A stretch of DNA of 64,000 bases from Paludibacter sp. 47-17. Lineage in GTDB: Bacteria; Bacteroidota; Bacteroidia; Bacteroidales; Paludibacteraceae. Below, in pieces: positions 1 to 64,000 of this stretch. Made by a program: the position numbers and the translations under genes. The stretch spans positions 372,001 through 436,000 of the forward strand of contig MKVT01000009.1 of the NCBI GenBank assembly GCA_001898935.1, written 5' to 3'. Numbering within the stretch: the first letter of the stretch is position 1; each line of letters opens with the position of its first letter. The notes beneath the pieces are model-generated. The model had not been told where the DNA came from. It made no database searches and saw nothing but the letters and a program-made list of their open reading frames with translations.

Positions 1-2316
1 CTGTTCTACCTGCTGATGATTGTTTCGTTCGTTGTACTTACCTACGTTCTTTTTAAAAATGCCGAACGATTTGAAGTCTACGAACAACATATAAGCAGCA
101 TCGATTCGCCTCCGCAGAGCGATTTTGAGTCGTTCGGATTATCCGTCCACCACAACCTGGTTGAACCACTGGGATTGTTGTTGCTGCAAATTATTGCCAT
201 CCTGCTTGTGTCGCGCATTGTAGGATGGTTTTTTATTAAAATAGGCCAACCCACGGTGATTGGCGAAATTTTGGCCGGTATCATTCTCGGGCCTTCCTTG
301 CTGGGTTATTTCTATCCCGATACGTTTCAGTTTCTGTTTGCCCCCGAATCGCTCGGCAATCTATACATCCTGAGTCAGGTCGGATTGGTCCTTTTTATGT
401 TTGTAATCGGCATGGAACTCAACCTGGGGATGCTGCGCAACAAAATGGGCTCCACCTATGTCATCAGTCATGCCAGTATCATTATTCCCTATTTCATGGG
501 GATGTTGTTCGCCTATTTCGTGTACGAGGAATTTGCTGCCGGTCATACCGACTTCCTCTCATTCGCCCTTTTCATCGGCATTTCGATGAGTATTACCGCT
601 TTTCCGGTACTGGCCCGCATTGTACAGGAAAAAGGGTTGTCGAAATCACACCTCGGACAGATATCGATTGCATGTGCAGCATTCGACGACGTTACAGCCT
701 GGTCGTTGCTGGCCGGAGTTATAGCTATCGCAAAAACCGGCAGTTTTGTAAGTTCACTTTACACCATTGGATTTTCATTGGTTTACATCTTCCTGATGAT
801 TTTCGTTGTCAAACCATTTATGCATAAAATCGGAAAGATTTACAGCAATTCCGAGACCTTAAACCGGAATATGGTTGCATTCATCTTTCTTTTACTCACG
901 TTGTCGGCACTTGCCACACAACTCATCGGTATACACGCTCTTTTCGGGGCTTTCCTTGCAGGAGTCATAATGCCGCCCCTACCGAGTTTCAGAAAAATTC
1001 TGATCGATAAAATCGAAGATGTCGCTGTTACACTACTATTACCTTTATTTTTTGTTTACACCGGATTACGAACTGAAATCGGACTGCTCAACACCCCCCA
1101 TCTTTGGACTATTACGGGTGTTGTAATATTATTTGCAATTATCGGAAAATTTGCCGGTGGGGCCTTCACTGCAAAAATCATGGGTGAAAGCTGGCGCGAT
1201 AGCCTTTCAATTGGCGCCCTGATGAATACACGCGGATTGATGGAAATCGTCGTGCTTAATATTGGGTTCGAAATGGGCATTCTACCGAAACCTATTTTTG
1301 TGATGCTGGTTTTAATGGCCCTGATAACCACCTTTATGACCACTCCTTTATTGTCGTTGATTCAAAAGCTGTTTCCTCAAAAGAACATTCAGGAAGAATA
1401 CCGGCGTCAACAGGCGCAGGGAGTGTTCAAGGCACTCATTTCGCTGGGAAATCCCGACAACGGAAAAGCATTGCTCAGGATTGCCCGTTCGACCCTCGAC
1501 GGCGCTAAAAACATCCTGTCGGTGACCGCTCTCCACATTACACCCGGTACCGATACCAATCCCATCTATGGCGACGATTTTGCCCGGGAAAGTTTCAGGG
1601 GAATTCTTTCCGAATCGGAGAAAATGAAATTTGAGATTGAAACCGAACACAAGTTTGCCGACAATATTGAACAGGGCGTGGTCCGGACTGTTAATACCGA
1701 CAATTTCGACTTCCTGCTGGTTGGAGCAGGGGTTTCGCTGTCCGGAATTTCCTTTGTGAAAAACCAGTCAACCACCGGAATTATCAGTTTTATCAATCAA
1801 CTGGTCAATAAAGTAACCCGATCGCGAGAAATCTTCTATCCGGGCAGCTTAATAAAAGACAAAACAAAGTATTTTGTCGAACAAAGCAAATGCAGTGTAG
1901 GAATTTTTATTAATCGAAATTTTGATCATCTGAAAGAAGTACTTGTACTCATACAGGACGAAAAAGACGATTTCCTGATTCGTTACGCACACCGTATTCT
2001 GAAAAACGATGCCAGTATTCAGCTCGTGATTCACGACGAAAACCGATTGCTCCAGTCGACCGGAGCTTTTACGAAATCGTTCGAAGAGCTGCATCTTCAT
2101 TTCCCGAATTCCTATAAACTGATGCGGAACGCACGAAACAATTACAATCACTTCGGACGATACAGTCTCATGCTGGTAAGCTATCCGGTTTGGAACCGGC
2201 TGACGCACGACAACAGTACCAAACTCGAAAACATACCCTCTACCCTTATCATCAACAAAAAGCCCAGTCGCTTTTCAGGGCATTCGAATCCTGATAAAGG
2301 CAGAGTAGAAGATTAA
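1..2316 (+). CDS. cation:proton antiporter (CPA2 type) with C-terminal UspA-like region, 5' truncated
   Basis: The reading frame is open from base 1, so the true start lies upstream of the window; the first visible ATG at 16 is probably internal. The first half is a hydrophobic membrane domain of about a dozen helices typical of Na+/H+ exchangers of the CPA2 (KefB-like) group, including GEILAGIILGPSLLG and an acidic pair in CAAFDDVTAW that matches the ion-binding position of this family. From about residue 460 the protein is soluble and resembles the universal-stress-protein-like tail found on many Bacteroidetes antiporters. The role is inferred to be proton-driven Na+ or K+ export at the inner membrane. 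The gene is separated from the next by about 200 bp with its own promoter, so it is probably not part of the uronate operon. Confidence 0.88.
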   Translation: MFYLLMIVSFVVLTYVLFKNAERFEVYEQHISSIDSPPQSDFESFGLSVHHNLVEPLGLLLLQIIAILLVSRIVGWFFIKIGQPTVIGEILAGIILGPSLLGYFYPDTFQFLFAPESLGNLYILSQVGLVLFMFVIGMELNLGMLRNKMGSTYVISHASIIIPYFMGMLFAYFVYEEFAAGHTDFLSFALFIGISMSITAFPVLARIVQEKGLSKSHLGQISIACAAFDDVTAWSLLAGVIAIAKTGSFVSSLYTIGFSLVYIFLMIFVVKPFMHKIGKIYSNSETLNRNMVAFIFLLLTLSALATQLIGIHALFGAFLAGVIMPPLPSFRKILIDKIEDVAVTLLLPLFFVYTGLRTEIGLLNTPHLWTITGVVILFAIIGKFAGGAFTAKIMGESWRDSLSIGALMNTRGLMEIVVLNIGFEMGILPKPIFVMLVLMALITTFMTTPLLSLIQKLFPQKNIQEEYRRQQAQGVFKALISLGNPDNGKALLRIARSTLDGAKNILSVTALHITPGTDTNPIYGDDFARESFRGILSESEKMKFEIETEHKFADNIEQGVVRTVNTDNFDFLLVGAGVSLSGISFVKNQSTTGIISFINQLVNKVTRSREIFYPGSLIKDKTKYFVEQSKCSVGIFINRNFDHLKEVLVLIQDEKDDFLIRYAHRILKNDASIQLVIHDENRLLQSTGAFTKSFEELHLHFPNSYKLMRNARNNYNHFGRYSLMLVSYPVWNRLTHDNSTKLENIPSTLIINKKPSRFSGHSNPDKGRVED

Positions 2317-2417
2317 GCTGTGCTTTTCAAATATTTAACACAAATATTTCGCTATATGTGCACCGACTTATACCTCTGATTATCTTGTTTTTACGATTAA
2401 TATATTCAATCCGTGCC

Positions 2418-2489
2418 CGCACACGACCTGAAAACTGTTTTGTTGAATCATAATAAATCGTACATTTGCAGTTGAATCCACTGTGTGCG
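2418..2489. promoter_or_regulatory. inverted repeat flanking the LacI-type regulator promoter (possible operator)
   Basis: CGCACAC at 2418-2424 and its exact reverse complement GTGTGCG at 2483-2489 flank the predicted promoter. The right arm lies in a partly symmetric element (GTGTGCGTACAC, 2483-2494). Two seven-base arms around a promoter, just upstream of a LacI-family gene, suggest autoregulation by looping or by binding two half-sites. This is inference from symmetry only; the arms are short. Confidence 0.35.
2439..2468 (+). promoter_or_regulatory. Bacteroidetes-type promoter for the uronate operon
   Basis: TTTG at 2439-2442, an 18-base spacer and TACATTTG at 2461-2468 match the Bacteroidetes -33/-7 consensus (TTTG and TAnnTTTG). 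The downstream regulator ATG at 2521 leaves a leader of about 45 bases. As the following genes are 6-24 bases apart or overlap, this promoter probably drives the whole operon to 11682. Confidence 0.6.
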
Positions 2490-2520
2490 TACACGGAGCT
2501 ATAAAATCATCAGGAGTAAG

Positions 2521-3600
2521 ATGCAACATACCACTCAAAAACCCCGGATAAAAGACATTGCCCGCATGGCAGGCGTGTCGGAAGGTACCGTCGATCGCGT
2601 TTTGCACAACCGCGGCGAAGTGTCGGTAAAAAGTAAAGAAGCAGTACTGAAGGTATTGAAAGAAATCAACTACACTCCCAACCTGCTGGCCCGTTCACTC
2701 GCATCCAAGAAGCACTACCGGTTCGTGTGCCTTATCCCTTCGTTCCAACCCGGCGATTACTGGGAATTCATCGAAAATGCATTGCTTCAGGCCGGGAATG
2801 ATTTTCTTCAGTACAATATCCACATCGATATTCATTACTTCAATCAGTTCGATGCGAATAACTTCCTGGGACTTACGGACAACCTGCTTCAGTTGAAGCC
2901 CGATGCCGTGATCCTGGCTCCTATTTTCAGAAACGAAACCTTGGCGTTCACCCTCGATCTTCGGCAGCACGAGATTCCCTTCTCCTTTATCGACTCTCTG
3001 ATCGAAGAAGCTGGTTTTACAACCTATTACGGTCAGAATTCATTTCAAAGCGGATTTGTCGCCGCCAAATTACTTCTCAACGATCTGCCCGACAGCAGCG
3101 AAGTTTTGGTACTCCGGACCAAACGGCAGGGAGCCGTTTCGAACCAGACGAAATACCGGTTCGAAGGTTTCATGCACTATTTCAACCAACAAACGCCTCA
3201 CAAAAAGATGGACCTGGTACATGTAGAGATCAGCGACACCGACGATGAGTTGAATCTCCGGATAGTGGAACAAACGTTCCGGGAACATCCGCAACTAAAT
3301 GCGGCCATCACTTTCAATTCGAAAGTATACCGGCTGGCTAATTACCTGAAACAGTTGCAACACGCCAACATCCGGTTAATCGGATACGACCTGCTCGATA
3401 AAAACGTCGAATACCTCAATCAGGATGTAATATCGTATCTGATTGCTCAAAGCCCCGGTAAACAGGCTTACTATACCGTACGCGATCTCTGCAATAAACT
3501 GATTTTAAAGCAGGAGGTAAACCAGATAAATTACGTTCCCATCGATATATTGATGAAAGAAAACATTAACGACTATATAAACTTCAGAGAGAAATATTAA
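2521..3600 (+). CDS. LacI-family transcriptional regulator of the uronate operon
   Basis: An N-terminal LacI helix-turn-helix (KDIARMAGVSEGTVDRVLHN) is followed by the hinge region (NYTPNLLARSLASKK) and a periplasmic-binding-protein-like effector domain over the rest of about 359 residues. I chose ATG 2521 because it gives the usual short stretch before the helix-turn-helix and is preceded by AGGAG at 2512-2516; an in-frame GTG at 2485 would add 12 residues with no counterpart in the family. It is the first gene of the operon, 19 bases before the tagaturonate epimerase, so it most likely senses a uronate or aldonate and controls these genes. The effector is unknown. Confidence 0.88.
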   Translation: MQHTTQKPRIKDIARMAGVSEGTVDRVLHNRGEVSVKSKEAVLKVLKEINYTPNLLARSLASKKHYRFVCLIPSFQPGDYWEFIENALLQAGNDFLQYNIHIDIHYFNQFDANNFLGLTDNLLQLKPDAVILAPIFRNETLAFTLDLRQHEIPFSFIDSLIEEAGFTTYYGQNSFQSGFVAAKLLLNDLPDSSEVLVLRTKRQGAVSNQTKYRFEGFMHYFNQQTPHKKMDLVHVEISDTDDELNLRIVEQTFREHPQLNAAITFNSKVYRLANYLKQLQHANIRLIGYDLLDKNVEYLNQDVISYLIAQSPGKQAYYTVRDLCNKLILKQEVNQINYVPIDILMKENINDYINFREKY

Positions 3601-3619
3601 TCTTAAAAATTGGAATATT

Positions 3620-4867
3620 ATGGAATTAGGAAAAATCAGTATCGGGATGGGCGATCGTTTTGCCCATCAGGGTGTAGCTCAGCTGCGAGCCATTGTAAAA
3701 GCCAACGGGGCAGGTCACGACATTAGTCCGGTTTGGAATAAATCCAACCGCGAACATATATACGTTCATTCGCATCCGGCCGATGTACGCAAAGAAGCCG
3801 ATCATGCCGTTGCAACCCTGGGATTTAAAGGTAAATATTTTGTCGATGCCGATCATATCAACCTTTCCACCGTTGCTCCCTTTGTCGAAACAGCCGATTT
3901 CTTCACGCTCGATGTGGCTGCCTTTATCGGGAAACCCAGTACCGAAGAAGAAGTGCGGAAATTTGTCGATTCGTGTGCCGCCTATATGGGCGACTTGCAA
4001 ATCCCCGGAATCCGGCAAGCTATAAAGGTAACCCGTGAATTGCTGATCGAGATTGCGTCAAAATTTCTGGCAGCCACTCAACAGGCTTCCGAAATATATC
4101 AATACCTGGTGGACAAAAAAGGAAAAGGCAATTTCATTACCGAAGTTTCGATGGACGAAGTGGAACATCCGCAAACCCCGGTTTACCTGTTCTTTATTTT
4201 GAAAATGCTCGCCGACAAAGGAGTACCGGCACAAACCATAGCTCCCAAGTTTACCGGCCGTTTCAACAAGGGTGTCGACTACCGCGGCGATCTCGATCAA
4301 TTCGCCCGCGAATTTGAAGAAGATATCCTGGTTATCGATTATGCAGTGAAACAATTCGGATTACCGCAGGAACTGAAACTAAGTGTTCACTCGGGTAGCG
4401 ATAAATTTTCGATTTATCCGATCATGGCTTCGATTATTAAAAAGCACGACAAAGGCCTGCACCTGAAAACAGCCGGTACAACCTGGCTGGAAGAGGTGAT
4501 CGGGTTGGCTCTTGCCGGTGGCGATGGTCTCGAAATGGCAAAAGAAATTTACGCCGGGTCGTACAACCGTCGCGAAGAGTTATGCGCTCCTTATGCCGAT
4601 GTGATCGACATCGATCCGGCCCGGTTACCCTCGGTAGAAGAAGTAAACAGCTGGGACGGCGAAAAACTGGCTAACACCCTGCGGCATATCCCGGGTCATC
4701 CCGACTACAATGCCGATTTTCGTCAGCTGGTGCACGTAGCCTACAAAGTTGCAGCCGAAAAAGGAGATGCTTACTATGCAATGTTGAAAAAATACAGCGA
4801 CGTGATTGGCGCCTGTGTGGAGGAAAACATCTACGAACGTCACCTGAAACGATTATTGAATTTATAA
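3620..4867 (+). CDS. uxaE: tagaturonate/fructuronate epimerase family protein (UxaE-like)
   Basis: The 415-residue protein resembles the UxaE family, which interconverts D-tagaturonate and D-fructuronate and so joins galacturonate catabolism to the mannonate branch. Recognisable parts are the N-terminal MELGKISIGMGDRFAHQG, the EHIYVHSHPADVR segment and the conserved LKLSVHSGSDKFSIYP near residue 255, with His and Asp residues suited to a metal site. It is the first enzyme gene after the LacI regulator and lies 9 bases before the SDR gene, whose substrate would be its product. Family assignment is from recalled motifs. Direction in vivo depends on whether galacturonate or glucuronate is supplied. 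Confidence 0.8.
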   Translation: MELGKISIGMGDRFAHQGVAQLRAIVKANGAGHDISPVWNKSNREHIYVHSHPADVRKEADHAVATLGFKGKYFVDADHINLSTVAPFVETADFFTLDVAAFIGKPSTEEEVRKFVDSCAAYMGDLQIPGIRQAIKVTRELLIEIASKFLAATQQASEIYQYLVDKKGKGNFITEVSMDEVEHPQTPVYLFFILKMLADKGVPAQTIAPKFTGRFNKGVDYRGDLDQFAREFEEDILVIDYAVKQFGLPQELKLSVHSGSDKFSIYPIMASIIKKHDKGLHLKTAGTTWLEEVIGLALAGGDGLEMAKEIYAGSYNRREELCAPYADVIDIDPARLPSVEEVNSWDGEKLANTLRHIPGHPDYNADFRQLVHVAYKVAAEKGDAYYAMLKKYSDVIGACVEENIYERHLKRLLNL

Positions 4868-4876
4868 AACCGGAGT

Positions 4877-5689
4877 ATGAGAAACTTATTTGATATAAAA
4901 GGCCGTGTGATGGTGATGACCGGAGGCACGGGAGTACTGGGAAGCTGCATGGTGGAATATCTTGCCGAGCAGGGAGCCAAGGTGGTAGTGCTGGCGCGTA
5001 ACCAGGCAAAAGGAGAAGAATTGGTAAACGGGATTCTTGCCAAAGGGCACGAAGCGATGTTTCTGCAAACGGATGTCAACGACAAAGCGATACTCGAAAA
5101 AAACGCTGAAGAAATCGTTGCAAAATACGGTCGAATCGACGTTTTGATCAATGGAGCGGGGGGGAATATGCCGGGAGCGACCATTGGTCCCGACAAGACC
5201 TTATTCGATCTGAACATCGACGATTTCAGGAAAGTAGTGGACCTGAATCTTTTCGGTACCATCATTCCCACCATGGTATTTGCGAAAGTAATGACGCAGC
5301 AGAAAGCGGGTAATATTATCAATATTTCCTCCGAATCGGCGTTGCGGCCGCTTACCCGCGTTGCCGGCTACGGAGCGGCCAAAGCAGCAGTTACCAACTT
5401 CACCAAGTACCTGGCGATTGAACTGGCCTCCAAATTCGGAGAGGACTTCCGGGTGAACGCCTTTGCACCGGGATTTTTCATTTCGGAACAAAACCGTGCG
5501 CTGCTCACCAATCCCGATGGATCGCTCACAGCACGCGGCCAATCCATCATTGCGCACACTCCTTTCAAACGCTTTGGCGAACCCGAAGAATTGCTCGGAA
5601 CCTTACACTGGCTCGCCAGCGATGCCTCGAAATTCGTGACCGGTACACTGACGGTTATCGACGGTGGATTTGATGTATTCAGTATTTAA
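4877..5689 (+). CDS. SDR-family D-mannonate oxidoreductase (fructuronate reductase)
   Basis: A 270-residue classical short-chain dehydrogenase. The cofactor glycine motif TGGTGVLG lies near residue 15, the NGAGG motif near 90, the catalytic serine in NISSESAL near 150, and the catalytic YxxxK in YGAAKAAV near 165. It resembles the short-chain form of D-mannonate oxidoreductase found in Bacillus and in Bacteroidetes, which is unrelated to the long-chain enterobacterial UxuB. The expected reaction is D-fructuronate + NAD(P)H to D-mannonate. Its place directly after the epimerase supports this. Many SDRs look alike, so the substrate rests on context plus overall resemblance. Confidence 0.78.
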   Translation: MRNLFDIKGRVMVMTGGTGVLGSCMVEYLAEQGAKVVVLARNQAKGEELVNGILAKGHEAMFLQTDVNDKAILEKNAEEIVAKYGRIDVLINGAGGNMPGATIGPDKTLFDLNIDDFRKVVDLNLFGTIIPTMVFAKVMTQQKAGNIINISSESALRPLTRVAGYGAAKAAVTNFTKYLAIELASKFGEDFRVNAFAPGFFISEQNRALLTNPDGSLTARGQSIIAHTPFKRFGEPEELLGTLHWLASDASKFVTGTLTVIDGGFDVFSI

Positions 5690-5703
5690 ATTATAATAGC
5701 AAA

Positions 5704-6783
5704 ATGAGTATTAGTTTAAAAGCAAACGCTAAGTATTCGTTGCTGGTTGCCAGCAGCATGGGCGTACGTATTACTCCGCTCAACGGACAGCCGGTACATA
5801 CCAGCAAAACTTTCGAAATGCAGGCTACCAGTGCCGAAACCAATGTGGCCAACATCGCCTCGTCGCTGGGAATGCCGGTAAAAGTACTGACCACCTTTGT
5901 GAAAGACAGCCCGATTGCCCAGTTTATCAAAAACGAACTCCGCAGCCGGAACATGACCTACGAAGGAGTGGAGGTTGCCCAGGGCGACCCCTGGGGCTAC
6001 CGCCACCAGTTCAATATCGCCGACAGCGGATTCGGCACCCGCGGCCCACGCGTGCAGAACGACCGTGCGGGAGAGGTGGGGCGTACGCTGAATGTAAAAG
6101 ATTTTGATCTGGATCGGATATTTGTTGACGAAGGAGTGCAGATTCTGCATTTATCGGGATTAATTGCTGCTTTATCGCAGGATACCAGCCAATTCTGCCT
6201 GGAATTGGCCCGTTTCGCCCGCAAAACCGGCACTCGCATATCGTTCGACCTCAACTACCGGGCATCGTTCTGGAAGGGACGCGAAGATGAACTTCGCGCC
6301 GTTTTCACCGAGATTGCCTCGGTTGCCGATATCCTGATCGGTAACGAAGAAGATTTCCAGCTCTGCCTGGGGATCGAAGGACCCGAGGCCGGTGGAAAGG
6401 GAATCGAAGCCGAAATCGAAGGGTTTAAAGGAATGATAGGCCGTGTGAAGGCATCGTTCCCCAATGCATCGGTATTTGCTACGACCCTTCGTCAGGTTAT
6501 CAGTACCAACGAACATCTCTGGGGCGCCATTTTACTCGATGGCAACGACTGGACGGTGATACTGCCCCGTAAGATCAACGTACTCGATCGTATTGGCGGA
6601 GGCGATGGCTACGTGGGAGGTATGCTCTATGGCATTCTGAAAGGTTGGGAGTCGGAAAAATGGGCCCAGTTCGGCTGGGCTACCGGAGCACTGGCCACCA
6701 CCATGCTTACCGATTATGCCTCACCGGCCGATGAAGAACAAGTTTGGAGTATCTGGGGCGGTAATGCCCGCGTTAAACGCTGA
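5704..6783 (+). CDS. PfkB-family sugar (acid) kinase, KdgK-like
   Basis: A 359-residue ribokinase/PfkB-type kinase. The C-terminal PfkB signature reads DRIGGGDGYVGGMLYGIL (about residues 298-315), with the Asp of GGGD as catalytic base; the substrate-side motif is TSAETNVANIASSLG near residue 40, where 2-keto-3-deoxygluconate kinases usually have GGAEANVA. Standard annotation would be 2-dehydro-3-deoxygluconokinase (KdgK). However, no mannonate dehydratase or KDPG aldolase is nearby, whereas a LarA-type epimerase follows directly and gnd closes the operon. A gluconate kinase activity is therefore a real alternative. The kinase fold is certain, the substrate is not. Confidence 0.82.
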   Translation: MSISLKANAKYSLLVASSMGVRITPLNGQPVHTSKTFEMQATSAETNVANIASSLGMPVKVLTTFVKDSPIAQFIKNELRSRNMTYEGVEVAQGDPWGYRHQFNIADSGFGTRGPRVQNDRAGEVGRTLNVKDFDLDRIFVDEGVQILHLSGLIAALSQDTSQFCLELARFARKTGTRISFDLNYRASFWKGREDELRAVFTEIASVADILIGNEEDFQLCLGIEGPEAGGKGIEAEIEGFKGMIGRVKASFPNASVFATTLRQVISTNEHLWGAILLDGNDWTVILPRKINVLDRIGGGDGYVGGMLYGILKGWESEKWAQFGWATGALATTMLTDYASPADEEQVWSIWGGNARVKR

Positions 6784-6789
6784 CAAAAG

Positions 6790-8079
6790 ATGATGTATTA
6801 TGAAAAGGGAGGTGCCGGGCTGGAGCTTGGCGCTTCCGATTTAAAAGAGGGCTTGTATGCCGCGCTCGAAAAGCTGGGAACCAAACAAAAAGTACTGGCT
6901 ATTCCACCCGATTACACCCGGCTTCCCAGCCGTTCGGGCGAACTTACCGAAATGGCCTGGCACTACTACGGCGATGCGCTCACCGATGTGCTTCCCGCAC
7001 TGGGGACCCACAGCCCGATGACCGCTCACCAGATCGGGCATATGTTCGGATCGCTTCCGGCTTCGCTGATCCGCGATCACGACTGGCGCAACGACGTGGT
7101 AACACTCGGAACGGTGCCTGCCTCCTATGTAAAGGAAGTTTCGGAAGGCGCCGTCGAATTTCCCTGGCCGGCCCAGGTGAACAAACTTTTGCGGGACGGA
7201 AATTTTGACTTAATTTTGTCGATCGGGCAAGTGGTGCCTCACGAAGTGGTGGGAATGGCCAACTACAACAAAAACATATTCGTCGGTACAGGTGGTTCCG
7301 AAGGCATCAATAAAAGTCACTTTATTGGCGCTGCCTACGGGATGGAGCGCATGATGGGTCACGCCGATACGCCGGTACGCCGCGTTTTTAACTACGCCTC
7401 GGAACATTTTGCCAAGCATTTACCGATTGTGTACGTTCAAACGGTGGTAGGGCTCGACAAAACCGACGGAATTGTAAAAACCCGCGGACTGTTTATCGGC
7501 GACGATTTCGAAGTATTCGACAAAGCAGCCAAGCTGGCGCTGCAGGTTAATTTCGAGATGCTCGACCGGCCGCTGAAAAAAGTAGTGGTGTATCTCGATC
7601 CTACGGAATTCAAAAGCACCTGGCTGGGTAATAAATCGATTTACCGTACCCGTATGGCCATCGACGATAACGGAGAACTGATTGTATTGGCACCGGCATT
7701 GAAGGAATTCGGCGAAGACAAGGAAATCGACCGCCTGATACGGAAATATGGTTATTTCGGCACGCCGGCCACCCTGAAGGCCTGCGACGAGAACGAAGAA
7801 TTGCGACGAAACCTGGGAGCTGCGGCACATTTGATACACGGATCTACGGAAGGGCGTTTCAGTGTCACCTATTGCCCCGGCAAGCAGGCCGGCAATCTCA
7901 GCCGGGAAGAGATAATAAGCGTAGGTTTCAACTATGCCGACATCGATGAAGTGACCGCGCGGTATAAGCCCGATCAACTGAAAGACGGTTTTAATATTCT
8001 TCCCGACGGTGAAGAAATATTTTACATATCCAATCCGGCCTTAGGACTGTGGGCCTATAAAGAACGGTTTAAATATTAA
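6790..8079 (+). CDS. LarA-family nickel-pincer hydroxyacid racemase/epimerase
   Basis: The 429-residue protein carries the residue set of lactate racemase LarA: PDYTR (D41, R44), THSP (H74), PHEVVG (H151), NYNK (K161, equivalent to the lysine that holds the pincer cofactor) and NKSH (H177). The spacings D41-R44, H151-K161 and K161-H177 (3, 10, 16) equal those of Lactobacillus plantarum LarA (D72-R75, H174-K184, K184-H200). The later substrate-side region (about 278-290) does not show the Gln and Lys of true lactate racemases clearly, so another 2-hydroxyacid is likely. Members of this superfamily are known to epimerise D-gluconate at C2. Next to a mannonate oxidoreductase and gnd, mannonate-gluconate epimerase is my best guess. 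The cofactor genes larB, larC and larE are not in the window. Confidence 0.85.
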   Translation: MMYYEKGGAGLELGASDLKEGLYAALEKLGTKQKVLAIPPDYTRLPSRSGELTEMAWHYYGDALTDVLPALGTHSPMTAHQIGHMFGSLPASLIRDHDWRNDVVTLGTVPASYVKEVSEGAVEFPWPAQVNKLLRDGNFDLILSIGQVVPHEVVGMANYNKNIFVGTGGSEGINKSHFIGAAYGMERMMGHADTPVRRVFNYASEHFAKHLPIVYVQTVVGLDKTDGIVKTRGLFIGDDFEVFDKAAKLALQVNFEMLDRPLKKVVVYLDPTEFKSTWLGNKSIYRTRMAIDDNGELIVLAPALKEFGEDKEIDRLIRKYGYFGTPATLKACDENEELRRNLGAAAHLIHGSTEGRFSVTYCPGKQAGNLSREEIISVGFNYADIDEVTARYKPDQLKDGFNILPDGEEIFYISNPALGLWAYKERFKY

Positions 8080-8086
8080 TTGAGCA

Positions 8087-9097
8087 ATGGTGAAGGAGGT
8101 TTGTTGGGGGATGATTGGTTGCGGTAACGTAACCGAGTTGAAAAGCGCACCGGCATTGAATAAAGTGCCGGGATCGCGCCTGGTGGCTGTAATGCGGCGG
8201 GATCGTGACAAAGCCCGCGATTATGCACAGCGGCACGGCGTGGAACGATACTATGACGATGCCGCTGCACTCATAAACGACGGGGAGGTAAATGCCGTAT
8301 ACATTGCTACGCCACCCGATACGCATGCTCGTTACGCCATACAGGCCATGCGGGCAGGCAAGCCGGTGTATGTCGAAAAGCCAATGGCCCGTACCTATGC
8401 CGAATGCCTCGAAATGATCCGGGTATCCGAAGAAACAGGAATGCCCTTGTATGTAGCCTATTACCGCCGCACCCTCCCGGCTTTCAATAAAGTAAAGGAG
8501 CTGCTCGCAAACGGTAGCATCGGAACTCCGCTCACGGTGCACCTCACATTGCATCTTCCCAAAGGAGTGCGCGATCAGTATAAAGAACAGCAAAGCTGGC
8601 ACGTTAACCCCGAAATTGCCGGAGCCGGCCATTTTTATGATCTGGCTTCGCACCAGTTCGATTACCTCGATTACCTGGCCGGTCCCGTTACGTTTGCTGC
8701 CGGTTTTGCCTCCAATATTGCCGGATATTATGCGGCCGAGGATACGGTTACTGCCAGTTTCGGATTAGCCAACGGAATGGCGGGCAGCGGAAGCTGGTGT
8801 TTCGTAACCGATCCGGGGAATTTTCGGGATACTATCGAGATTACCGGAACCCGGGGAAAAATCACACTCCCCACTTTTGCTAAAGGCGATTTGCAACTTA
8901 CCACCGGAAACGGAACCATTGAACTTTGTTTTCAGAATCCCGAAAATATTCAATTTCATCTTATTACACAGGTGGTGAATGCCCTTTTGGGCCGGGGCGA
9001 ATGTGTGAGCACCGGTGTTTCGGCTGCACGAACCAACAAGGTACTCGAAACCATAGTAACCAATTATTACTCCCATGAAAATAATAATCGACGATAA
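8087..9097 (+). CDS. Gfo/Idh/MocA family oxidoreductase
   Basis: A 336-residue NAD(P)-dependent oxidoreductase. The Rossmann start is WGMIGCGNVTELKSAPALN, the family signature VYVEKPMAR lies near residue 93, and the C-terminal half is the alpha/beta substrate domain with GAGHFYDLASHQFDYL supplying the usual Asp/His pair near 180. Family members oxidise or reduce sugars, sugar acids and polyols, and the substrate cannot be read from the sequence. Its position inside the uronate operon, 7 bases after the LarA-like gene, suggests a sugar acid. Its 3' end overlaps pdxB by 23 bases, which implies translational coupling. Confidence 0.85.
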   Translation: MVKEVCWGMIGCGNVTELKSAPALNKVPGSRLVAVMRRDRDKARDYAQRHGVERYYDDAAALINDGEVNAVYIATPPDTHARYAIQAMRAGKPVYVEKPMARTYAECLEMIRVSEETGMPLYVAYYRRTLPAFNKVKELLANGSIGTPLTVHLTLHLPKGVRDQYKEQQSWHVNPEIAGAGHFYDLASHQFDYLDYLAGPVTFAAGFASNIAGYYAAEDTVTASFGLANGMAGSGSWCFVTDPGNFRDTIEITGTRGKITLPTFAKGDLQLTTGNGTIELCFQNPENIQFHLITQVVNALLGRGECVSTGVSAARTNKVLETIVTNYYSHENNNRR

Positions 9098-10205
9098 AAT
9101 CCCTTACATCCGGGGTGCATTCGAACCGGTAGCCGAAGTGATTTACCTTCCGGGAGCCAACACCACCTCCGAAGTGGTGCGCGATGCCGATGCCATAGTG
9201 ACCCGTACCCGCACGATCTGTAACGAAAGCTTATTGGCCGGTTCGCGGGTAAAAATGATTGCTACGGCCACTATAGGGTACGACCATATCGACACCGCCT
9301 ATTGCAAAAAAGCGGGCATCGGCTGGACCAATGCACCGGGATGCAATTCGAAATCGGTAGAGCAATACATTGCTTCGGTACTGATGGTATGGGCTGAAGC
9401 GCGAAATGTACAGCTGAAGGAACTCTGTCTCGGCGTGATAGGCGTCGGGAATGTAGGATCGAAAGTGGCCCGTTTCGGCGAATTGCTGGGAATGACCGTA
9501 CTCAGGAACGACCCGCCCCGGAAACGGAACGAGGATCCTGCGCCATTTGCCGAGCTTTCCGAAATTCTTGAAAAAGCCGACATCATCAGCCTGCATGTGC
9601 CGCTCGAAACACGTGGCGACGATGCCACCTACCACCTGGTAAATAGCGATTTTATTCGTCAACTTGCAAAAAAACCGCTCCTTATCAATTCCTGCAGAGG
9701 AGAGGTAACCGATACGGCGGCTGTCAAACAAGCGCTGAACCAAGGCAAACTCGAGGCTTTTGTGGCCGACTGCTGGGAAAACGAACCCGATATCGACCGG
9801 GAATTGCTCGACGCCGCTTTTCTGGCGACTCCGCATATAGCCGGCTATTCACGGGACGGCAAAGCTACGGGTACGCTAATGAGTGTGCAGGCAATTGCCG
9901 GTTTTTTCGGCTTCAATCTAAACAATTGGACACCTTCGGGAGTTGAATTACCGGAATGCCCCACAATAGAGATTGATGGCGCAGGATTGAGCGCACAGGA
10001 TATTATAAGCAAGGCTATTCTTCATACCTATGATATTCGTACCGACGATGCGCGTTTCAGGGCTCAACCTTCCGGCTTTGAGAAACAAAGAGGCGATTAT
10101 CCGGTACGGAGGGAGTTTGCAGCCTATACCATTCGTGCTGTAAACATTCCCGGTGATATCCGGATGCTACTGACACAAATCGGATTCAACATTGTAAATG
10201 AATAA
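9075..10205 (+). CDS. pdxB: erythronate-4-phosphate dehydrogenase PdxB
   Basis: A 376-residue D-isomer-specific 2-hydroxyacid dehydrogenase. The NAD site is GVIGVGNVGSKVARFGELLG (about 120-139); the catalytic triad is the Arg in NSCRGEVTD, the Glu in CWENEPDID and the His in TPHIAGYS. The extra C-terminal region of about 90 residues (TYDIRTDDARFRAQPSGFE onwards) matches the PdxB dimerisation domain, which separates it from phosphoglycerate dehydrogenase and other relatives. It oxidises 4-phospho-D-erythronate in the DXP-dependent vitamin B6 pathway. Its place between sugar-acid catabolic genes, overlapping the oxidoreductase gene, is odd for a housekeeping biosynthetic gene. Confidence 0.9.
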   Translation: MKIIIDDKIPYIRGAFEPVAEVIYLPGANTTSEVVRDADAIVTRTRTICNESLLAGSRVKMIATATIGYDHIDTAYCKKAGIGWTNAPGCNSKSVEQYIASVLMVWAEARNVQLKELCLGVIGVGNVGSKVARFGELLGMTVLRNDPPRKRNEDPAPFAELSEILEKADIISLHVPLETRGDDATYHLVNSDFIRQLAKKPLLINSCRGEVTDTAAVKQALNQGKLEAFVADCWENEPDIDRELLDAAFLATPHIAGYSRDGKATGTLMSVQAIAGFFGFNLNNWTPSGVELPECPTIEIDGAGLSAQDIISKAILHTYDIRTDDARFRAQPSGFEKQRGDYPVRREFAAYTIRAVNIPGDIRMLLTQIGFNIVNE

Positions 10206-10227
10206 ACCAAATAAGCAATACTAACAA

Positions 10228-11682
10228 ATGAAACAAAAAGCAGACATTGGCCTTATCGGCTTGGCCGTAATGGGCGAAAACCTGGTGCTGAATATGGAAA
10301 GCAAGGGTTTTACCGTGGGTGTTTACAACCGCACGGTTGAAAAAGTTGATCAGTTCCTGGCCGGCAGAGGCAAGGGCAAAAACTTTATCGGAGCGCACTC
10401 CATCAAGGAATTATGCGATTCGCTCGAAAAACCCCGTAAGGTGATGATGCTGGTAAAAGCCGGCAAGCCGGTAGACGATTTTATCGAGCAGATTATTCCT
10501 CATCTCGAAGAAGGCGACATTATTATTGATGGCGGGAATTCGCATTTCCCCGATACGATTCGTCGCACGAAGTACGTTGAAAGCAAAGGATTGCTGTATA
10601 TCGGCACCGGCGTTTCGGGCGGAGAAGAAGGAGCTTTGCTGGGTCCTTCGATGATGCCGGGTGGTTCGCCTGCCGCATGGCCGGCAGTGAAGGATATTTT
10701 CCAGGCGGTGGCGGCCAAAGTGGAGGATAATGTACCTTGCTGCGACTGGGTAGGCGAAGATGGAGCCGGCCATTTTGTGAAAATGGTGCATAACGGCATT
10801 GAATACGGTGATATGCAGATTATTAACGAAGCTTATCAGTTGATGAAAGATCTGCTGGGCATGTCGGCCGACGAGATGCATGAAGTGTTTAAAGTGTGGA
10901 ACGAAGGCGATCTGGATTCGTACCTGACGGAAATTACACGTGATATTCTGGCCTTTAAAGATACGGATGGAGAACCGCTGGTGGAAAAAATCCTGGATAC
11001 GGCGGGACAGAAAGGTACCGGCAAATGGACCGGCGTTGTTGCTCTCGACCTGGGAATTCCGCTCACCCTGATCGGAGAATCGGTATTTGCCCGTTGTTTG
11101 TCGGCCCAGAAAGACCTGCGTGTGAAAGCTTCGAAAATGATCAGCGGCCCTGCAGTGCATTTCACCGGCGATAAGAAGCAAATGATCGACGACTTGAAGG
11201 ATGCTTTGTTCGGTGCCAAGATTATTTCGTATGCCCAAGGCTATAACCTGATGATGGAAGCAGCAAAAGAATACAACTGGAACCTGAATTACGGAGGCAT
11301 CGCGTTGATGTGGCGGGGTGGTTGCATTATCCGTTCGGTATTCTTAGGCGATATCAAGAAAGCGTTCGATAAAAATCCTGAACTTGAAAACCTGTTGCTG
11401 GATCCTTACTTCAAGGAAAAAGTCGAACAGGCGCAGGCAGGATGGCGCCGGGTGTGTGCCACAGCCCTCACCAACGGAATTCCGGTTCCGGCACTTACCG
11501 CTGCACTCACCTACTTCGACGGGCTTCGCAGCGAACGTTTGCCAGCCAACCTGTTACAGGCGCAGCGCGATTACTTCGGAGCGCATACCTACGAGCGTAT
11601 CGACCGGCCGCGCGGCGAATTCTTCCATACCAACTGGACCGGTCGCGGAGGCGACACAGCCTCGACTACATATGTAGTATAA
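10228..11682 (+). CDS. gnd: 6-phosphogluconate dehydrogenase, decarboxylating
   Basis: A 484-residue protein of normal length. The NADP site is GLAVMGENLVLNMESKGFTV near residue 10, followed by YNRT. The 6PGDH signature ILDTAGQKGTGKWT lies near 255 and the C-terminal FFHTNWTGRGGDTAS contributes to the partner active site. It converts 6-phosphogluconate to ribulose 5-phosphate, CO2 and NADPH in the cytoplasm. In Bacteroides gnd usually sits beside zwf and pgl; neither is here. It is instead the last gene of a sugar-acid operon, which suggests that 6-phosphogluconate arrives from gluconate rather than, or in addition to, glucose 6-phosphate. Confidence 0.96.
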   Translation: MKQKADIGLIGLAVMGENLVLNMESKGFTVGVYNRTVEKVDQFLAGRGKGKNFIGAHSIKELCDSLEKPRKVMMLVKAGKPVDDFIEQIIPHLEEGDIIIDGGNSHFPDTIRRTKYVESKGLLYIGTGVSGGEEGALLGPSMMPGGSPAAWPAVKDIFQAVAAKVEDNVPCCDWVGEDGAGHFVKMVHNGIEYGDMQIINEAYQLMKDLLGMSADEMHEVFKVWNEGDLDSYLTEITRDILAFKDTDGEPLVEKILDTAGQKGTGKWTGVVALDLGIPLTLIGESVFARCLSAQKDLRVKASKMISGPAVHFTGDKKQMIDDLKDALFGAKIISYAQGYNLMMEAAKEYNWNLNYGGIALMWRGGCIIRSVFLGDIKKAFDKNPELENLLLDPYFKEKVEQAQAGWRRVCATALTNGIPVPALTAALTYFDGLRSERLPANLLQAQRDYFGAHTYERIDRPRGEFFHTNWTGRGGDTASTTYVV

Positions 11683-11703
11683 CCAAGCACCCATCCTACC
11701 GCA

Positions 11704-11752
11704 CAACAGCACCGGAATGCGAAAATAGCGTTTCGGTGCTGTTGCTGTTTTT
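11704..11752 (+). terminator. intrinsic terminator after gnd
   Basis: The arms 11704-11720 and 11728-11744 form a 17-pair stem (11 perfect outer pairs, CAACAGCACCG with CGGTGCTGTTG, then six more with two G-U pairs) around a 7-base loop, followed by a T-rich run at 11748-11752. It lies 22 bases after the gnd stop and closes the uronate operon against the convergent regulator gene. Confidence 0.85.
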
Positions 11753-11753
11753 A

Positions 11754-14700
11754 TCATTCGTTTACTATCGTGCCGGCTTTCTTTCTGAATTCTTTGGGAG
11801 TATCATTGAACTTCTTTGCAAACTCGCGGTAAAAATAAGCCTTGTTGTTGAAACCGCACAGGTACATGATTTCCGAAACCGTCTTACTGGTCGTCTTTAA
11901 TAATTTTTCGGCCTGTTTCAACCGTATTGTACGGATATACTCCGTGGGTGTCTGCCCTACATTTTCCTTTAACTTCCGGTACAGCTGCATTTTACTCATC
12001 GCCAGTTCGCCGGCAATATATTCAATCGAAAGCGAATCATTTTCGATTTGTTCAAATATAAGCGAGGTAATCCGGAGGATCAGATTCCGGTCTTCCTTAC
12101 GAATTATTTTACCTTCCAACAAATCCACCGCTAAATAGGGCGACTCGCTGTAATCGAGCAGGGTTTTATTGCGCGACAAAGCACTTTCGACCATCGCTTC
12201 AAGATGTCGCGGATGAAACGGCTTGCCTAAATAACCATCAGCCCCCATCTCCAGGCCTTCAATCTGACTTTCGACCGAGCTTTTTGTGGATAACATAAGG
12301 ATAGGGATATGGCGTGTCAGTTCCTGTTGTTTCATTATTTTCACCAATTCGACCCCATCCATTACCGGCATAATATTATCGGTGATAATCAGCACCGGCA
12401 ACCGTAATTTCATCATCTCGATAGCTTCTTTCCCATTATATGCCATCGCTATCTCATACGTATGAATCAGAATATCGTGCAGTAAACGGCAAATTTCCGG
12501 ATCATCGTCGACTACTAATATTAACCCGTTTTTTACCGTATCGGGAATCATTATCTCGCGTTGCCGGGCCTCCGATTCGGGCGGATACCCTGTAGCATCC
12601 GTAGTTTTCAGACGTACCGGTTCGTTGGGTAACGGCGCAGCATCCGTGTCCGGGGCCAACTCCGGCAACCGGATCGTGAAGGAGGTATAGGTTTCGCCAT
12701 CACTTTCGAGTCTTATCGTTCCGCCCAGCAGCTCAACCAGGTTTTTACACAGCGCAAGTCCGATTCCATTGCTGGTTTCCAATCCTTTCATGACTTGTTT
12801 TTCGAAGCGTTCCAATACTTCAAAACGGTCGAAAATTCTCCGGTGATGATCTTCTTTAATCCCAACACCCCTGTTGGTTACTTGTATCTGCACAATATTG
12901 GGTTCGCTCAGGTACGAAGCGCTCACTTCGATTTTTTCATCGGAGGGTGTATACTTCACGGCATTGGAAACCAGGTTGAATAGGATCTTTTCAAGACTGT
13001 CGCGATCGCTGTTCCAATACAACAAATCGGGATGAATATTCAGAATCAGTTTAATATTCTTTTGTTCAAGCACTTCCTGAAAATTATCGAGTACGAACCG
13101 GATCAGTTCGGCGACATCCGTTTTTTCGATTCGTACCTGAAGATGCCCCGTCTCAGCTTTTCTAAACTCGATCAATTGCTGAATCAATCCCTGCATCCGT
13201 TCGGAATTCGATTTTATAATATTGATGTATTTCCGGGTCAGGCTATCGGGTATAGTGGTTCGGAGCAACTGTTCACAAGGGCCGTAAATCAGGGTAAGCG
13301 AATTGGAAAACTCGTGGGCTATATTGGTAAAAAAGCGCAGTTTAGCCTGATGCACTTCTTCATTTTTCTGCTTCTCGAGCTCTTTCAGCCGAATATCGTT
13401 GCGCACCCTGATCTGAAAACGCAGGAACCGGTACAAGCCAAAAGTAAAAAACAAAAACAGAACGATATACACCCCATATGCCCAGGTTGTATCCCACCAG
13501 GCCGGTCGAATTCGTACCGGCAACTCAAAATACTCCTCGCTCCATAACTTGTCGGCATTGCTCCATTTTACTTTCAGCACATAATCGCCCTTAGGCAAAT
13601 TTGAAAACACGATAGCCGACGAAGTGCCCAGCTGAATCCACTCTTTCTGGTATCCTTCGAGTATATATGCAATTTCACATTTCGTACCGGCAAGGTAATC
13701 GAGCGGAATAAAACGAAAGCTGAACGATTTGTTTTTATAGGAAAGCACCAGCACTTCTTCTTCCTTGTCCTGCCTGATAAAGGAAGAAAGATTCATTTCC
13801 GTATTATCAATAAAAAAGGCATCGAGAATAAGCGAAGGCATAAAATTACTATGCGTAATTTCGCCGGGATTAAACACATTGAAACCACTGATACCCCCGA
13901 AATACATCTCTCCCGTATCGCTTCTCTTATAAAACGAACCATCCGAAAATTCATTATTTTGAAGTCCGTCTTTTTTAAAATAAGAAACAATACGGTATTT
14001 TTCCTGCTGATGTATCAACTTGGCAATCCCCTGATTGGTACTCACCCAGATGTTTCGGTCCGAATCCTCGAGTATCCCGTGGATGGTATTGTTGGGCATT
14101 CCTTCTTTCTCGGTAAAACGCTGGAACTCGGGATTACCCCCGACGATTCGCACTAATTTATTCAGTCCTACGCTGGTTCCTGCCCACAAATCGCCCTTGG
14201 CATCCCTGTGAAGACACAATATATCGTTGCTGCTTATCGACGACGAATTCCCGGGATCCGTACGGTAGGTTGTAAAGTTACCCGATTGCATATCGAACCG
14301 GTTAAGTCCTCCCCCCCTTGTTGCTATCCAAAGATGCTTTTCGTCGTCGCGTAAAATGGAATACACTATATTATTACTCAACGAATGGGGCTGATGAGCC
14401 TTATAGATATACTGACGGTACGAACGTATCGAATAGGGAACCTTTGTGCGGTCGATATGCAAGCCGTAGAGTCCGTACCCGCTGGTACCCACCCACAATA
14501 CAGTATCGGACGAGAAGAAAAGCGCATAAACCGACGAAAGATTGATGCTCGGTTTCAAACTATCGGCAATCTGCAATTTGTTTAATTTACCTGTCCGGAG
14601 ATCCGTATAATTGATCCCATTCCCATCGGTTCCGATCCATTTTTCACCGCCCGGACCGGCTACGATTGTAAACACCGAATTATTAAGCAGACCGTTGGAA

Positions 14701-15851
14701 GTGCTGAAGCGATTTTCAACTACCGGAGCGTCGGCTTCTTTATCGAGAGCAAACACATAAATACCACTCCCTTTCGTACCGACCCACAACCTTCCGTCGG
14801 GACCGATATTGAACGTACGAACCGCACTATTACCGAAGTCCGTTACATTTTCGGCCGAAACAGTTCTGAATTTCTCGCGCGGGGGCGTAAGCATCCATAC
14901 CCCCTGCATATCGGTTCCTACCCAAATAATCTGTTGAGTGCCTTTGAAGAGCGAAAGAACGGATACATTATTCAGCAGCAGTTCCATTTGCCGCCTGTCC
15001 GACGAACATTCAAAAAGACCTTTTTCGGTACCCAGCAGAATACGTTCGTCCAGAAACAGCATCGACTGTACCGTTCCTGCAACGGCCGAGAAACCGGGAT
15101 ATGCGTTCAACACACCGGCCGAGATATTATAGGTGGCCAACCGGCTGTCCGAGGTTTGCATCCAGATGGCATTGCTTGAAGAATCGAAAAAAACAGCACG
15201 TATGTTTTCGGCATGCTGAAACTGTACCACATTTTGTACCGAACCACTCTCGACAAACCCTTTTTTAAATACAACTTTAAACAGGAGCTGCTCCTGCGTA
15301 TGAATCCACAAATTATCGTCGAGATCGAAAAAAATCTTTTTAAATCGAGAATTAACCTTTAGATTCAGTCGGGTAAAACCTTTTTCCTTTCCTTCGAATA
15401 CAAAGATGCCTTGTCCGTAAACAGCGGCGATAATCATATCGGAACTGTTTTTTGCAATCAAAAACGAATGTTCGTTATAGGCCGACTGACTTCGGCTATC
15501 GACAAAATAACGTTCGAAGCGATGGTTATCCCGGTCGAAGCGATTGATTCCATGATCGGTGGCGATCCATTGAATATTTTCATTTTCCTCAAGTACATCC
15601 CGTATAATATTATTGCTGATGCTATTGGGATTGGCAGGATCGGGTTTGTATACATTAAATTGCCGGCCGTTGTATACATTCAATCCATCCCAGGTGCCAA
15701 ACCACATCAATCCGCCCGAATTCTGGCTGATCGAATTGATGGAACTGTTGGAGAGCCCGTCGTTGTTGGTAAGCTGAACAAAACCGTATTTTTTGGCCAG
15801 GAGGATACCCGGCAACAGAAAAAAATATAATATTAAGCTGAACTTTTGCAT
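11754..15851 (-). CDS. hybrid two-component system regulator (HTCS) of the PUL
   Basis: A one-protein sensor and regulator of about 1365 residues. Order: signal peptide (MQKFSLILYFFLLPGILLA), about 680 residues of periplasmic beta-propeller repeats (repeated WFGT/WIGT and GLNRFD-type motifs), a Y_Y_Y domain (about 703-780), one membrane helix (about 788-810), HisKA with His near 846, HATPase (N box LVSNAVKYTP near 963), receiver with Asp near 1158 (TDNIMPVMDG), and an AraC-type DNA-binding domain at the C terminus. I start at 15851, not at the in-frame ATG at 15875, because the latter falls inside the -7 element and spoils the signal peptide. The H box reads HEFSNSLTLI instead of HE(F/L)RTPLTLI, and the G1 box has Asn for Asp (NRGVGI). 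It presumably senses an oligosaccharide and activates the divergent PUL operon. Confidence 0.95.
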   Translation of the reverse strand: MQKFSLILYFFLLPGILLAKKYGFVQLTNNDGLSNSSINSISQNSGGLMWFGTWDGLNVYNGRQFNVYKPDPANPNSISNNIIRDVLEENENIQWIATDHGINRFDRDNHRFERYFVDSRSQSAYNEHSFLIAKNSSDMIIAAVYGQGIFVFEGKEKGFTRLNLKVNSRFKKIFFDLDDNLWIHTQEQLLFKVVFKKGFVESGSVQNVVQFQHAENIRAVFFDSSSNAIWMQTSDSRLATYNISAGVLNAYPGFSAVAGTVQSMLFLDERILLGTEKGLFECSSDRRQMELLLNNVSVLSLFKGTQQIIWVGTDMQGVWMLTPPREKFRTVSAENVTDFGNSAVRTFNIGPDGRLWVGTKGSGIYVFALDKEADAPVVENRFSTSNGLLNNSVFTIVAGPGGEKWIGTDGNGINYTDLRTGKLNKLQIADSLKPSINLSSVYALFFSSDTVLWVGTSGYGLYGLHIDRTKVPYSIRSYRQYIYKAHQPHSLSNNIVYSILRDDEKHLWIATRGGGLNRFDMQSGNFTTYRTDPGNSSSISSNDILCLHRDAKGDLWAGTSVGLNKLVRIVGGNPEFQRFTEKEGMPNNTIHGILEDSDRNIWVSTNQGIAKLIHQQEKYRIVSYFKKDGLQNNEFSDGSFYKRSDTGEMYFGGISGFNVFNPGEITHSNFMPSLILDAFFIDNTEMNLSSFIRQDKEEEVLVLSYKNKSFSFRFIPLDYLAGTKCEIAYILEGYQKEWIQLGTSSAIVFSNLPKGDYVLKVKWSNADKLWSEEYFELPVRIRPAWWDTTWAYGVYIVLFLFFTFGLYRFLRFQIRVRNDIRLKELEKQKNEEVHQAKLRFFTNIAHEFSNSLTLIYGPCEQLLRTTIPDSLTRKYINIIKSNSERMQGLIQQLIEFRKAETGHLQVRIEKTDVAELIRFVLDNFQEVLEQKNIKLILNIHPDLLYWNSDRDSLEKILFNLVSNAVKYTPSDEKIEVSASYLSEPNIVQIQVTNRGVGIKEDHHRRIFDRFEVLERFEKQVMKGLETSNGIGLALCKNLVELLGGTIRLESDGETYTSFTIRLPELAPDTDAAPLPNEPVRLKTTDATGYPPESEARQREIMIPDTVKNGLILVVDDDPEICRLLHDILIHTYEIAMAYNGKEAIEMMKLRLPVLIITDNIMPVMDGVELVKIMKQQELTRHIPILMLSTKSSVESQIEGLEMGADGYLGKPFHPRHLEAMVESALSRNKTLLDYSESPYLAVDLLEGKIIRKEDRNLILRITSLIFEQIENDSLSIEYIAGELAMSKMQLYRKLKENVGQTPTEYIRTIRLKQAEKLLKTTSKTVSEIMYLCGFNNKAYFYREFAKKFNDTPKEFRKKAGTIVNE

Positions 15852-15872
15852 GGAACTTTGTTTTATCTCCCA

Positions 15873-15880
15873 CAAATATA
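15873..15880 (-). promoter_or_regulatory. -7 element of the HTCS gene
   Basis: On the minus strand the sequence is TATATTTG, a full TAnnTTTG match. It places transcription start near 15866 and supports ATG 15851 as the start codon. No clear -33 TTTG is seen. Confidence 0.5.
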
Positions 15881-16008
15881 CAATTTTTCGAAGGTATCAA
15901 CCCACACGGGAGTATCTTATTTCAACATTACGGTATACTGGGCCGAAAATGTATAAATCGTGTACTTATTTGTAAAATTAATATACCTTTCATTCCAACA
16001 GGTAGCTC

Positions 16009-16016
16009 TACATTTG
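16009..16016 (+). promoter_or_regulatory. -7 element of the PUL operon
   Basis: TACATTTG lies 30 bases before the GH130 ATG at 16047. There is no good -33 TTTG at the right distance, as expected for a promoter that depends on an activator such as the divergent HTCS. Confidence 0.5.
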
Positions 16017-16046
16017 CGACAGATAAAATCTTAAATCGATTAAAAA

Positions 16047-17090
16047 ATGGATATAGCAAAGCGATCAGCACACAACCCCTTATTACGTCCGTCGGACTTA
16101 CAGCCGGGAATTGAAGGAATGGAAATAACCTGCCTGCTCAATCCCGGAGTATTCAGGTATAATGGCAAAACATGGCTGTTGCTCCGTGTAGCCGAGCGAC
16201 CCAAACAGCTGGAAGGAAAAATAAGTTTTCCGGTTTACAACCAGGAAGGAAAAATAGAAATTCTCCATTTCGACAAAAACGATCCCGAACTGGATGCCGC
16301 CGATCCGCGGGTGATTAAGTACAAAGGCCAGAATTACCTGACCACACTTTCGTACCTGCGCCTGGTAAATAGCGACGACGACATTCATTTCCGGGAAGAT
16401 CCTTCGTATCCCCCGGTTTTCGGAGAAGGTTATCTCGAATCGTTTGGAATTGAAGACTGCCGTGTGGCTACCATGGACGACGGTTTTTATCTTACCTTTA
16501 CCGAAGTATCGCCCGTAGCTGTCGGAGTCGGATTAATGATCACCACCGATTTCAGGCATTTCGACCGTAAAGGGATGATTTTTCCTCCTCATAATAAAGA
16601 CTGTGCTATTTTCGAAGAAAAGATCAACGGGAAATATTATGCATTGCACCGCCCGAGCAGTCCCGAGCTGGGCGGGAATTACATTTGGCTGGCCGAATCG
16701 CCCGACCGGATCCACTGGGGAAACCACCAATGCATCGCCGTGACCCGTGAAGGTAGCTGGGATTCGGCCCGGGTGGGAGCCGGAGGAGCACCCATCAAAA
16801 CCGAAGAAGGTTGGCTTGAAATATACCATGGCGCCGATCAGCATCACCGCTATTGCCTGGGAGCATTATTACTCGATCTCAACGACCCGTCGAAAGTACT
16901 GGCCCGCAGCGGATCGCCCATCATGGAGCCCATCGCCGGGTACGAACAAACCGGCTTTTTCGGAAATGTGGTGTTCACCAACGGACATTATACCGAAGGC
17001 GATACCCTGAAAATATTTTATGGCGCCAGCGATGAAGTAATTTGCAGTGCTGAATTCTCCATTTCCGAAATATTAAACACACTACGATAA
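16047..17090 (+). CDS. GH130 family glycoside phosphorylase (beta-mannoside)
   Basis: A 347-residue five-bladed propeller enzyme of the GH130 family with NPLLRP near residue 10, ESFGIEDCRV with the presumed catalytic Asp at 137, NKDCAIFEEKINGKY with K184, LHRP (H201, R202) and IYHGA (H261). GH130 phosphorylases split beta-mannosides with inorganic phosphate to give mannose 1-phosphate; the basic residues that bind phosphate appear to be kept, which argues for a phosphorylase rather than one of the hydrolytic beta-1,2-mannosidases. No signal peptide is seen, so it is cytoplasmic. Cys138 replaces the Pro commonly seen after the catalytic Asp (EDPR). The gene lies two bases before an MFS transporter gene, which probably supplies its substrate. 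Confidence 0.88.
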   Translation: MDIAKRSAHNPLLRPSDLQPGIEGMEITCLLNPGVFRYNGKTWLLLRVAERPKQLEGKISFPVYNQEGKIEILHFDKNDPELDAADPRVIKYKGQNYLTTLSYLRLVNSDDDIHFREDPSYPPVFGEGYLESFGIEDCRVATMDDGFYLTFTEVSPVAVGVGLMITTDFRHFDRKGMIFPPHNKDCAIFEEKINGKYYALHRPSSPELGGNYIWLAESPDRIHWGNHQCIAVTREGSWDSARVGAGGAPIKTEEGWLEIYHGADQHHRYCLGALLLDLNDPSKVLARSGSPIMEPIAGYEQTGFFGNVVFTNGHYTEGDTLKIFYGASDEVICSAEFSISEILNTLR

Positions 17091-17092
17091 AC

Positions 17093-18349
17093 ATGTCAGG
17101 AAAACTAACCGGGGAATTCAACTTCTTCCAATCGCAACCGTTAAACATCCGCACTTTGCTGATTACAAATATGCTGTATGCGCTGATTTTGCCCATCATC
17201 GAAATTTTCGTCGGAGCCTATATCATGCGCAATACCGGTAGTCCGTCGTATGTCATTATCTACCAGTTGTGCATGTACATCGGCGTAGTGCTGACCTCGG
17301 TTCTCAACGGGGCCTTACTTAAAGTATTCAAAGTGAATATGCTGTACACATTTGGAATTATCGTATCGGCACTTTCGCTGATGATAATGATGTTCGTGGA
17401 ATCGCTGGGGATTTTGGAACTGGGGATTGCCGGTTTCGCACTGGGGGCCTCCACCGGCTTTTTCTGGACCAACCGGTACCTGCTCACCTTAAATTCCACC
17501 AACGACGAAAACCGCAACTATTTTTTCGGTGTCGAATCGTTTTTCTTTTCACTCTGGAGCATTATCGTACCCCTGGTTGTGGGAGTATTTCTGGCAACCA
17601 TCGACGGGAAAGTACTGTTTGGTTATCAAGTTGATGTGAATTCGGGCTATCAGTTCATTACCGTAGTGGTGCTTATTATTGCCATTGCCGCAAGCATCGT
17701 ACTGGCAAGAGGAAAATTTGCAAATCCGGTACAGAAAAAGTTTATTTATTTCCGTTTCCACCCCTTGTGGCAAAAACTACTTGGTTTAGCCGGACTTAAA
17801 GGCATGGTTCAGGGATTTCTGGTGACCGCTCCGGCCATCCTGGTGATGCGTCTGGTAGGCGACGAAGGTTCGCTCGGCCTCATTCAGGGGATAGGCGGGG
17901 GAGTTACAGCCATCCTGGTGTATGTGCTCGGAAGAGTAAGTAAGCCACAGCACCGCATGTATATTTTCGGCTTCGGCCTGATGGTGTTCTTTGCCGGAAC
18001 ATTGGTCAACGGACTGCTTTTTACGGCAATCGGTGTGATCGTATTTGTACTTTGTAAAGTATTGTTTCAACCCCTCCACGATCTGGCCTATTTCCCCACG
18101 ATGATGAAAACCATCGATGCCGTTTCGGCCATTGAAAAGCGCAATGAGTATGCCTACATTATGAGTCATGAAGTCGGACTTTTCGTCGGACGTGCATTCG
18201 GCATGCTTTTATTTATTACATTAGCTTATGTTATTTCAGAAGATTTTGCGTTAAAGTATGCCCTGATGATTGTAGGAGCGTTGCAGCTGATTTCGCTGCC
18301 TCTTGCCCAACATATTATAGGTCAGATAGAAAAATTAAAAAAACAATAA
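17093..18349 (+). CDS. MFS transporter, probable oligosaccharide importer of the PUL
   Basis: A 418-residue, strongly hydrophobic protein with about twelve predicted membrane helices in two halves split by a central soluble segment near residue 210 (ARGKFANPVQKKFIYF). It is tightly coupled to the GH130 gene (2-base gap). In other Bacteroidetes a GH130 beside an MFS permease handles a mannosyl disaccharide brought from the periplasm. The substrate is inferred from this arrangement only; no substrate-specific motif is visible. Confidence 0.8.
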   Translation: MSGKLTGEFNFFQSQPLNIRTLLITNMLYALILPIIEIFVGAYIMRNTGSPSYVIIYQLCMYIGVVLTSVLNGALLKVFKVNMLYTFGIIVSALSLMIMMFVESLGILELGIAGFALGASTGFFWTNRYLLTLNSTNDENRNYFFGVESFFFSLWSIIVPLVVGVFLATIDGKVLFGYQVDVNSGYQFITVVVLIIAIAASIVLARGKFANPVQKKFIYFRFHPLWQKLLGLAGLKGMVQGFLVTAPAILVMRLVGDEGSLGLIQGIGGGVTAILVYVLGRVSKPQHRMYIFGFGLMVFFAGTLVNGLLFTAIGVIVFVLCKVLFQPLHDLAYFPTMMKTIDAVSAIEKRNEYAYIMSHEVGLFVGRAFGMLLFITLAYVISEDFALKYALMIVGALQLISLPLAQHIIGQIEKLKKQ

Positions 18350-18363
18350 CATATTTCTCCGAC

Positions 18364-20088
18364 ATGAAAAACTTAAATACGTATTTTTTAATCTCCATTG
18401 TGTCGTTGCTTTCGTGTTCGCAGGAAAGGAATTACGGGGAACCGGTTCCGCAGACCCGCATCTCCCGGATCGATTCAATGCCGGAGTTCCCTGCTCCGTA
18501 TAAAATGATCGACTGGAAAAAGAAAGCAATCGATTACGATGCCTATGTGTTTGATTTCAATCCGGATATGCCGGCCGGCAGTATGATCTGGCTCGACAAC
18601 AGCCAGCGAAACCTGCCCCAGGTAACTTTCGGGTTGTACACCGCCATCAACGACGTACGGCAAGGCCCGCACAACAACAACGGGGAATTTCACGAAAGCC
18701 TTAATTCGCTGGCTGCCCTTTTAGGAGCCGGGCTGATGGGAATCGACAAAACCGATCAGAATGGGTATAATTTCGTAAAGATGATTCAGAACTATTTCAA
18801 CTCCGGCAATGGCTGGAATATTATGATGAATAATACGAATCCCGAAGTGGCCATGCTGGGAGGAGGATACGGGCGCGACTGGTGGTACGATGTTCTGCCC
18901 AATGTGTTGTTTTATGCCCTTTCGGATGTGTTTCCCGGGGTTGAAAATGCCGATTACATCCAACGGACTATTGCCGAACAATTTGTCAGGGCCGACTCTG
19001 TTCTGAATGGAAATTACGATTATTCGTACTTCGATTACAGCCAGATGGAAGGAAAAATCAATCATATACCACTTCAGCAGGATGCCGCCGGGGGGCACGG
19101 ATATGTATTGTATTCGGCCTATCAGAAGTACAAGGACGAACGGTATCTGCGCCACGCCAAATCGGCGATCGCAGCTCTTAACAATCAGAAAGAAAGCCGA
19201 TTTTATGAAATTCTGCTCCCGATGGGTATTTACACTGCTGCTCGTTTGAATGCGGAGCACGGTACCGACTACGATATCACAAAGATGTTGAACTGGACAT
19301 TCGAGGGCTGTAAGGATCCGAAGGGACGGTTCGGATGGGGAGTTATCGTCGGGAAATGGGGCGACTACGACGTTAGCGGCCTGCAGGGAAGTATCGTCGA
19401 CGGAGGCGGGTATGCATTTCTGATGAACAGCATGAAAATGGCCTGGCCACTGGTACCCCTGGTAAAATACGATACCCGCTTTGCAAATGCAATTGGGAAA
19501 TGGATGCTTAATAACATTAATGCTTCCCGTTTATTTTTCCCCGATGAGATTGACGATAAAAATCAATGGATGCCGGAGCTGAAAGGATATACCAAGTCGC
19601 TGGTAGCTTATGAAGGTTTGCGGCGGGAGGACATTTTCGGCAAACCCGAATTGAAGGGTGTTCATCCGGTGGCGCTTGGCGATGGCCCGAACTGGAATCC
19701 CCTGAATCCGAAAGAAAGTATGTTCAGCTTGTACAGTACTTCGCCGGTGGGCATTATGGGAGCCATGGTCGACACCACCGACATAACCGGAATTCTGCGG
19801 CTCGACTGCAATGTAACCGACTTCTATGCCGCAAGGCCATACCCGGTATATCTTTATTACAATCCGCATCCCGAAGAAAAAGTAGTAAGCTATGTACCTT
19901 CAGGCGGTAAAGTCGATGTGTTCGATAGCGTATCGAAACAGTACCTGGCAAAAAACATCGGCTCAGCCTCCGGTATCAGCATACCGGCACACCAGGCGGT
20001 GGTACTCACCGAGCTTCCTGCCGGAACGCGGATTTCTCGCAAGGGCAACCAACTGATTGCCAACGGTCATATAATTGCTTATCAATAA
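18364..20088 (+). CDS. lipoprotein, putative all-helical glycan-active enzyme of unrecognised family (paralogue A)
   Basis: A 574-residue lipoprotein: signal peptide with lipobox LLSC, Cys18. I do not recognise the family. It has helix-rich repeats like an (alpha/alpha)6 barrel and a beta-rich C-terminal part of about 100 residues. It shares many motifs in the same order with the N-terminal half of the 25821-28943 product: DWKK.A.DYD, G.DKT...G, DWWYDVLPNVLFY, GTDYDITKMLNWTF, IVGKW..YDVSGL, VKYD.R.A.AI.KW.LN..NASRLFF and a YYNP near the end. Invariant Asp, Trp and Tyr residues suggest a carbohydrate-active enzyme (hydrolase or lyase). It precedes susC by 17 bases. Six-hairpin families such as GH88/GH105, GH144, GH154 or PL33 are candidate relatives that I cannot confirm. 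Confidence 0.7.
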   Translation: MKNLNTYFLISIVSLLSCSQERNYGEPVPQTRISRIDSMPEFPAPYKMIDWKKKAIDYDAYVFDFNPDMPAGSMIWLDNSQRNLPQVTFGLYTAINDVRQGPHNNNGEFHESLNSLAALLGAGLMGIDKTDQNGYNFVKMIQNYFNSGNGWNIMMNNTNPEVAMLGGGYGRDWWYDVLPNVLFYALSDVFPGVENADYIQRTIAEQFVRADSVLNGNYDYSYFDYSQMEGKINHIPLQQDAAGGHGYVLYSAYQKYKDERYLRHAKSAIAALNNQKESRFYEILLPMGIYTAARLNAEHGTDYDITKMLNWTFEGCKDPKGRFGWGVIVGKWGDYDVSGLQGSIVDGGGYAFLMNSMKMAWPLVPLVKYDTRFANAIGKWMLNNINASRLFFPDEIDDKNQWMPELKGYTKSLVAYEGLRREDIFGKPELKGVHPVALGDGPNWNPLNPKESMFSLYSTSPVGIMGAMVDTTDITGILRLDCNVTDFYAARPYPVYLYYNPHPEEKVVSYVPSGGKVDVFDSVSKQYLAKNIGSASGISIPAHQAVVLTELPAGTRISRKGNQLIANGHIIAYQ

Positions 20089-20105
20089 AGTTGAAAAATA
20101 GAATC

Positions 20106-23100
20106 ATGAGAAAGACAATCGTACTGACATTATTGAGTTGTTTTAGCTGGCTTTCGTATGCACAAACTCCGGCCGAAGTGAAGGGGATTGTGCAGGATGC
20201 CACGACCGGCGAACCGCTGATCGGAGTTAATATTCTGGTAGAAGGAACGCAGGCAGGTTCAGTGACCGGCCTCGATGGAGATTTCACCATTTCGGCTCCC
20301 CCGAAGTCGACCATACGGGTATCGTATATTGGCTACAAAGTGCAAATGATTCAACTTAAGGGCGAAAGTTTTCTGACCATCCGTCTCGAACCCGATACGA
20401 AGCTCATCGACGAAGTGGTGGTGGTGGGTTATACCGTCCAGAAGAAACGCGACGTGCTCGGCGCCATCAGTAAAGTAGAAAGCGCCGAGATCGGCAAGAT
20501 TCCTGTGGCAACTTCACAACAGGCTTTGCAGGGGCGGATAGCCGGCGTCAATGTAGCGGCTCAGACAGGCGCTCCGGGCGCTCCCGTGTCGGTACGCATC
20601 CGGGGGGTAAACTCCATCAGTTTGAGCAACGATCCGCTCTATATTGTCGACGGAATTCCGGTTGAAGGAGCCCTTAACAACATCTCTCCCAACGAAATTG
20701 AGAGCATGACGGTGCTTAAGGATGCATCATCGGCCGCTATTTACGGATCGCGTGCCACCAACGGGGTCGTGCTCATCACGACCAAAAACGGCAAATCGGG
20801 CGATTCGAAAATCAGTTACAACATGCAACTGGGATTTCAGGAACACGGCAAACTCACAAAAATGGCCACTACCGAACAATACATCAGCATGTACAATGAA
20901 GCTGCCAGTGCCGACAACGCTACTTCGGTGGTCAAGCGAGCGCTTATCGAAGGATCGTGGGTGAAGGACTTTCCCAATGTAAATCATCTGGAAGAAATTT
21001 TCAGAACCGCTCCGTTCCAATCGCATGAGTTATCGGTAAGCGGTGGAAATGAAACAACACAATTCCTGATTTCGGGCATACATTTCATTCAGGACGGGAT
21101 TATCAACACGACCAATTTCACACGTACCAACTTACGGTCGAACATCAGTTCGCAACTTAAAAAATGGCTGAAAACGGGTTTGAACATCAGTGGAGGTATT
21201 TCCAACAACCGGCTGGTTTCCAGCTCGGGCGACGGATTTGCCGGCGAAGGCGGCAGCGTGGTGCGCTATGCCTTGTTTCGTAATCCAGCCATTCCGGTGT
21301 ATAGCAACACAGGAGAGTTTATCGACCTGCCTTCCGAGTATTACGGCAATTCGGTCTACAATTCCTTCTTCGGAGACGGCTATAATCCGGTGGGCTTGAC
21401 AGAAAACACCGACAGAACGAAAAAAATCAAAACTCTGATGGCCTCCGGTAATGTACTGATATCGCTCCCTGCCGATCTGACGCTGAAAACAACGGCCGGA
21501 ATCGACTACAACAATACCTTGTTCAGAGAATACAATAAAACCTGGGGCTCGGCCAACCGGATCAACGGCACCAACGGGCTCTCGGTATCGTCGGTCGAAA
21601 ACCTGAACTGGAGTATTAACAGTACTTTAAATCATAGCATTACCCTTGGCGAAGTGCACAATCTGACCACCATGGCAGGTGCCGAAGCAATCAAAAATTC
21701 GGGATACGGGATGTATGGCAGCGAAAGTGAGTTTCTGAATACCGATCCGGGCTTCCTCTACCTGGGACTGGGTTCGAGCAAAACCCGCGTAACACAGTCG
21801 GTATGGGAATCCACGCTGGTTTCGTTCTTTGCAAATACAAGTTATAATTTCAACCAGAAATATTATTTATCCGGAATCTTACGCCACGACGGATCGTCAC
21901 GTTTTAGCAAAGGCAATCAATGGGGAACCTTTTATTCGGTATCGGGAGGTTGGAATGTGGAAACCGAAGAGTTCATGAAGGAAATACCCGCGATTTACAA
22001 ACTGAAACTGCGTGCGGGTTATGGTTCCATCGGAAACCAAAACATCCCTTTGTACTCGTATACCGACCGGTACGGCTATAATTTCTATTATACATTCGGA
22101 GGACAAAGTTACAACGGTTACGCGCAGACACAGCTGGGCAACGACAAACTGAAATGGGAAACCAGCAATCAGTTTAATGTGGGAGCCGATGTTGAATTGC
22201 TGAAAGGAGAATTGGGACTGACGCTCGATTACTACTATAAAATTACCAACGATATGCTGTTGCCGGCATCGTTACCGCCATCCATCGGAAATGCGGCGCC
22301 TTTCCAGATCAACAGCGACGGGAATATCTTAAATACGGGAATCGATGTCGAGATATTCTACCGTAAGAATTTCCGTGACGGAGGTTTTAACATCAGTCTC
22401 AACGGAGGATATCTGAAAAACAAGGTATTGAAACTCGACAACCCCTATTTTGCAGGCCGTGTGGATACGGGTGTGTTCGCAACACGAACAGAGCAGGGCT
22501 ATCCGATCGGATCATTCTTCCTGTACGAAATGGCCGGGATTTTCCAGAACGACCTCGATGTGCTTACTTCGGCTTATCAGGGAAATAACATAAAGCCCGG
22601 CGATGTGAAATATGTCGATCAGAACGAGGATAATATAATTGATGCCAGAGACCGCACCTTCCTGGGTAGCGCCATCCCGAAAATCACCACCGGACTCACC
22701 CTGAGTGGTAATTACAAGAATTTCGATTTGTCGATGTTTTTCCAGGGCGCCTTCGGACAAAAGATTTTTTCGCAGGTCAACTACGACATCGAAGGATTCT
22801 ATCGCGGGTTTAATGTCACAGAACGTTACTACCGGGAACACTGGACGGGCGAAGGAAGTTCGAACACACAACCGCGAGCCTCGTGGGCAGCCAAATCGAA
22901 CAACGTGAAGGCTTCGTCGCGTTTCCTCGAAGATGGTTCCTATCTCAGGTTGAAAAACCTTCAACTGGGCTATTCGCTGCCCGGAACCAAAAAGTACGGT
23001 ATCGACAACCTCCGGGTTTATCTGTCCGGTACTAATTTACTGACGTTTACCGGCTATTCGGGCCTCGACCCTGAAATGACCGTCAGTACCAACTCGGCCG

Positions 23101-23186
23101 GCGAAGGCGACCTAGCCAACGGTATCGACTGGGGAACTTATCCGGTGGCCATGACTTTTACATTCGGAATTAATTTAACCTTCTAA
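20106..23186 (+). CDS. SusC-like TonB-dependent outer-membrane transporter
   Basis: About 1026 residues. Signal peptide (ending SWLSYAQ), then a carboxypeptidase-regulatory-like domain (GIVQDATTGEPLIGVNILVEG), a TonB-box-like stretch before the plug (DEVVVVGYTVQKK), the plug with the SusC signature (IRGVNSISLSNDPLYIVDGI and NEIESMTVLKDASSAAIYGS) and a 22-strand barrel ending in Phe (FTFGINLTF). It imports oligosaccharides with the SusD partner immediately downstream. I use ATG 20106; an in-frame TTG at 20091 is less likely because it abuts the previous stop codon and lengthens the signal peptide. Confidence 0.97.
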   Translation: MRKTIVLTLLSCFSWLSYAQTPAEVKGIVQDATTGEPLIGVNILVEGTQAGSVTGLDGDFTISAPPKSTIRVSYIGYKVQMIQLKGESFLTIRLEPDTKLIDEVVVVGYTVQKKRDVLGAISKVESAEIGKIPVATSQQALQGRIAGVNVAAQTGAPGAPVSVRIRGVNSISLSNDPLYIVDGIPVEGALNNISPNEIESMTVLKDASSAAIYGSRATNGVVLITTKNGKSGDSKISYNMQLGFQEHGKLTKMATTEQYISMYNEAASADNATSVVKRALIEGSWVKDFPNVNHLEEIFRTAPFQSHELSVSGGNETTQFLISGIHFIQDGIINTTNFTRTNLRSNISSQLKKWLKTGLNISGGISNNRLVSSSGDGFAGEGGSVVRYALFRNPAIPVYSNTGEFIDLPSEYYGNSVYNSFFGDGYNPVGLTENTDRTKKIKTLMASGNVLISLPADLTLKTTAGIDYNNTLFREYNKTWGSANRINGTNGLSVSSVENLNWSINSTLNHSITLGEVHNLTTMAGAEAIKNSGYGMYGSESEFLNTDPGFLYLGLGSSKTRVTQSVWESTLVSFFANTSYNFNQKYYLSGILRHDGSSRFSKGNQWGTFYSVSGGWNVETEEFMKEIPAIYKLKLRAGYGSIGNQNIPLYSYTDRYGYNFYYTFGGQSYNGYAQTQLGNDKLKWETSNQFNVGADVELLKGELGLTLDYYYKITNDMLLPASLPPSIGNAAPFQINSDGNILNTGIDVEIFYRKNFRDGGFNISLNGGYLKNKVLKLDNPYFAGRVDTGVFATRTEQGYPIGSFFLYEMAGIFQNDLDVLTSAYQGNNIKPGDVKYVDQNEDNIIDARDRTFLGSAIPKITTGLTLSGNYKNFDLSMFFQGAFGQKIFSQVNYDIEGFYRGFNVTERYYREHWTGEGSSNTQPRASWAAKSNNVKASSRFLEDGSYLRLKNLQLGYSLPGTKKYGIDNLRVYLSGTNLLTFTGYSGLDPEMTVSTNSAGEGDLANGIDWGTYPVAMTFTFGINLTF

Positions 23187-23198
23187 GCATCGACGTAT

Positions 23199-24629
23199 AT
23201 GAGTAAGAAAATATATAGGCTGGGATTACTCCTGATAGCTGTTTCGTGGATATCGTGTGACGATTTTCTGAACACAGAACTGAAGGGAGAGTACAGTTCG
23301 GATAACTACTACAAATCGGAACAAAATGCGGTTATGGCTGTCAATGCCATTTATAATTCGCTCTACGGAAACACCTTGTGGATTTTCGGAGACGTGGCTT
23401 CGGACGATGCCGTTAAAGGTGGAAATGCAGGCGACCAGGCCGACATCAATGCAATCAACGATTTTTCGGCCAGGTCGGACAACGGCGTGCTGAATACCTA
23501 CTGGAAATCGGCTTACGAAACGGTATCGCGCGCCAATAACGCTATCGCCAACATTCCTGCGGTAGCGATGGATCAGGTTACAAAAGACCGGCTTATCGGC
23601 GAAGCCCGATTTTTACGTGCTTACAGTTATTTCAATCTTACCAATATTTTTGGTAAAGTGCCTTTAAAATTACAAGCTCAAACCAACACCACATCCATCT
23701 TCGTGGGCCTGAGCGAGGTGAATGCCGTCTACGCCCAGATCGAGAAGGATTTAACCGAAGCTGCTGCCGTACTTCCAACCCAGTATCCGGTCGATAAGGG
23801 CCGTGTGACGAAAGGGGCTGCCTATGCTTTGCTGGCCAAGGTGCAATTGTACCAAAAAAAGTACGCCGCCAGCCTGGCCAGTATTGCTGCACTCGAAGAG
23901 CTAAAAATGTACGGTCTGGTTGAAAACTATGCCGACCTTTTCCGCGCAGGAGCCGAGGATAGCGTGGAAGTGATTTTTGGACTCCGATACATCGACAACA
24001 CCGAAGTTTCGCTGGGCAACCATCTGAATGTGTGGTTTGCACCCTCGACCGAAGGCGGCTATTACTTCAACGCTCCTACTCAGGATTATGTCGATGCCTT
24101 TGGCGAACAGACCGTAACCAACCAGGATGATCCGCGGCTCGACGCATCGATTGGCCGTCAGGGAAAACCCTGGTTTAACAACACGACCTTCTCCGCTGCC
24201 TGGTCGGAGGCGACGGGTTATTTAGTACGAAAATACAACGAAAACATGACACCGGGGATCGCAAAAAGCCAGTCGACAATACCCTACCATGCCATCCGCT
24301 ATGCCGACATCCTGCTGATGAAAGCCGAAGCGATCAATGAGGCAGGAGGATCGGACGCCCTGCCGAAAGCTTCAGCCGAACTTAACAAGGTGCGCAGCAG
24401 AGCTGGTTTGGCTCCCAGCAATGCGGCAACAAAAGCAGCATTACGTACCGCTATCCGCAACGAAAGGCGAAAAGAACTTGGTTTCGAATTTCACCGGTTT
24501 TTCGATCTCATGCGGTGGGGAAAAGAAACTGCAGAAGAAGCGCTCGGTGAGGATTTCAAATGGGTCGAGCCGAGGTTCTATTTCCCGATCCCTCAATCGG
24601 AACTCGATACCAATCAAGCATTAAAATAA
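23199..24629 (+). CDS. SusD-like surface glycan-binding lipoprotein
   Basis: A 476-residue lipoprotein with lipobox WISC (Cys20) followed by acidic DD, which fits surface export. The SusD/RagB fold is seen in the N-terminal CDDFLNTE, the TPR-like helices (ANNAIANIPAV, RFLRAYSYFNLTNIFGKVPL) and the C-terminal RNERRKELGFEFHRFFDLMRWG with YFPIPQSELDTN at the end, which are all typical. It forms the lid of the SusC transporter encoded 12 bases upstream. Confidence 0.97.
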   Translation: MSKKIYRLGLLLIAVSWISCDDFLNTELKGEYSSDNYYKSEQNAVMAVNAIYNSLYGNTLWIFGDVASDDAVKGGNAGDQADINAINDFSARSDNGVLNTYWKSAYETVSRANNAIANIPAVAMDQVTKDRLIGEARFLRAYSYFNLTNIFGKVPLKLQAQTNTTSIFVGLSEVNAVYAQIEKDLTEAAAVLPTQYPVDKGRVTKGAAYALLAKVQLYQKKYAASLASIAALEELKMYGLVENYADLFRAGAEDSVEVIFGLRYIDNTEVSLGNHLNVWFAPSTEGGYYFNAPTQDYVDAFGEQTVTNQDDPRLDASIGRQGKPWFNNTTFSAAWSEATGYLVRKYNENMTPGIAKSQSTIPYHAIRYADILLMKAEAINEAGGSDALPKASAELNKVRSRAGLAPSNAATKAALRTAIRNERRKELGFEFHRFFDLMRWGKETAEEALGEDFKWVEPRFYFPIPQSELDTNQALK

Positions 24630-24677
24630 AGAATCAGCTAATCAACAGTAAAAAAATCAATTAAATTTTTAGTTATC

Positions 24678-25745
24678 ATGAAAAAAAATCTTTTCAAAAA
24701 TGCTCTGTATGCATTTGTAGCAATTTTCGTTTTGTCGACTGTATTTACCAGTTGCGATCCCGATGAAGTAGAACCGGCCGACACAGCCGCACTGGTAGCG
24801 CTGATCGATTCGTGCCAGACCATTGTGGACAAGGCTACTACCACCGATTATCCGCAGGAAGCTATCAACACCTTTAAAACAGTACTTTCCACTGCCAAAA
24901 CGGCTCTTAACAACACAACCATTTCACAGTCGGCTGTCGACAACCTGGTGGTTCAGCTCCGCGAAGCCCGCACTACCTTCCTGGCTGCTGCCTACGATGC
25001 TATTCCGGCTTCGGCCCTGTTGATGGGCTTGAGCTTTAACGAAGGCACAGGAGCACAGTTAAAAGCCGAAGGAAAAGGCTGGACTGCAGTGTTGAAAAAA
25101 GGCCCTTCTGAAATATTTGGCACAGCGACCAACCTGCCCTCCTTTGTCGATGGTAAAGTAGGTAAGGCAATGTATTTCAACAACGGTTCGCACTTACAGG
25201 TAAGCGATTATGCTGCGAGCGACCTCAGAGCTAGCCAGCTGTCGGTTTCGGCTTGGGTTAAACCCGACTCAACAAGAGCCGGAAATTACATCATTTCCTA
25301 TAACTACTGGAATTCGTGGAAATTCCAGCTGCAGGAGCAAAACAAGCCCTTCTTCACTGTACATACCAATGCCGACGGATGGGTAGATGCCGACAATCAG
25401 GCCGACTTCTCGGCACCTAATCAAGCTTGGACCCACCTTGTGGTAACCATGAACCTGAACTCAAAACAGCTGAATTTCTACGTAAATGGGGTAAGTACCA
25501 TGGAGTGGACGGCCGAAACCAAACCAGGTCTCACCGGAACCGGCATATGGGAATACAAGAACACGCTTCCGCTGATGATCGGAGCCTGTACTACTTATGC
25601 CGAAGCAAAGGCCGAATGGAACTGGTCGTGGGCCGAAACCCCTACGGCATGGGATGGTTTTGTAGGTGCAATCGACGAACTTAAAGTATACAAAATAGCT
25701 CTGACCGAAGGCCAGGTAGCTAAATTATATAACGACGAAAAATAA
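24678..25745 (+). CDS. LamG-domain surface lipoprotein (putative glycan-binding protein)
   Basis: A 355-residue lipoprotein: lipobox FTSC (Cys26) followed by DPDEVEP, an acidic stretch like the export signal for surface lipoproteins in Bacteroidetes. Residues 35-110 form a helical bundle (TALVALIDSCQTIVDKA and similar heptads) that probably acts as a spacer. Residues 115-355 are a LamG/concanavalin-like jelly roll (GKVGKAMYFNNGSHLQVSDY, LSVSAWVKPD, GAIDELKVYKIALTEGQV). It follows susD and is the usual position of a surface glycan-binding protein. The LamG domain resembles that of the last gene of the locus. Confidence 0.85.
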   Translation: MKKNLFKNALYAFVAIFVLSTVFTSCDPDEVEPADTAALVALIDSCQTIVDKATTTDYPQEAINTFKTVLSTAKTALNNTTISQSAVDNLVVQLREARTTFLAAAYDAIPASALLMGLSFNEGTGAQLKAEGKGWTAVLKKGPSEIFGTATNLPSFVDGKVGKAMYFNNGSHLQVSDYAASDLRASQLSVSAWVKPDSTRAGNYIISYNYWNSWKFQLQEQNKPFFTVHTNADGWVDADNQADFSAPNQAWTHLVVTMNLNSKQLNFYVNGVSTMEWTAETKPGLTGTGIWEYKNTLPLMIGACTTYAEAKAEWNWSWAETPTAWDGFVGAIDELKVYKIALTEGQVAKLYNDEK

Positions 25746-25772
25746 CTTTCAGGAAAACTTGAGTGTTTACGT

Positions 25773-25806
25773 AAAAGGCCTGGCTGGTTTCAACCAGGCC
25801 TTTTTT
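25773..25806 (+). terminator. intrinsic terminator or attenuator inside the PUL
   Basis: GGCCTGG (25777-25783) pairs with CCAGGCC (25794-25800), extended by AAAA/TTTT to 11 pairs, followed by a run of T at 25801-25806. It lies 27 bases after the stop of the LamG lipoprotein and just before the last PUL gene, so that gene probably depends on read-through or is expressed at a lower level. Confidence 0.85.
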
Positions 25807-25820
25807 AAAATTCGAAAACA

Positions 25821-28800
25821 ATGATTAAAGTAACCGGAATAATGACAACCCTACTGTTAGGTTGTTGCTCCATATACATGAATGCCCAGCAGATCGTTAT
25901 TCCACGCATTAGCGGGATGCCCGACAAACCATTGCCCTACCTGATGCGCGACTGGAAAAAAGTGGCTGTCGATTACGATAATTTTGTTTTCAACCCCGCA
26001 CGTACCGGGAATCTGTTACCCCTTACCGGCATCCGGAATGCCGAAGGAATCAATTATCCATCGATTCAACCCATCTGGATGGATACCTATGTCGGACAGA
26101 AAAATCATGGCCAGGTGGCCGAGGCCATTAACATCCTGCCGGCCATTGTTGGCGCCAGCCTGGCAGGGGTGGATAAAACCAATCACTACGGTATTAACTG
26201 GGTACAGAAAATAAAAGAATTCTATAACCTTAAAAACGGACAATTGGTGTATCTGAATAATTACAGTAGCAGCACCGGAAACGACTGGTGGTACGAACTG
26301 ATGCCCAATGTGTTTTTTTATCAGTTAACAGCGCTCTATCCTTCAGCAGATCCTGATTTTGCTGCTCAGATGATTTCGATTGCCGACCGGCAGCTGGATG
26401 TACTTTTCAAACTGGGAGCCGCTATGCAACCCTGGACGGTACCTTCGTTTAATTACAGAGCATTTAATCTTTTAACCGGCTTACCGGTTTCGGGAAGCGT
26501 CCCCGAACCCGAATCGGCTGGCTCGATAGCCTGGCTGCTGTATCAGGCGTATACGCACACCGGAAATATTAAATACCTGAACGGAGCCGAGCTGGCCCTC
26601 GATTTCCTGCAACATTGGACCGGCAATCCGTCGTACGAACTTCAACTACCCTACGGAATTGTTGCCGCCGCACGCATGAACGCTGTCGAAGGCACCAATT
26701 ATGATCTTGACAAGATGCTCAACTGGACTTTCTCGTCGGGAAAAGGAACCCTGCGCAACTGGGGCACCATTGTAGGCAAATGGAACGGTTACGATGTATC
26801 GGGGCTTATCGGCGAAGCCAACGATGGCGGAAACGATTACGCGTTTATTATGAATGGGTTTCAGCATGCTGCAGCACTTGCTCCGGTAGTTAAATACGAT
26901 AAACGCTATGCCGGTGCCATAGCCAAATGGATTTTAAACCTGGCTAATGCCAGTCGCCTTTTTTATGCCAACGGACTCCCCGACGACCATCAACACCCCG
27001 CCGGAAATACCTGGGCAAAACAAAACGATCCGCACTTCTCCATTCCTTTTGAAGCCATGAAGCAGGTACTGAACGGCAAAACGCCCTATGCTACGGGCGA
27101 TGCTGTACGTGGAGGATGGGCCACTACCGATTTATCGATCTACAGCGGATCGAGTGTGGGCTATCTTGCTTCCATAATCAACCCTACCAATGTCGAAGGA
27201 ATTCTTCAGATCGACCTTAACAAAACCGATTTCAGAGGTGAAAATAGCTATCCTGCTTTCTTATATTACAATCCGGAAAACAGCCCGCAGCAAGTCGACT
27301 TCAACCTTCCTGCAGGAACTTACGACCTGTACGACGCCATCACCGAAAGCATACTACACACAAATGTAAGCGGAAAGGTAAACTTCAGTATTCCGTCAAA
27401 ATCGTCGCGTATACTGGTACTTATTCCACCTGCCAAAAGCAAACAAACTACCGGACGTCTTCGCAAAATTTACAATGGCGCCGTTTTCGACTTTCACTAC
27501 CGGTACAATTACACCAATCCCTTACGGATTAAGGCCTTTACTTCCGATCTGACAAGGGTGGCCCCTCCCGGGAAAGTGGTGTTGAATTGTATGGTGGAAA
27601 ACACTACCGAAACAGCCCGGTACAAGTGGTTTGTAAATGGCGCCGCATCGGAAAATTACTCCGGGCCCACCATCCGGTGGGACGCTCCTTCTGCACCGGG
27701 ACGCTATACAATTAAATGTGAAGTTAGGTCGGGATACACCACCATCACAAGCCCCGAAATCGAAATTCTGGTTGCACCGGAAGGCGAAGTAATCCCTGAA
27801 ATCAACAGTCTGACCCTGAGCGGAGATTCTCCTCTGCCCACCGGTAGTCATATCAAAGCCGAAGCAAGCGTCTCTCCGGCGTCTGCCACCGTGGAGTGGT
27901 CGGTGTCGGGAGGCGAGCTCACTGCTTCGCAGGGGCTCAGGCCCGACTGGAAACTTTCTGAAACAGCCGGTTTCTACACACTGAAATTAAAGGTGTCGAA
28001 TCTGTTGGGCAGCGATTCGGTTAGCCGTACCATTCTTGTAAAAGACTTGCAAACCACCAGTTTCAACGGAGAAACGCTGATCTATTATTCCCTGAACGGC
28101 AACACACGTAACGGGGCGAAAGATGCTTTTCATGCCATTTCGCACCATGCTGCCGAAGCATCCGATCAACGCGGGATGGCAGCTCATGCTTATGCATTCG
28201 ATGGGACCGGCTATTTAGTAACTGCCAATGATCCTGCCCTGAACTTCACCGACAAGCTAAGCGTCGCACTATGGATAAGGCCCGATGAGTTGCCCGGCTA
28301 CGAACAATACATCCTATCCCACGGAAGTTATGAAGACCGGTTTAAACTGTCGATCACTCCCGATAATAAAGTAAGATGGACAGTACGGACTTCGGAGGGA
28401 ATAGCCGATGTAGATGATAATATTCCGGTTCAACCGGGTGTTTTTATGCACTATTGCGGGATGTATACAGCTTACTCGCTCGAGTTGTACCGCAACGGGC
28501 AATTGGTTGCCTTTAAACCGCTTAGCGGATCGATAGGGACCACAGCAAAAAACTTAACCCTGGCCCGGAAAGAGGAAACCGAAACAAATTATACCTATAA
28601 AGGGGTGATTGACGAACTAAGAATTTATAATGCGGAACTGCCCCTTAACTATATAGCCCAGGTGCCGGGCTTTTGGGATCTTGCCTCGGGGAACGGTAAT
28701 GTGCCCGCTTTCACACATGCGAAACTGTATCCCAATCCGGCCCGTACAACAGCATATGTCGACATCGCCGGCATTCAACTACTGACGCTGACGGACATCC

Positions 28801-28943
28801 AGGGGAAACCGGTAAATATTACGTATACAAACGATTCACAGGGAGCAACGCTTTATACCGGACAACTCCGGCCAGGCGTATACTTTGTTACGGCCGAAAC
28901 AATCGGCGGATCAAAACACCAATTAAAACTAATCAAGCTCTGA
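25821..28943 (+). CDS. T9SS-secreted multidomain protein: unrecognised enzyme domain + Ig-like + LamG + sorting domain (paralogue B)
   Basis: 1040 residues. Signal peptide (ends YMNAQQ), then about 530 residues homologous to the lipoprotein at 18364-20088 (DWKKVAVDYD, GVDKTNHYGIN, DWWYELMPNVFFY, GTNYDLDKMLNWTF, IVGKWNGYDVSGL, VVKYDKRYAGAIAKWILN). Next come an Ig/PKD-like region (about 570-740) and a LamG domain (about 745-935: YAFDGTGYLVTANDPALNFT, LSVALWIRPDE, GVIDELRIYNAELPL). It ends in a type IX secretion sorting domain (LYPNPARTTAYVDI ... LRPGVYFVTAE, last about 75 residues). It is therefore exported by T9SS and attached to the surface or released, unlike its lipoprotein paralogue. Its last 15 bases overlap the convergent OstA-like gene. 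Catalytic activity is inferred, not shown. Confidence 0.78.
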   Translation: MIKVTGIMTTLLLGCCSIYMNAQQIVIPRISGMPDKPLPYLMRDWKKVAVDYDNFVFNPARTGNLLPLTGIRNAEGINYPSIQPIWMDTYVGQKNHGQVAEAINILPAIVGASLAGVDKTNHYGINWVQKIKEFYNLKNGQLVYLNNYSSSTGNDWWYELMPNVFFYQLTALYPSADPDFAAQMISIADRQLDVLFKLGAAMQPWTVPSFNYRAFNLLTGLPVSGSVPEPESAGSIAWLLYQAYTHTGNIKYLNGAELALDFLQHWTGNPSYELQLPYGIVAAARMNAVEGTNYDLDKMLNWTFSSGKGTLRNWGTIVGKWNGYDVSGLIGEANDGGNDYAFIMNGFQHAAALAPVVKYDKRYAGAIAKWILNLANASRLFYANGLPDDHQHPAGNTWAKQNDPHFSIPFEAMKQVLNGKTPYATGDAVRGGWATTDLSIYSGSSVGYLASIINPTNVEGILQIDLNKTDFRGENSYPAFLYYNPENSPQQVDFNLPAGTYDLYDAITESILHTNVSGKVNFSIPSKSSRILVLIPPAKSKQTTGRLRKIYNGAVFDFHYRYNYTNPLRIKAFTSDLTRVAPPGKVVLNCMVENTTETARYKWFVNGAASENYSGPTIRWDAPSAPGRYTIKCEVRSGYTTITSPEIEILVAPEGEVIPEINSLTLSGDSPLPTGSHIKAEASVSPASATVEWSVSGGELTASQGLRPDWKLSETAGFYTLKLKVSNLLGSDSVSRTILVKDLQTTSFNGETLIYYSLNGNTRNGAKDAFHAISHHAAEASDQRGMAAHAYAFDGTGYLVTANDPALNFTDKLSVALWIRPDELPGYEQYILSHGSYEDRFKLSITPDNKVRWTVRTSEGIADVDDNIPVQPGVFMHYCGMYTAYSLELYRNGQLVAFKPLSGSIGTTAKNLTLARKEETETNYTYKGVIDELRIYNAELPLNYIAQVPGFWDLASGNGNVPAFTHAKLYPNPARTTAYVDIAGIQLLTLTDIQGKPVNITYTNDSQGATLYTGQLRPGVYFVTAETIGGSKHQLKLIKL

Positions 28944-30722
28944 TGAGGGCGTCTCCATCGCTTCGCCAGTTGTGTTCCCGTCCGTTTTTTCGAGAGGCTC
29001 TTCCTTGTTGGGAGGCGGCGTCCGGAAAGCAATTTTCGGGCGTTCTCCTGCAGGGAAGCGGTAAAAAACTTCTTCTTTCGACATAGGCCGGCGGTTTTCG
29101 GCCCAAAAAAACTGTTCCAGGCGGGTTTTCTCCTCGGTTACGATATGCAGCGGATAGAACACCCCCGACGAGGCACTGGTGAGCACTACCCGATCGATTT
29201 TCTTATCTTTGAAATGGATCACCACCTTACTGCTTTCCGTTTTATTGGCTCCCAACAGTAAACTATCATTTTCTTCCCGGGCATAATATACCGTTTCGGC
29301 ATTGCCGTTGACTTCCACCAGCCGGATGTGCCCGCTATCCACATAGGCAATGATTTCCTTTCCTACCATCTGATTAAAGTGAACGGAGTCGACCATCTCG
29401 ACTACCATTGAATTTTCTTCCAGATGTACCTTGTTTACTTTTTTGTTGGCCGTATACACCCTCACCTCGTCGGCCGATAGTTGCTGATTTTCCTGCCACA
29501 AAACCGGATCGCGGTATAAGGTTAGTACCGAATCGCGCCCGTCGTAGAACAGCGAATCGGACAGGCCCTGAATATCGTCGCGGTAAAAACGGACATTAAA
29601 CCAGGCTTTGGCGTGATTATAAAGCGTATCCTGCTTGTAGGTCTGAAGCGTATCGGCATGGATATACATTGGTTTTGCAATGTCGGACCAATCGACCAGC
29701 AAAGCCGAATCGGTAGCGATACCCAGTTCGGTTTCTTCTTTGTAGTACACATAATTTCCATACAAGGTCGACTTCTGTACCGTATCGTTCATGACCACTT
29801 TCCCAAACGACTCTCCATATCCAAGTCTCTTATCGTAGAAAATAGTATCGGCTACCAGTTCCTTTCCTTCCTTGTTGATCACCTTCGAACGGTTGAGCAG
29901 CATCGAACGTTCGGTATCGGTATTGTACCAGCCCTTATCGGTAAAAATTTCGGTATCGTTCTTATATACAATATGCGTGGTGCCCACCATATTCGAAACA
30001 TGCGTCCGGGTATTGTATTCCAGGGTATCCGAAGTCATGGTGAAATTTTCGTTCACCAGCTTTACCTCTTTGCTGAAAAGCGCGTCGTCGGTCGATGTGG
30101 AGTACTGTCCCCATACCGAAGTAAGGGTGTTTTCGGGATCCACGATCTTTCCTCCCGTAAAATAATACGCCAGCTGACTGATGCGGTCGTAGTTCAGGCT
30201 ATCGGTCGTTAATACCGTTTTACGGTTCTCGAGACGAACGTTACCACGCAACCGGGCCAGTTTTGTATTCCCGTCGTAATACAGTTTATCGCCATAGGCA
30301 AAAAGCGTATCACCCTGATTGATGACAATACGGCTGAAGGCAACAAACGAATTGGAAACCATAAACACATGGGCACTATCGCAGGTCATGGTGGCATTAT
30401 CGTGACGGAAACGCACGTTTCCGCTGGCCAGCTGAAGGTCGGGACGCATAAGTTGGTCGACACTCAACAGATCGGCATTCTCCATAACAATAATACGGGC
30501 GTTGGGTTGCTCGTAAGGAGTGCGGATAGGGGCGACAGGAGCCGGCACCGGAATAGGCTTCGGAGTAACACGCTCGCGGCGCGATGGCTTCCCGGCCGGT
30601 TGCTGACTTTCCAGTACTTCTTTTCTCAGCTGCTTATGACGAATCTGGCCCGGCAATTCGGGTAAAGCTACAAAAACGAGCAGCCCGATAAGTACTGCTT
30701 TCAGCATGTTAGTTATCGTCAT
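28929..30722 (-). CDS. OstA-like protein (LptA/LptD N-terminal domain)
   Basis: A 597-residue protein with an N-terminal signal or anchor (MLKAVLIGLLVFVALPELPG) and then long stretches of OstA-type beta-jelly-roll repeats (LASGNVRFRHDNATMTCDSA, YYDGNTKLARLRGNVRLENR). Such domains form the lipid slide that carries lipopolysaccharide across the periplasm in LptA and LptD. The Pro/Lys-rich linker (residues 40-70) and the acidic Pro-rich tail are probably disordered. It is the last gene of a minus-strand run of envelope biogenesis genes, 13 bases after the SurA-like gene. The name lptD would be wrong, as no barrel is present. Confidence 0.85.
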   Translation of the reverse strand: MTITNMLKAVLIGLLVFVALPELPGQIRHKQLRKEVLESQQPAGKPSRRERVTPKPIPVPAPVAPIRTPYEQPNARIIVMENADLLSVDQLMRPDLQLASGNVRFRHDNATMTCDSAHVFMVSNSFVAFSRIVINQGDTLFAYGDKLYYDGNTKLARLRGNVRLENRKTVLTTDSLNYDRISQLAYYFTGGKIVDPENTLTSVWGQYSTSTDDALFSKEVKLVNENFTMTSDTLEYNTRTHVSNMVGTTHIVYKNDTEIFTDKGWYNTDTERSMLLNRSKVINKEGKELVADTIFYDKRLGYGESFGKVVMNDTVQKSTLYGNYVYYKEETELGIATDSALLVDWSDIAKPMYIHADTLQTYKQDTLYNHAKAWFNVRFYRDDIQGLSDSLFYDGRDSVLTLYRDPVLWQENQQLSADEVRVYTANKKVNKVHLEENSMVVEMVDSVHFNQMVGKEIIAYVDSGHIRLVEVNGNAETVYYAREENDSLLLGANKTESSKVVIHFKDKKIDRVVLTSASSGVFYPLHIVTEEKTRLEQFFWAENRRPMSKEEVFYRFPAGERPKIAFRTPPPNKEEPLEKTDGNTTGEAMETPSSELD

Positions 30723-30735
30723 CCGGATTGTATGA

Positions 30736-32112
30736 TTATTTTATCCAGCCCGGGAACTCGAATTCACAGTTTTGCCAGGCAGGATCGATACTGATATACG
30801 TTTCCTTCTGCTTTTTAGCAATCCAGTTTTTCAGGAATTCGGCTTTCTGGGTTTCTTCGTAAAAATTCTTCAGCAATTGATAATCGTCGGTCAGATTGGC
30901 CTTGTGTGTCTCTACCTTCGACTTCAGCTTGACCAGTGCAACGACTTCTTTATTCGACTGCGGATCGATCATCTGAAAAGGTTGGGAGAGCTCTCCTACC
31001 TGCATCGAATACACCACCTTTGCAATTTCCTGGGGCAGATCCTTGTACTCAAATTTTGAAGTCCCGGTATTCGGGTTCAACATCAGACCGGCGTTCATGG
31101 CCGTATTCTTATCTTGCGAAAAGTACATCACCCCCTGTTCGAAAGTCATCTTTTCATTTCTGATCTGGCCGGCAATCGAATCGAGCCGTTTGATGGCTTT
31201 GTCGGTGTCGGCCAGCGAAGCCTTGGGCCGCAGGAGGATATGCCGGCAATTGATACGGTCGCCCCTTTTTTCGATTAACTGAATAATGTGAAACCCATAT
31301 TCCGACTCAACGATTCGCGAAACACGCTTCGGATCGGAGAGATTAAACGCCACATTGGCAAATTCGGGAACAAAAGCTCCCTTACCGCGAAATCCCAGTT
31401 CGCCGCCGCGTTTTGCACTTTCGGTATCCTCCGAATACAACCGGGCGAGGATCGAAAAATCGGTCGTCCCATTGTGTACCCGTTCGGTGAACGAGCGCAA
31501 CCGTTCCTTAACAGCTTCAATTTCTTCCTCGGGAACAGGCGGCTGGAAACTGATAATCTGAAGCTCGACCTGAGCCGGAACCGTTGGAACACTATCTTCG
31601 GGCAACGAACGATAAAAACGCCGCACGTCGGCCGGAGTCGATTTGATATGCTCCACCAGTTTCTGCTGCATTTGCTGAATAATCTGGTTATTACGAAGCA
31701 TTTCACGCGTTTCTTCCCTGATAGCGACTATGTTCTTGCCAAAGTACTCCTCCATCTTCTCCCGCGAACCTATATTGGTAAGAAAATAGTTCATCTGCAA
31801 TTCGACATTGGTCATCACCATCGTTTCGTTGGGCTGAATACTGTCGAGTTGAGCCTGGTGCAGGTAGAGCTTCTGAATGGCAATACGCTCGGGAATCACA
31901 CAGTACGGATCGCCTGCTATCGGAGTTCCTTCGTACTGCGCCCTCAGTCGCTGCTGTTCCACTTCCGAACGCAAAATTGCCTCGTCGCCAACAATCCATA
32001 CCACCTCGTCGATGATTGCTTTCGACTGAGCCTGTAACGAGGTAACCGAAAAAAGGCCGAGCACGAATATCCAGTTAAAATACCGCATGTAGCTTGTTTT
32101 AATTTTGTTCAT
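30736..32112 (-). CDS. SurA-like periplasmic peptidylprolyl isomerase
   Basis: A 458-residue secreted chaperone: signal peptide ending TSLQAQS, SurA N-terminal region (IDEVVWIVGDEAILRSEVEQQ) and two parvulin (rotamase) domains, the first with ARLYSEDTESAKRGGELGFRGKGAFVPEFANVAF. It helps outer-membrane proteins fold. The start at 32112 overlaps the upstream lipoprotein gene by 14 bases; an in-frame ATG at 32088 also gives a good signal peptide and cannot be excluded. Confidence 0.88.
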   Translation of the reverse strand: MNKIKTSYMRYFNWIFVLGLFSVTSLQAQSKAIIDEVVWIVGDEAILRSEVEQQRLRAQYEGTPIAGDPYCVIPERIAIQKLYLHQAQLDSIQPNETMVMTNVELQMNYFLTNIGSREKMEEYFGKNIVAIREETREMLRNNQIIQQMQQKLVEHIKSTPADVRRFYRSLPEDSVPTVPAQVELQIISFQPPVPEEEIEAVKERLRSFTERVHNGTTDFSILARLYSEDTESAKRGGELGFRGKGAFVPEFANVAFNLSDPKRVSRIVESEYGFHIIQLIEKRGDRINCRHILLRPKASLADTDKAIKRLDSIAGQIRNEKMTFEQGVMYFSQDKNTAMNAGLMLNPNTGTSKFEYKDLPQEIAKVVYSMQVGELSQPFQMIDPQSNKEVVALVKLKSKVETHKANLTDDYQLLKNFYEETQKAEFLKNWIAKKQKETYISIDPAWQNCEFEFPGWIK

Positions 32113-32944
32113 TGAAAAAAGTTATGGTACCGTTGTTCACGGCGTCGTTGTAAAGTTCTTTTTCGAAACCCGAAACAAATTCCGATTTCAATTTATTGAG
32201 AATAATTTCGGAAATACGTGGCTGAGCTATTTCGAAAGGTTCGGTTTCACCCGGTTTGCGCACCTCCTGAATATTCAGCATATAATGGCGCGACGAATCG
32301 CTCAGTTCGATAAAACGAACACCCTGAAGTTCATGCGGTTGAACAGGCATCTTTTTCTGAAGTTCGTTGTACGACATCCAACGGTCGAAAAAATAGGTAT
32401 AGCTCAACGCATTCTTCATGCTGTATTTTTCGATGTTTTCAACTGCCTTCGCGTTTCCCGACCTAACCCACGACCGTACGTTATTTAAATCGGGCGCTCC
32501 TACCGGAACCACCAGTAACAAGCCTTTGAGGTAAGGCTCCCGCAACACGAACTGATCGCTGTATTGTTCGTAAAAAGCACGCACTTCATCTTCGGAAACC
32601 TCCTTGGGCAAGCGCTGCTGGATCAGCTTTTGCTGGTACTGGTGAATAGTAAGCGATTTGCGGTAATCCTCGAGTAAAGCATCGATGGCAGCTTTATCAT
32701 CCACATTTCGTTTAGCATTTTCGTAGAGCAGGACATCGGTTGCCCACTTCCGGATGTAAGCATCGGCAATCTGGGCACTATCCGACTCCGACACATTCGG
32801 AGGAATGATGGCGTCGACCTGGTCGCGATAAAGAAACTTTCCCTCGACCTCGAGCAAAGCTTCCCGTTCGTCGTCTTTTACAGCCTGGGTACACGACAAA
32901 ACGACCAGGCTTGTAACCACCAGCACTACTACTTTTCTGAACAT
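32099..32944 (-). CDS. PpiC-like lipoprotein, SurA-related chaperone
   Basis: A 281-residue lipoprotein (lipobox VLSC, Cys18). The helical SurA-like N-terminal domain (DQVDAIIPPNVSESDSAQIADAY) and long paired helices are clear, but I see no full parvulin active site, so it may be a chaperone without isomerase activity. It lies between two parvulin genes on the same strand and overlaps the next by 14 bases. Confidence 0.75.
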   Translation of the reverse strand: MFRKVVVLVVTSLVVLSCTQAVKDDEREALLEVEGKFLYRDQVDAIIPPNVSESDSAQIADAYIRKWATDVLLYENAKRNVDDKAAIDALLEDYRKSLTIHQYQQKLIQQRLPKEVSEDEVRAFYEQYSDQFVLREPYLKGLLLVVPVGAPDLNNVRSWVRSGNAKAVENIEKYSMKNALSYTYFFDRWMSYNELQKKMPVQPHELQGVRFIELSDSSRHYMLNIQEVRKPGETEPFEIAQPRISEIILNKLKSEFVSGFEKELYNDAVNNGTITFFNEQN

Positions 32945-32962
32945 TTACTCCTTTCGCGACTG

Positions 32963-34906
32963 TTAGTTTTTACGCACAGTCGACAATACCTTTTGATTTA
33001 CTTTAACCGGATATTTCGTACGTAAGGTTGCAATCCATTCTTTTTCAAGAAACTCCTGGTAATCGGCAGTCACCAGACCGCGTACATCGCTGTATTCCTC
33101 CGGCATGGTGTTCAGCAATTTCCCGGGAACAGCAACAAACGGATAGGCAGCATCGGTTTCGGGCTGGCTTCCCGACTTAAATACCTGAAAATCGACCTGC
33201 TTATTGTCGCCCTGCACATACAATCCTTTTTCAATTTTAATATTCACGACACTGTCGTTGAGCTGACGTAAGTACTTATCAATCGAATCGGAAGGTTGGG
33301 ATGCTACGATTTTCATCGCTTTATCGAGCACTTCGGCAGTTTTACACTGCAGAACCCTGCCTTTGAAATGTGGCTTTTCCCATTTATAATTCTCTTTATT
33401 CTTGCGGAAGAACAACGCCAATCCGGCTGTATCCTTCGAAGCTTTCTCCCACACTTCGTTGTTGCTTACTTCAAACAGCAGAATACCGTCGTGATACTCC
33501 TGCATCAGCAACCTGAAATCGGTGTGTTTGCTTTCGAGACGGGTGTTTTCGTAATCAAGCAATTGCTGGTTGATAAACTCGTCGAACTTGGTACGGATAA
33601 TCTCACCGGCATCGGTTTTACCGTTGGTGGATGAATTTTTGACCAGATAACCGAAAAAATCGGACTGTGTAACCGTAGTACCTGCAAATTTCAGCATGGG
33701 CTTGTTCAATTCCTGAGCCTTGGCCTTGAAAGCCGAATCGGCCAGCACATTGCCTTCCAGTGCTGCTATAAAACCTCCCAGGATATCGCCCTTCTGTACT
33801 TTCAGTTTGTATTCCTTTTTCAGTTTGTTGACAAACGCAAGCTGACCCAGCTGCGCTCTCTCATCCCGTTTTACCTGACGCTCGATTTCGGCTTTCTTTT
33901 CATCGAAAGAGGGCAAGCCCTTCTGATCGATCAACTTGATAATGTGCCAGCCATAAGGCGACTGCACAGGCTCGCTTACTTCTCCTTTTTCCTTCAATGC
34001 AAATGCTGCTTTCTCGAACTCCTGTACCATACGACCCACTCCGAACCAGGGAAGTTCCCCCTTACGTGCCGCCGATCCGCGGTCCTCGGAATTAGCCTCG
34101 GCTACCTCGCCGAAATCGGCTCCCGATTTGATAACCTGATACAACGAATCGATCGAAGCCTTGGCCCGTGCATTACCGGCTTCATCGCCCTGCGAAGTAA
34201 ACTTCATAATATGCGAAACCAGAATTTCGCCGCGCGAGAAACGACGATCGTGAACCTTGATAATATGGTATCCGAAGCTGGTCCGAACCGGCTTCGATAT
34301 GGCTCCCACGGGAGTGGAATAGGCCACTACTTCAAACGGATAAACGGTGCGGAAACCTGTTATCCAGCCGATGTAGCCGGCATTATCGGTTACCGACTGA
34401 TCTTCGGAAGTTTCCTTTGCCACCTGGGCAAAATCTTCGCTTTTTACCCTTGCTGCAACCTCGTTCACTTTATTCCAGGCTTTCAGCGTATCGTCGGGAG
34501 TGGCATCGGGCGCAATACGAATTAAAATATGACTTACTTCCACGTCTTCTTTCAGCCGCTCGTACGCTTCGCGGATGACCGACTCTTCAACTTTTGCATC
34601 GGTAAGATACGGACGGGTCAGCTGATTGCGGTAACCATTCAGCTCATTGATAAAGGCTTTGGTAGTGTCCAATCCCTGTGTCTTTGCTTCCTCAACTTTC
34701 AGTTTAAAGTTGATAAACAGTTCTACATACTCTTCCAGAGTTTTTTTGTCGAGCGAATTGTTCGAATTATTCTTGTTATAAATATATTCGAACTCCGATT
34801 TATGTACCGGCTTTTCATTGATGTGCATCAATACGGGATCCTTTCCCTTTGCCATGAGCGACGCCGACAAAACAAGCAGTGGTAAAAGTTTCGAAATTGT
34901 TTTCAT
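32963..34906 (-). CDS. PpiC-type peptidylprolyl isomerase with two parvulin domains
   Basis: A 647-residue secreted protein: signal peptide (KLLPLLVLSASLMAKG), an N-terminal helical chaperone region, and two successive rotamase domains, each with the typical order HI..G...A.....SED.....GG.......V..YPF..........P V.T.FGYHII (EVSHILIRIAP near 120, SFGYHIIKVHD near 205, then a second repeat ending SPYGWHIIKLID near 325). The C-terminal 300 residues are a less conserved helical region. It is the first gene of the envelope chaperone run and acts in the periplasm on outer-membrane proteins. Confidence 0.9.
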   Translation of the reverse strand: MKTISKLLPLLVLSASLMAKGKDPVLMHINEKPVHKSEFEYIYNKNNSNNSLDKKTLEEYVELFINFKLKVEEAKTQGLDTTKAFINELNGYRNQLTRPYLTDAKVEESVIREAYERLKEDVEVSHILIRIAPDATPDDTLKAWNKVNEVAARVKSEDFAQVAKETSEDQSVTDNAGYIGWITGFRTVYPFEVVAYSTPVGAISKPVRTSFGYHIIKVHDRRFSRGEILVSHIMKFTSQGDEAGNARAKASIDSLYQVIKSGADFGEVAEANSEDRGSAARKGELPWFGVGRMVQEFEKAAFALKEKGEVSEPVQSPYGWHIIKLIDQKGLPSFDEKKAEIERQVKRDERAQLGQLAFVNKLKKEYKLKVQKGDILGGFIAALEGNVLADSAFKAKAQELNKPMLKFAGTTVTQSDFFGYLVKNSSTNGKTDAGEIIRTKFDEFINQQLLDYENTRLESKHTDFRLLMQEYHDGILLFEVSNNEVWEKASKDTAGLALFFRKNKENYKWEKPHFKGRVLQCKTAEVLDKAMKIVASQPSDSIDKYLRQLNDSVVNIKIEKGLYVQGDNKQVDFQVFKSGSQPETDAAYPFVAVPGKLLNTMPEEYSDVRGLVTADYQEFLEKEWIATLRTKYPVKVNQKVLSTVRKN

Positions 34907-34991
34907 ACGATATTCAATTTAATTGCGAAATAAGCACATTAACGGTTACGAATTCATTCTGTTGTATAAAGATTAATCTTTTTAAGCTTTT

Positions 34992-36473
<1,482 letters not shown>

Positions 36474-36491
36474 TTAATTTTTTATTGCGTG

Positions 36492-36499
36492 CAAATGTA
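36492..36499 (-). promoter_or_regulatory. -7 element of guaB
   Basis: On the minus strand this reads TACATTTG, a full match to TAnnTTTG, 24 bases before the guaB ATG (36467). The whole gap between spoT and guaB (36468-36690) shows no other convincing gene; a 62-codon minus-strand frame there starts upstream of the promoter and looks fortuitous. Confidence 0.5.
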
Positions 36500-36690
36500 C
36501 GCATTTTTTGTGAGTTGATAAAACTTCGTACGCAAAAAGAAAAGAGTGCGGTAACCGCTACATCCTGTTGGAAAAACGGAAAAACGACGGGGCCATCAGG
36601 GTCCGGTAAACCTCGTTGCACCCCGGTTGCTCCCGGCAATTCACCTGCGGCCGACTCAACCCTAAGCGGGGGGACGAAGCATCAGCCTGT

Positions 36691-38931
36691 TCAGGACAAA
36701 ATCCGTTGGGTGGAGTTCACCTCTTTAATCTTATTGATATTTTTGGCCAGGGTTTCGATTTCATGCTTGTCGTGAACATAAATATAGAACTGGCCGACAA
36801 AAATTCCGGCATTGGTTTCTATATGTATTTTACTGATGTTTACGCCGTATTGTTCCGATATGACATGCAGAATCTGTATTAAAACGCCTTTCTTATCGAT
36901 CCCCCGTATTTCGAGCACTTCATTGAAGGTAAGCGTTTTGTGGGTTGCCCATTTGGCCGAAACGAGGTTGTTGCCGAAATTTGATTTTAACTTGGCGGCG
37001 GCGGCACATTCGCGCCGGTGTACAATCACAATTTCGTTTTCGTCGACATAGCCCAGCACATCGTCGCCCGGGATTGGTTTGCAACAAGGAGCCAGACGGT
37101 AGGTCACGCCGGCATTTTCCTCGCGGAGAACGAAGGTCTTTTTGCGGTCGACCCGCGTCGAAGGCACCACTTCGGGTTGCTCGGGCGCCGTTTTTCCGGA
37201 AGGTGTTACAAACGGGATGCGAAGGTATTTGGTAAACACGCTTTTGGGTTTGAAAACAGTCTGGCCCAGGTCGTCGAGTTTGATTTTTCCCAAACCAACC
37301 TGCAGATAGAACGCATTTCGATTGTTAAAATCAAAATACTTCATCACCTTCAACAGGGTTTCATTATCGTTTTTCTTCTGCAGATCGAGCAACGCCTGTT
37401 CGACCTTCTTTTGTCCATCGGCAATCAGGTTTTTTTCCTCTCGTTTGAAATACACCCTGAGCCTTGCCTTGGCACGAGCGGTGGTTACGTATTCAATCCA
37501 TTCGGGCTGTGGCTGTTGCTTTTTGGAAGTGAGGATTTCCACCTGATCGCCACTTTGCAGGGTATGACTCAACGGCACCAATTTGTGATTTACTTTTGCT
37601 CCGATACAATGTTCGCCCAAATCGGAGTGAATGGCATACGCAAAGTCGAGTGCTGTCGATCCTTGCGGAATCGTTTTAATCTCACCCTTAGGGGTAAATA
37701 CAAAAATTTCGGACGCGAATAAGTTTAATTTGAAGGTATCGATAAAATCGATGGCATTAGGTTCGGGATTCTCGAGCAATTCCTTGATGGTTTTCATCCA
37801 TTTATCGAGTTCCGACTCGTTTTCGCCCTCGCCCGATTTGTATTTCCAGTGCGCTGCCAACCCTTTCTCGGCAATATCGTTCATGCGTTCGGTACGGATC
37901 TGAATTTCCACCCATCGCCCTCCCGGAGCCATCACCGTCACATGCAACGCTTCGTAACCATTCGCCTTCGGGTTGCTCACCCAGTCGCGGATGCGGTCGG
38001 GGTGGGGTTTATAAATAGCCGTGATAGCCGAGTATACAATCCAGCACTGTTCCTTTTCGGTCAATCCCTCACGCGGAGTAAAGATGATGCGTAAAGCCAT
38101 GATATCAAATACTTCCTCGAAGGAAATATTACGCGTCGTCATTTTCTTCCAGATCGAATATACCGTCTTTACCCTGGCTTTATACCAGAATTTCCAACCC
38201 TGCTCGGTCAGCCGGTTGGAAATCGGTTTCGTAAACTCATCGTAAAAACGGGTGCGCTCCTGCTCATTATCGGCCAGCTGCTTTTCGATGCGGGCAAACG
38301 TTTCGGGATGCTCGTACTTGAAACTCAGGTTTTCGAGTTCATTTTTGATACGGAACAATCCCAGGCGATGCGCCAGCGGAGCGTAAATATACTGGGTCTC
38401 GCCCGTTATTTTGTATTGTTTGGCCGGCGGCATCGAACCGAGCGTACGCATATTATGCAAACGGTCGGCGATTTTAATCAGAATCACCCTGATATCTTCC
38501 GACATGGTAAGCACCAGCTTACGGAAATTCTCGGCCTGTGCCGAGGCATGTTCGGCAAAAACACCTCCCGATATTTTCGTGAGTCCCTCGACAATCTGCG
38601 CGATCTTAGGACCAAACAGATTTGCAATATCCTCCACCGTGTAATCGGTATCCTCCACCACATCGTGAAGCAGCGCCGAACAAATAGAAGTGGACCCCAT
38701 GCCTATTTCCGACGAAACTATGCGGGCAACGGCCAGGGGATGCATTATATACGGTTCGCCCGATCGTCTGCGAATGCCTTTGTGGGCTGCTTTGGCAAAA
38801 TTGAATGCCTTGGTGATCAATTCCACCTTTTTTCGGTGCGGCGAATTCAGATAATCGTTCAGCAGGGCGTCAAACTCTTGTTGAATCAGTTCATCCTCGG
38901 TTAATTCCACATTTTTCTGGTCCGGCTCCAT
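36691..38931 (-). CDS. spoT: RelA/SpoT bifunctional (p)ppGpp synthetase/hydrolase
   Basis: 746 residues with the complete long-RSH order: HD hydrolase domain with LLHDVVEDT near residue 88, synthetase domain with NPKANGYEALHVTV and VEIQIRTERMNDIAEKG near 330-365, TGS domain (FVFTPKGEIKTIPQGSTALD) near 405, and a C-terminal ACT domain (KKGVLIQILHVISEQYGVN). Both HD metal residues and synthetase motifs are kept, so both activities are expected. It follows alanine dehydrogenase by 15 bases and is probably cotranscribed with it and the POT-like transporter. Confidence 0.96.
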   Translation of the reverse strand: MEPDQKNVELTEDELIQQEFDALLNDYLNSPHRKKVELITKAFNFAKAAHKGIRRRSGEPYIMHPLAVARIVSSEIGMGSTSICSALLHDVVEDTDYTVEDIANLFGPKIAQIVEGLTKISGGVFAEHASAQAENFRKLVLTMSEDIRVILIKIADRLHNMRTLGSMPPAKQYKITGETQYIYAPLAHRLGLFRIKNELENLSFKYEHPETFARIEKQLADNEQERTRFYDEFTKPISNRLTEQGWKFWYKARVKTVYSIWKKMTTRNISFEEVFDIMALRIIFTPREGLTEKEQCWIVYSAITAIYKPHPDRIRDWVSNPKANGYEALHVTVMAPGGRWVEIQIRTERMNDIAEKGLAAHWKYKSGEGENESELDKWMKTIKELLENPEPNAIDFIDTFKLNLFASEIFVFTPKGEIKTIPQGSTALDFAYAIHSDLGEHCIGAKVNHKLVPLSHTLQSGDQVEILTSKKQQPQPEWIEYVTTARAKARLRVYFKREEKNLIADGQKKVEQALLDLQKKNDNETLLKVMKYFDFNNRNAFYLQVGLGKIKLDDLGQTVFKPKSVFTKYLRIPFVTPSGKTAPEQPEVVPSTRVDRKKTFVLREENAGVTYRLAPCCKPIPGDDVLGYVDENEIVIVHRRECAAAAKLKSNFGNNLVSAKWATHKTLTFNEVLEIRGIDKKGVLIQILHVISEQYGVNISKIHIETNAGIFVGQFYIYVHDKHEIETLAKNINKIKEVNSTQRILS

Positions 38932-38946
38932 ACATTTTCCTTTCTA

Positions 38947-40155
38947 CTAATATCCTGCTAAAAAAAGACCGATCTCATTGGACGGTAATCCGAAGTAATC
39001 GGCAATCAACCTGTTTACCAGTATGCCTCCGTACATATACACCCCGTTGCGGAAACCCGAACTTTCGCCGACCGCTTGTTTGACACTTCCCGAATTGCCG
39101 ATCTTTAAAAGCATCGGAGCGAAGATATTGCTCAGCGCCATGGAACTGGTACGTCCGACCCTCGCCGAAATATTCGGAATGCAATAATGAAGTATACCAT
39201 ACCGGTCGTACACCGGATCCGATAAGTTACGGCATTCGGAGGTCTCGAAACACCCGCCCTGGTCCACGCTCAGATCGACAATGATAGCGCCCTGCTTCAT
39301 GGTTTTCACCAACTCTTCCGATACCATAAACCGCTCGCAGCCATTTATGTAGCGCAGGTTTCCTATTACCGCATCGGCCGAGGCGAGAGCCTTGAACAGC
39401 ACCGCGGGATGAATCACCGAAGTAAATACCTGCTGCCCCAGGTAATGTTGTATTTTACGAAGTTTGTTAATATCGTGATCGAAAATTTTAACCGTAGCGC
39501 CCAGCGCCAACGCCGTACGTGCAGCCACCGAACCGGCCAGACCGGCGCCCAGTATCACCACCTCCGAAGGCGATATACCGGCTACACCTCCCAGCAGCAC
39601 TCCTTTGCCTCCGGCGGTATTACTCATCAGTTCCGAAGCCACCGAAATAGCCGAAGCCCCTTCCAGTTCGGCCAGGGTATTGATCACCGGAAACGCTTTT
39701 TGTTCATCCTTGATAAGCTCGTAAGCAAGTGCATTGAGCTTCTTCGAGGCCATCAGCTTCAAGGTGTCGGCCGAGAAATTGGAAAGCTGCAACATCGAAA
39801 ACACCGATCGACCCGGCTTCATCAACAACAAATCGTCGGTAGTCGGCGGAGCGATCTTCAGTACGATATCCGAAGCGAAAACCTCCGCTTTCGAATCCAC
39901 AATGACCGCTCCGGCTTCGCTGTACTGCAAATCGGTATACGACATCGGCAAACCCGCACCACGTTCGACCAATACGGTGTGACCCTCTTCCACAACCAAC
40001 GCCACTCCTTCGGGAGTAAGCGCCAGCCGGGTCTCGGCCACCGGGTTTTCACAGGGCAATCCGATGGTTAGCTGTGCCTGACGCTGTATCTCCCTCAAAA
40101 GCGATTCCTCGGGATACAAACTTCGTTGCATAAACGGATCCTGTTTCATAGCCAT
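38947..40155 (-). CDS. ald: alanine dehydrogenase
   Basis: A 402-residue member of the alanine dehydrogenase/PNT family: N-terminal substrate domain (GLPCENPVAETRLALTPEGVALVVEEGHTVLVERGAG in two short stretches), Rossmann motif VILGAGLAGSVAARTALALG near 205, and IVDLSVDQGGCFETS near 295. It interconverts L-alanine and pyruvate plus ammonium using NAD. It starts 4 bases after the end of the transporter gene, which fits uptake and use of alanine or alanine-containing peptides. An N-terminal extension of about 35 residues precedes the usual start region. Confidence 0.88.
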   Translation of the reverse strand: MAMKQDPFMQRSLYPEESLLREIQRQAQLTIGLPCENPVAETRLALTPEGVALVVEEGHTVLVERGAGLPMSYTDLQYSEAGAVIVDSKAEVFASDIVLKIAPPTTDDLLLMKPGRSVFSMLQLSNFSADTLKLMASKKLNALAYELIKDEQKAFPVINTLAELEGASAISVASELMSNTAGGKGVLLGGVAGISPSEVVILGAGLAGSVAARTALALGATVKIFDHDINKLRKIQHYLGQQVFTSVIHPAVLFKALASADAVIGNLRYINGCERFMVSEELVKTMKQGAIIVDLSVDQGGCFETSECRNLSDPVYDRYGILHYCIPNISARVGRTSSMALSNIFAPMLLKIGNSGSVKQAVGESSGFRNGVYMYGGILVNRLIADYFGLPSNEIGLFLAGY

Positions 40156-40159
40156 ATCG

Positions 40160-41524
40160 TTAAATTGATGCCTTCTTTTTATCTATCCTGCGGGTGATAT
40201 AACCGTAAAGAAGCAGCGCTACTGCCGAAATTAACCCGATCGCTACGAACACGAACCAAATATAATGCGCATTCTCGGTTGCTTTGGCATACGCTTCCAC
40301 CGTATCGAATCCCTTGGGGTCGGGAACGTATTTCTCCAACAGAAAACCCGAAAGTCCGAAGGCAAATAAATACGAAAAAAACGAATGTAAATGGCTGAAT
40401 CCAAGGTAAAGCCCTTCTTCTCCTTTGGGCGATTGAAGCGAAAAGTATTCCAGGAAACGAGGCGAAATAAAGCATTCGGCTACTGCTTGCATGGCAATCC
40501 CAATGATCATCATAAAGGCTACCGGATGCAGACCCCAGATATTTTCGGAACCTATCAGCGTACCGCCGGCCATTACCAGGGCCGAAAGCGGAATGATGAG
40601 CATCCCGATGGTCATGGAAGTCAGTGCGGTTCGCTTCTTCATAAACGAAGTAATAAAATTGACCAGCAGGAACACCACCAGCGGATTTACGTTGGCATAC
40701 CAACCCGGCGATGCGTCTTCGCCAATCATGCGGATCACGTACTTGGGCATGGTGGCATACATCTGACTCTGGATCATCCAGAAGCCCGAAATAATAAGAA
40801 TCAGAATGATGAGCCGGGCATTGGTCATTACTTTCCACATGCCTACCAGAATTTCGCGGAAACTCTTGCCTTTTCCTTCGATATGGGTCGATTTATAAAA
40901 AAAGAATACGGCTATGAGCGCCAGCAACGTCATCGCTGCCGAAAAAAAGTTAAGGTACACCAACCCGAGGTCGCCCATGCTTTTGCGCAGCGGGTCTACC
41001 ACCGTTTTTCCGGTAAAGGCTCCGATATTCACCATCATATAAAAGATCGAGTACCCTGCCGCGCGTGTTTCGGAAGTGGTTTCGCGGGCTACGGTGCCGG
41101 AAATAACGGCCTTAATAAACGAACCTCCGATAACGATGAGTACCAGCACCGGCACAATGCTCCACCGCAGCGGACTGGTATCGAGCCCGTAAAAAGTGGT
41201 TTGCATATCGTAAGTCACCAATCCCGCTCCTTCGAGCATGGTAGGCAACAATCCGAGACCTCCGTAACCAAGTGTCAGTAAAAGGAAAGCCAGAATAATC
41301 GACGAACGGAATCCTATTTTATCGGCAATGGCACCGGCAAAGGTAGGTAACAGATACAGCATTGCCGAGAACGATCCCGATATGATCCCGGCTTCAATAT
41401 CCGAAAAACCCCACACATTGGAAAGGTAGAGTGTAATTACAATAAATACCGCGTAATAGGCAAGCCGCTCGAGTAATTCTACCGAGTTGGCCACCCAGAA
41501 AGCTTTTGAAAATTTTTGTGCCAT
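40160..41524 (-). CDS. POT/PTR-like MFS transporter
   Basis: A 454-residue protein with about twelve membrane helices. Helix 1 contains SVELLERLAYYA, which matches the ExxERFxYY motif of proton-coupled oligopeptide transporters (E16, E19, R20). The ETTSETRAAGYSIFYMMVNIGAF segment also fits that family. It is therefore probably a proton-driven peptide or amino-acid importer at the inner membrane. The downstream alanine dehydrogenase gene, 4 bases away, suggests alanine-containing peptides as substrate. Alternative: a general MFS sugar or nucleoside carrier. Confidence 0.75.
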   Translation of the reverse strand: MAQKFSKAFWVANSVELLERLAYYAVFIVITLYLSNVWGFSDIEAGIISGSFSAMLYLLPTFAGAIADKIGFRSSIILAFLLLTLGYGGLGLLPTMLEGAGLVTYDMQTTFYGLDTSPLRWSIVPVLVLIVIGGSFIKAVISGTVARETTSETRAAGYSIFYMMVNIGAFTGKTVVDPLRKSMGDLGLVYLNFFSAAMTLLALIAVFFFYKSTHIEGKGKSFREILVGMWKVMTNARLIILILIISGFWMIQSQMYATMPKYVIRMIGEDASPGWYANVNPLVVFLLVNFITSFMKKRTALTSMTIGMLIIPLSALVMAGGTLIGSENIWGLHPVAFMMIIGIAMQAVAECFISPRFLEYFSLQSPKGEEGLYLGFSHLHSFFSYLFAFGLSGFLLEKYVPDPKGFDTVEAYAKATENAHYIWFVFVAIGLISAVALLLYGYITRRIDKKKASI

Positions 41525-41552
41525 TTGTTAACTGTTACTATTTATTAATTCG

Positions 41553-41560
41553 CAAAAATA
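41553..41560 (-). promoter_or_regulatory. -7 element of the transporter-ald-spoT operon
   Basis: The minus strand reads TATTTTTG, a TAnnTTTG match, 29 bases before the transporter ATG at 41524. No good -33 element is visible. Confidence 0.4.
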
Positions 41561-41591
41561 AGAAAATAATTCATATCGGTAGCTGTTACAG

Positions 41592-41616
41592 AAAAAAAAG
41601 CCCCCCGGCAGGGAGC
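41592..41616 (-). terminator. intrinsic terminator of the RND efflux operon
   Basis: Read on the minus strand, GCTCCC (41611-41616) pairs with GGGGGC (41600-41605, one G-U pair) around a 5-base loop, followed by eight T (41592-41599). It lies 15 bases after the TolC-like stop codon and separates the efflux operon from the transporter operon downstream. Confidence 0.8.
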
Positions 41617-41630
41617 TTTTTGAAAAGATT

Positions 41631-42956
41631 TTACCTCGATGCGATCCGGGAAAGCAATCCTCCGCTGATCTCCAACAGCGAAATTTCGCAGAGCTTGGTA
41701 GTATAAGCTGCCTGTACGAGCCGTTCTTCGGCATCCAGAAGACTGTTTTGTGCTTCTCGCAACTCTATCCCCGACAGTTCGCCGAGTTTATAGCGCTCGA
41801 TGGCAATGGCGTAGTTCTCGCGGGCATGCGACAGATTCTCCTGTTCAAGCGCCTTGAGTCCCAGGTTGTTGTTGTAAGCCATCCACAGGTTGGAGAAATC
41901 GCTTTTCAGCGAAAGATGCAACTGCTCCACCATCAGCTCCTGGTTGGTAAGCTGAAGCCGGGCGTTTTTCTGGCGGCGCGAGCGGTTAAATCCATCGAAG
42001 ATAGTGTATCCGAGCGTAAGCCCGTAACTAATACCCAGGTTGTTCTGCAGTTTGTTCTGACCGTATTCGTAACGGTTTTCGTAGTAGCCATACCCTGCGT
42101 TTACTTTCAGGTAGGGATAATTGCTGCTGCGGGCCGACTGTAACTCCAGGGCCTTTATATTCCTCTCTTTTTCGGCCAGTTGCAGATAGGTATTCTGCTG
42201 TTGCAGGGCCGACCACAACTGCTCCTTATTAAGCAGGCTTTCAACGGCGATCAGGGTATCGGCAGGTTCGATATCACGCTCCACTTCGTCGTGAGCGACC
42301 AGCCGGTTCAACCGTACTTTCACGGTATGAAGCACTTCCTGCTGGCGGATCAACCGCGAACTGTCGGTATTAAAATCGACGCGCGCCTGTTGTAGGTCGA
42401 GCCGCGAAAGGTTACCGATATTGTAACGGGCCTCCACAATGCGTAAGCGTTCTTTCGACAAACGCACGGCCGATTTCAGGTTGTTGATACGGATGGTTTG
42501 CTGCACCAGATCGTAATAGGCCGCCGACAAATCGGCCACATAGCTTTCGATCTCCATGCGGGTTTGCAAGGCTCCGGCCTGCTGCAATGCCTTTAGCTTC
42601 GAATACGTTGCCTGTATGTTAAAGCCGTCGAAGAGCGTCCAGTTCACGTTTGCCGCAGCCGACAGATTCGTATTGCTTACTCCGCTGACTTTGGTAGCAG
42701 CACTGCCGTCGGCGGGAAACTGGGCATTGTTGTATTCAGTTCCTCCGAAATTCCCGCTCACATCGAGGGTGGGAAGCATCCCCGCATTGCCGGGCGTGGC
42801 ATTGTTATCGGCAATCTGCTGCTCATTGCGGGCTATCCGGAGCTGGTAATTGTACTGCAGGCCTTTTTCAATCAGCTCACCGAGCGATACGGGTACACCA
42901 CCGTAGGTCAGCGTCGCCCACAGTAGCCCGGCAAAAAGAAGACGATATTTTTTCAT
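41631..42956 (-). CDS. TolC-like outer-membrane efflux protein
   Basis: A 441-residue secreted protein (signal MKKYRLLFAGLLWATLTYG). Two outer-membrane efflux repeats with long coiled helices are seen (LSKERLRIVEARYNIGNLS, then ARENYAIAIERYKLGELSG); the NIGNLS/KLGELSG turns are the usual tip motifs. It forms the outer channel of a tripartite pump and is the third gene of the adaptor-permease-channel operon. No lipobox is seen. Confidence 0.92.
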   Translation of the reverse strand: MKKYRLLFAGLLWATLTYGGVPVSLGELIEKGLQYNYQLRIARNEQQIADNNATPGNAGMLPTLDVSGNFGGTEYNNAQFPADGSAATKVSGVSNTNLSAAANVNWTLFDGFNIQATYSKLKALQQAGALQTRMEIESYVADLSAAYYDLVQQTIRINNLKSAVRLSKERLRIVEARYNIGNLSRLDLQQARVDFNTDSSRLIRQQEVLHTVKVRLNRLVAHDEVERDIEPADTLIAVESLLNKEQLWSALQQQNTYLQLAEKERNIKALELQSARSSNYPYLKVNAGYGYYENRYEYGQNKLQNNLGISYGLTLGYTIFDGFNRSRRQKNARLQLTNQELMVEQLHLSLKSDFSNLWMAYNNNLGLKALEQENLSHARENYAIAIERYKLGELSGIELREAQNSLLDAEERLVQAAYTTKLCEISLLEISGGLLSRIASR

Positions 42957-42976
42957 ATTTTACTGTACATTATTAC

Positions 42977-45900
42977 TTACTTTTTCCGGTTGGTGGCCAA
43001 CAGGAAATAGATGGATGGAACGATAAACATGGTGAGGAAGGTAGAAACGATCATGCCGCCAACCACGGCAGTTCCCATGGCAATGCGTCCGTTGGCTCCT
43101 TCGCCCGATGCAAACACCAATGGTAACAATCCGAGCACGGTCGAAAAACTGGTCATCAGAATAGGGCGCAAGCGCTGCACTGCCGCTCCGGTAACCGCCG
43201 CCAGTTTGTTCATCCCCGCTTCCTGCCGCTGATTGGCAAACTCCACGATCAGAATACCATTTTTGGCCACCAGCCCGATGAGCATGATAAGCCCGATCTG
43301 ACTGAAGATATTCATGGTGATACCGGCCGCCCACATAAACACCAACGCTCCGGTAAGGGCCAGGGGCACCGAAAGCATGATGATCATCGGATCCTTGAAA
43401 CTTTCGAACTGAGCTGCCAGCACCAGATAAATAAGCACCAACGCCAGCAGGAAGGCAAACATCAGACTGGACGAACTCTCGCGGAAATCCTTCGAATCGC
43501 CGGCCAGCGCCGTACGGAACGTTTCATCCAGGGTTTCTTTAGCAATCACATCCATCTCGTCGAGGGCATCGCCCAGCGTAACGCCGGGGGCCAGTCCCGC
43601 CGAAATGGTAGCCGAGCTGAAACGGTTGTAGCGGTACAACTGCGGTGGCGCCACTGTTTCTTTCAGTTCCACCAGGTTATCCATCTGAATCATCTCCCCA
43701 TCGCGGTTTTTCAGGTAAATGGTTTTCAGATCCAGAGGCGTGTTGCGCTGCTGCCGGTTGATTTCGCCCAGAATCTGGTACTGCTTTCCGTTCATGTAGA
43801 AGTAACCCATCCGCTGTCCGCTGAGTGCGTATTGCAGGGTCTGTCCGATATCGCGCGTGCTTACTCCCAACAGGGTAGCTTTATCGCGATCGATGTAGAT
43901 GCGTGTTTCGGGCTTGGTAAACTTCAGATTCACATCGGCCATCTGGAACAACGGGCTCTCGTTTACTTTTTGCAAGAACAGCGGGATATGCTTTTCGAGT
44001 TTGTCGAGCGAGGTGGCCTGCAACACATACTGCACGGGCATCGACGATCGCCGGCCGCCAAAGGTGGACTGCTGCTGCACAAAAGCGCGGGCTTCTGTCT
44101 CTTTCCGCACTGCCGCTCCCAACTTATCGGCCACATCCATCTGTGTATACTCCCGCTCGCGCAGGTCGGGAAGCAGTACCCGCACCATCCCGAAACCCGA
44201 ACGCACGATACTGATGTTCGACTCACGCTCCGGAGCAATGCTGTCCACGATATAAGCAATCTTATCGGTATAATCGCGCACGAATTCGTAGGTTGCTCCT
44301 TCCGGTGCCGACGTCCGTATCATCACCTGCGAACGGTCCTCCAACGGCGCCATCTCTTCGGGTAGTGTTTTCCAAAGCACAACAATTAACACAAACGAAA
44401 GTAAAACAATGGCAGAAGCAATCCATTTCCGCTTCATAAACCGGGTAAGCCCGTTTTCAAACGAGGTGTTCATCCACACAAAAAACGGTTCGGTCTTTTC
44501 GTACAACCAATTGTGCCTCTCTTTCCGTTTCAGTAATTTGGTCGATAGCATCGGCGTGAAAGTCAACGCCGCAAACGACGATATAATCACCGCGCCGGAA
44601 ACCACGATACTGAATTCGCGGAACAGCCGGCCCGTCATTCCTTCGAGGAAAACGATAGGAAAAAACACCGAAACCAGGGTAATGGTGGTAGAAATAACAG
44701 CGAAGAAAATCTCTTTGGATCCGTCGATACCCGCCTGTAGCGGAGTCATTCCTTTTTCAATTTTCAGGTAAATATTTTCGGTTACCACGATGGCATCGTC
44801 GACCACCAACCCCACGGCCAGCACCACGGCCAGCATCGACAATACATTGATCGAGAAATCGGCTACGTACATGATAAAGAAGGCTCCCACCAGCGAAACA
44901 GGAATCACCACCACCGGGATGAGCGTTACCCGCCAGTCGCGCAGGAACATAAAAATAATGACAATCACCAGCAGGAAAGCCACAACAATGGTCTCGTACA
45001 CCTCGTTAATGGAGGCCCGGATAAACCGTGTGTTGTCGAAAGCAATCTGCGTCACCACATCGTCGGGCAGGTCTTTCTGCATCGATTTCAACCTCCGCTG
45101 CACTTCGTCGGAAATATCGATCTGGTTGGCCCCGGGTTGAGGAATAATGACCGTACTCACCATGGGCACTCCATTGAGGCGGAGAATATTCTTCCGATTC
45201 TCGGGATCCAGCTCGGCCGTTCCGATATCGCCAAAACGCACGATACGGTAATTATCTTCCTTTATAATCAGGTTGTTGAATTCCTCGGGTGTTTCCATCA
45301 ATCCCAGGGTGCGAATGGTCATCTCGATTTTATCGCCTTCGATGCTCCCCGAGGGTAATTCCACATTTTCGCGATCGATGGCATTTTTCACATCCATGGG
45401 AGTGATGTCGTAGGCCGCCATCTTCACCGGGTCGAGCCACAACCGCATCGAGTACCGGTTCTCACCCCAGATTTCCACGGCACTCACGTTCGGGATGGTT
45501 TGCAGCTGTTCTTTGACGGTGAGCTCGGCAATTTCGGTGAGCTCGAGCAGCGAACGCTGTTCGCTCTGCACGGTAATCTGAATAATAGGATTCGCGTCGG
45601 CATCGGCCTTCGAAACAGTGGGCGGGTCGCAGTCGCGCGGAAGGTAATGCTGCGCCCTCGATACTTTGTCGCGCACATCGTTGGCCGCCGTTTCGAGATC
45701 GACGCTCAACTCAAACTCGACGGTAATGCTGCTCGACCCTTGGCGGCTGGAGCTCGTAAGCGAACGAATTCCCGGGATCCCGTTGATATTTTGTTCGAGC
45801 GGTTCGGTAATCTGTTTTTCAATTACTTCGGCATTGGCCCCGGGATACGACACCCACACGTTGATAATCGGGTTGTCGACATTCGGATATTCGCGTACTC

Positions 45901-45997
45901 CAAGGTAGGTATAACCGATTACACCGAGCAATACAATGATAAGAATAAACACCGTGGCCAGTACCGGTCGGCGTATACTAAGTTCGGACAGGTTCAT
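42977..45997 (-). CDS. RND multidrug efflux permease (HAE1/AcrB type)
   Basis: 1006 residues with the standard two-repeat RND order: N-terminal membrane start NLSELSIRRPVLATVFILI, porter domains (YPGANAEVIEKQITEPLEQ), helix 4 with the proton-relay pair in GLVVDDAIVVTENI near residue 400, FLEGMTGRLFREFS, and a second half ending GANGRIAMGTAVVGGMIVST. It exports hydrophobic compounds by proton antiport together with the adaptor 4 bases upstream and the TolC-like channel 20 bases downstream. The substrate cannot be deduced. Confidence 0.95.
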   Translation of the reverse strand: MNLSELSIRRPVLATVFILIIVLLGVIGYTYLGVREYPNVDNPIINVWVSYPGANAEVIEKQITEPLEQNINGIPGIRSLTSSSRQGSSSITVEFELSVDLETAANDVRDKVSRAQHYLPRDCDPPTVSKADADANPIIQITVQSEQRSLLELTEIAELTVKEQLQTIPNVSAVEIWGENRYSMRLWLDPVKMAAYDITPMDVKNAIDRENVELPSGSIEGDKIEMTIRTLGLMETPEEFNNLIIKEDNYRIVRFGDIGTAELDPENRKNILRLNGVPMVSTVIIPQPGANQIDISDEVQRRLKSMQKDLPDDVVTQIAFDNTRFIRASINEVYETIVVAFLLVIVIIFMFLRDWRVTLIPVVVIPVSLVGAFFIMYVADFSINVLSMLAVVLAVGLVVDDAIVVTENIYLKIEKGMTPLQAGIDGSKEIFFAVISTTITLVSVFFPIVFLEGMTGRLFREFSIVVSGAVIISSFAALTFTPMLSTKLLKRKERHNWLYEKTEPFFVWMNTSFENGLTRFMKRKWIASAIVLLSFVLIVVLWKTLPEEMAPLEDRSQVMIRTSAPEGATYEFVRDYTDKIAYIVDSIAPERESNISIVRSGFGMVRVLLPDLREREYTQMDVADKLGAAVRKETEARAFVQQQSTFGGRRSSMPVQYVLQATSLDKLEKHIPLFLQKVNESPLFQMADVNLKFTKPETRIYIDRDKATLLGVSTRDIGQTLQYALSGQRMGYFYMNGKQYQILGEINRQQRNTPLDLKTIYLKNRDGEMIQMDNLVELKETVAPPQLYRYNRFSSATISAGLAPGVTLGDALDEMDVIAKETLDETFRTALAGDSKDFRESSSSLMFAFLLALVLIYLVLAAQFESFKDPMIIMLSVPLALTGALVFMWAAGITMNIFSQIGLIMLIGLVAKNGILIVEFANQRQEAGMNKLAAVTGAAVQRLRPILMTSFSTVLGLLPLVFASGEGANGRIAMGTAVVGGMIVSTFLTMFIVPSIYFLLATNRKK

Positions 45998-46001
45998 AGG
46001 C

Positions 46002-47093
46002 TTACTGAATTTGCTGAATTTCTACCTCACTTCCATCGCGCAGCTGCATCACACCGGTGACCAGCACCGTATCGCCGGCCTGTAACCCGTCGGTGATCTG
46101 GATAGACGAGGCCGTACGCAAACCTTTCTTCACAAACACCTGTTTGGCTGTTCCTGCTTTGTACACATAGGCATAGTCGCGCCCCATCTCGGCCACCGAG
46201 GCAATACTGGGAATCACGATGGCATCGTTGATTTCTTTCAGGATAATTTCGATGGAAGCCGAACGGCCGGGCTTCAACCTGCCGCCGGGATTATCGTAAA
46301 TGGCCCGTGCCTTCAGAGAAAGGGTCTTTTCGTCGAGTTTCGATTCGATGGCATACACCCGGGCGCGGTAGGTAGTAGGATCGTTTTCGACGGTGAACTG
46401 AATGATAGTGCCGGGACTCACTTCGTTGGCTTGCTTTTCGTTGACCGAAAACTCGATTTTCAGGGGCGATACTTTGGTGAGATGGGCTACCACCGTTCCG
46501 GTGGAAGCATAGGCGCCTTCGCTCACCATTCGCAACCCGATCACTCCATCGAACGGAGCTCTTAATTCAGTTTGACGAATACGGGCTTTTACCAGTTCGA
46601 TGTCGGCCGACAATTTTTCAAGATCGGTGGTTACAGCCTGGTAGGTTTCCTGACTTACCGCATCTTTTTCGAGCAATGTACGCTGCCGGCTCACCCGCTC
46701 GCGGGCCAGCGGAATCTGAGCTTCGAGCTTTTTGAGCTCGGCCTGGAGCGGTTGGTCGTTGACCTTGGCCAGCAAAGTGCCCTTGGTCACATAGGTTCCC
46801 TCCTTGAAATGAATCCCCGTTACTTTGCCCGAAGCTTCGAACGACAGATCCACCTCTTCGTCGGGAATAAGCTGACCCTTGGTACGAAACACATCCTGCA
46901 TCGACTGGTGTTTCAGGATTAAGGCATTCACACTCAGCTTTTGTTTTCCCTGACCGCCGCCTTTCGCATCGCCTTTAATTTCGGCAACCGCTTCCTCCTT
47001 TTTGATCAGCCGGCCGATTTTCGGGTAAAATATTATCCCGGCGAGTAAAACTCCCAGCAACGAAAACACAATAATTTTTGAAACCTTAGTCAT
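46002..47093 (-). CDS. RND efflux periplasmic adaptor (membrane fusion protein)
   Basis: 363 residues: N-terminal membrane anchor (KIIVFSLLGVLLAGIIFY), a Gly/Lys-rich linker, lipoyl half-motif GKVTGIHFKEGTYVTKGTLLAKVND near 95, a short alpha-hairpin (LEAQIPLARERVSRQRTLL), second lipoyl half (LRAPFDGVIGLRMVSEGAYA) and beta-barrel. It links the inner-membrane permease to the TolC-like channel. It is the first gene of the operon; the 239-base gap upstream is shared with the divergent radical SAM gene and shows only a weak -7-like element on this strand. Confidence 0.93.
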   Translation of the reverse strand: MTKVSKIIVFSLLGVLLAGIIFYPKIGRLIKKEEAVAEIKGDAKGGGQGKQKLSVNALILKHQSMQDVFRTKGQLIPDEEVDLSFEASGKVTGIHFKEGTYVTKGTLLAKVNDQPLQAELKKLEAQIPLARERVSRQRTLLEKDAVSQETYQAVTTDLEKLSADIELVKARIRQTELRAPFDGVIGLRMVSEGAYASTGTVVAHLTKVSPLKIEFSVNEKQANEVSPGTIIQFTVENDPTTYRARVYAIESKLDEKTLSLKARAIYDNPGGRLKPGRSASIEIILKEINDAIVIPSIASVAEMGRDYAYVYKAGTAKQVFVKKGLRTASSIQITDGLQAGDTVLVTGVMQLRDGSEVEIQQIQ

Positions 47094-47250
47094 GGTAATT
47101 CAATTGAATATTTTTAAAACATCTTGTTAAATTGTGAACAGCCTGCTAAAATAGTTAAAGTTTTGATGCGACGATTCACATTGTACCCTAACTTTTAAAA
47201 AGTTATCCGATTTTATCATCTGTTAAAAATATTATTTTTCAACATTAACA

Positions 47251-47279
47251 TTGCCGATGCCTGGAAATTGCTATTTTTG
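47251..47279 (+). promoter_or_regulatory. promoter of the radical SAM gene
   Basis: TTG at 47251-47253, an 18-base spacer and TATTTTTG at 47272-47279 resemble the Bacteroidetes consensus. The ATG at 47333 gives a leader of about 48 bases. Confidence 0.5.
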
Positions 47280-47332
47280 CGAGGCTGCTTAATGCTTAGC
47301 ATGATCCACAAACACTACTGATAATCAGCCAA

Positions 47333-48583
47333 ATGAATCCCAACCTGCTCTCCAAACTGGAAATTCTTGCCGAATCGGCGAAGTACGATGTTTCGTGCGC
47401 ATCGAGCGGCGTTACCCGTGCGAAAACCGCGGGCGGAATCGGGAATACCGCGGGCTGGGGAATCTGCCACAGTTTTACCGAGGACGGACGCTGCGTGTCG
47501 TTGCTGAAAATAATGCTTACCAACTATTGCATTTACGATTGTGCCTATTGCGTAAACCGCCGGAGTAATGATGTGAGACGGGCTGCTTTTTCGGTGGAGG
47601 AACTGGTCGATCTTACCCTCGGATTTTACCGCCGCAACTACATCGAAGGACTTTTCCTGAGTTCGGGAGTTATCAACAATCCCGATTACACGATGGAACG
47701 ACTGGTAGGGGTTGCACGCGAGTTGCGCACCACGCACCGCTTCAACGGCTACATCCACCTCAAGAGCATTCCAGGGGCCAGCGAAGCGCTGGTGCATGAG
47801 GCCGGTTTGTATGCCGACCGCCTGAGTGTCAACATCGAAATCGCCACCGAGAAAAACCTGAAACTGCTGGCTCCCGAAAAAAACCACGAAAGTGTGTTTA
47901 AACCCATGGAATTTATTCAGCAGGGCATGCTCGAAAATGCCGAATTGCGGAAAAATGCGCCTAAGTTACGCAAGTTTGCACCTGCCGGACAAAGCACGCA
48001 GATGATTATCGGCGCCACCGACGAAACCGACAACCAGATCCTGCACACCACCGATATGCTCTACGCTAAACCCGGTATGAAACGGGTGTATTATTCGGGC
48101 TATATCCCGGTGAATACCAACGACGAGCGGCTGCCTATGCTCCGGCAACCGCCGCTGGTTCGCGAACACCGGCTGTACCAGGCCGACTGGCTGCTGCGTT
48201 TTTATGGTTTTAAGGTCGATGAAATTGTGGACGACCGCTACCCCAACCTCGAGCTGGAACTCGATCCGAAACTGTCGTGGGCGCTCCGGCATCCCGAGGC
48301 TTTCCCGGTGGATGTAAACACCGCCGATTACGCTTTATTGCTGCGTATTCCGGGGGTGGGGGTAAAGTCGGCCAATACTATCGTGATGGCCCGGCGATTC
48401 GGGAAACTCGGTACGGCCGACCTGAAAAAGATAGGCGTGGTGATGAAAAAAGCCCAGTATTTTATTACCTGTAAGGAACTGGCCATTCGTACGGTACACG
48501 AAACCTCGCCCGAATATGTCCGCCGGAAACTAACCGGTAAAAAGCCCGACAGTTCGCAACTCGAAATACAATTCGACTGGTAA
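47333..48583 (+). CDS. putative DNA modification/repair radical SAM protein
   Basis: 416 residues. The radical SAM cluster motif CxxxCxxC is CIYDCAYC near residue 64, after TSLLKIM-like core sequence; the C-terminal 110 residues contain a helix-hairpin-helix DNA-binding motif (LLLRIPGVGVKSANTIVMARRFG). This combination matches a family annotated as putative DNA repair or modification radical SAM enzymes. The actual lesion or reaction is not established. The partner gene 29 bases downstream belongs to a family regularly found beside it, which supports a joint role. Confidence 0.88.
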   Translation: MNPNLLSKLEILAESAKYDVSCASSGVTRAKTAGGIGNTAGWGICHSFTEDGRCVSLLKIMLTNYCIYDCAYCVNRRSNDVRRAAFSVEELVDLTLGFYRRNYIEGLFLSSGVINNPDYTMERLVGVARELRTTHRFNGYIHLKSIPGASEALVHEAGLYADRLSVNIEIATEKNLKLLAPEKNHESVFKPMEFIQQGMLENAELRKNAPKLRKFAPAGQSTQMIIGATDETDNQILHTTDMLYAKPGMKRVYYSGYIPVNTNDERLPMLRQPPLVREHRLYQADWLLRFYGFKVDEIVDDRYPNLELELDPKLSWALRHPEAFPVDVNTADYALLLRIPGVGVKSANTIVMARRFGKLGTADLKKIGVVMKKAQYFITCKELAIRTVHETSPEYVRRKLTGKKPDSSQLEIQFDW

Positions 48584-48612
48584 CCCAACTTGCACGGTTA
48601 ACCGCGTATACA

Positions 48613-49380
48613 ATGATAGTATTCCATTACGACAAATCCTTCGAAGGCCTTCTCACCGCAATTTTCGATGCTTACCTTCGCAAAACCTTTCCCCATCGAT
48701 TGCTCCTGCCCGACGAGCCGGAACCGCTGTTTTGCGAGGGGACCCACACGGTGATTACCGATCCCGAAAAATCGGAGCGGGTATGGAAATCGCTGGAAAA
48801 AAAAGTGGATAAAAATACCTTGAACATGATCAGTTATGCCTGGCTTTCGGAATTGCCCGGTGCCGACGAAGTGATTTTTCGCTACATCCGCAAAACCATC
48901 GATTCGCCCCATTCCATAGCTACCAATTTTGCCGACGACGATGTGTTGCAGCTGCGGCAGATCGCCCTGAAAACCAGTCGCGAAAAGCAACGAATGATCG
49001 AATTTGTGCGGTTTCAGAAAACCTCCGACGATACCTATTTCGCGGCCATCGAACCCGACCACAATGTACTCCCGCTCATCATCACGCATTTTCGGGACCG
49101 GTATGCCGACCAACAGTTTATCATTTACGATCTGAAGCGCAACTACGGGATGTATTCCGACACCCGGCAGGTAACCGAAATGAGTTTTACCGAATCGGAA
49201 CTGTTCGACCGCGGGAAGGTGAAAGACCACTTGCTGGCCGAAAACGAAGTACTGTACCAGCGGCTGTGGAAACGGTACTTCAAAGCCATTACCATCAGAG
49301 AACGCATCAACCCGAAACTGCACCGGCAACACCTGCCGCGCCGGTACTGGAAATACCTTACCGAAAAAGATCCGGAATAG
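48613..49380 (+). CDS. TIGR03915-type putative DNA repair protein (DUF4130)
   Basis: 255 residues, no signal peptide. It begins MIVFHYDKSFEGLLTAIFDAY, has the internal YFAAIEPDHNVLPLIITHFRDRYADQQFIIYD, and ends LPRRYWKYLTEK, all typical of a family that occurs beside the radical SAM protein above. Its activity is unknown. Genes of this family are sometimes linked to uracil-DNA-glycosylase-like domains, but none is seen here. Confidence 0.82.
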   Translation: MIVFHYDKSFEGLLTAIFDAYLRKTFPHRLLLPDEPEPLFCEGTHTVITDPEKSERVWKSLEKKVDKNTLNMISYAWLSELPGADEVIFRYIRKTIDSPHSIATNFADDDVLQLRQIALKTSREKQRMIEFVRFQKTSDDTYFAAIEPDHNVLPLIITHFRDRYADQQFIIYDLKRNYGMYSDTRQVTEMSFTESELFDRGKVKDHLLAENEVLYQRLWKRYFKAITIRERINPKLHRQHLPRRYWKYLTEKDPE

Positions 49381-49421
49381 CTTAACGGACCGGGATTTTC
49401 AACTTTTATGGACAGGGGGCG

Positions 49422-50747
49422 TTACAAGGCTCCGGTCAGCAACCTGATCCGGGCTTCCACCGCCTTGACACACACCGGACAAAATTCGGCCGCCTTATTG
49501 GTTTTCATCCGGCAATCGGGTGTGGGCCGGTAAATCCCCTTGGTTTTATAACCTCCCCCCTCGTACACCCCGAGCAAGGAAGTCGATTGTGAGGCCGGAA
49601 CAGCGGCCGGATTCGCTGCCGCCGAATCCTCCGGCAACGGAGTAGGCACCGGAGTTCCTTCCGGTAAATCGGCCAGCCACTTGTGCTCAAAATGCTTTAG
49701 CGTGGTAATATTGGGTTCCCACGGCTCTTCGTGCAACGGATACATCCCATCGAGCGCATCCCCCCCTTCGTAAAAATACTCATCGGCCAGCCCGGCAAAC
49801 GAATGTCCGAACTCGTGCACCGTCACCGCCCGTGCATCGCGACCCCGGGCCGAAGTCAGCGCGTAAAAATTATAGATTCCGCCACCACCATATTCATCGG
49901 TATTCACTAAGATGTAAATTGCATCATAAGGCACCGCCGAAGCATAATCGCGAATGAGGAAATGCCGGGGCGAAGTGAGATAACGCGGTGAGTAAAACGT
50001 GTGATAATGAGCTCCGAGAGCCGAGTTTTTCCATTTTCCTTCGTGTGGCTTCGAAACTCCCGTCTCATTCGAAAGTGCACCGACGGCATAAAAATTAAGC
50101 CGCGATTTGTACGTTTTAAAGGGTTCGTGACTCACTATATAACCAGCCAACCGATCGGCTTCACGATAAAATTTTTTAAGCTCACCGGCGGTATACCCTT
50201 CACCGATGATCGCAATATCCACTGCTTCAGAAGGTTGTGAAGGTTTGCGAAGCACCTTGACCGGGACTTTCAACTTTCCCGTTCGCTGGATCAAGGCATC
50301 GTCGGGACGAATCATTACTGCCAACAAAAGCTCCCAGCTGTTGAATCCGGTTCGGCGTTCGATGCATAGCCTTACCGTTGTTTTGGGAAATGGAAAAACA
50401 ACAGTATTTTCAAAACTTTTATTTACTTTTTCTGCTTCGGGAGTTGTTTGCCATTCACGAAACAGAGTATTAAATCCATCGGTGTAAATCAATTGATTAG
50501 TTGCACTATCCGTGACGGTGAACCTGAAATCGCCGGGTACATTCATGGGAGTAAGATCCGATACTCTGCCGCCCCAGTAAGGTTCCTGTTTGATCTTCTC
50601 CAGATATACATTCATTTCCCTGGTGTTACCCGAAAAGTGTACATCGACCCGGCAGCTTTGAGTAGTAAAAAACTGGTCGTACTGTTGAGCGGTGAGCGGT
50701 GCGACCCACAGCCCCAAAAAAATAATAAAAATCAGATTTACTTTCAT
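49422..50747 (-). CDS. secreted M64 family metallopeptidase
   Basis: 441 residues with signal peptide (MKVNLIFIIFLGLWVAPLTAQ). An N-terminal M64_N beta-domain (residues about 25-150) is followed by the zinc peptidase domain with HEFGHSFAGLADEYFY near residue 311, which supplies the HExxH zinc ligands and the downstream Asp/Glu. The family includes IgA-cleaving enzymes of gut clostridia, but Bacteroidetes members have broader or unknown targets. CPVC near the C terminus (with another Cys shortly before it) may form a disulfide or a metal site. The gene stands alone, convergent with the DNA repair pair. Confidence 0.9.
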   Translation of the reverse strand: MKVNLIFIIFLGLWVAPLTAQQYDQFFTTQSCRVDVHFSGNTREMNVYLEKIKQEPYWGGRVSDLTPMNVPGDFRFTVTDSATNQLIYTDGFNTLFREWQTTPEAEKVNKSFENTVVFPFPKTTVRLCIERRTGFNSWELLLAVMIRPDDALIQRTGKLKVPVKVLRKPSQPSEAVDIAIIGEGYTAGELKKFYREADRLAGYIVSHEPFKTYKSRLNFYAVGALSNETGVSKPHEGKWKNSALGAHYHTFYSPRYLTSPRHFLIRDYASAVPYDAIYILVNTDEYGGGGIYNFYALTSARGRDARAVTVHEFGHSFAGLADEYFYEGGDALDGMYPLHEEPWEPNITTLKHFEHKWLADLPEGTPVPTPLPEDSAAANPAAVPASQSTSLLGVYEGGGYKTKGIYRPTPDCRMKTNKAAEFCPVCVKAVEARIRLLTGAL

Positions 50748-50809
50748 TTCAAAACATGTATTGAAGGATATGTATAGAGCAAATCAGAAAAACTGAATAG
50801 CATTTGTCG

Positions 50810-50817
50810 CAAAAGTA
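50810..50817 (-). promoter_or_regulatory. -7 element of the M64 peptidase gene
   Basis: Minus-strand TACTTTTG matches TAnnTTTG and lies 63 bases before the ATG at 50747. No -33 element is clear. Confidence 0.4.
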
Positions 50818-50896
50818 ACACTTTTTTCACATTCATTTCCGATAAATACTTTCATTTTCAGTAAAAACGACAGCAGACCAGCACTAAAATTTTCCT

Positions 50897-50928
50897 TTTG
50901 TAGTTACAAACATTTTTTCGTAGCTTTG
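50897..50928 (+). promoter_or_regulatory. promoter of purH and the elongasome operon
   Basis: TTTG at 50897-50900, a 20-base spacer and TAGCTTTG at 50921-50928 form a full Bacteroidetes promoter. It also rules out the in-frame TTG at 50926 as start, since that codon overlaps the -7 element. Confidence 0.7.
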
Positions 50929-50955
50929 CAGACTAAAATTGTAGCTATCAGCAGA

Positions 50956-52476
50956 ATGAATAAAAAACGTATAAAAAAAGCTTTAGTCTCTGTATATCAT
51001 AAAGATAAGTTAGACATTATTATTCAAAAACTTCATGCTGAAGGTGTGGAATTTATTTCCACCGGCGGTACGCAAACCTTCATCGAATCGTTGAATATCC
51101 CCTGCCGGGCCGTCGAGGACCTCACCGGCTATCCCTCCATTTTGGGCGGCCGGGTAAAAACCCTTCATCCGAAAGTGTTCGGCGGAATACTCACCCGTCG
51201 GGCGCTGGATGCCGATCAGCAGCAGATCGAAGCATACGATATTCCCGAAATCGACCTGGTGATTGTCGATTTATACCCCTTCGAAGCTACGGTAGCTGCC
51301 GGCGCCGATGAAGCCGACATTATCGAAAAAATCGATATTGGCGGCATTTCACTTATTCGTGCCGCGGCAAAAAACTTCAGCGATGTGGTAATTGTCGCCT
51401 CCCAGAACCAATACGAACCGCTGTTGAATATTCTCGACGAAAGCGGGGCCGAAACCACCCTCGAGGAACGCCGATGGTTTGCCCGCGAAGCCTTTGCCGT
51501 TTCGTCGGCCTACGATTCGGCCATCTTCAATTACTTCGATCAGGAAGATGAGTCGCATTTCCGTTGCTCGGAAAACGATTCGAAAGTATTGCGGTACGGC
51601 GAAAATCCGCACCAGAAAGGAGTTTTCTTCGGCAAGTTCGAAGCTATGTTCGAGCAACTTCAGGGCAAGGAAATCTCGTACAACAACCTGCTCGATATCG
51701 ATGCCGCGGTGAACCTGATCAACGATTTCGAAGATATTACCTTCGCTATTCTCAAGCACAACAACGCCTGCGGTATCGCTTCGCGACCTTCGCTGCTCGA
51801 AGCCTGGAAAGATGCGCTGGCCGGCGATCCGGTTTCGGCCTTCGGCGGCGTACTGATTACCAATGCCGTGGTGGATAAAGCTACTGCTGCCGAAATTCAC
51901 AAGCTGTTCTTCGAGGTCATCATTGCTCCCGACTACGATTTCGAAGCACTCGAAATTCTTTCGCAAAAACAAAACCGCATCATTCTTATCCTGAAAGAAA
52001 ACAAACTGCGCACCCGCCAGTTCCGCTCGCTGCTCAACGGCGTGCTGATGCAGGACAAGGATACCGGAGTTGAAACCGAAAACGACCTGAAGGTCGTAAC
52101 CGCCAAAACTCCGTCGCAACAGGAAATCGACGACCTGCTGTTTGCCAATAAAATTGTAAAACATACCAAATCGAACGCCATCGTACTGGCTAAAAACAAA
52201 CAGATGTGTTCGAGCGGCGTCGGTCAGACTTCACGCGTAGACGCTCTGAAGCAAGCGATCGCCAAGGCGGCCGACTTCGGTTTCGACCTCAACGGAGCCG
52301 TGATGGCCTCCGATGCCTTCTTCCCTTTCCCCGACTGTGTCGAAATTGCAGCTAAAGCTGGTGTCTCGGCCGTGATTCAGCCCGGCGGATCGATCAAGGA
52401 CCAGGATTCGGTTCATTCGTGCGATACCAACGGATTGTCGATGGTAACCACGGGAATCAGACACTTCAAACATTAA
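50956..52476 (+). CDS. purH: bifunctional AICAR transformylase/IMP cyclohydrolase
   Basis: 506 residues from ATG 50956, chosen because the upstream in-frame TTG lies in the promoter. The N-terminal MGS-like cyclohydrolase domain (KKALVSVYHKDKLD, FISTGGTQTFIE, GGRVKTLHPKVFGGIL) is followed by the transformylase domain with LRYGENPHQKGVFF near 195 and ILKHNNACGIA with the catalytic Lys-His near 268; it ends in IQPGGSIKDQDSV. It performs the last two steps of IMP synthesis. Upstream of mreB by 18 bases, as in many Bacteroidales. Confidence 0.97.
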   Translation: MNKKRIKKALVSVYHKDKLDIIIQKLHAEGVEFISTGGTQTFIESLNIPCRAVEDLTGYPSILGGRVKTLHPKVFGGILTRRALDADQQQIEAYDIPEIDLVIVDLYPFEATVAAGADEADIIEKIDIGGISLIRAAAKNFSDVVIVASQNQYEPLLNILDESGAETTLEERRWFAREAFAVSSAYDSAIFNYFDQEDESHFRCSENDSKVLRYGENPHQKGVFFGKFEAMFEQLQGKEISYNNLLDIDAAVNLINDFEDITFAILKHNNACGIASRPSLLEAWKDALAGDPVSAFGGVLITNAVVDKATAAEIHKLFFEVIIAPDYDFEALEILSQKQNRIILILKENKLRTRQFRSLLNGVLMQDKDTGVETENDLKVVTAKTPSQQEIDDLLFANKIVKHTKSNAIVLAKNKQMCSSGVGQTSRVDALKQAIAKAADFGFDLNGAVMASDAFFPFPDCVEIAAKAGVSAVIQPGGSIKDQDSVHSCDTNGLSMVTTGIRHFKH

Positions 52477-52494
52477 AAATCAAGCATCAACCAT

Positions 52495-53514
52495 ATGGGA
52501 CTTTTTTCATTTACACAGGAGATAGCCATTGACTTAGGAACAGCCAATACCATCATCATCCATAACGATAAAATTGTAGTCGACGAACCTTCGGTGGTGG
52601 CACTCGACAAACGTACCGACAAGCTCATTGCCATTGGCGAAAAAGCACGCCAGATGCAGGGCAAGGAAAATGAAGGCATCCGCACGGTGCGTCCGTTGCG
52701 CGATGGCGTCATTGCCGATTTCTACGCTGCCGAACTCATGATTCGCGGAATGATCAAAATGATTCCGACCAAGAATTACTTATTCACCCCTTCGCTGAAG
52801 ATGGTGGTGTGTATCCCATCGGGCAGTACCGAAGTCGAAATTCGTGCCGTTCGCGACTCGAGCGAGCATGCCGGCGGCCGTGAGGTATACATGATTTACG
52901 AACCGATGGCTGCGGCTATCGGTATCGGCATCGACGTGGAAGCCCCTACCGGATGTATGATCGTGGATATCGGCGGAGGCACCACCGAAATCGCGGTAAT
53001 TTCGCTGGGCGGTATCGTCTCGAATAAATCGATCCGTATTGCCGGCGACGATCTGACGGCCGATATCGTGGAATACATGGGCCGGATGCATAATATTAAA
53101 ATCGGCGAACGTACGGCCGAAATGATAAAAATCAATGTGGGGGCAGCCCTTACCGATCTGGAAGATGCTCCGGAAGACTATATCGTCCGTGGCCCGAACC
53201 GTATGACGGCTTTGCCCATGGAGGTGCCTGTATCGTACCAGGAGATTGCCCATTGCCTCGAGAAATCGATTTCGAAAATGGAAGCCGCTATCCTCAGTGC
53301 CCTGGAGCAAACCCCGCCCGAATTGTATGCCGATATTGTTGAAAAAGGAATTTACCTGGCCGGTGGCGGTGCTTTATTGCGCGGGCTCGACAAGCGCTTT
53401 TCCGACAAACTGAACATCAAATTCCATATTGCCGAGGACCCGCTGCGTGCCGTAGCACGTGGAACCGGAATCGCCCTGAAAAATGTCGACCGTTTCGGAT
53501 TCCTGATCCGTTAA
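52495..53514 (+). CDS. mreB: rod shape-determining protein MreB
   Basis: 339 residues of actin fold: IDLGTANTIIIHNDKIVVDEPSV near residue 10, phosphate loop 2 VDIGGGTTEIAVISLGG near 160, and YLAGGGALLRGLDKRFSD near 285. It polymerises along the inner membrane and guides lateral wall synthesis with MreC, MreD, RodA and PBP2, all encoded directly downstream. Presence implies a rod or elongated cell. Confidence 0.98.
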   Translation: MGLFSFTQEIAIDLGTANTIIIHNDKIVVDEPSVVALDKRTDKLIAIGEKARQMQGKENEGIRTVRPLRDGVIADFYAAELMIRGMIKMIPTKNYLFTPSLKMVVCIPSGSTEVEIRAVRDSSEHAGGREVYMIYEPMAAAIGIGIDVEAPTGCMIVDIGGGTTEIAVISLGGIVSNKSIRIAGDDLTADIVEYMGRMHNIKIGERTAEMIKINVGAALTDLEDAPEDYIVRGPNRMTALPMEVPVSYQEIAHCLEKSISKMEAAILSALEQTPPELYADIVEKGIYLAGGGALLRGLDKRFSDKLNIKFHIAEDPLRAVARGTGIALKNVDRFGFLIR

Positions 53515-53533
53515 TTGTTCAACCCTATACAAC

Positions 53534-53552
53534 AAGGAGGAAAATGACATAA
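53534..53552 (+). promoter_or_regulatory. strong Shine-Dalgarno and two-codon upstream frame before mreC
   Basis: AAGGAGG at 53534-53540 is rare in this phylum. Three bases on, ATG ACA TAA (53544-53552) forms a two-codon frame whose stop overlaps the mreC start as TAATG. The arrangement could set mreC translation by termination and restart. Confidence 0.55.
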
Positions 53553-54400
53553 TGAGGAAACTCATCGCTTTTCTGATTAAATTCAGCGTTGTAATTCTGT
53601 TTATCCTGCTGGAATTACTCTCATTCGGGCTAATCGTTAACAACAACGGCTATCAGAAAAGCGTGTTTTTTTCATCCAGTAATACCGTGCTGGCTTCTTT
53701 GTACGAAATCAGTAATTCGGTTGTCGAATTTTTCTACCTTCGCCAGGCCAACAACGGGCTGGCTTACGAAAACACCCGGCTCAACAACGAAATAATTGAG
53801 TTGAAAAATCAGTTGAACAGCCTGAAACCTCTGATGGGCGATTCAACCAATCCGGTATACGTGCAGCCCGAAAATGAAATTTCATACATTTACGCGAAGG
53901 TTATCCACAACTCAACCAATAAAATGCTGAACTACATCACGCTCAACAAAGGTTCGCGCGATGGGATCCGGGTCGATATGGGAGTGGTAAACGAAGAAGG
54001 AGTGGTGGGTATCGTCTCGAAAGTAACTGAAAAATTTTCCGTCGTTATTCCGGTTCTAAATCCTAAACTTCAGATCAACAGTAAGTTTAAAAAGAATAAC
54101 TATTCCGGCCCCATCGTTTGGGAAGGCAAGGACTACCGTTTTGCCAAACTCAACGATATTGCCCGTCACGTTAAGTTTTCGCTGGGCGATTCGCTGATAA
54201 CGAGCGGGTATACTTACTCGTTTCCCGAAGGTATTTTAATCGGAACGGTCGACGATTTCATTATTCAGGAGAGCGATGCGTATTATAACATCAGGGTGAA
54301 GCTGGCGGTCAATTTCAGAACGCTATCGCATGTACGGGTCATCAATTACCTGAATTACGAAGAACAACGTAAGCTCGAACAATCAGTTAGCAGCCAATAA
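53552..54400 (+). CDS. mreC: rod shape-determining protein MreC
   Basis: 282 residues: one N-terminal membrane helix (FLIKFSVVILFILLELLSFG), a short coiled coil (LAYENTRLNNEIIELKNQLN) and the periplasmic beta-domain (YITLNKGSRDGIRVDMGVVN, EGVVGIVSKVTEKFSVV, FPEGILIGTVDDF). It scaffolds PBP2 and MreD in the elongasome. The gene follows mreB by 37 bases and is preceded by an unusually strong ribosome binding site. Confidence 0.95.
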   Translation: MRKLIAFLIKFSVVILFILLELLSFGLIVNNNGYQKSVFFSSSNTVLASLYEISNSVVEFFYLRQANNGLAYENTRLNNEIIELKNQLNSLKPLMGDSTNPVYVQPENEISYIYAKVIHNSTNKMLNYITLNKGSRDGIRVDMGVVNEEGVVGIVSKVTEKFSVVIPVLNPKLQINSKFKKNNYSGPIVWEGKDYRFAKLNDIARHVKFSLGDSLITSGYTYSFPEGILIGTVDDFIIQESDAYYNIRVKLAVNFRTLSHVRVINYLNYEEQRKLEQSVSSQ

Positions 54401-54402
54401 TC

Positions 54403-54906
54403 ATGATTATATTCCTCCAGAACATAGTGCGGTTTATCCTGTTAATTCTGATCCAGGTGTTTGTACTCAACAACATCCGTTTTTCAGGGTTCATCAATCC
54501 CTATATCTATATCCTGTTTATCCTGTTGTTACCCGTCAGGTTTCCGCGTTGGATCAGCCTTATCCTGGGTTTTGCATTAGGGCTCATTATCGATTCATTT
54601 ACCAACACTCCGGGTGTACATGCCTTTGCCACCGTACTTATAGCCTATCTGCGCAATCCGGTTATCAATGCCTTTATTTCGGTCGAAGAGGGAGCCAACC
54701 CCGTACCGGGTCTTCATAGTTTTGGCGTGTCCGCATTCGTCAAATACCTTATTTCGTTGGTGGTCATTCATCATACGGCCTTCTACTTCCTGGAAGTGTT
54801 CAGTTTCCACGATGCCGGCATCACTCTGATGCGAATAGTGCTCAATAGTTTTGTTACCATCACTATTCTCCTGGGTATTCAGTCGTTCAAAAAAGGGAAG
54901 CTATGA
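54403..54906 (+). CDS. mreD: rod shape-determining protein MreD
   Basis: 167 residues, nearly all hydrophobic, with five or six membrane helices (FILLILIQVFVLNNIRFSGF, PYIYILFILLLPVRFPRW, LILGFALGLIIDSF). The INPYIYILF and GLIIDSF segments are typical of MreD. It begins 2 bases after mreC and its stop overlaps the PBP2 start in ATGA (54903-54906). Confidence 0.92.
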   Translation: MIIFLQNIVRFILLILIQVFVLNNIRFSGFINPYIYILFILLLPVRFPRWISLILGFALGLIIDSFTNTPGVHAFATVLIAYLRNPVINAFISVEEGANPVPGLHSFGVSAFVKYLISLVVIHHTAFYFLEVFSFHDAGITLMRIVLNSFVTITILLGIQSFKKGKL

Positions 54907-56738
54907 TCAACGACCGTCTTGAAAACCGCAGATGGGTAATCAGTGCCTTGATTACAGTCGTCGTGCTTGTATATATTTTCCGGCTGTTTAATTTGCAAAT
55001 TATCGAAACACGCTATAAACAGGGAGCCGAGAGCAATGCCTTCCTGCGAAAAACCATCTTTCCTCCCCGCGGACTGATTTACGATCGCAACAGCAAGTTG
55101 CTGGTTTACAACAAGCCTGCCTACGATGTGGCACTGATTATGCGTGAAATTCATGATCTGGATACACTTGATTTTTGTAAAGCGCTGAATATAAGCAAGG
55201 AATTTTTCGATAACCGGATGCTGGAAATCAAGGATCGAAAAAAGAACCTCGGGTATTCGTCGTACACTCCGCAGGTATTCATGACGCAGTTGAATATTGA
55301 GGATGTAGCGGCATTTCAGGAAAATTTGTATAAATTCCCGGGCTTCTATATTCAAAACCGTACCCTTCGCGAGTATACTTATCCGCATGGTGCCCATATA
55401 CTGGGAAGTATAGGCGAGGTATCGCGGCGGAAACTGGAATCGGATCCCTATTATAAACAAGGCGATTATGCCGGCCGCGACGGAGTCGAATTTACCTACG
55501 AATCGGCGCTGAGAGGCGTAAAGGGAGTCGAGATTTTACTCCGCGATTCCAAAGGGCGTATCCAGGGCCGGTATCGCGATGGTGAAGCCGATGAGGCACC
55601 CAAGGCCGGAACCGACTTATACCTCACGCTCGACATTGAACTCCAAAAAATTGGCGAACAATTGATGAACGGCAAAATAGGGAGTGCTGTGGCCATTGAA
55701 CCCTCTACCGGCGAAATTCTGGCGATGGTGAGCAATCCGGCTTTCGATCCTTCGCTGCTGGTGGGAAGGCAACGATCGGCCAATTATGCGGCATTGGTGA
55801 AGGATCCTACCAAACCCCTGATGAACAGAGCTACCCAGGCGCAATATTCGCCGGGATCGACCTTTAAACCCATCCAGGCTCTGGTGCTGCAGCAAATGGG
55901 CGGCATCAAGGAACATACACTTTATTCGTGCAACGGACCGGCTTCGTCGCCCATCAAATGCAGCCACTCACACGGTTCGCCGGTGGGGATTCTGAACGCA
56001 ATCGAACAAAGCTGTAATCCTTATTTCTGGAGTGCTTTCCGTGCCGCCATCGAAAAAGAAGGATACGGAGAAAAAAACCTCAAATTCAAGAGCCATTATC
56101 AGGAATGGGTCGACGCCATTAAAAGCTTTGGAATAGGCCGAAAATTTGAGGACAGCGACGTTTTCGAACAATCGTCGGGCAACGTGCCTTCGCAAAAATA
56201 CTACAACCGCTACTATGGCGAAACTGGATGGCGCGCGATGACCATCCGCTCGTTATCGATCGGACAGGGCGAAGTGCTGGTAACTCCGCTTCAACTGGCC
56301 AACAGCATGGCTGCCATAGCCAACAAGGGATATTACATCACCCCCCATTTAAACGCCAACGATACCATGCAGCTTCGCAAGCACGAAACCCTGGTCGATT
56401 CGGCCTATTTCCCGATCGTGATCGAAGGGATGTGGCGGGTTTTTGAATTCGGAACCGGTCGCAGGTACAAATTGCCCGATATCAGCATGTGCGGTAAAAC
56501 GGGAACCGTGGAAAATAACCGCGGAAAAGACCATTCGCTGTTTGTGGGTTTTGCCCCCCGCGAAAACCCGAAAATAGCGATCGCCGTGGTGGTCGAAAAT
56601 GCTGGTTTCGGCGCCACCTGGGCTGCCCCCATTGCCAGTATGATGCTCGAACAATACCTCAAAGGTAAAATCGAACGGGTCGAACTTTTTAATCAAATTG
56701 CCACTTCAACCACCAATCCCGATGTCAAAACGCGATAA
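54903..56738 (+). CDS. mrdA: penicillin-binding protein 2 (elongasome transpeptidase)
   Basis: 611 residues: N-terminal membrane anchor (WVISALITVVVLVYIFRLF), a dimerisation domain with FPPRGLIYDRNSKLLVYN, and a transpeptidase domain with catalytic Ser319 in SPGSTFKP, the SxN motif in QSCNPYFW and KTGT at 532-535 (CGKTGTVEN). It cross-links peptidoglycan during elongation with its partner glycosyltransferase RodA. Overlaps mreD by 4 bases and rodA by 17 bases, indicating tight translational coupling. Confidence 0.97.
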   Translation: MINDRLENRRWVISALITVVVLVYIFRLFNLQIIETRYKQGAESNAFLRKTIFPPRGLIYDRNSKLLVYNKPAYDVALIMREIHDLDTLDFCKALNISKEFFDNRMLEIKDRKKNLGYSSYTPQVFMTQLNIEDVAAFQENLYKFPGFYIQNRTLREYTYPHGAHILGSIGEVSRRKLESDPYYKQGDYAGRDGVEFTYESALRGVKGVEILLRDSKGRIQGRYRDGEADEAPKAGTDLYLTLDIELQKIGEQLMNGKIGSAVAIEPSTGEILAMVSNPAFDPSLLVGRQRSANYAALVKDPTKPLMNRATQAQYSPGSTFKPIQALVLQQMGGIKEHTLYSCNGPASSPIKCSHSHGSPVGILNAIEQSCNPYFWSAFRAAIEKEGYGEKNLKFKSHYQEWVDAIKSFGIGRKFEDSDVFEQSSGNVPSQKYYNRYYGETGWRAMTIRSLSIGQGEVLVTPLQLANSMAAIANKGYYITPHLNANDTMQLRKHETLVDSAYFPIVIEGMWRVFEFGTGRRYKLPDISMCGKTGTVENNRGKDHSLFVGFAPRENPKIAIAVVVENAGFGATWAAPIASMMLEQYLKGKIERVELFNQIATSTTNPDVKTR

Positions 56739-58179
56739 CATACAATATACACTCGACTGGACCACGGTTGTCTATTACCTGTTGCTGGTAGTCATGGGCT
56801 GGATTAGTATCTACGGCGCCAGCTACGAACTCGATTACGAAGGCAGCATGCTGTCGTTCGATCAGCGCGCCGGAAAACAATTTGTTTGGATAATCACGGC
56901 GCTGGCCCTGGGAGGAGTCGTACTGCTGCTCGATCATCGTATTTTCAATTACTTTGCCTACGTTTTTTATGGAGTAGCCATTGTATTACTTATAGTGACC
57001 ATTTTTGTGGCTCCCGATATCAAAGGCTCCCGCTCCTGGATTGTGATTGGCCCGGTGAGCTTTCAGCCGGCCGAACTGGCTAAAATGGCTACGGCGCTGG
57101 CGCTGGCAAAATTTATGAGCCAGTACAATTACCGCATTAAAGCATGGAAAGATATGTTGCCGCTGGCAATTATCATTTTTATTCCCTTTGTTCTTATTCT
57201 GCTTCAGAAGGAAACAGGTTCGGCATTGGTATTTATGGCGTTTTTACTGATGTTTTACCGCGAAGGAATGAAGGGCATCGTACTCTTGTTGGGAGCCCTG
57301 GCGATTGTTTTGTTTATAGTCGTAATCCGGTTCAGTATCGAGACAATCGGCAACGAACAAGGTAGCTGGGGAGTAGTGGGTGCTATCGCAATCATCCAGC
57401 TTATTCAGATTATTGTACCCTTCTCGTCGCATCCGCACAAAAAAGAAAGCCTGATCTTCCTCGGTCTTTCTGTTCTCGTCATTGTAGCATCCGTGATCAT
57501 CAACAAATGGTATCCGGTCGATTACAATTATGTGGCCATCGGCACCAGCCTCGTCACGGCCATTTACTGGGCGTTTACGGGCATTTTACGCCGTTATCCG
57601 AAGCTCATTGCCGTAGCCTTCATTTCCATCGGTTCTCTGGTGTTTATTTACGCCTCCGACATGATTTTCAATCATGTATTGGAACCCCACCATCAGATTC
57701 GTATAAAAGTGCTGCTCAATATGGAAGACGATCCTACCGGAGCCGGTTACAACGTAAATCAGTCGAAGATTGCCATTGGTTCGGGAGGTTTGTGGGGAAA
57801 AGGATTTTTAAACGGGACGCAAACAAAACTGAAATACGTGCCCGAACAGGATACCGATTTTATTTTCTGTACGGTCGGCGAAGAACACGGCTTCTGGGGA
57901 TCGGCCCTGGTATTGATTATTTACTGGCTCTTGTTGATGCGGATTATGAAAATCGGCGAACGGCAAAAAGAATCTTTCCACCGCGTTTATGCGTATTCGG
58001 TAGCCAGTATTTTATTCTTCCACCTGATGATCAATGTAGGGATGGTATTGGGAATAATGCCGGTTATCGGTATACCTCTTCCCTTTTTCAGTTATGGAGG
58101 TTCGTCGCTGTGGGGATTTACCCTGCTCTTGTTTATTTTATTACGACTCGATGCCTCACGGCTCGAAAGAAGCCGATAG
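56722..58179 (+). CDS. rodA: peptidoglycan glycosyltransferase RodA (SEDS family)
   Basis: About 485 residues with ten or more membrane helices. Conserved SEDS segments: GSRSWIVIGPVSFQPAELAK near 120, AIGSGGLWGKGFLNGTQTK near 350, YVPEQDTDFIFCTVGEEHGF with the catalytic-region Glu-Asp near 370, and GIPLPFFSYGGSS near the end. The protein is about 100 residues longer than enterobacterial RodA, with extra helices in the middle (about 195-300), as in other Bacteroidetes. I start at ATG 56722; an in-frame CTG/TTG-type start at 56698 would deepen the PBP2 overlap. Confidence 0.95.
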   Translation: MSKRDNIQYTLDWTTVVYYLLLVVMGWISIYGASYELDYEGSMLSFDQRAGKQFVWIITALALGGVVLLLDHRIFNYFAYVFYGVAIVLLIVTIFVAPDIKGSRSWIVIGPVSFQPAELAKMATALALAKFMSQYNYRIKAWKDMLPLAIIIFIPFVLILLQKETGSALVFMAFLLMFYREGMKGIVLLLGALAIVLFIVVIRFSIETIGNEQGSWGVVGAIAIIQLIQIIVPFSSHPHKKESLIFLGLSVLVIVASVIINKWYPVDYNYVAIGTSLVTAIYWAFTGILRRYPKLIAVAFISIGSLVFIYASDMIFNHVLEPHHQIRIKVLLNMEDDPTGAGYNVNQSKIAIGSGGLWGKGFLNGTQTKLKYVPEQDTDFIFCTVGEEHGFWGSALVLIIYWLLLMRIMKIGERQKESFHRVYAYSVASILFFHLMINVGMVLGIMPVIGIPLPFFSYGGSSLWGFTLLLFILLRLDASRLERSR

Positions 58180-58183
58180 CTAT

Positions 58184-58222
58184 AAAAAAACGACGCTCTG
58201 CAATAGTACACAGAGCGCCGTT
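58184..58222 (-). terminator. intrinsic terminator of htpG
   Basis: CGCTCTG (58194-58200) and CAGAGCG (58211-58217) pair around a 10-base loop, extended by four pairs past one mismatch. On the minus strand the stem is followed by seven T (58184-58190), so it terminates htpG 25 bases after its stop. It may also slow transcription arriving from rodA. Confidence 0.8.
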
Positions 58223-58244
58223 CGTAATTGTATTAACAGGACAA

Positions 58245-60302
58245 TCAGCTTAACAGAGCTACACTGCGTTTGACAAAATTAGCCAGCGCTTCTCCTTTCA
58301 GCATATTATTGGCAAGCAGTGCGAGGTCGATCAACTGACGAACTTGTTTGTTTTCCGATGCGTAACCCGATAGCAGGGTTTCCTTTTTCGATTTCAATTC
58401 ATCAATCTGCTTCTGAATATCTTCCAATTCGGTTTTTTCTTCGGCCGGTATTTCTTCGTCTTTCTTATCTTTATGGCTATCTTTGAGCGTCGTACGTTTG
58501 GCTTCAAGTTCCGATACCTGGGCAATTATGGGCTGTAAATCGCTTCCCAGCACCTTCTCCTCGTCTCCAATCAACCGCTCAATCACAGGATGGGCTGTGT
58601 TCACAACCAGGTTATAACTATCGGGCATTTCGCCGTAGAAACTCATCATTCCACCCTGCATGGCCGACATTTCCTTCATGCGACGCATAAATTCATTCTG
58701 GGTCACAAATACTGGATTGGCGGTAGCCGAAACATGCTCGAAAGCAACAATAAACTCCGCTTTCTCCATTACCGGTAGTTGCGATTTAAATACTGTTATA
58801 AGCTCATCTTTCTGATTATCAGATAATTGAACCTTAGCAACATCCTCTTTTTGAATCAGTTTGTCAATCGTATCCCCGTCTACACGAACAAAACGGGTTT
58901 TTTCGAATTTCTGCTCCAGCTGACTTACGACGTGCACATCCAGTTGGCCGTCCATGATCAGTACGTCGTAACCTTTGTCTTTCGCATGCTGAATATAACT
59001 GTATTGTTCATCCCTGTTGGTAGTATACAGGTAAATCAAATCTCCGTTTTTATCTTTTTGATGCTCTTTTACAAGATCTTTGTATTCGTCGAAGGTAAAA
59101 TATTTTCCGTCGACATTTTTGAGCAAAGCAAACTTCTCGGCTTTTTCGTAAAACTTTTCTTCGCTCAACATTCCGTATTGAATGAAAATCTTTAAGTCGT
59201 CCCACTTTTCTTCAAACTGAGGGCGATCATTTTTGAAAATTTCCGACAAACGATCGGCTACTTTTTTTGTAATATGTCCGGATATCTTTTTTACGTTGGC
59301 GTCGCTTTGCAGGTAACTACGCGATACATTGAGCGGAATATCCGGTGAATCGATCACACCGTGAAGGAGGGTAAGGTAATCCGGAACAATATTTTCGACA
59401 TGTTCGGTTACGAAGACCTGATTGCAATAAAGTTGAATTTTATTTCGCTGTAATTCAATATTATTCTTTATTTTGGGAAAGTAAAGTATTCCGGTAAGGT
59501 TAAACGGATAATCGACATTCAGGTGAATGTTGAACAAGGGATCTTCGCTCATCGGATACAATTCGCGATAAAAAGCAGTATAATCTTCTTCTTTCAGGTC
59601 GGCCGGTTTTTTAGTCCAGGCAGGTGCTGTATTGTTGATTACATTGTCTTTTCCGGTTTCTACTTCTTTTCCGTCTTTCCATTCTTTTACCTTCCCGAAC
59701 ACGATTTCAACGGGTAAAAATTTGCAATACTTGGTAAGCAGTTCTTTTATTTTCGACTCCTCCAGGAACTCCTTGTTTTCATCATCAATATGCAAAACCA
59801 CATCGGTTCCCCGTTCCGATTTAATCGTATCTTCGAGCGTATATTCAGGATCTCCTTTACACGACCAATGTTGAGCAACCGAATTTTCTTTATACGATTG
59901 GGTGAAAATCTCTACTTTTTTGGAAACCATAAAAGATGAATAAAATCCCAATCCGAAATGTCCGATGATAGCCTGAGCATCATTTTTGTATTTTTCAAGA
60001 AATTCCTCGGCTCCCGAAAAAGCAATCTGATTGATGTACTTTTCAATTTCTTCGGCCGTCATACCTACTCCCCGATCGCTGATTGTAAGCGTACCTTTCT
60101 TTTTATCGACACTTACGTACACTTTCAATTCACCAACCTCACCTTTAAATTCACCGACCGAAGTAAGCGTTTTTAATTTCTGAGTAGCATCGACAGCATT
60201 GGATACTAGTTCGCGCAAAAAGATCTCATGATCGCTGTACAAAAACTTCTTGATGACGGGGAATATATTTGCACTCGTAACCCCGATGTTTCCTTTAGAC
60301 AT
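58245..60302 (-). CDS. htpG: molecular chaperone HtpG (Hsp90)
   Basis: 685 residues. The N-terminal GHKL ATPase domain shows FLRELVSNAVDATQKLKTL, ISDRGVGMTAEEIEKYINQI and GHFGLGFYSSFMVSKKVEI; the middle domain has the GVIDSPDIPLNVSRSYLQSD segment with the catalytic-loop Arg; and a C-terminal dimerisation domain carries a Lys/Glu-rich coiled insert (DSHKDKKDEEIPAEEKTELE). It is a cytosolic ATP-dependent chaperone. The gene stands alone. No clear heat-shock operator is seen in its 219-base upstream gap. Confidence 0.97.
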   Translation of the reverse strand: MSKGNIGVTSANIFPVIKKFLYSDHEIFLRELVSNAVDATQKLKTLTSVGEFKGEVGELKVYVSVDKKKGTLTISDRGVGMTAEEIEKYINQIAFSGAEEFLEKYKNDAQAIIGHFGLGFYSSFMVSKKVEIFTQSYKENSVAQHWSCKGDPEYTLEDTIKSERGTDVVLHIDDENKEFLEESKIKELLTKYCKFLPVEIVFGKVKEWKDGKEVETGKDNVINNTAPAWTKKPADLKEEDYTAFYRELYPMSEDPLFNIHLNVDYPFNLTGILYFPKIKNNIELQRNKIQLYCNQVFVTEHVENIVPDYLTLLHGVIDSPDIPLNVSRSYLQSDANVKKISGHITKKVADRLSEIFKNDRPQFEEKWDDLKIFIQYGMLSEEKFYEKAEKFALLKNVDGKYFTFDEYKDLVKEHQKDKNGDLIYLYTTNRDEQYSYIQHAKDKGYDVLIMDGQLDVHVVSQLEQKFEKTRFVRVDGDTIDKLIQKEDVAKVQLSDNQKDELITVFKSQLPVMEKAEFIVAFEHVSATANPVFVTQNEFMRRMKEMSAMQGGMMSFYGEMPDSYNLVVNTAHPVIERLIGDEEKVLGSDLQPIIAQVSELEAKRTTLKDSHKDKKDEEIPAEEKTELEDIQKQIDELKSKKETLLSGYASENKQVRQLIDLALLANNMLKGEALANFVKRSVALLS

Positions 60303-60491
60303 ACTATTTTAAATTAATTTATTAGTTTATTTTTAACCGCCATTCTTTTTCAACTAATATGCCATCTGATATCTTCTGTCATATTGACATTTAATCGGCT
60401 CAAATTACTGACAAATACATCTGTTTTAGCAAATATTCATCAAAAATATCTAATCAGCAGGGAAACAGAACAGTATATGCAGGTATTTATT

Positions 60492-60499
60492 TAATTTTG
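60492..60499 (+). promoter_or_regulatory. -7 element of mnmG
   Basis: TAATTTTG matches TAnnTTTG and lies 23 bases before the mnmG ATG at 60522. No -33 TTTG is visible at the expected distance. Confidence 0.45.
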
Positions 60500-60521
60500 C
60501 AGGTTAAATTTTCGACAAAAA

Positions 60522-62396
60522 ATGGATTTTACATACGATGTTATAGTTATAGGCGCCGGACATGCCGGAAATGAAGCAGCCTGTGCGGCTGCTAATATGG
60601 GATCAAAAACATTATTGATTACCATGGACATGAACAAAATAGGACAAATGAGCTGTAATCCTGCTGTAGGCGGTATTGCAAAAGGTCAGATTGTCAGAGA
60701 AATTGATGCGCTGGGAGGTCAGATGGGGATTGTTACCGACCGTAGCGCGATCCAGTTCCGCATGCTGAACCGTTCGAAAGGGCCTGCAATGTGGAGTCCC
60801 CGTTCACAAAGCGATCGTTCGCAGTTTATACAGGAGTGGGTGAAAATTATTTCAAACACTCCGAATCTGAATATTTGGCAGGATACTGTTAAGCAATTGA
60901 TTATTGAGGAAGATAAGGTAACAGGCGTTGTAACGGCCCTTGGTGTGAAAATGACAGCAAAGGCAGTGATTCTAACGGCAGGAACCTTTTTGAGCGGCTT
61001 GTTACATATTGGCGAAAAACAATTAACCGGAGGCCGGATTTCGGAACCGGCGTCCTACGGATTAACCGAACAATTAAAGTCCTTAGGTTTTCGTACCGAC
61101 AGGATGAAAACGGGAACACCTTGCCGTATCGATGGCCGTTCCATCGATTTTTCGAAAATGGCCGAACAACCCGGTGAAAACGACTTCCATCAGTTTTCTT
61201 TTCTGGAAGGAGTCAGCCGCGGACTCAAGCAAATGAGCTGCTGGATTACCTATACCAACGAAAAAACCCACGAGGTATTACGGGAAGGATTAGAGTTTTC
61301 ACCCCTTTACAACGGACAAATTCAAAGTATAGGTCCTCGTTATTGTCCGAGCATTGAAACTAAAATTGTGACCTTTGCCGACAAAACATCGCATCAATTA
61401 TTTCTTGAACCCGAAGGGGTCGATTCGCAGGAATACTATGTAAACGGCTTCTCATCCTCGCTCCCCCTCGATGTGCAGATCAGGGCCATTAAAACAGTTC
61501 CCGGATTGGAAAATGCTCAATTGTATCGTCCTGGTTATGCTATCGAATACGATTTCTTCGATCCTACTCAGTTGAATCATACCTTGGAAACGAAACGAAT
61601 AAAAAACCTGTTTTTTGCCGGACAAATTAATGGTACAACCGGATATGAAGAGGCAGGCGGGCAAGGATTAATTGCGGGAATCAATGCGCATCAAAAATGT
61701 ACGGACAACAAAGCGTTCATCCTTGGACGCGATGAAGCTTATATAGGTGTATTAATCGACGATTTAGTAACCAAGGGAGTCGACGAACCTTACCGTATGT
61801 TTACTTCGCGTGCCGAATACCGCCTGTTGCTTCGTCAGGACGATGCCGATATGCGGTTAACCGAAAAAGCCTTTTCGATTGGTTTGGCTACGGCGGAGCG
61901 ATACAATCAACTTAATTACAAAAAAGAAGAAATAAAAAATCTAATTGAATTTGTCAAACAATTTTCGATAAAACCTGCATATATTAATTCTTTTCTGGCA
62001 TCCCGGCAATCATCGGAACTGAAACACGGTTGTAAATTGCACGATTTGATACTACGTCCTCAATTCGGCATCAACGAACTGGCAACTGCAGTTCCTGCTT
62101 TACAGAAGAAAATTAATGAAATTCCCCGGCGAAAGGAAGAAATAATTGAAGCGGCCGAAGTTATTATCAAGTACGAGGGTTATATAGAACGTGAAAAACT
62201 AATTGCCCAAAAGCTCCTGCGCCTCGAAAATATTGCATTAACCGGCCGGATCGATTACTCCAGTGTGCAATCGCTTTCAACCGAGGCCCGGCAAAAACTT
62301 ATTAAAATTAATCCTGAAACCATCGGACAGGCAAGCCGAATTCCCGGGATTTCACCCAGCGATGTAAACGTGTTATTGGTTTTATTGGGTCGATGA
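60522..62396 (+). CDS. mnmG: tRNA uridine-5-carboxymethylaminomethyl(34) synthesis enzyme MnmG (GidA)
   Basis: 624 residues. FAD site VIVIGAGHAGNEAACAAANM at residue 6, then the family motifs MSCNPAVGGIAKGQIVREID near 43, GPAMWSPRSQSDR near 88 and LFFAGQINGTTGYEEAGGQG near 365, and a C-terminal helical domain for MnmE and tRNA contact (LSTEARQKLIKINPETIGQASRIPG in two parts). It modifies the wobble uridine of certain tRNAs together with MnmE. The gene is often close to the replication origin and parAB in bacteria, which agrees with the parS-like sites just downstream. Confidence 0.97.
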   Translation: MDFTYDVIVIGAGHAGNEAACAAANMGSKTLLITMDMNKIGQMSCNPAVGGIAKGQIVREIDALGGQMGIVTDRSAIQFRMLNRSKGPAMWSPRSQSDRSQFIQEWVKIISNTPNLNIWQDTVKQLIIEEDKVTGVVTALGVKMTAKAVILTAGTFLSGLLHIGEKQLTGGRISEPASYGLTEQLKSLGFRTDRMKTGTPCRIDGRSIDFSKMAEQPGENDFHQFSFLEGVSRGLKQMSCWITYTNEKTHEVLREGLEFSPLYNGQIQSIGPRYCPSIETKIVTFADKTSHQLFLEPEGVDSQEYYVNGFSSSLPLDVQIRAIKTVPGLENAQLYRPGYAIEYDFFDPTQLNHTLETKRIKNLFFAGQINGTTGYEEAGGQGLIAGINAHQKCTDNKAFILGRDEAYIGVLIDDLVTKGVDEPYRMFTSRAEYRLLLRQDDADMRLTEKAFSIGLATAERYNQLNYKKEEIKNLIEFVKQFSIKPAYINSFLASRQSSELKHGCKLHDLILRPQFGINELATAVPALQKKINEIPRRKEEIIEAAEVIIKYEGYIEREKLIAQKLLRLENIALTGRIDYSSVQSLSTEARQKLIKINPETIGQASRIPGISPSDVNVLLVLLGR

Positions 62397-62401
62397 AATC
62401 G

Positions 62402-62417
62402 GGTTCCACGTGAAACA
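62402..62417. promoter_or_regulatory. parS: parS-like ParB/Spo0J binding site 1
   Basis: GGTTCCACGTGAAACA contains the palindromic core TTCCACGTGAAA and differs from the widely conserved parS sequence TGTTTCACGTGAAACA at two positions (1 and one arm base). It lies 6 bases after the mnmG stop, outside any gene. Confidence 0.75.
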
Positions 62418-62426
62418 ATAATTATT

Positions 62427-62442
62427 TGTTCCACGTGAAACA
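62427..62442. promoter_or_regulatory. parS: parS-like ParB/Spo0J binding site 2
   Basis: TGTTCCACGTGAAACA differs from the canonical parS palindrome at a single base. It is a direct repeat of site 1 with 25 bases between starts, and sits 24 bases before the uvrC ATG. Confidence 0.85.
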
Positions 62443-62465
62443 ATAAAAACGTACATATTTAAGTA

Positions 62466-64000
62466 ATGAAAACTATCGATGATAAATTGAAAATTCAGAT
62501 TGCAACACTTCCGGAACAGCCGGGAGTATATCAATACTTCAACATTCTGAATGAAATAATTTACATTGGAAAAGCTAAAAATTTAAAGAAAAGAGTTTCC
62601 TCGTATTTCAATAAAATACATGAACAAGGAAAAACAAATGTACTTGTAAAGAATATTTCGTATCTGAACTATATAGTAGTAGATACCGAAGAAGATGCGC
62701 TGTTACTTGAAAACAATCTTATAAAACAACATCAACCAAGGTACAATGTATTGCTTAAAGATGGTAAAACTTACCCTAGCATCTGTATCAGCAATGAACC
62801 CTTTCCCAGAGTATTCAAAACCCGCAATATCATTAAAAACGGCTCGCTTTATTTTGGACCCTATAGTTCTAATTATGCTATAAATACACTTATAGAGTTT
62901 CTTCACGAAATATTTCCATTACGTACCTGCCGCTTATTTCTTTCGAAAGAAAATATTGCTGCCAATAAATTTAAAGTTTGCCTGCAATACCACATTAAAA
63001 AATGTAATGGTGGATGCCAGGCACTGGAAACAGAAGAACAATATAAAAAACATATCGATGCAGTTATAAAAATCATAAAAGGAGATGCAAATGAATTGAG
63101 TAAAATGTTGCTCGACGAAATGAAACAATTATCATCGGCCTATAAATTCGAAGAAGCGCATCAATTAAAAATTAAATATGACTTATTGGAAAATTATAAG
63201 TCAAAATCGATCATATCGAATACGGTTCTGGAAGAAACAGATGTGTTTGGATACGAAGAAGACGAAAATGCATGCTTTGTAAATATTCTACGCATTGCCA
63301 AAGGGTCTATATTTCAAGGATATACCATTGAATACAAAAAAAGAACAGACGAAACCAAAGAGGATTTACTTTCGATGGCAATTATCGAATTACGTTCAAA
63401 ATTCAACAGTGCTTCCAAAGAAATTATACTTCCGTTCCCACTTGAATTTGAAATGAAGGGTGTTGTTATGACAGTTCCTCAAAAAGGAGATAAACGGAAA
63501 TTACTCGATTTATCGATCCAAAATGTAAAACAATTTAAACTGGATAAGCTGAAGCAAAGCGAAAAACTGAATCCGGAACAAAAACAGACGGCAATAATGA
63601 AAGCGTTGCAAGAAAAATTACAACTTTCAAAGCTTCCATTAACGATCGAATGCTTCGATAACTCAAATATTTCGGGTACTAATGCTGTAGCAGCCTGTGT
63701 CGTATTCAAAAAAGGAAAACCAAGTAAGAAGGACTATAGAAAATACACTATAAAAACGGTTGAAGGGCCCGATGATTACGCATCAATGCGTGAAGTAGTT
63801 TTCAGAAGATACAACCGTTTGCTAAACGAAGGCACTCCCCTTCCCGATTTAATTTTGACGGACGGAGGTGTAGGTCAAATGGAAATCGTACGACAAGTTC
63901 TCAACGAAGAATTAAAAATTCATATTCCCATTGCTGGTCTTGCAAAAGATAAAAAACACCGTACCAATCAACTCTTGTTCGGTTTTCCTCCCTTAGAAAT
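62466..64000 (+). CDS. uvrC: excinuclease ABC subunit C, 3' truncated by the window end
   Basis: ATG 62466 opens a frame that runs to the end of the window (511 codons seen of about 600). The GIY-YIG nuclease domain is at residues 15-95 (GVYQYFNILNEIIYIGKAKN), a UVR helical motif follows near 205-240 (FEEAHQLKIKYDLL), and the RNase H-like second nuclease domain begins near 390 (IECFDNSNISGTNAVAACVV with its first Asp, LILTDGGVGQ with the second). It makes both incisions in nucleotide excision repair with UvrA and UvrB. Base composition is clearly richer in A and T than in the 3-58 kb region. Confidence 0.95.
   Translation, partial: MKTIDDKLKIQIATLPEQPGVYQYFNILNEIIYIGKAKNLKKRVSSYFNKIHEQGKTNVLVKNISYLNYIVVDTEEDALLLENNLIKQHQPRYNVLLKDGKTYPSICISNEPFPRVFKTRNIIKNGSLYFGPYSSNYAINTLIEFLHEIFPLRTCRLFLSKENIAANKFKVCLQYHIKKCNGGCQALETEEQYKKHIDAVIKIIKGDANELSKMLLDEMKQLSSAYKFEEAHQLKIKYDLLENYKSKSIISNTVLEETDVFGYEEDENACFVNILRIAKGSIFQGYTIEYKKRTDETKEDLLSMAIIELRSKFNSASKEIILPFPLEFEMKGVVMTVPQKGDKRKLLDLSIQNVKQFKLDKLKQSEKLNPEQKQTAIMKALQEKLQLSKLPLTIECFDNSNISGTNAVAACVVFKKGKPSKKDYRKYTIKTVEGPDDYASMREVVFRRYNRLLNEGTPLPDLILTDGGVGQMEIVRQVLNEELKIHIPIAGLAKDKKHRTNQLLFGFPPLE

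Follow-up and report, generated by a model that had tools for sequence, protein, structure and literature searches.

The operon at positions 3620..11682 of the window (the whole stretch of 64,000 nucleotides analysed here) probably encodes a side branch that feeds uronates into the pentose phosphate pathway and in which a member of LarA group 18 (LarA18) uses the nickel-pincer nucleotide (NPN), a cofactor that the genome carrying the window most likely obtains from other organisms. In this model, UxaC, encoded elsewhere in the genome, and UxaE would convert galacturonate and glucuronate to fructuronate, which would be turned into D-mannonate by an SDR oxidoreductase. C2 inversion by LarA18 and phosphorylation by a PfkB-family kinase would then lead, in either order, to 6-phosphogluconate (mannonate to gluconate if LarA18 acts first, 6-phosphomannonate to 6-phosphogluconate if the kinase does), from which Gnd would produce ribulose 5-phosphate, CO2 and NADPH.

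All ORFs of the operon lie on the forward strand, separated by gaps of 6 to 22 bp, with one 23-bp overlap. UxaE, the tagaturonate/fructuronate epimerase (3620..4867; PF16257, 195.4 bits), is followed by the SDR D-mannonate oxidoreductase, or fructuronate reductase (4877..5689; NF006132, 370.9 bits, cut-off 281), a PfkB-family kinase of a separate clade (5704..6783; PF00294, 75.2 bits), LarA (6790..8079), placed in group 18 by NF052594 ("nickel-dependent putative hexonate epimerase"; 650.5 bits, cut-off 500), a Gfo/Idh/MocA oxidoreductase that is an optional member (8087..9097; PF01408, 93.3 bits), a PdxB-like 4-phosphoerythronate dehydrogenase (9075..10205), and Gnd (10228..11682), which passes the equivalog model for the decarboxylating 6-phosphogluconate dehydrogenase (TIGR00873, 762.7 bits, cut-off 426.7). 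The PdxB-like protein scores 445 bits against a cut-off of 434 with NF001309 and 280.5 against 687 with a second PdxB equivalog (NF011966), carries a C-terminal DUF3410 (PF11890, 54.6 bits, cut-off 31.4), and possibly protects Gnd. A LacI-family protein encoded upstream on the same strand (2485..3600; PF00356, 59 bits; PF13407, 110 bits) is the probable regulator of the operon; a further in-frame ATG is present 36 bases downstream of the start at 2485. The genes named in the initial annotation were all recovered as ORFs with family-model matches, while the Gfo/Idh, PdxB-like and LacI-family genes had been omitted from its list.

Conservation of the operon was assessed in the 61 LarA18 loci flanked by 4.5 kb or more on each side, 45 of 106 loci having been dropped because of short flanks. 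Gnd was found within 9 kb of LarA on the same strand in 58 of the 61 loci, and the SDR was present in 58, the PdxB-like gene in 52 and Gfo/Idh in 29, while a LacI homologue occupied LarA's strand in 48; UxaE was located near LarA in 33 loci when either strand was considered, and in 14 on LarA's strand. The kinase clade (profile A2) was detected in 22/28 genomes with LarA18 and in 1/170 without it (Fisher p 9e-23, relatedness ignored). Carriers devoid of this clade were G006 and five genomes in which a pair of PFK-family and HAD-like genes is located between the SDR and LarA; the PFK-family proteins exceeded the cut-off of the diphosphate-fructose-6-phosphate phosphotransferase model (352–372 bits, cut-off 273), and a scan against family libraries bore out the labels of the pairs, except for the HAD-like partner in L118, which at 22.8 bits fell just below the Pfam cut-off of 23.8. 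Among the loci examined, no carrier that has the kinase clade showed the PFK-family gene. The route from fructuronate through mannonate and 6-phosphogluconate to ribulose 5-phosphate, which had been put forward from the sequence, gains support from the company that Gnd and the kinase clade keep with LarA18.

The pincer-site residues previously read in the window LarA (D41, R44, H74, H151, K161, and H177) are indeed present, and they are identical in 108/108 aligned group-18 sequences (the window and 107 loci, of which at least two pairs, L024/L105 and L039/L108, look duplicated); K282 occurs in every aligned sequence covering that position. Judging by their spacing and by the alignment with 4nar (T. 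maritima GntE2), the sole solved structure matching the window LarA (E 2.6e-35), these residues would be the equivalents of D72, R75, H108, H174, K184, H200, and K298 in LarA. H200, the counterpart of H177, is what we take to be a nickel ligand, and K184, the counterpart of K161, has been described as the point of cofactor attachment. H151, E152 and V153 (HEV loop) as well as W278 are likewise invariant where covered, which gives LarA18 the signature described for gluconate 2-epimerases (GntE), namely a Trp in helix 11 and, following the second catalytic His, a loop E-V/S. This signature is reported as common to LarA groups 18, 19 and 20, the last two of which convert D-mannonate to D-gluconate. 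For group 18 the substrate is only hypothesised, as a hexonate, in PMC7583248 and NCBIfam NF052594, and no assayed member was found in the literature searched. LarA18 is predicted to be a nickel-pincer C2 epimerase of a hexonate, and the operon context narrows the substrate to mannonate/gluconate or their 6-phosphates.

The 6-phosphates would be involved if the kinase acted first, PfkB being a mannonate 6-kinase and LarA18 a 6-phosphomannonate 2-epimerase, as in Lactobacillus suebicus, where the same pair of activities was demonstrated in cell extracts (PMC6978723). We consider this order possible, if on the unlikely side. The space between the SDR and LarA is usually taken up by the kinase gene or, instead of it, the PFK-family pair, matching the pathway order, and K175, R288 and R356, invariant in LarA18, have no basic residue in the aligned columns of GntE2; however, gene order carries little weight, the comparison of these residues is a sequence alignment with GntE2 as its one partner, which has arginines a few columns away from R288 and R356, and the substrate signature is shared with groups 19 and 20, which are active on free mannonate.

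With regard to the cofactor, an absence of larB, larC and larE from the genome had been named in the initial annotation as evidence against its reading, and none of the three was found. LarC gave no match in the window genome (99.98% complete), and the best matches to the LarE and LarB models reached 33.2 bits (cut-off 150) and 48.7 bits (cut-off 175), so that its LarA is not accompanied by the LarB, LarC and LarE of a complete NPN system in one genome. Neither LarC nor LarE was matched in 34 of the 63 distinct LarA18 genomes, the window's included, and the LarB search, run in the genomes other than the 36 named-contig ones, gave no match over cut-off in any of the 11 LarC/LarE-less genomes that it covered. 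The presence pattern of LarC and LarE is identical in all 64 LarA18 genome entries, LarB and LarC agree in 197/198 genomes of the order (the exception being G157), and the loss of LarBCE is all-or-none and recurrent. For instance, LarC and LarE were unmatched in the named strains Mariniphaga anaerophila, Maribellus sediminis, Maribellus sp. YY47, Draconibacterium aestuarii, D. mangrovi, and Tangfeifania diversioriginum, and both Mariniphaga and Maribellus contain strains with and without them; Mariniphaga sediminis, for example, has both genes. Incomplete assembly is unlikely to be behind the missing genes, given the completeness of the window genome and the six named strains; the completeness figures pertain to genomes other than G198–G233, and since larB, larC and larE are neighbours in several genomes, a single gap in a draft assembly could conceal the whole set.

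LarC was present in 17/28 genomes with LarA18 and in 6/170 without it, and LarA18 was the sole LarA match in 22 of the 29 carriers that possess LarBCE; these carriers therefore seem to make NPN for LarA18. The idea that LarBCE serves a second LarA fails to explain these 22. Five genomes (G016, G132, G153, G157, and G197) have LarB, together with LarC except in G157, and no LarA match, so other NPN users are probable and LarBCE need not serve LarA18. The enzyme is under strong purifying selection, with LarA dN/dS of 0.022–0.031 in five LarBCE-less pairs with finite dS and 0.010–0.041 in three pairs with LarBCE. If LarBCE-less genomes keep LarA18 under full selection, LarA18 may not need NPN, a point against our best explanation: another cofactor, or none, would occupy the same site, and LarBCE would serve other proteins in some carriers. 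We judge this improbable. It would agree with the 34 genomes that lack LarC and LarE matches while the six pincer residues stay unchanged, and with LarB/LarC occurring without any LarA match in the same order, whereas the identity of K161 and H177 in all 108 sequences, the strong enrichment of LarC with LarA18 and the 22 carriers with no other LarA argue against it. Less probable again is the synthesis of NPN by a non-homologous pathway in LarBCE-less genomes, which would account for the selection on LarA with no need for uptake, but the all-or-none loss would call for three separate replacements, a heavy demand. An NPN-dependent epimerase supplied by neighbours is the explanation we favour; NPN uptake is not described in the literature searched, and we know of none.

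The statement that mannonate dehydratase and KDPG aldolase are missing holds for the operon and fails for the genome, in which UxuA and a second mannonate-type SDR were found at one locus outside the operon, while a further locus holds UxaC and Eda along with a KdgK-like kinase and an MFS transporter (scans of both loci against family libraries bore out the gene labels). The possibility that the window genome lacks the canonical route was thus rejected, and the bypass of the dehydratase/KDPG branch proposed for it is not supported; the operon therefore adds a branch, one that may matter little there. Genome searches gave no match for UxuA, ManD (over cut-off) and Eda in 5/28 LarA18 carriers, where the operon may accordingly be a true bypass. 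UxuA lies near LarA on the same strand at 11/61 loci (ten times between the SDR and the kinase, downstream in L104), so that mannonate has two exits there, and a distinct KdgK-like gene is found inside the same locus as LarA18 at 18/61.

The motif TSAETNVA, noted earlier in the operon kinase, is real; it departs from the KdgK motif GGxEANVA and corresponds to GGGEANVA in the KdgK-like kinase of the same genome (28% identity), and its SAETN core is invariant in 22 aligned sequences of the clade. The best KDG-kinase equivalog scored 109.2 bits (cut-off 440) with the operon kinase, but the KdgK-like kinase also stayed below (222.2), so this cut-off alone is not decisive. We predict a gluconate or mannonate 6-kinase; a KDG kinase role is unlikely given the separate KdgK-like gene in the window genome and neighbouring loci. 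Ordinary KDG metabolism, with a KDG kinase acting on UxuA-made KDG, LarA and Gnd as bystanders and the PFK-family proteins as ordinary phosphofructokinases, could draw on the 11 loci with UxuA, on a KDG kinase being the best solved-structure match of the operon kinase and on the phosphotransferase scores, but is very hard to reconcile with the distinct KdgK-like genes (one of them beside UxaC and Eda in the window genome), the tracking of LarA18 by the kinase clade, Gnd in 58/61 loci and the confinement of the PFK-family gene to carriers without that clade.

If the proposed route is right, a branch of the LarA superfamily that had no assigned substrate would gain one, candidate genes would be available for the conversion of mannonate to 6-phosphogluconate, and pectin-derived uronates would feed the pentose phosphate pathway and NADPH in Bacteroidota; usable growth data for the named strains on galacturonic acid were not found in the literature searched. 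A widespread, intact and strongly selected LarA clade in genomes without recognisable NPN synthesis would imply that NPN is exchanged, that it is made by an unknown pathway or that the enzyme works without it. Tentatively, and with less than even confidence, NPN might be shared between bacteria like a vitamin: in repeated losses, roughly half of the carriers examined would have shed the entire NPN pathway, keeping a fully selected enzyme and taking NPN or an end precursor from neighbours, and the PfkB kinase would have a new sugar-acid specificity, replaced in several lineages by the PFK-family enzyme and its HAD-like partner.

The canonical UxuA-KdgK-Eda route proceeds by dehydration and KDPG cleavage to pyruvate and glyceraldehyde 3-phosphate. 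It shares with the operon the steps from uronate to mannonate, and its genes are also present in the window genome, but its end products differ from the pentose phosphate and NADPH of the operon. The closest parallel is the UxaR locus gnd-uxaRED-gntEK of T. maritima (PMC3750489), which follows the same logic with a near-identical set (Gnd, regulator, UxaE, UxaD, LarA homologue, and kinase) and stands alongside a kdgA-kdgK-uxuB-uxuA operon, just as the window genome keeps the canonical route. According to PMC7583248, GntE2, the LarA homologue of T. maritima, epimerises D-mannonate to gluconate in vitro; T. maritima is also reported not to grow on gluconate, glucuronate or galacturonate as sole carbon source, which counts against the model. 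The window operon differs from this locus in having a LacI instead of a GntR-family regulator, PfkB instead of GntK, and LarA group 18 instead of 20, in the addition of PdxB and Gfo/Idh, and in that no LarB, LarC or LarE was found in its genome, while T. maritima matches in the LarC search. In the hybrid isomerase/phosphoketolase pathway of L. suebicus (PMC6978723), a kinase and a C2 epimerase similarly turn mannonate into 6-phosphogluconate ahead of 6-phosphogluconate dehydrogenase, but mannonate is phosphorylated first, the pathway leads on to phosphoketolase, and it is known there from enzyme activities rather than from genes. Compared with LarA group 18 as described, the window LarA has the residues of the group, and about half of the carriers examined are without the cofactor genes. 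In outline, the route is not new, since it was proposed for T. maritima by Rodionova in 2012 (as given in citing papers); what is new is a Bacteroidota version with LarA group 18, a kinase clade distinct from KdgK, and the lack of LarC and LarE matches in 34/63 LarA18 genomes, with the pincer residues kept.

The group-18 LarA homologue (LarA18, a predicted nickel-pincer C2 epimerase; 6790-8079) lies in a plus-strand operon (2485-11682) encoding LacI, UxaE, a D-mannonate oxidoreductase-family SDR, a PfkB kinase, LarA18, a Gfo/Idh protein, a PdxB-like dehydrogenase and Gnd, with 6 to 22 bp between genes and a single overlap of 23 bp. It matched NF052594, 'nickel-dependent putative hexonate epimerase', with 650.5 bits (cut-off 500), its sole solved-structure match was 4nar (T. 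maritima GntE2), and the six pincer-site residues reported in the initial annotation (D41, R44, H74, H151, K161, H177) are all present. The operon would lead from fructuronate via mannonate to 6-phosphogluconate (LarA18 and kinase) and, through Gnd, to ribulose 5-phosphate. It is adjoined by a polysaccharide locus (11754-28943) with a minus-strand hybrid two-component regulator, GH130, MFS, SusC- and SusD-like proteins and two LamG-type-domain proteins.

The comparison of gene neighbourhoods drew on the 80 top-ranking of at least 565 related loci and on 27 loci from LarA18 carriers of the order sample; removal of the duplicate L105 left 106 loci, and neighbour counts were taken from the 61 of these flanked on each side by 4.5 kb or more. 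Among genes on the same strand as LarA and no more than 9 kb from it, SDR and Gnd were found in 58 loci each, PdxB in 52, PfkB in 51, LacI in 48, Gfo/Idh in 29, UxuA in 11 and PFK-family genes in 3; on either strand, UxaE was found near LarA in 33, UxaC in 29 and a KdgK-like gene in 18. No Gnd was detected in loci L058, L097 and L099, and two short gnd-like pieces lie downstream of an intact gnd at L098:5930-6764. The PdxB-like gene (9075-10205, +), which accompanies LarA and Gnd in 52 of the 61 loci, could serve in metabolite repair, since 4-phosphoerythronate, the expected PdxB substrate, inhibits 6-phosphogluconate dehydrogenase, and gluconate poisons B. subtilis lacking CpgA (both PMC6449344, partial text); it could also serve plain vitamin B6 synthesis.

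The route proposed for the operon is already known in outline. The canonical uronate route looks complete in the window genome because UxuA and UxaC/KdgK-like/Eda are present at two separate loci. Contig C30 (L131:8355-10351) holds UxuA (TIGR00695, 415.9 bits, cut-off 199.55) and a second mannonate-type SDR, which shares 47.6% identity with the operon SDR and matched NF006132 with 363.2 bits (cut-off 281). On contig C34 (L132:6314-11113), an MFS protein accompanies UxaC (667.5 bits, cut-off 387), Eda (376.5 bits with NF005499, cut-off 275) and a kinase that is called KdgK-like from its resemblance, as its 222.2 bits fall short of the cut-off of 440. The bypass of the dehydratase/KDPG branch proposed in the initial annotation is therefore not supported for this genome, as both uxuA and eda occur outside the operon. 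Our order sample comprised 198 genomes from the window's order, 29 of them matching the LarA18 model; 28 were counted as carriers (27 over cut-off plus G154, whose LarA18 fragment sits at the end of a contig), G003 being left out (19-bit match). UxuA matched in 12 of the 28 (in G007 and G176 by partial or weak matches only) and Eda in 22, while ManD exceeded its cut-off in four of 35 genomes searched, all four carriers. Neither UxuA nor ManD was detected at the thresholds used in 12 carriers, five of which also lacked Eda (G037, G112, G119, G136 and G154, the last 78% complete). Several of the 12 have enolase-superfamily matches below threshold, so an unrecognised mannonate dehydratase is possible in some, as is an altronate route. 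LarA may be the main mannonate exit in G022, G108, G119, G136 and G164, since these genomes (82-99% complete) have no UxuA, or ManD over cut-off; the nickel-pincer nucleotide (NPN) synthesis genes LarB, LarC and LarE (LarBCE) are likewise absent from them.

The operon kinase shares 28% identity with the KdgK-like kinase of the same genome, and SAETN is invariant in it where the KdgK-like clade has EAN. In locus L093, UxaC, KdgK-like kinase and Eda are directly followed by SDR, kinase, LarA and Gnd. The profile of the operon kinase (A2, E <= 1e-60) matched 22 of the 28 carriers versus one of the 170 other genomes, G148, whose gene (G148:C187:8771-9841) is the only operon-type PfkB without a LarA18 match among the 198. 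The A2 kinase is distant from LarA in six of the 22 (G007, G043, G108, G112, G125, G178); the match to the 433-aa PfkB frame at L104:7521-8819 is split in two by a stretch of about 55 unmatched residues. Six carriers lack the A2 kinase (G006, G022, G038, G074, G136, G154), and all of these except G006 have a PFK-family and HAD-like gene pair between SDR and LarA (L095:7177-9401, L111:11544-13881, L116:9834-12075, L118:1049-3260, L119:9165-11445; NF010675, 352-372 bits, cut-off 273; PF13419, 22.8-28.8 bits, cut-off 23.8). No genome had both the A2 kinase and the PFK-family gene, the latter being sought near LarA only, and this complementary presence suggests that kinase and pair perform the same job. 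An ordinary role of the PFK-family gene is possible, NF010675 being named for fructose 6-phosphate activity. No PfkB or PFK-family gluconate/mannonate kinase in such a setting was found in the literature searched, which was partially covered.

LarA18 more likely acts before the kinase than after it. It bears the signature of LarA groups 18/19/20, which leans towards free mannonate as substrate, and T. maritima GntE2 epimerises free D-mannonate, although mannonate is doubted as the native group 19 substrate (both PMC7583248, partial text). The reverse order, in which 6-phosphomannonate would be epimerised, is the less likely one; it draws weak support from the order of the genes and from three basic residues that are invariant in LarA18, and 6-phosphomannonate was formed first in L. 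suebicus extracts (PMC6978723, partial text). Our partial literature coverage yielded no assayed group-18 enzyme.

The initial annotation had tied this epimerase to larB, larC and larE, none of which gave a match over cut-off in the window genome, where neither the LarC search nor PF01969 gave any match. LarC (TIGR00299) matched 23 of the 198 order genomes (G143 below cut-off) and LarB exceeded its cut-off in 24, the same set except for G157; 17 of the 28 carriers had both and 11 had neither. LarC also matched 13 of 36 genomes behind 36 of 80 named LarA18 contigs, a non-random sample hand-chosen for long contigs or strain names. LarE (E <= 1e-15) was found in 30 of 64 genome handles, the identical set to LarC; with G204 and G002 (same gene places) counted as one, LarC and LarE were present in 29 of 63 distinct LarA18 genomes and absent from 34. 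Two or three LarE-model matches over cut-off each occur in G014, G131, G043 and G064. The 34 include Mariniphaga anaerophila, Maribellus sediminis, Maribellus sp. YY47, Draconibacterium aestuarii, D. mangrovi and Tangfeifania diversioriginum; Mariniphaga sediminis and Maribellus maritimus have both genes. On the LarA18 tree (62 rows) the LarBCE label requires 12 parsimony changes, at least eight on well-supported branches, a count that operon transfer may inflate in this gene tree; shuffled labels need about 21, so the label is also clustered, and the window LarA sits in a supported group of ten rows, all without LarBCE. No report of LarA clades without LarBCE was found in the partially covered literature.

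Constraint on LarA is alike in pairs with and without LarBCE. The six pincer residues are kept in 108 of 108 sequences (the window and 107 loci, some apparently duplicates), and E152, V153, W278 and K282 are invariant wherever covered. By Nei-Gojobori counts, nine hand-picked, non-independent pairs without LarBCE gave dN/dS of 0.022-0.031 (five with finite dS, dS <= 2.4) and pN/pS of 0.037-0.099 (all nine), compared with 0.010-0.041 (three with finite dS) and 0.035-0.117 (all five) in five pairs with LarBCE; the window's own pair was saturated (pN/pS 0.092). All-or-none loss of LarBCE better fits supply of the finished cofactor, or no need for it, than piecemeal replacement, and we therefore favour, with modest confidence, NPN uptake from neighbours.

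Where NPN is made, it appears to be made for LarA18, since LarA18 is mostly the sole LarA (PF09861) match (13 of 17 LarBCE-bearing order carriers; nine of 12 distinct LarBCE-bearing named-contig carriers, G227 having two matches) and LarC goes with carriers (17 of 28 versus six of 170 non-carriers, raw counts ignoring kinship). G233 (locus L054) has a second LarA with a strong Lar_N match (186 bits), yet LarC and LarE were unmatched. Against this reading, five genomes have LarB without a LarA match (G016, G132, G153, G197 and G157, all but the last also with LarC) and possibly hold unrecognised NPN users; they are in line with the approximately 15% of analysed genomes reported to have larB, larE and larC without larA (PMC11796402, partial text).
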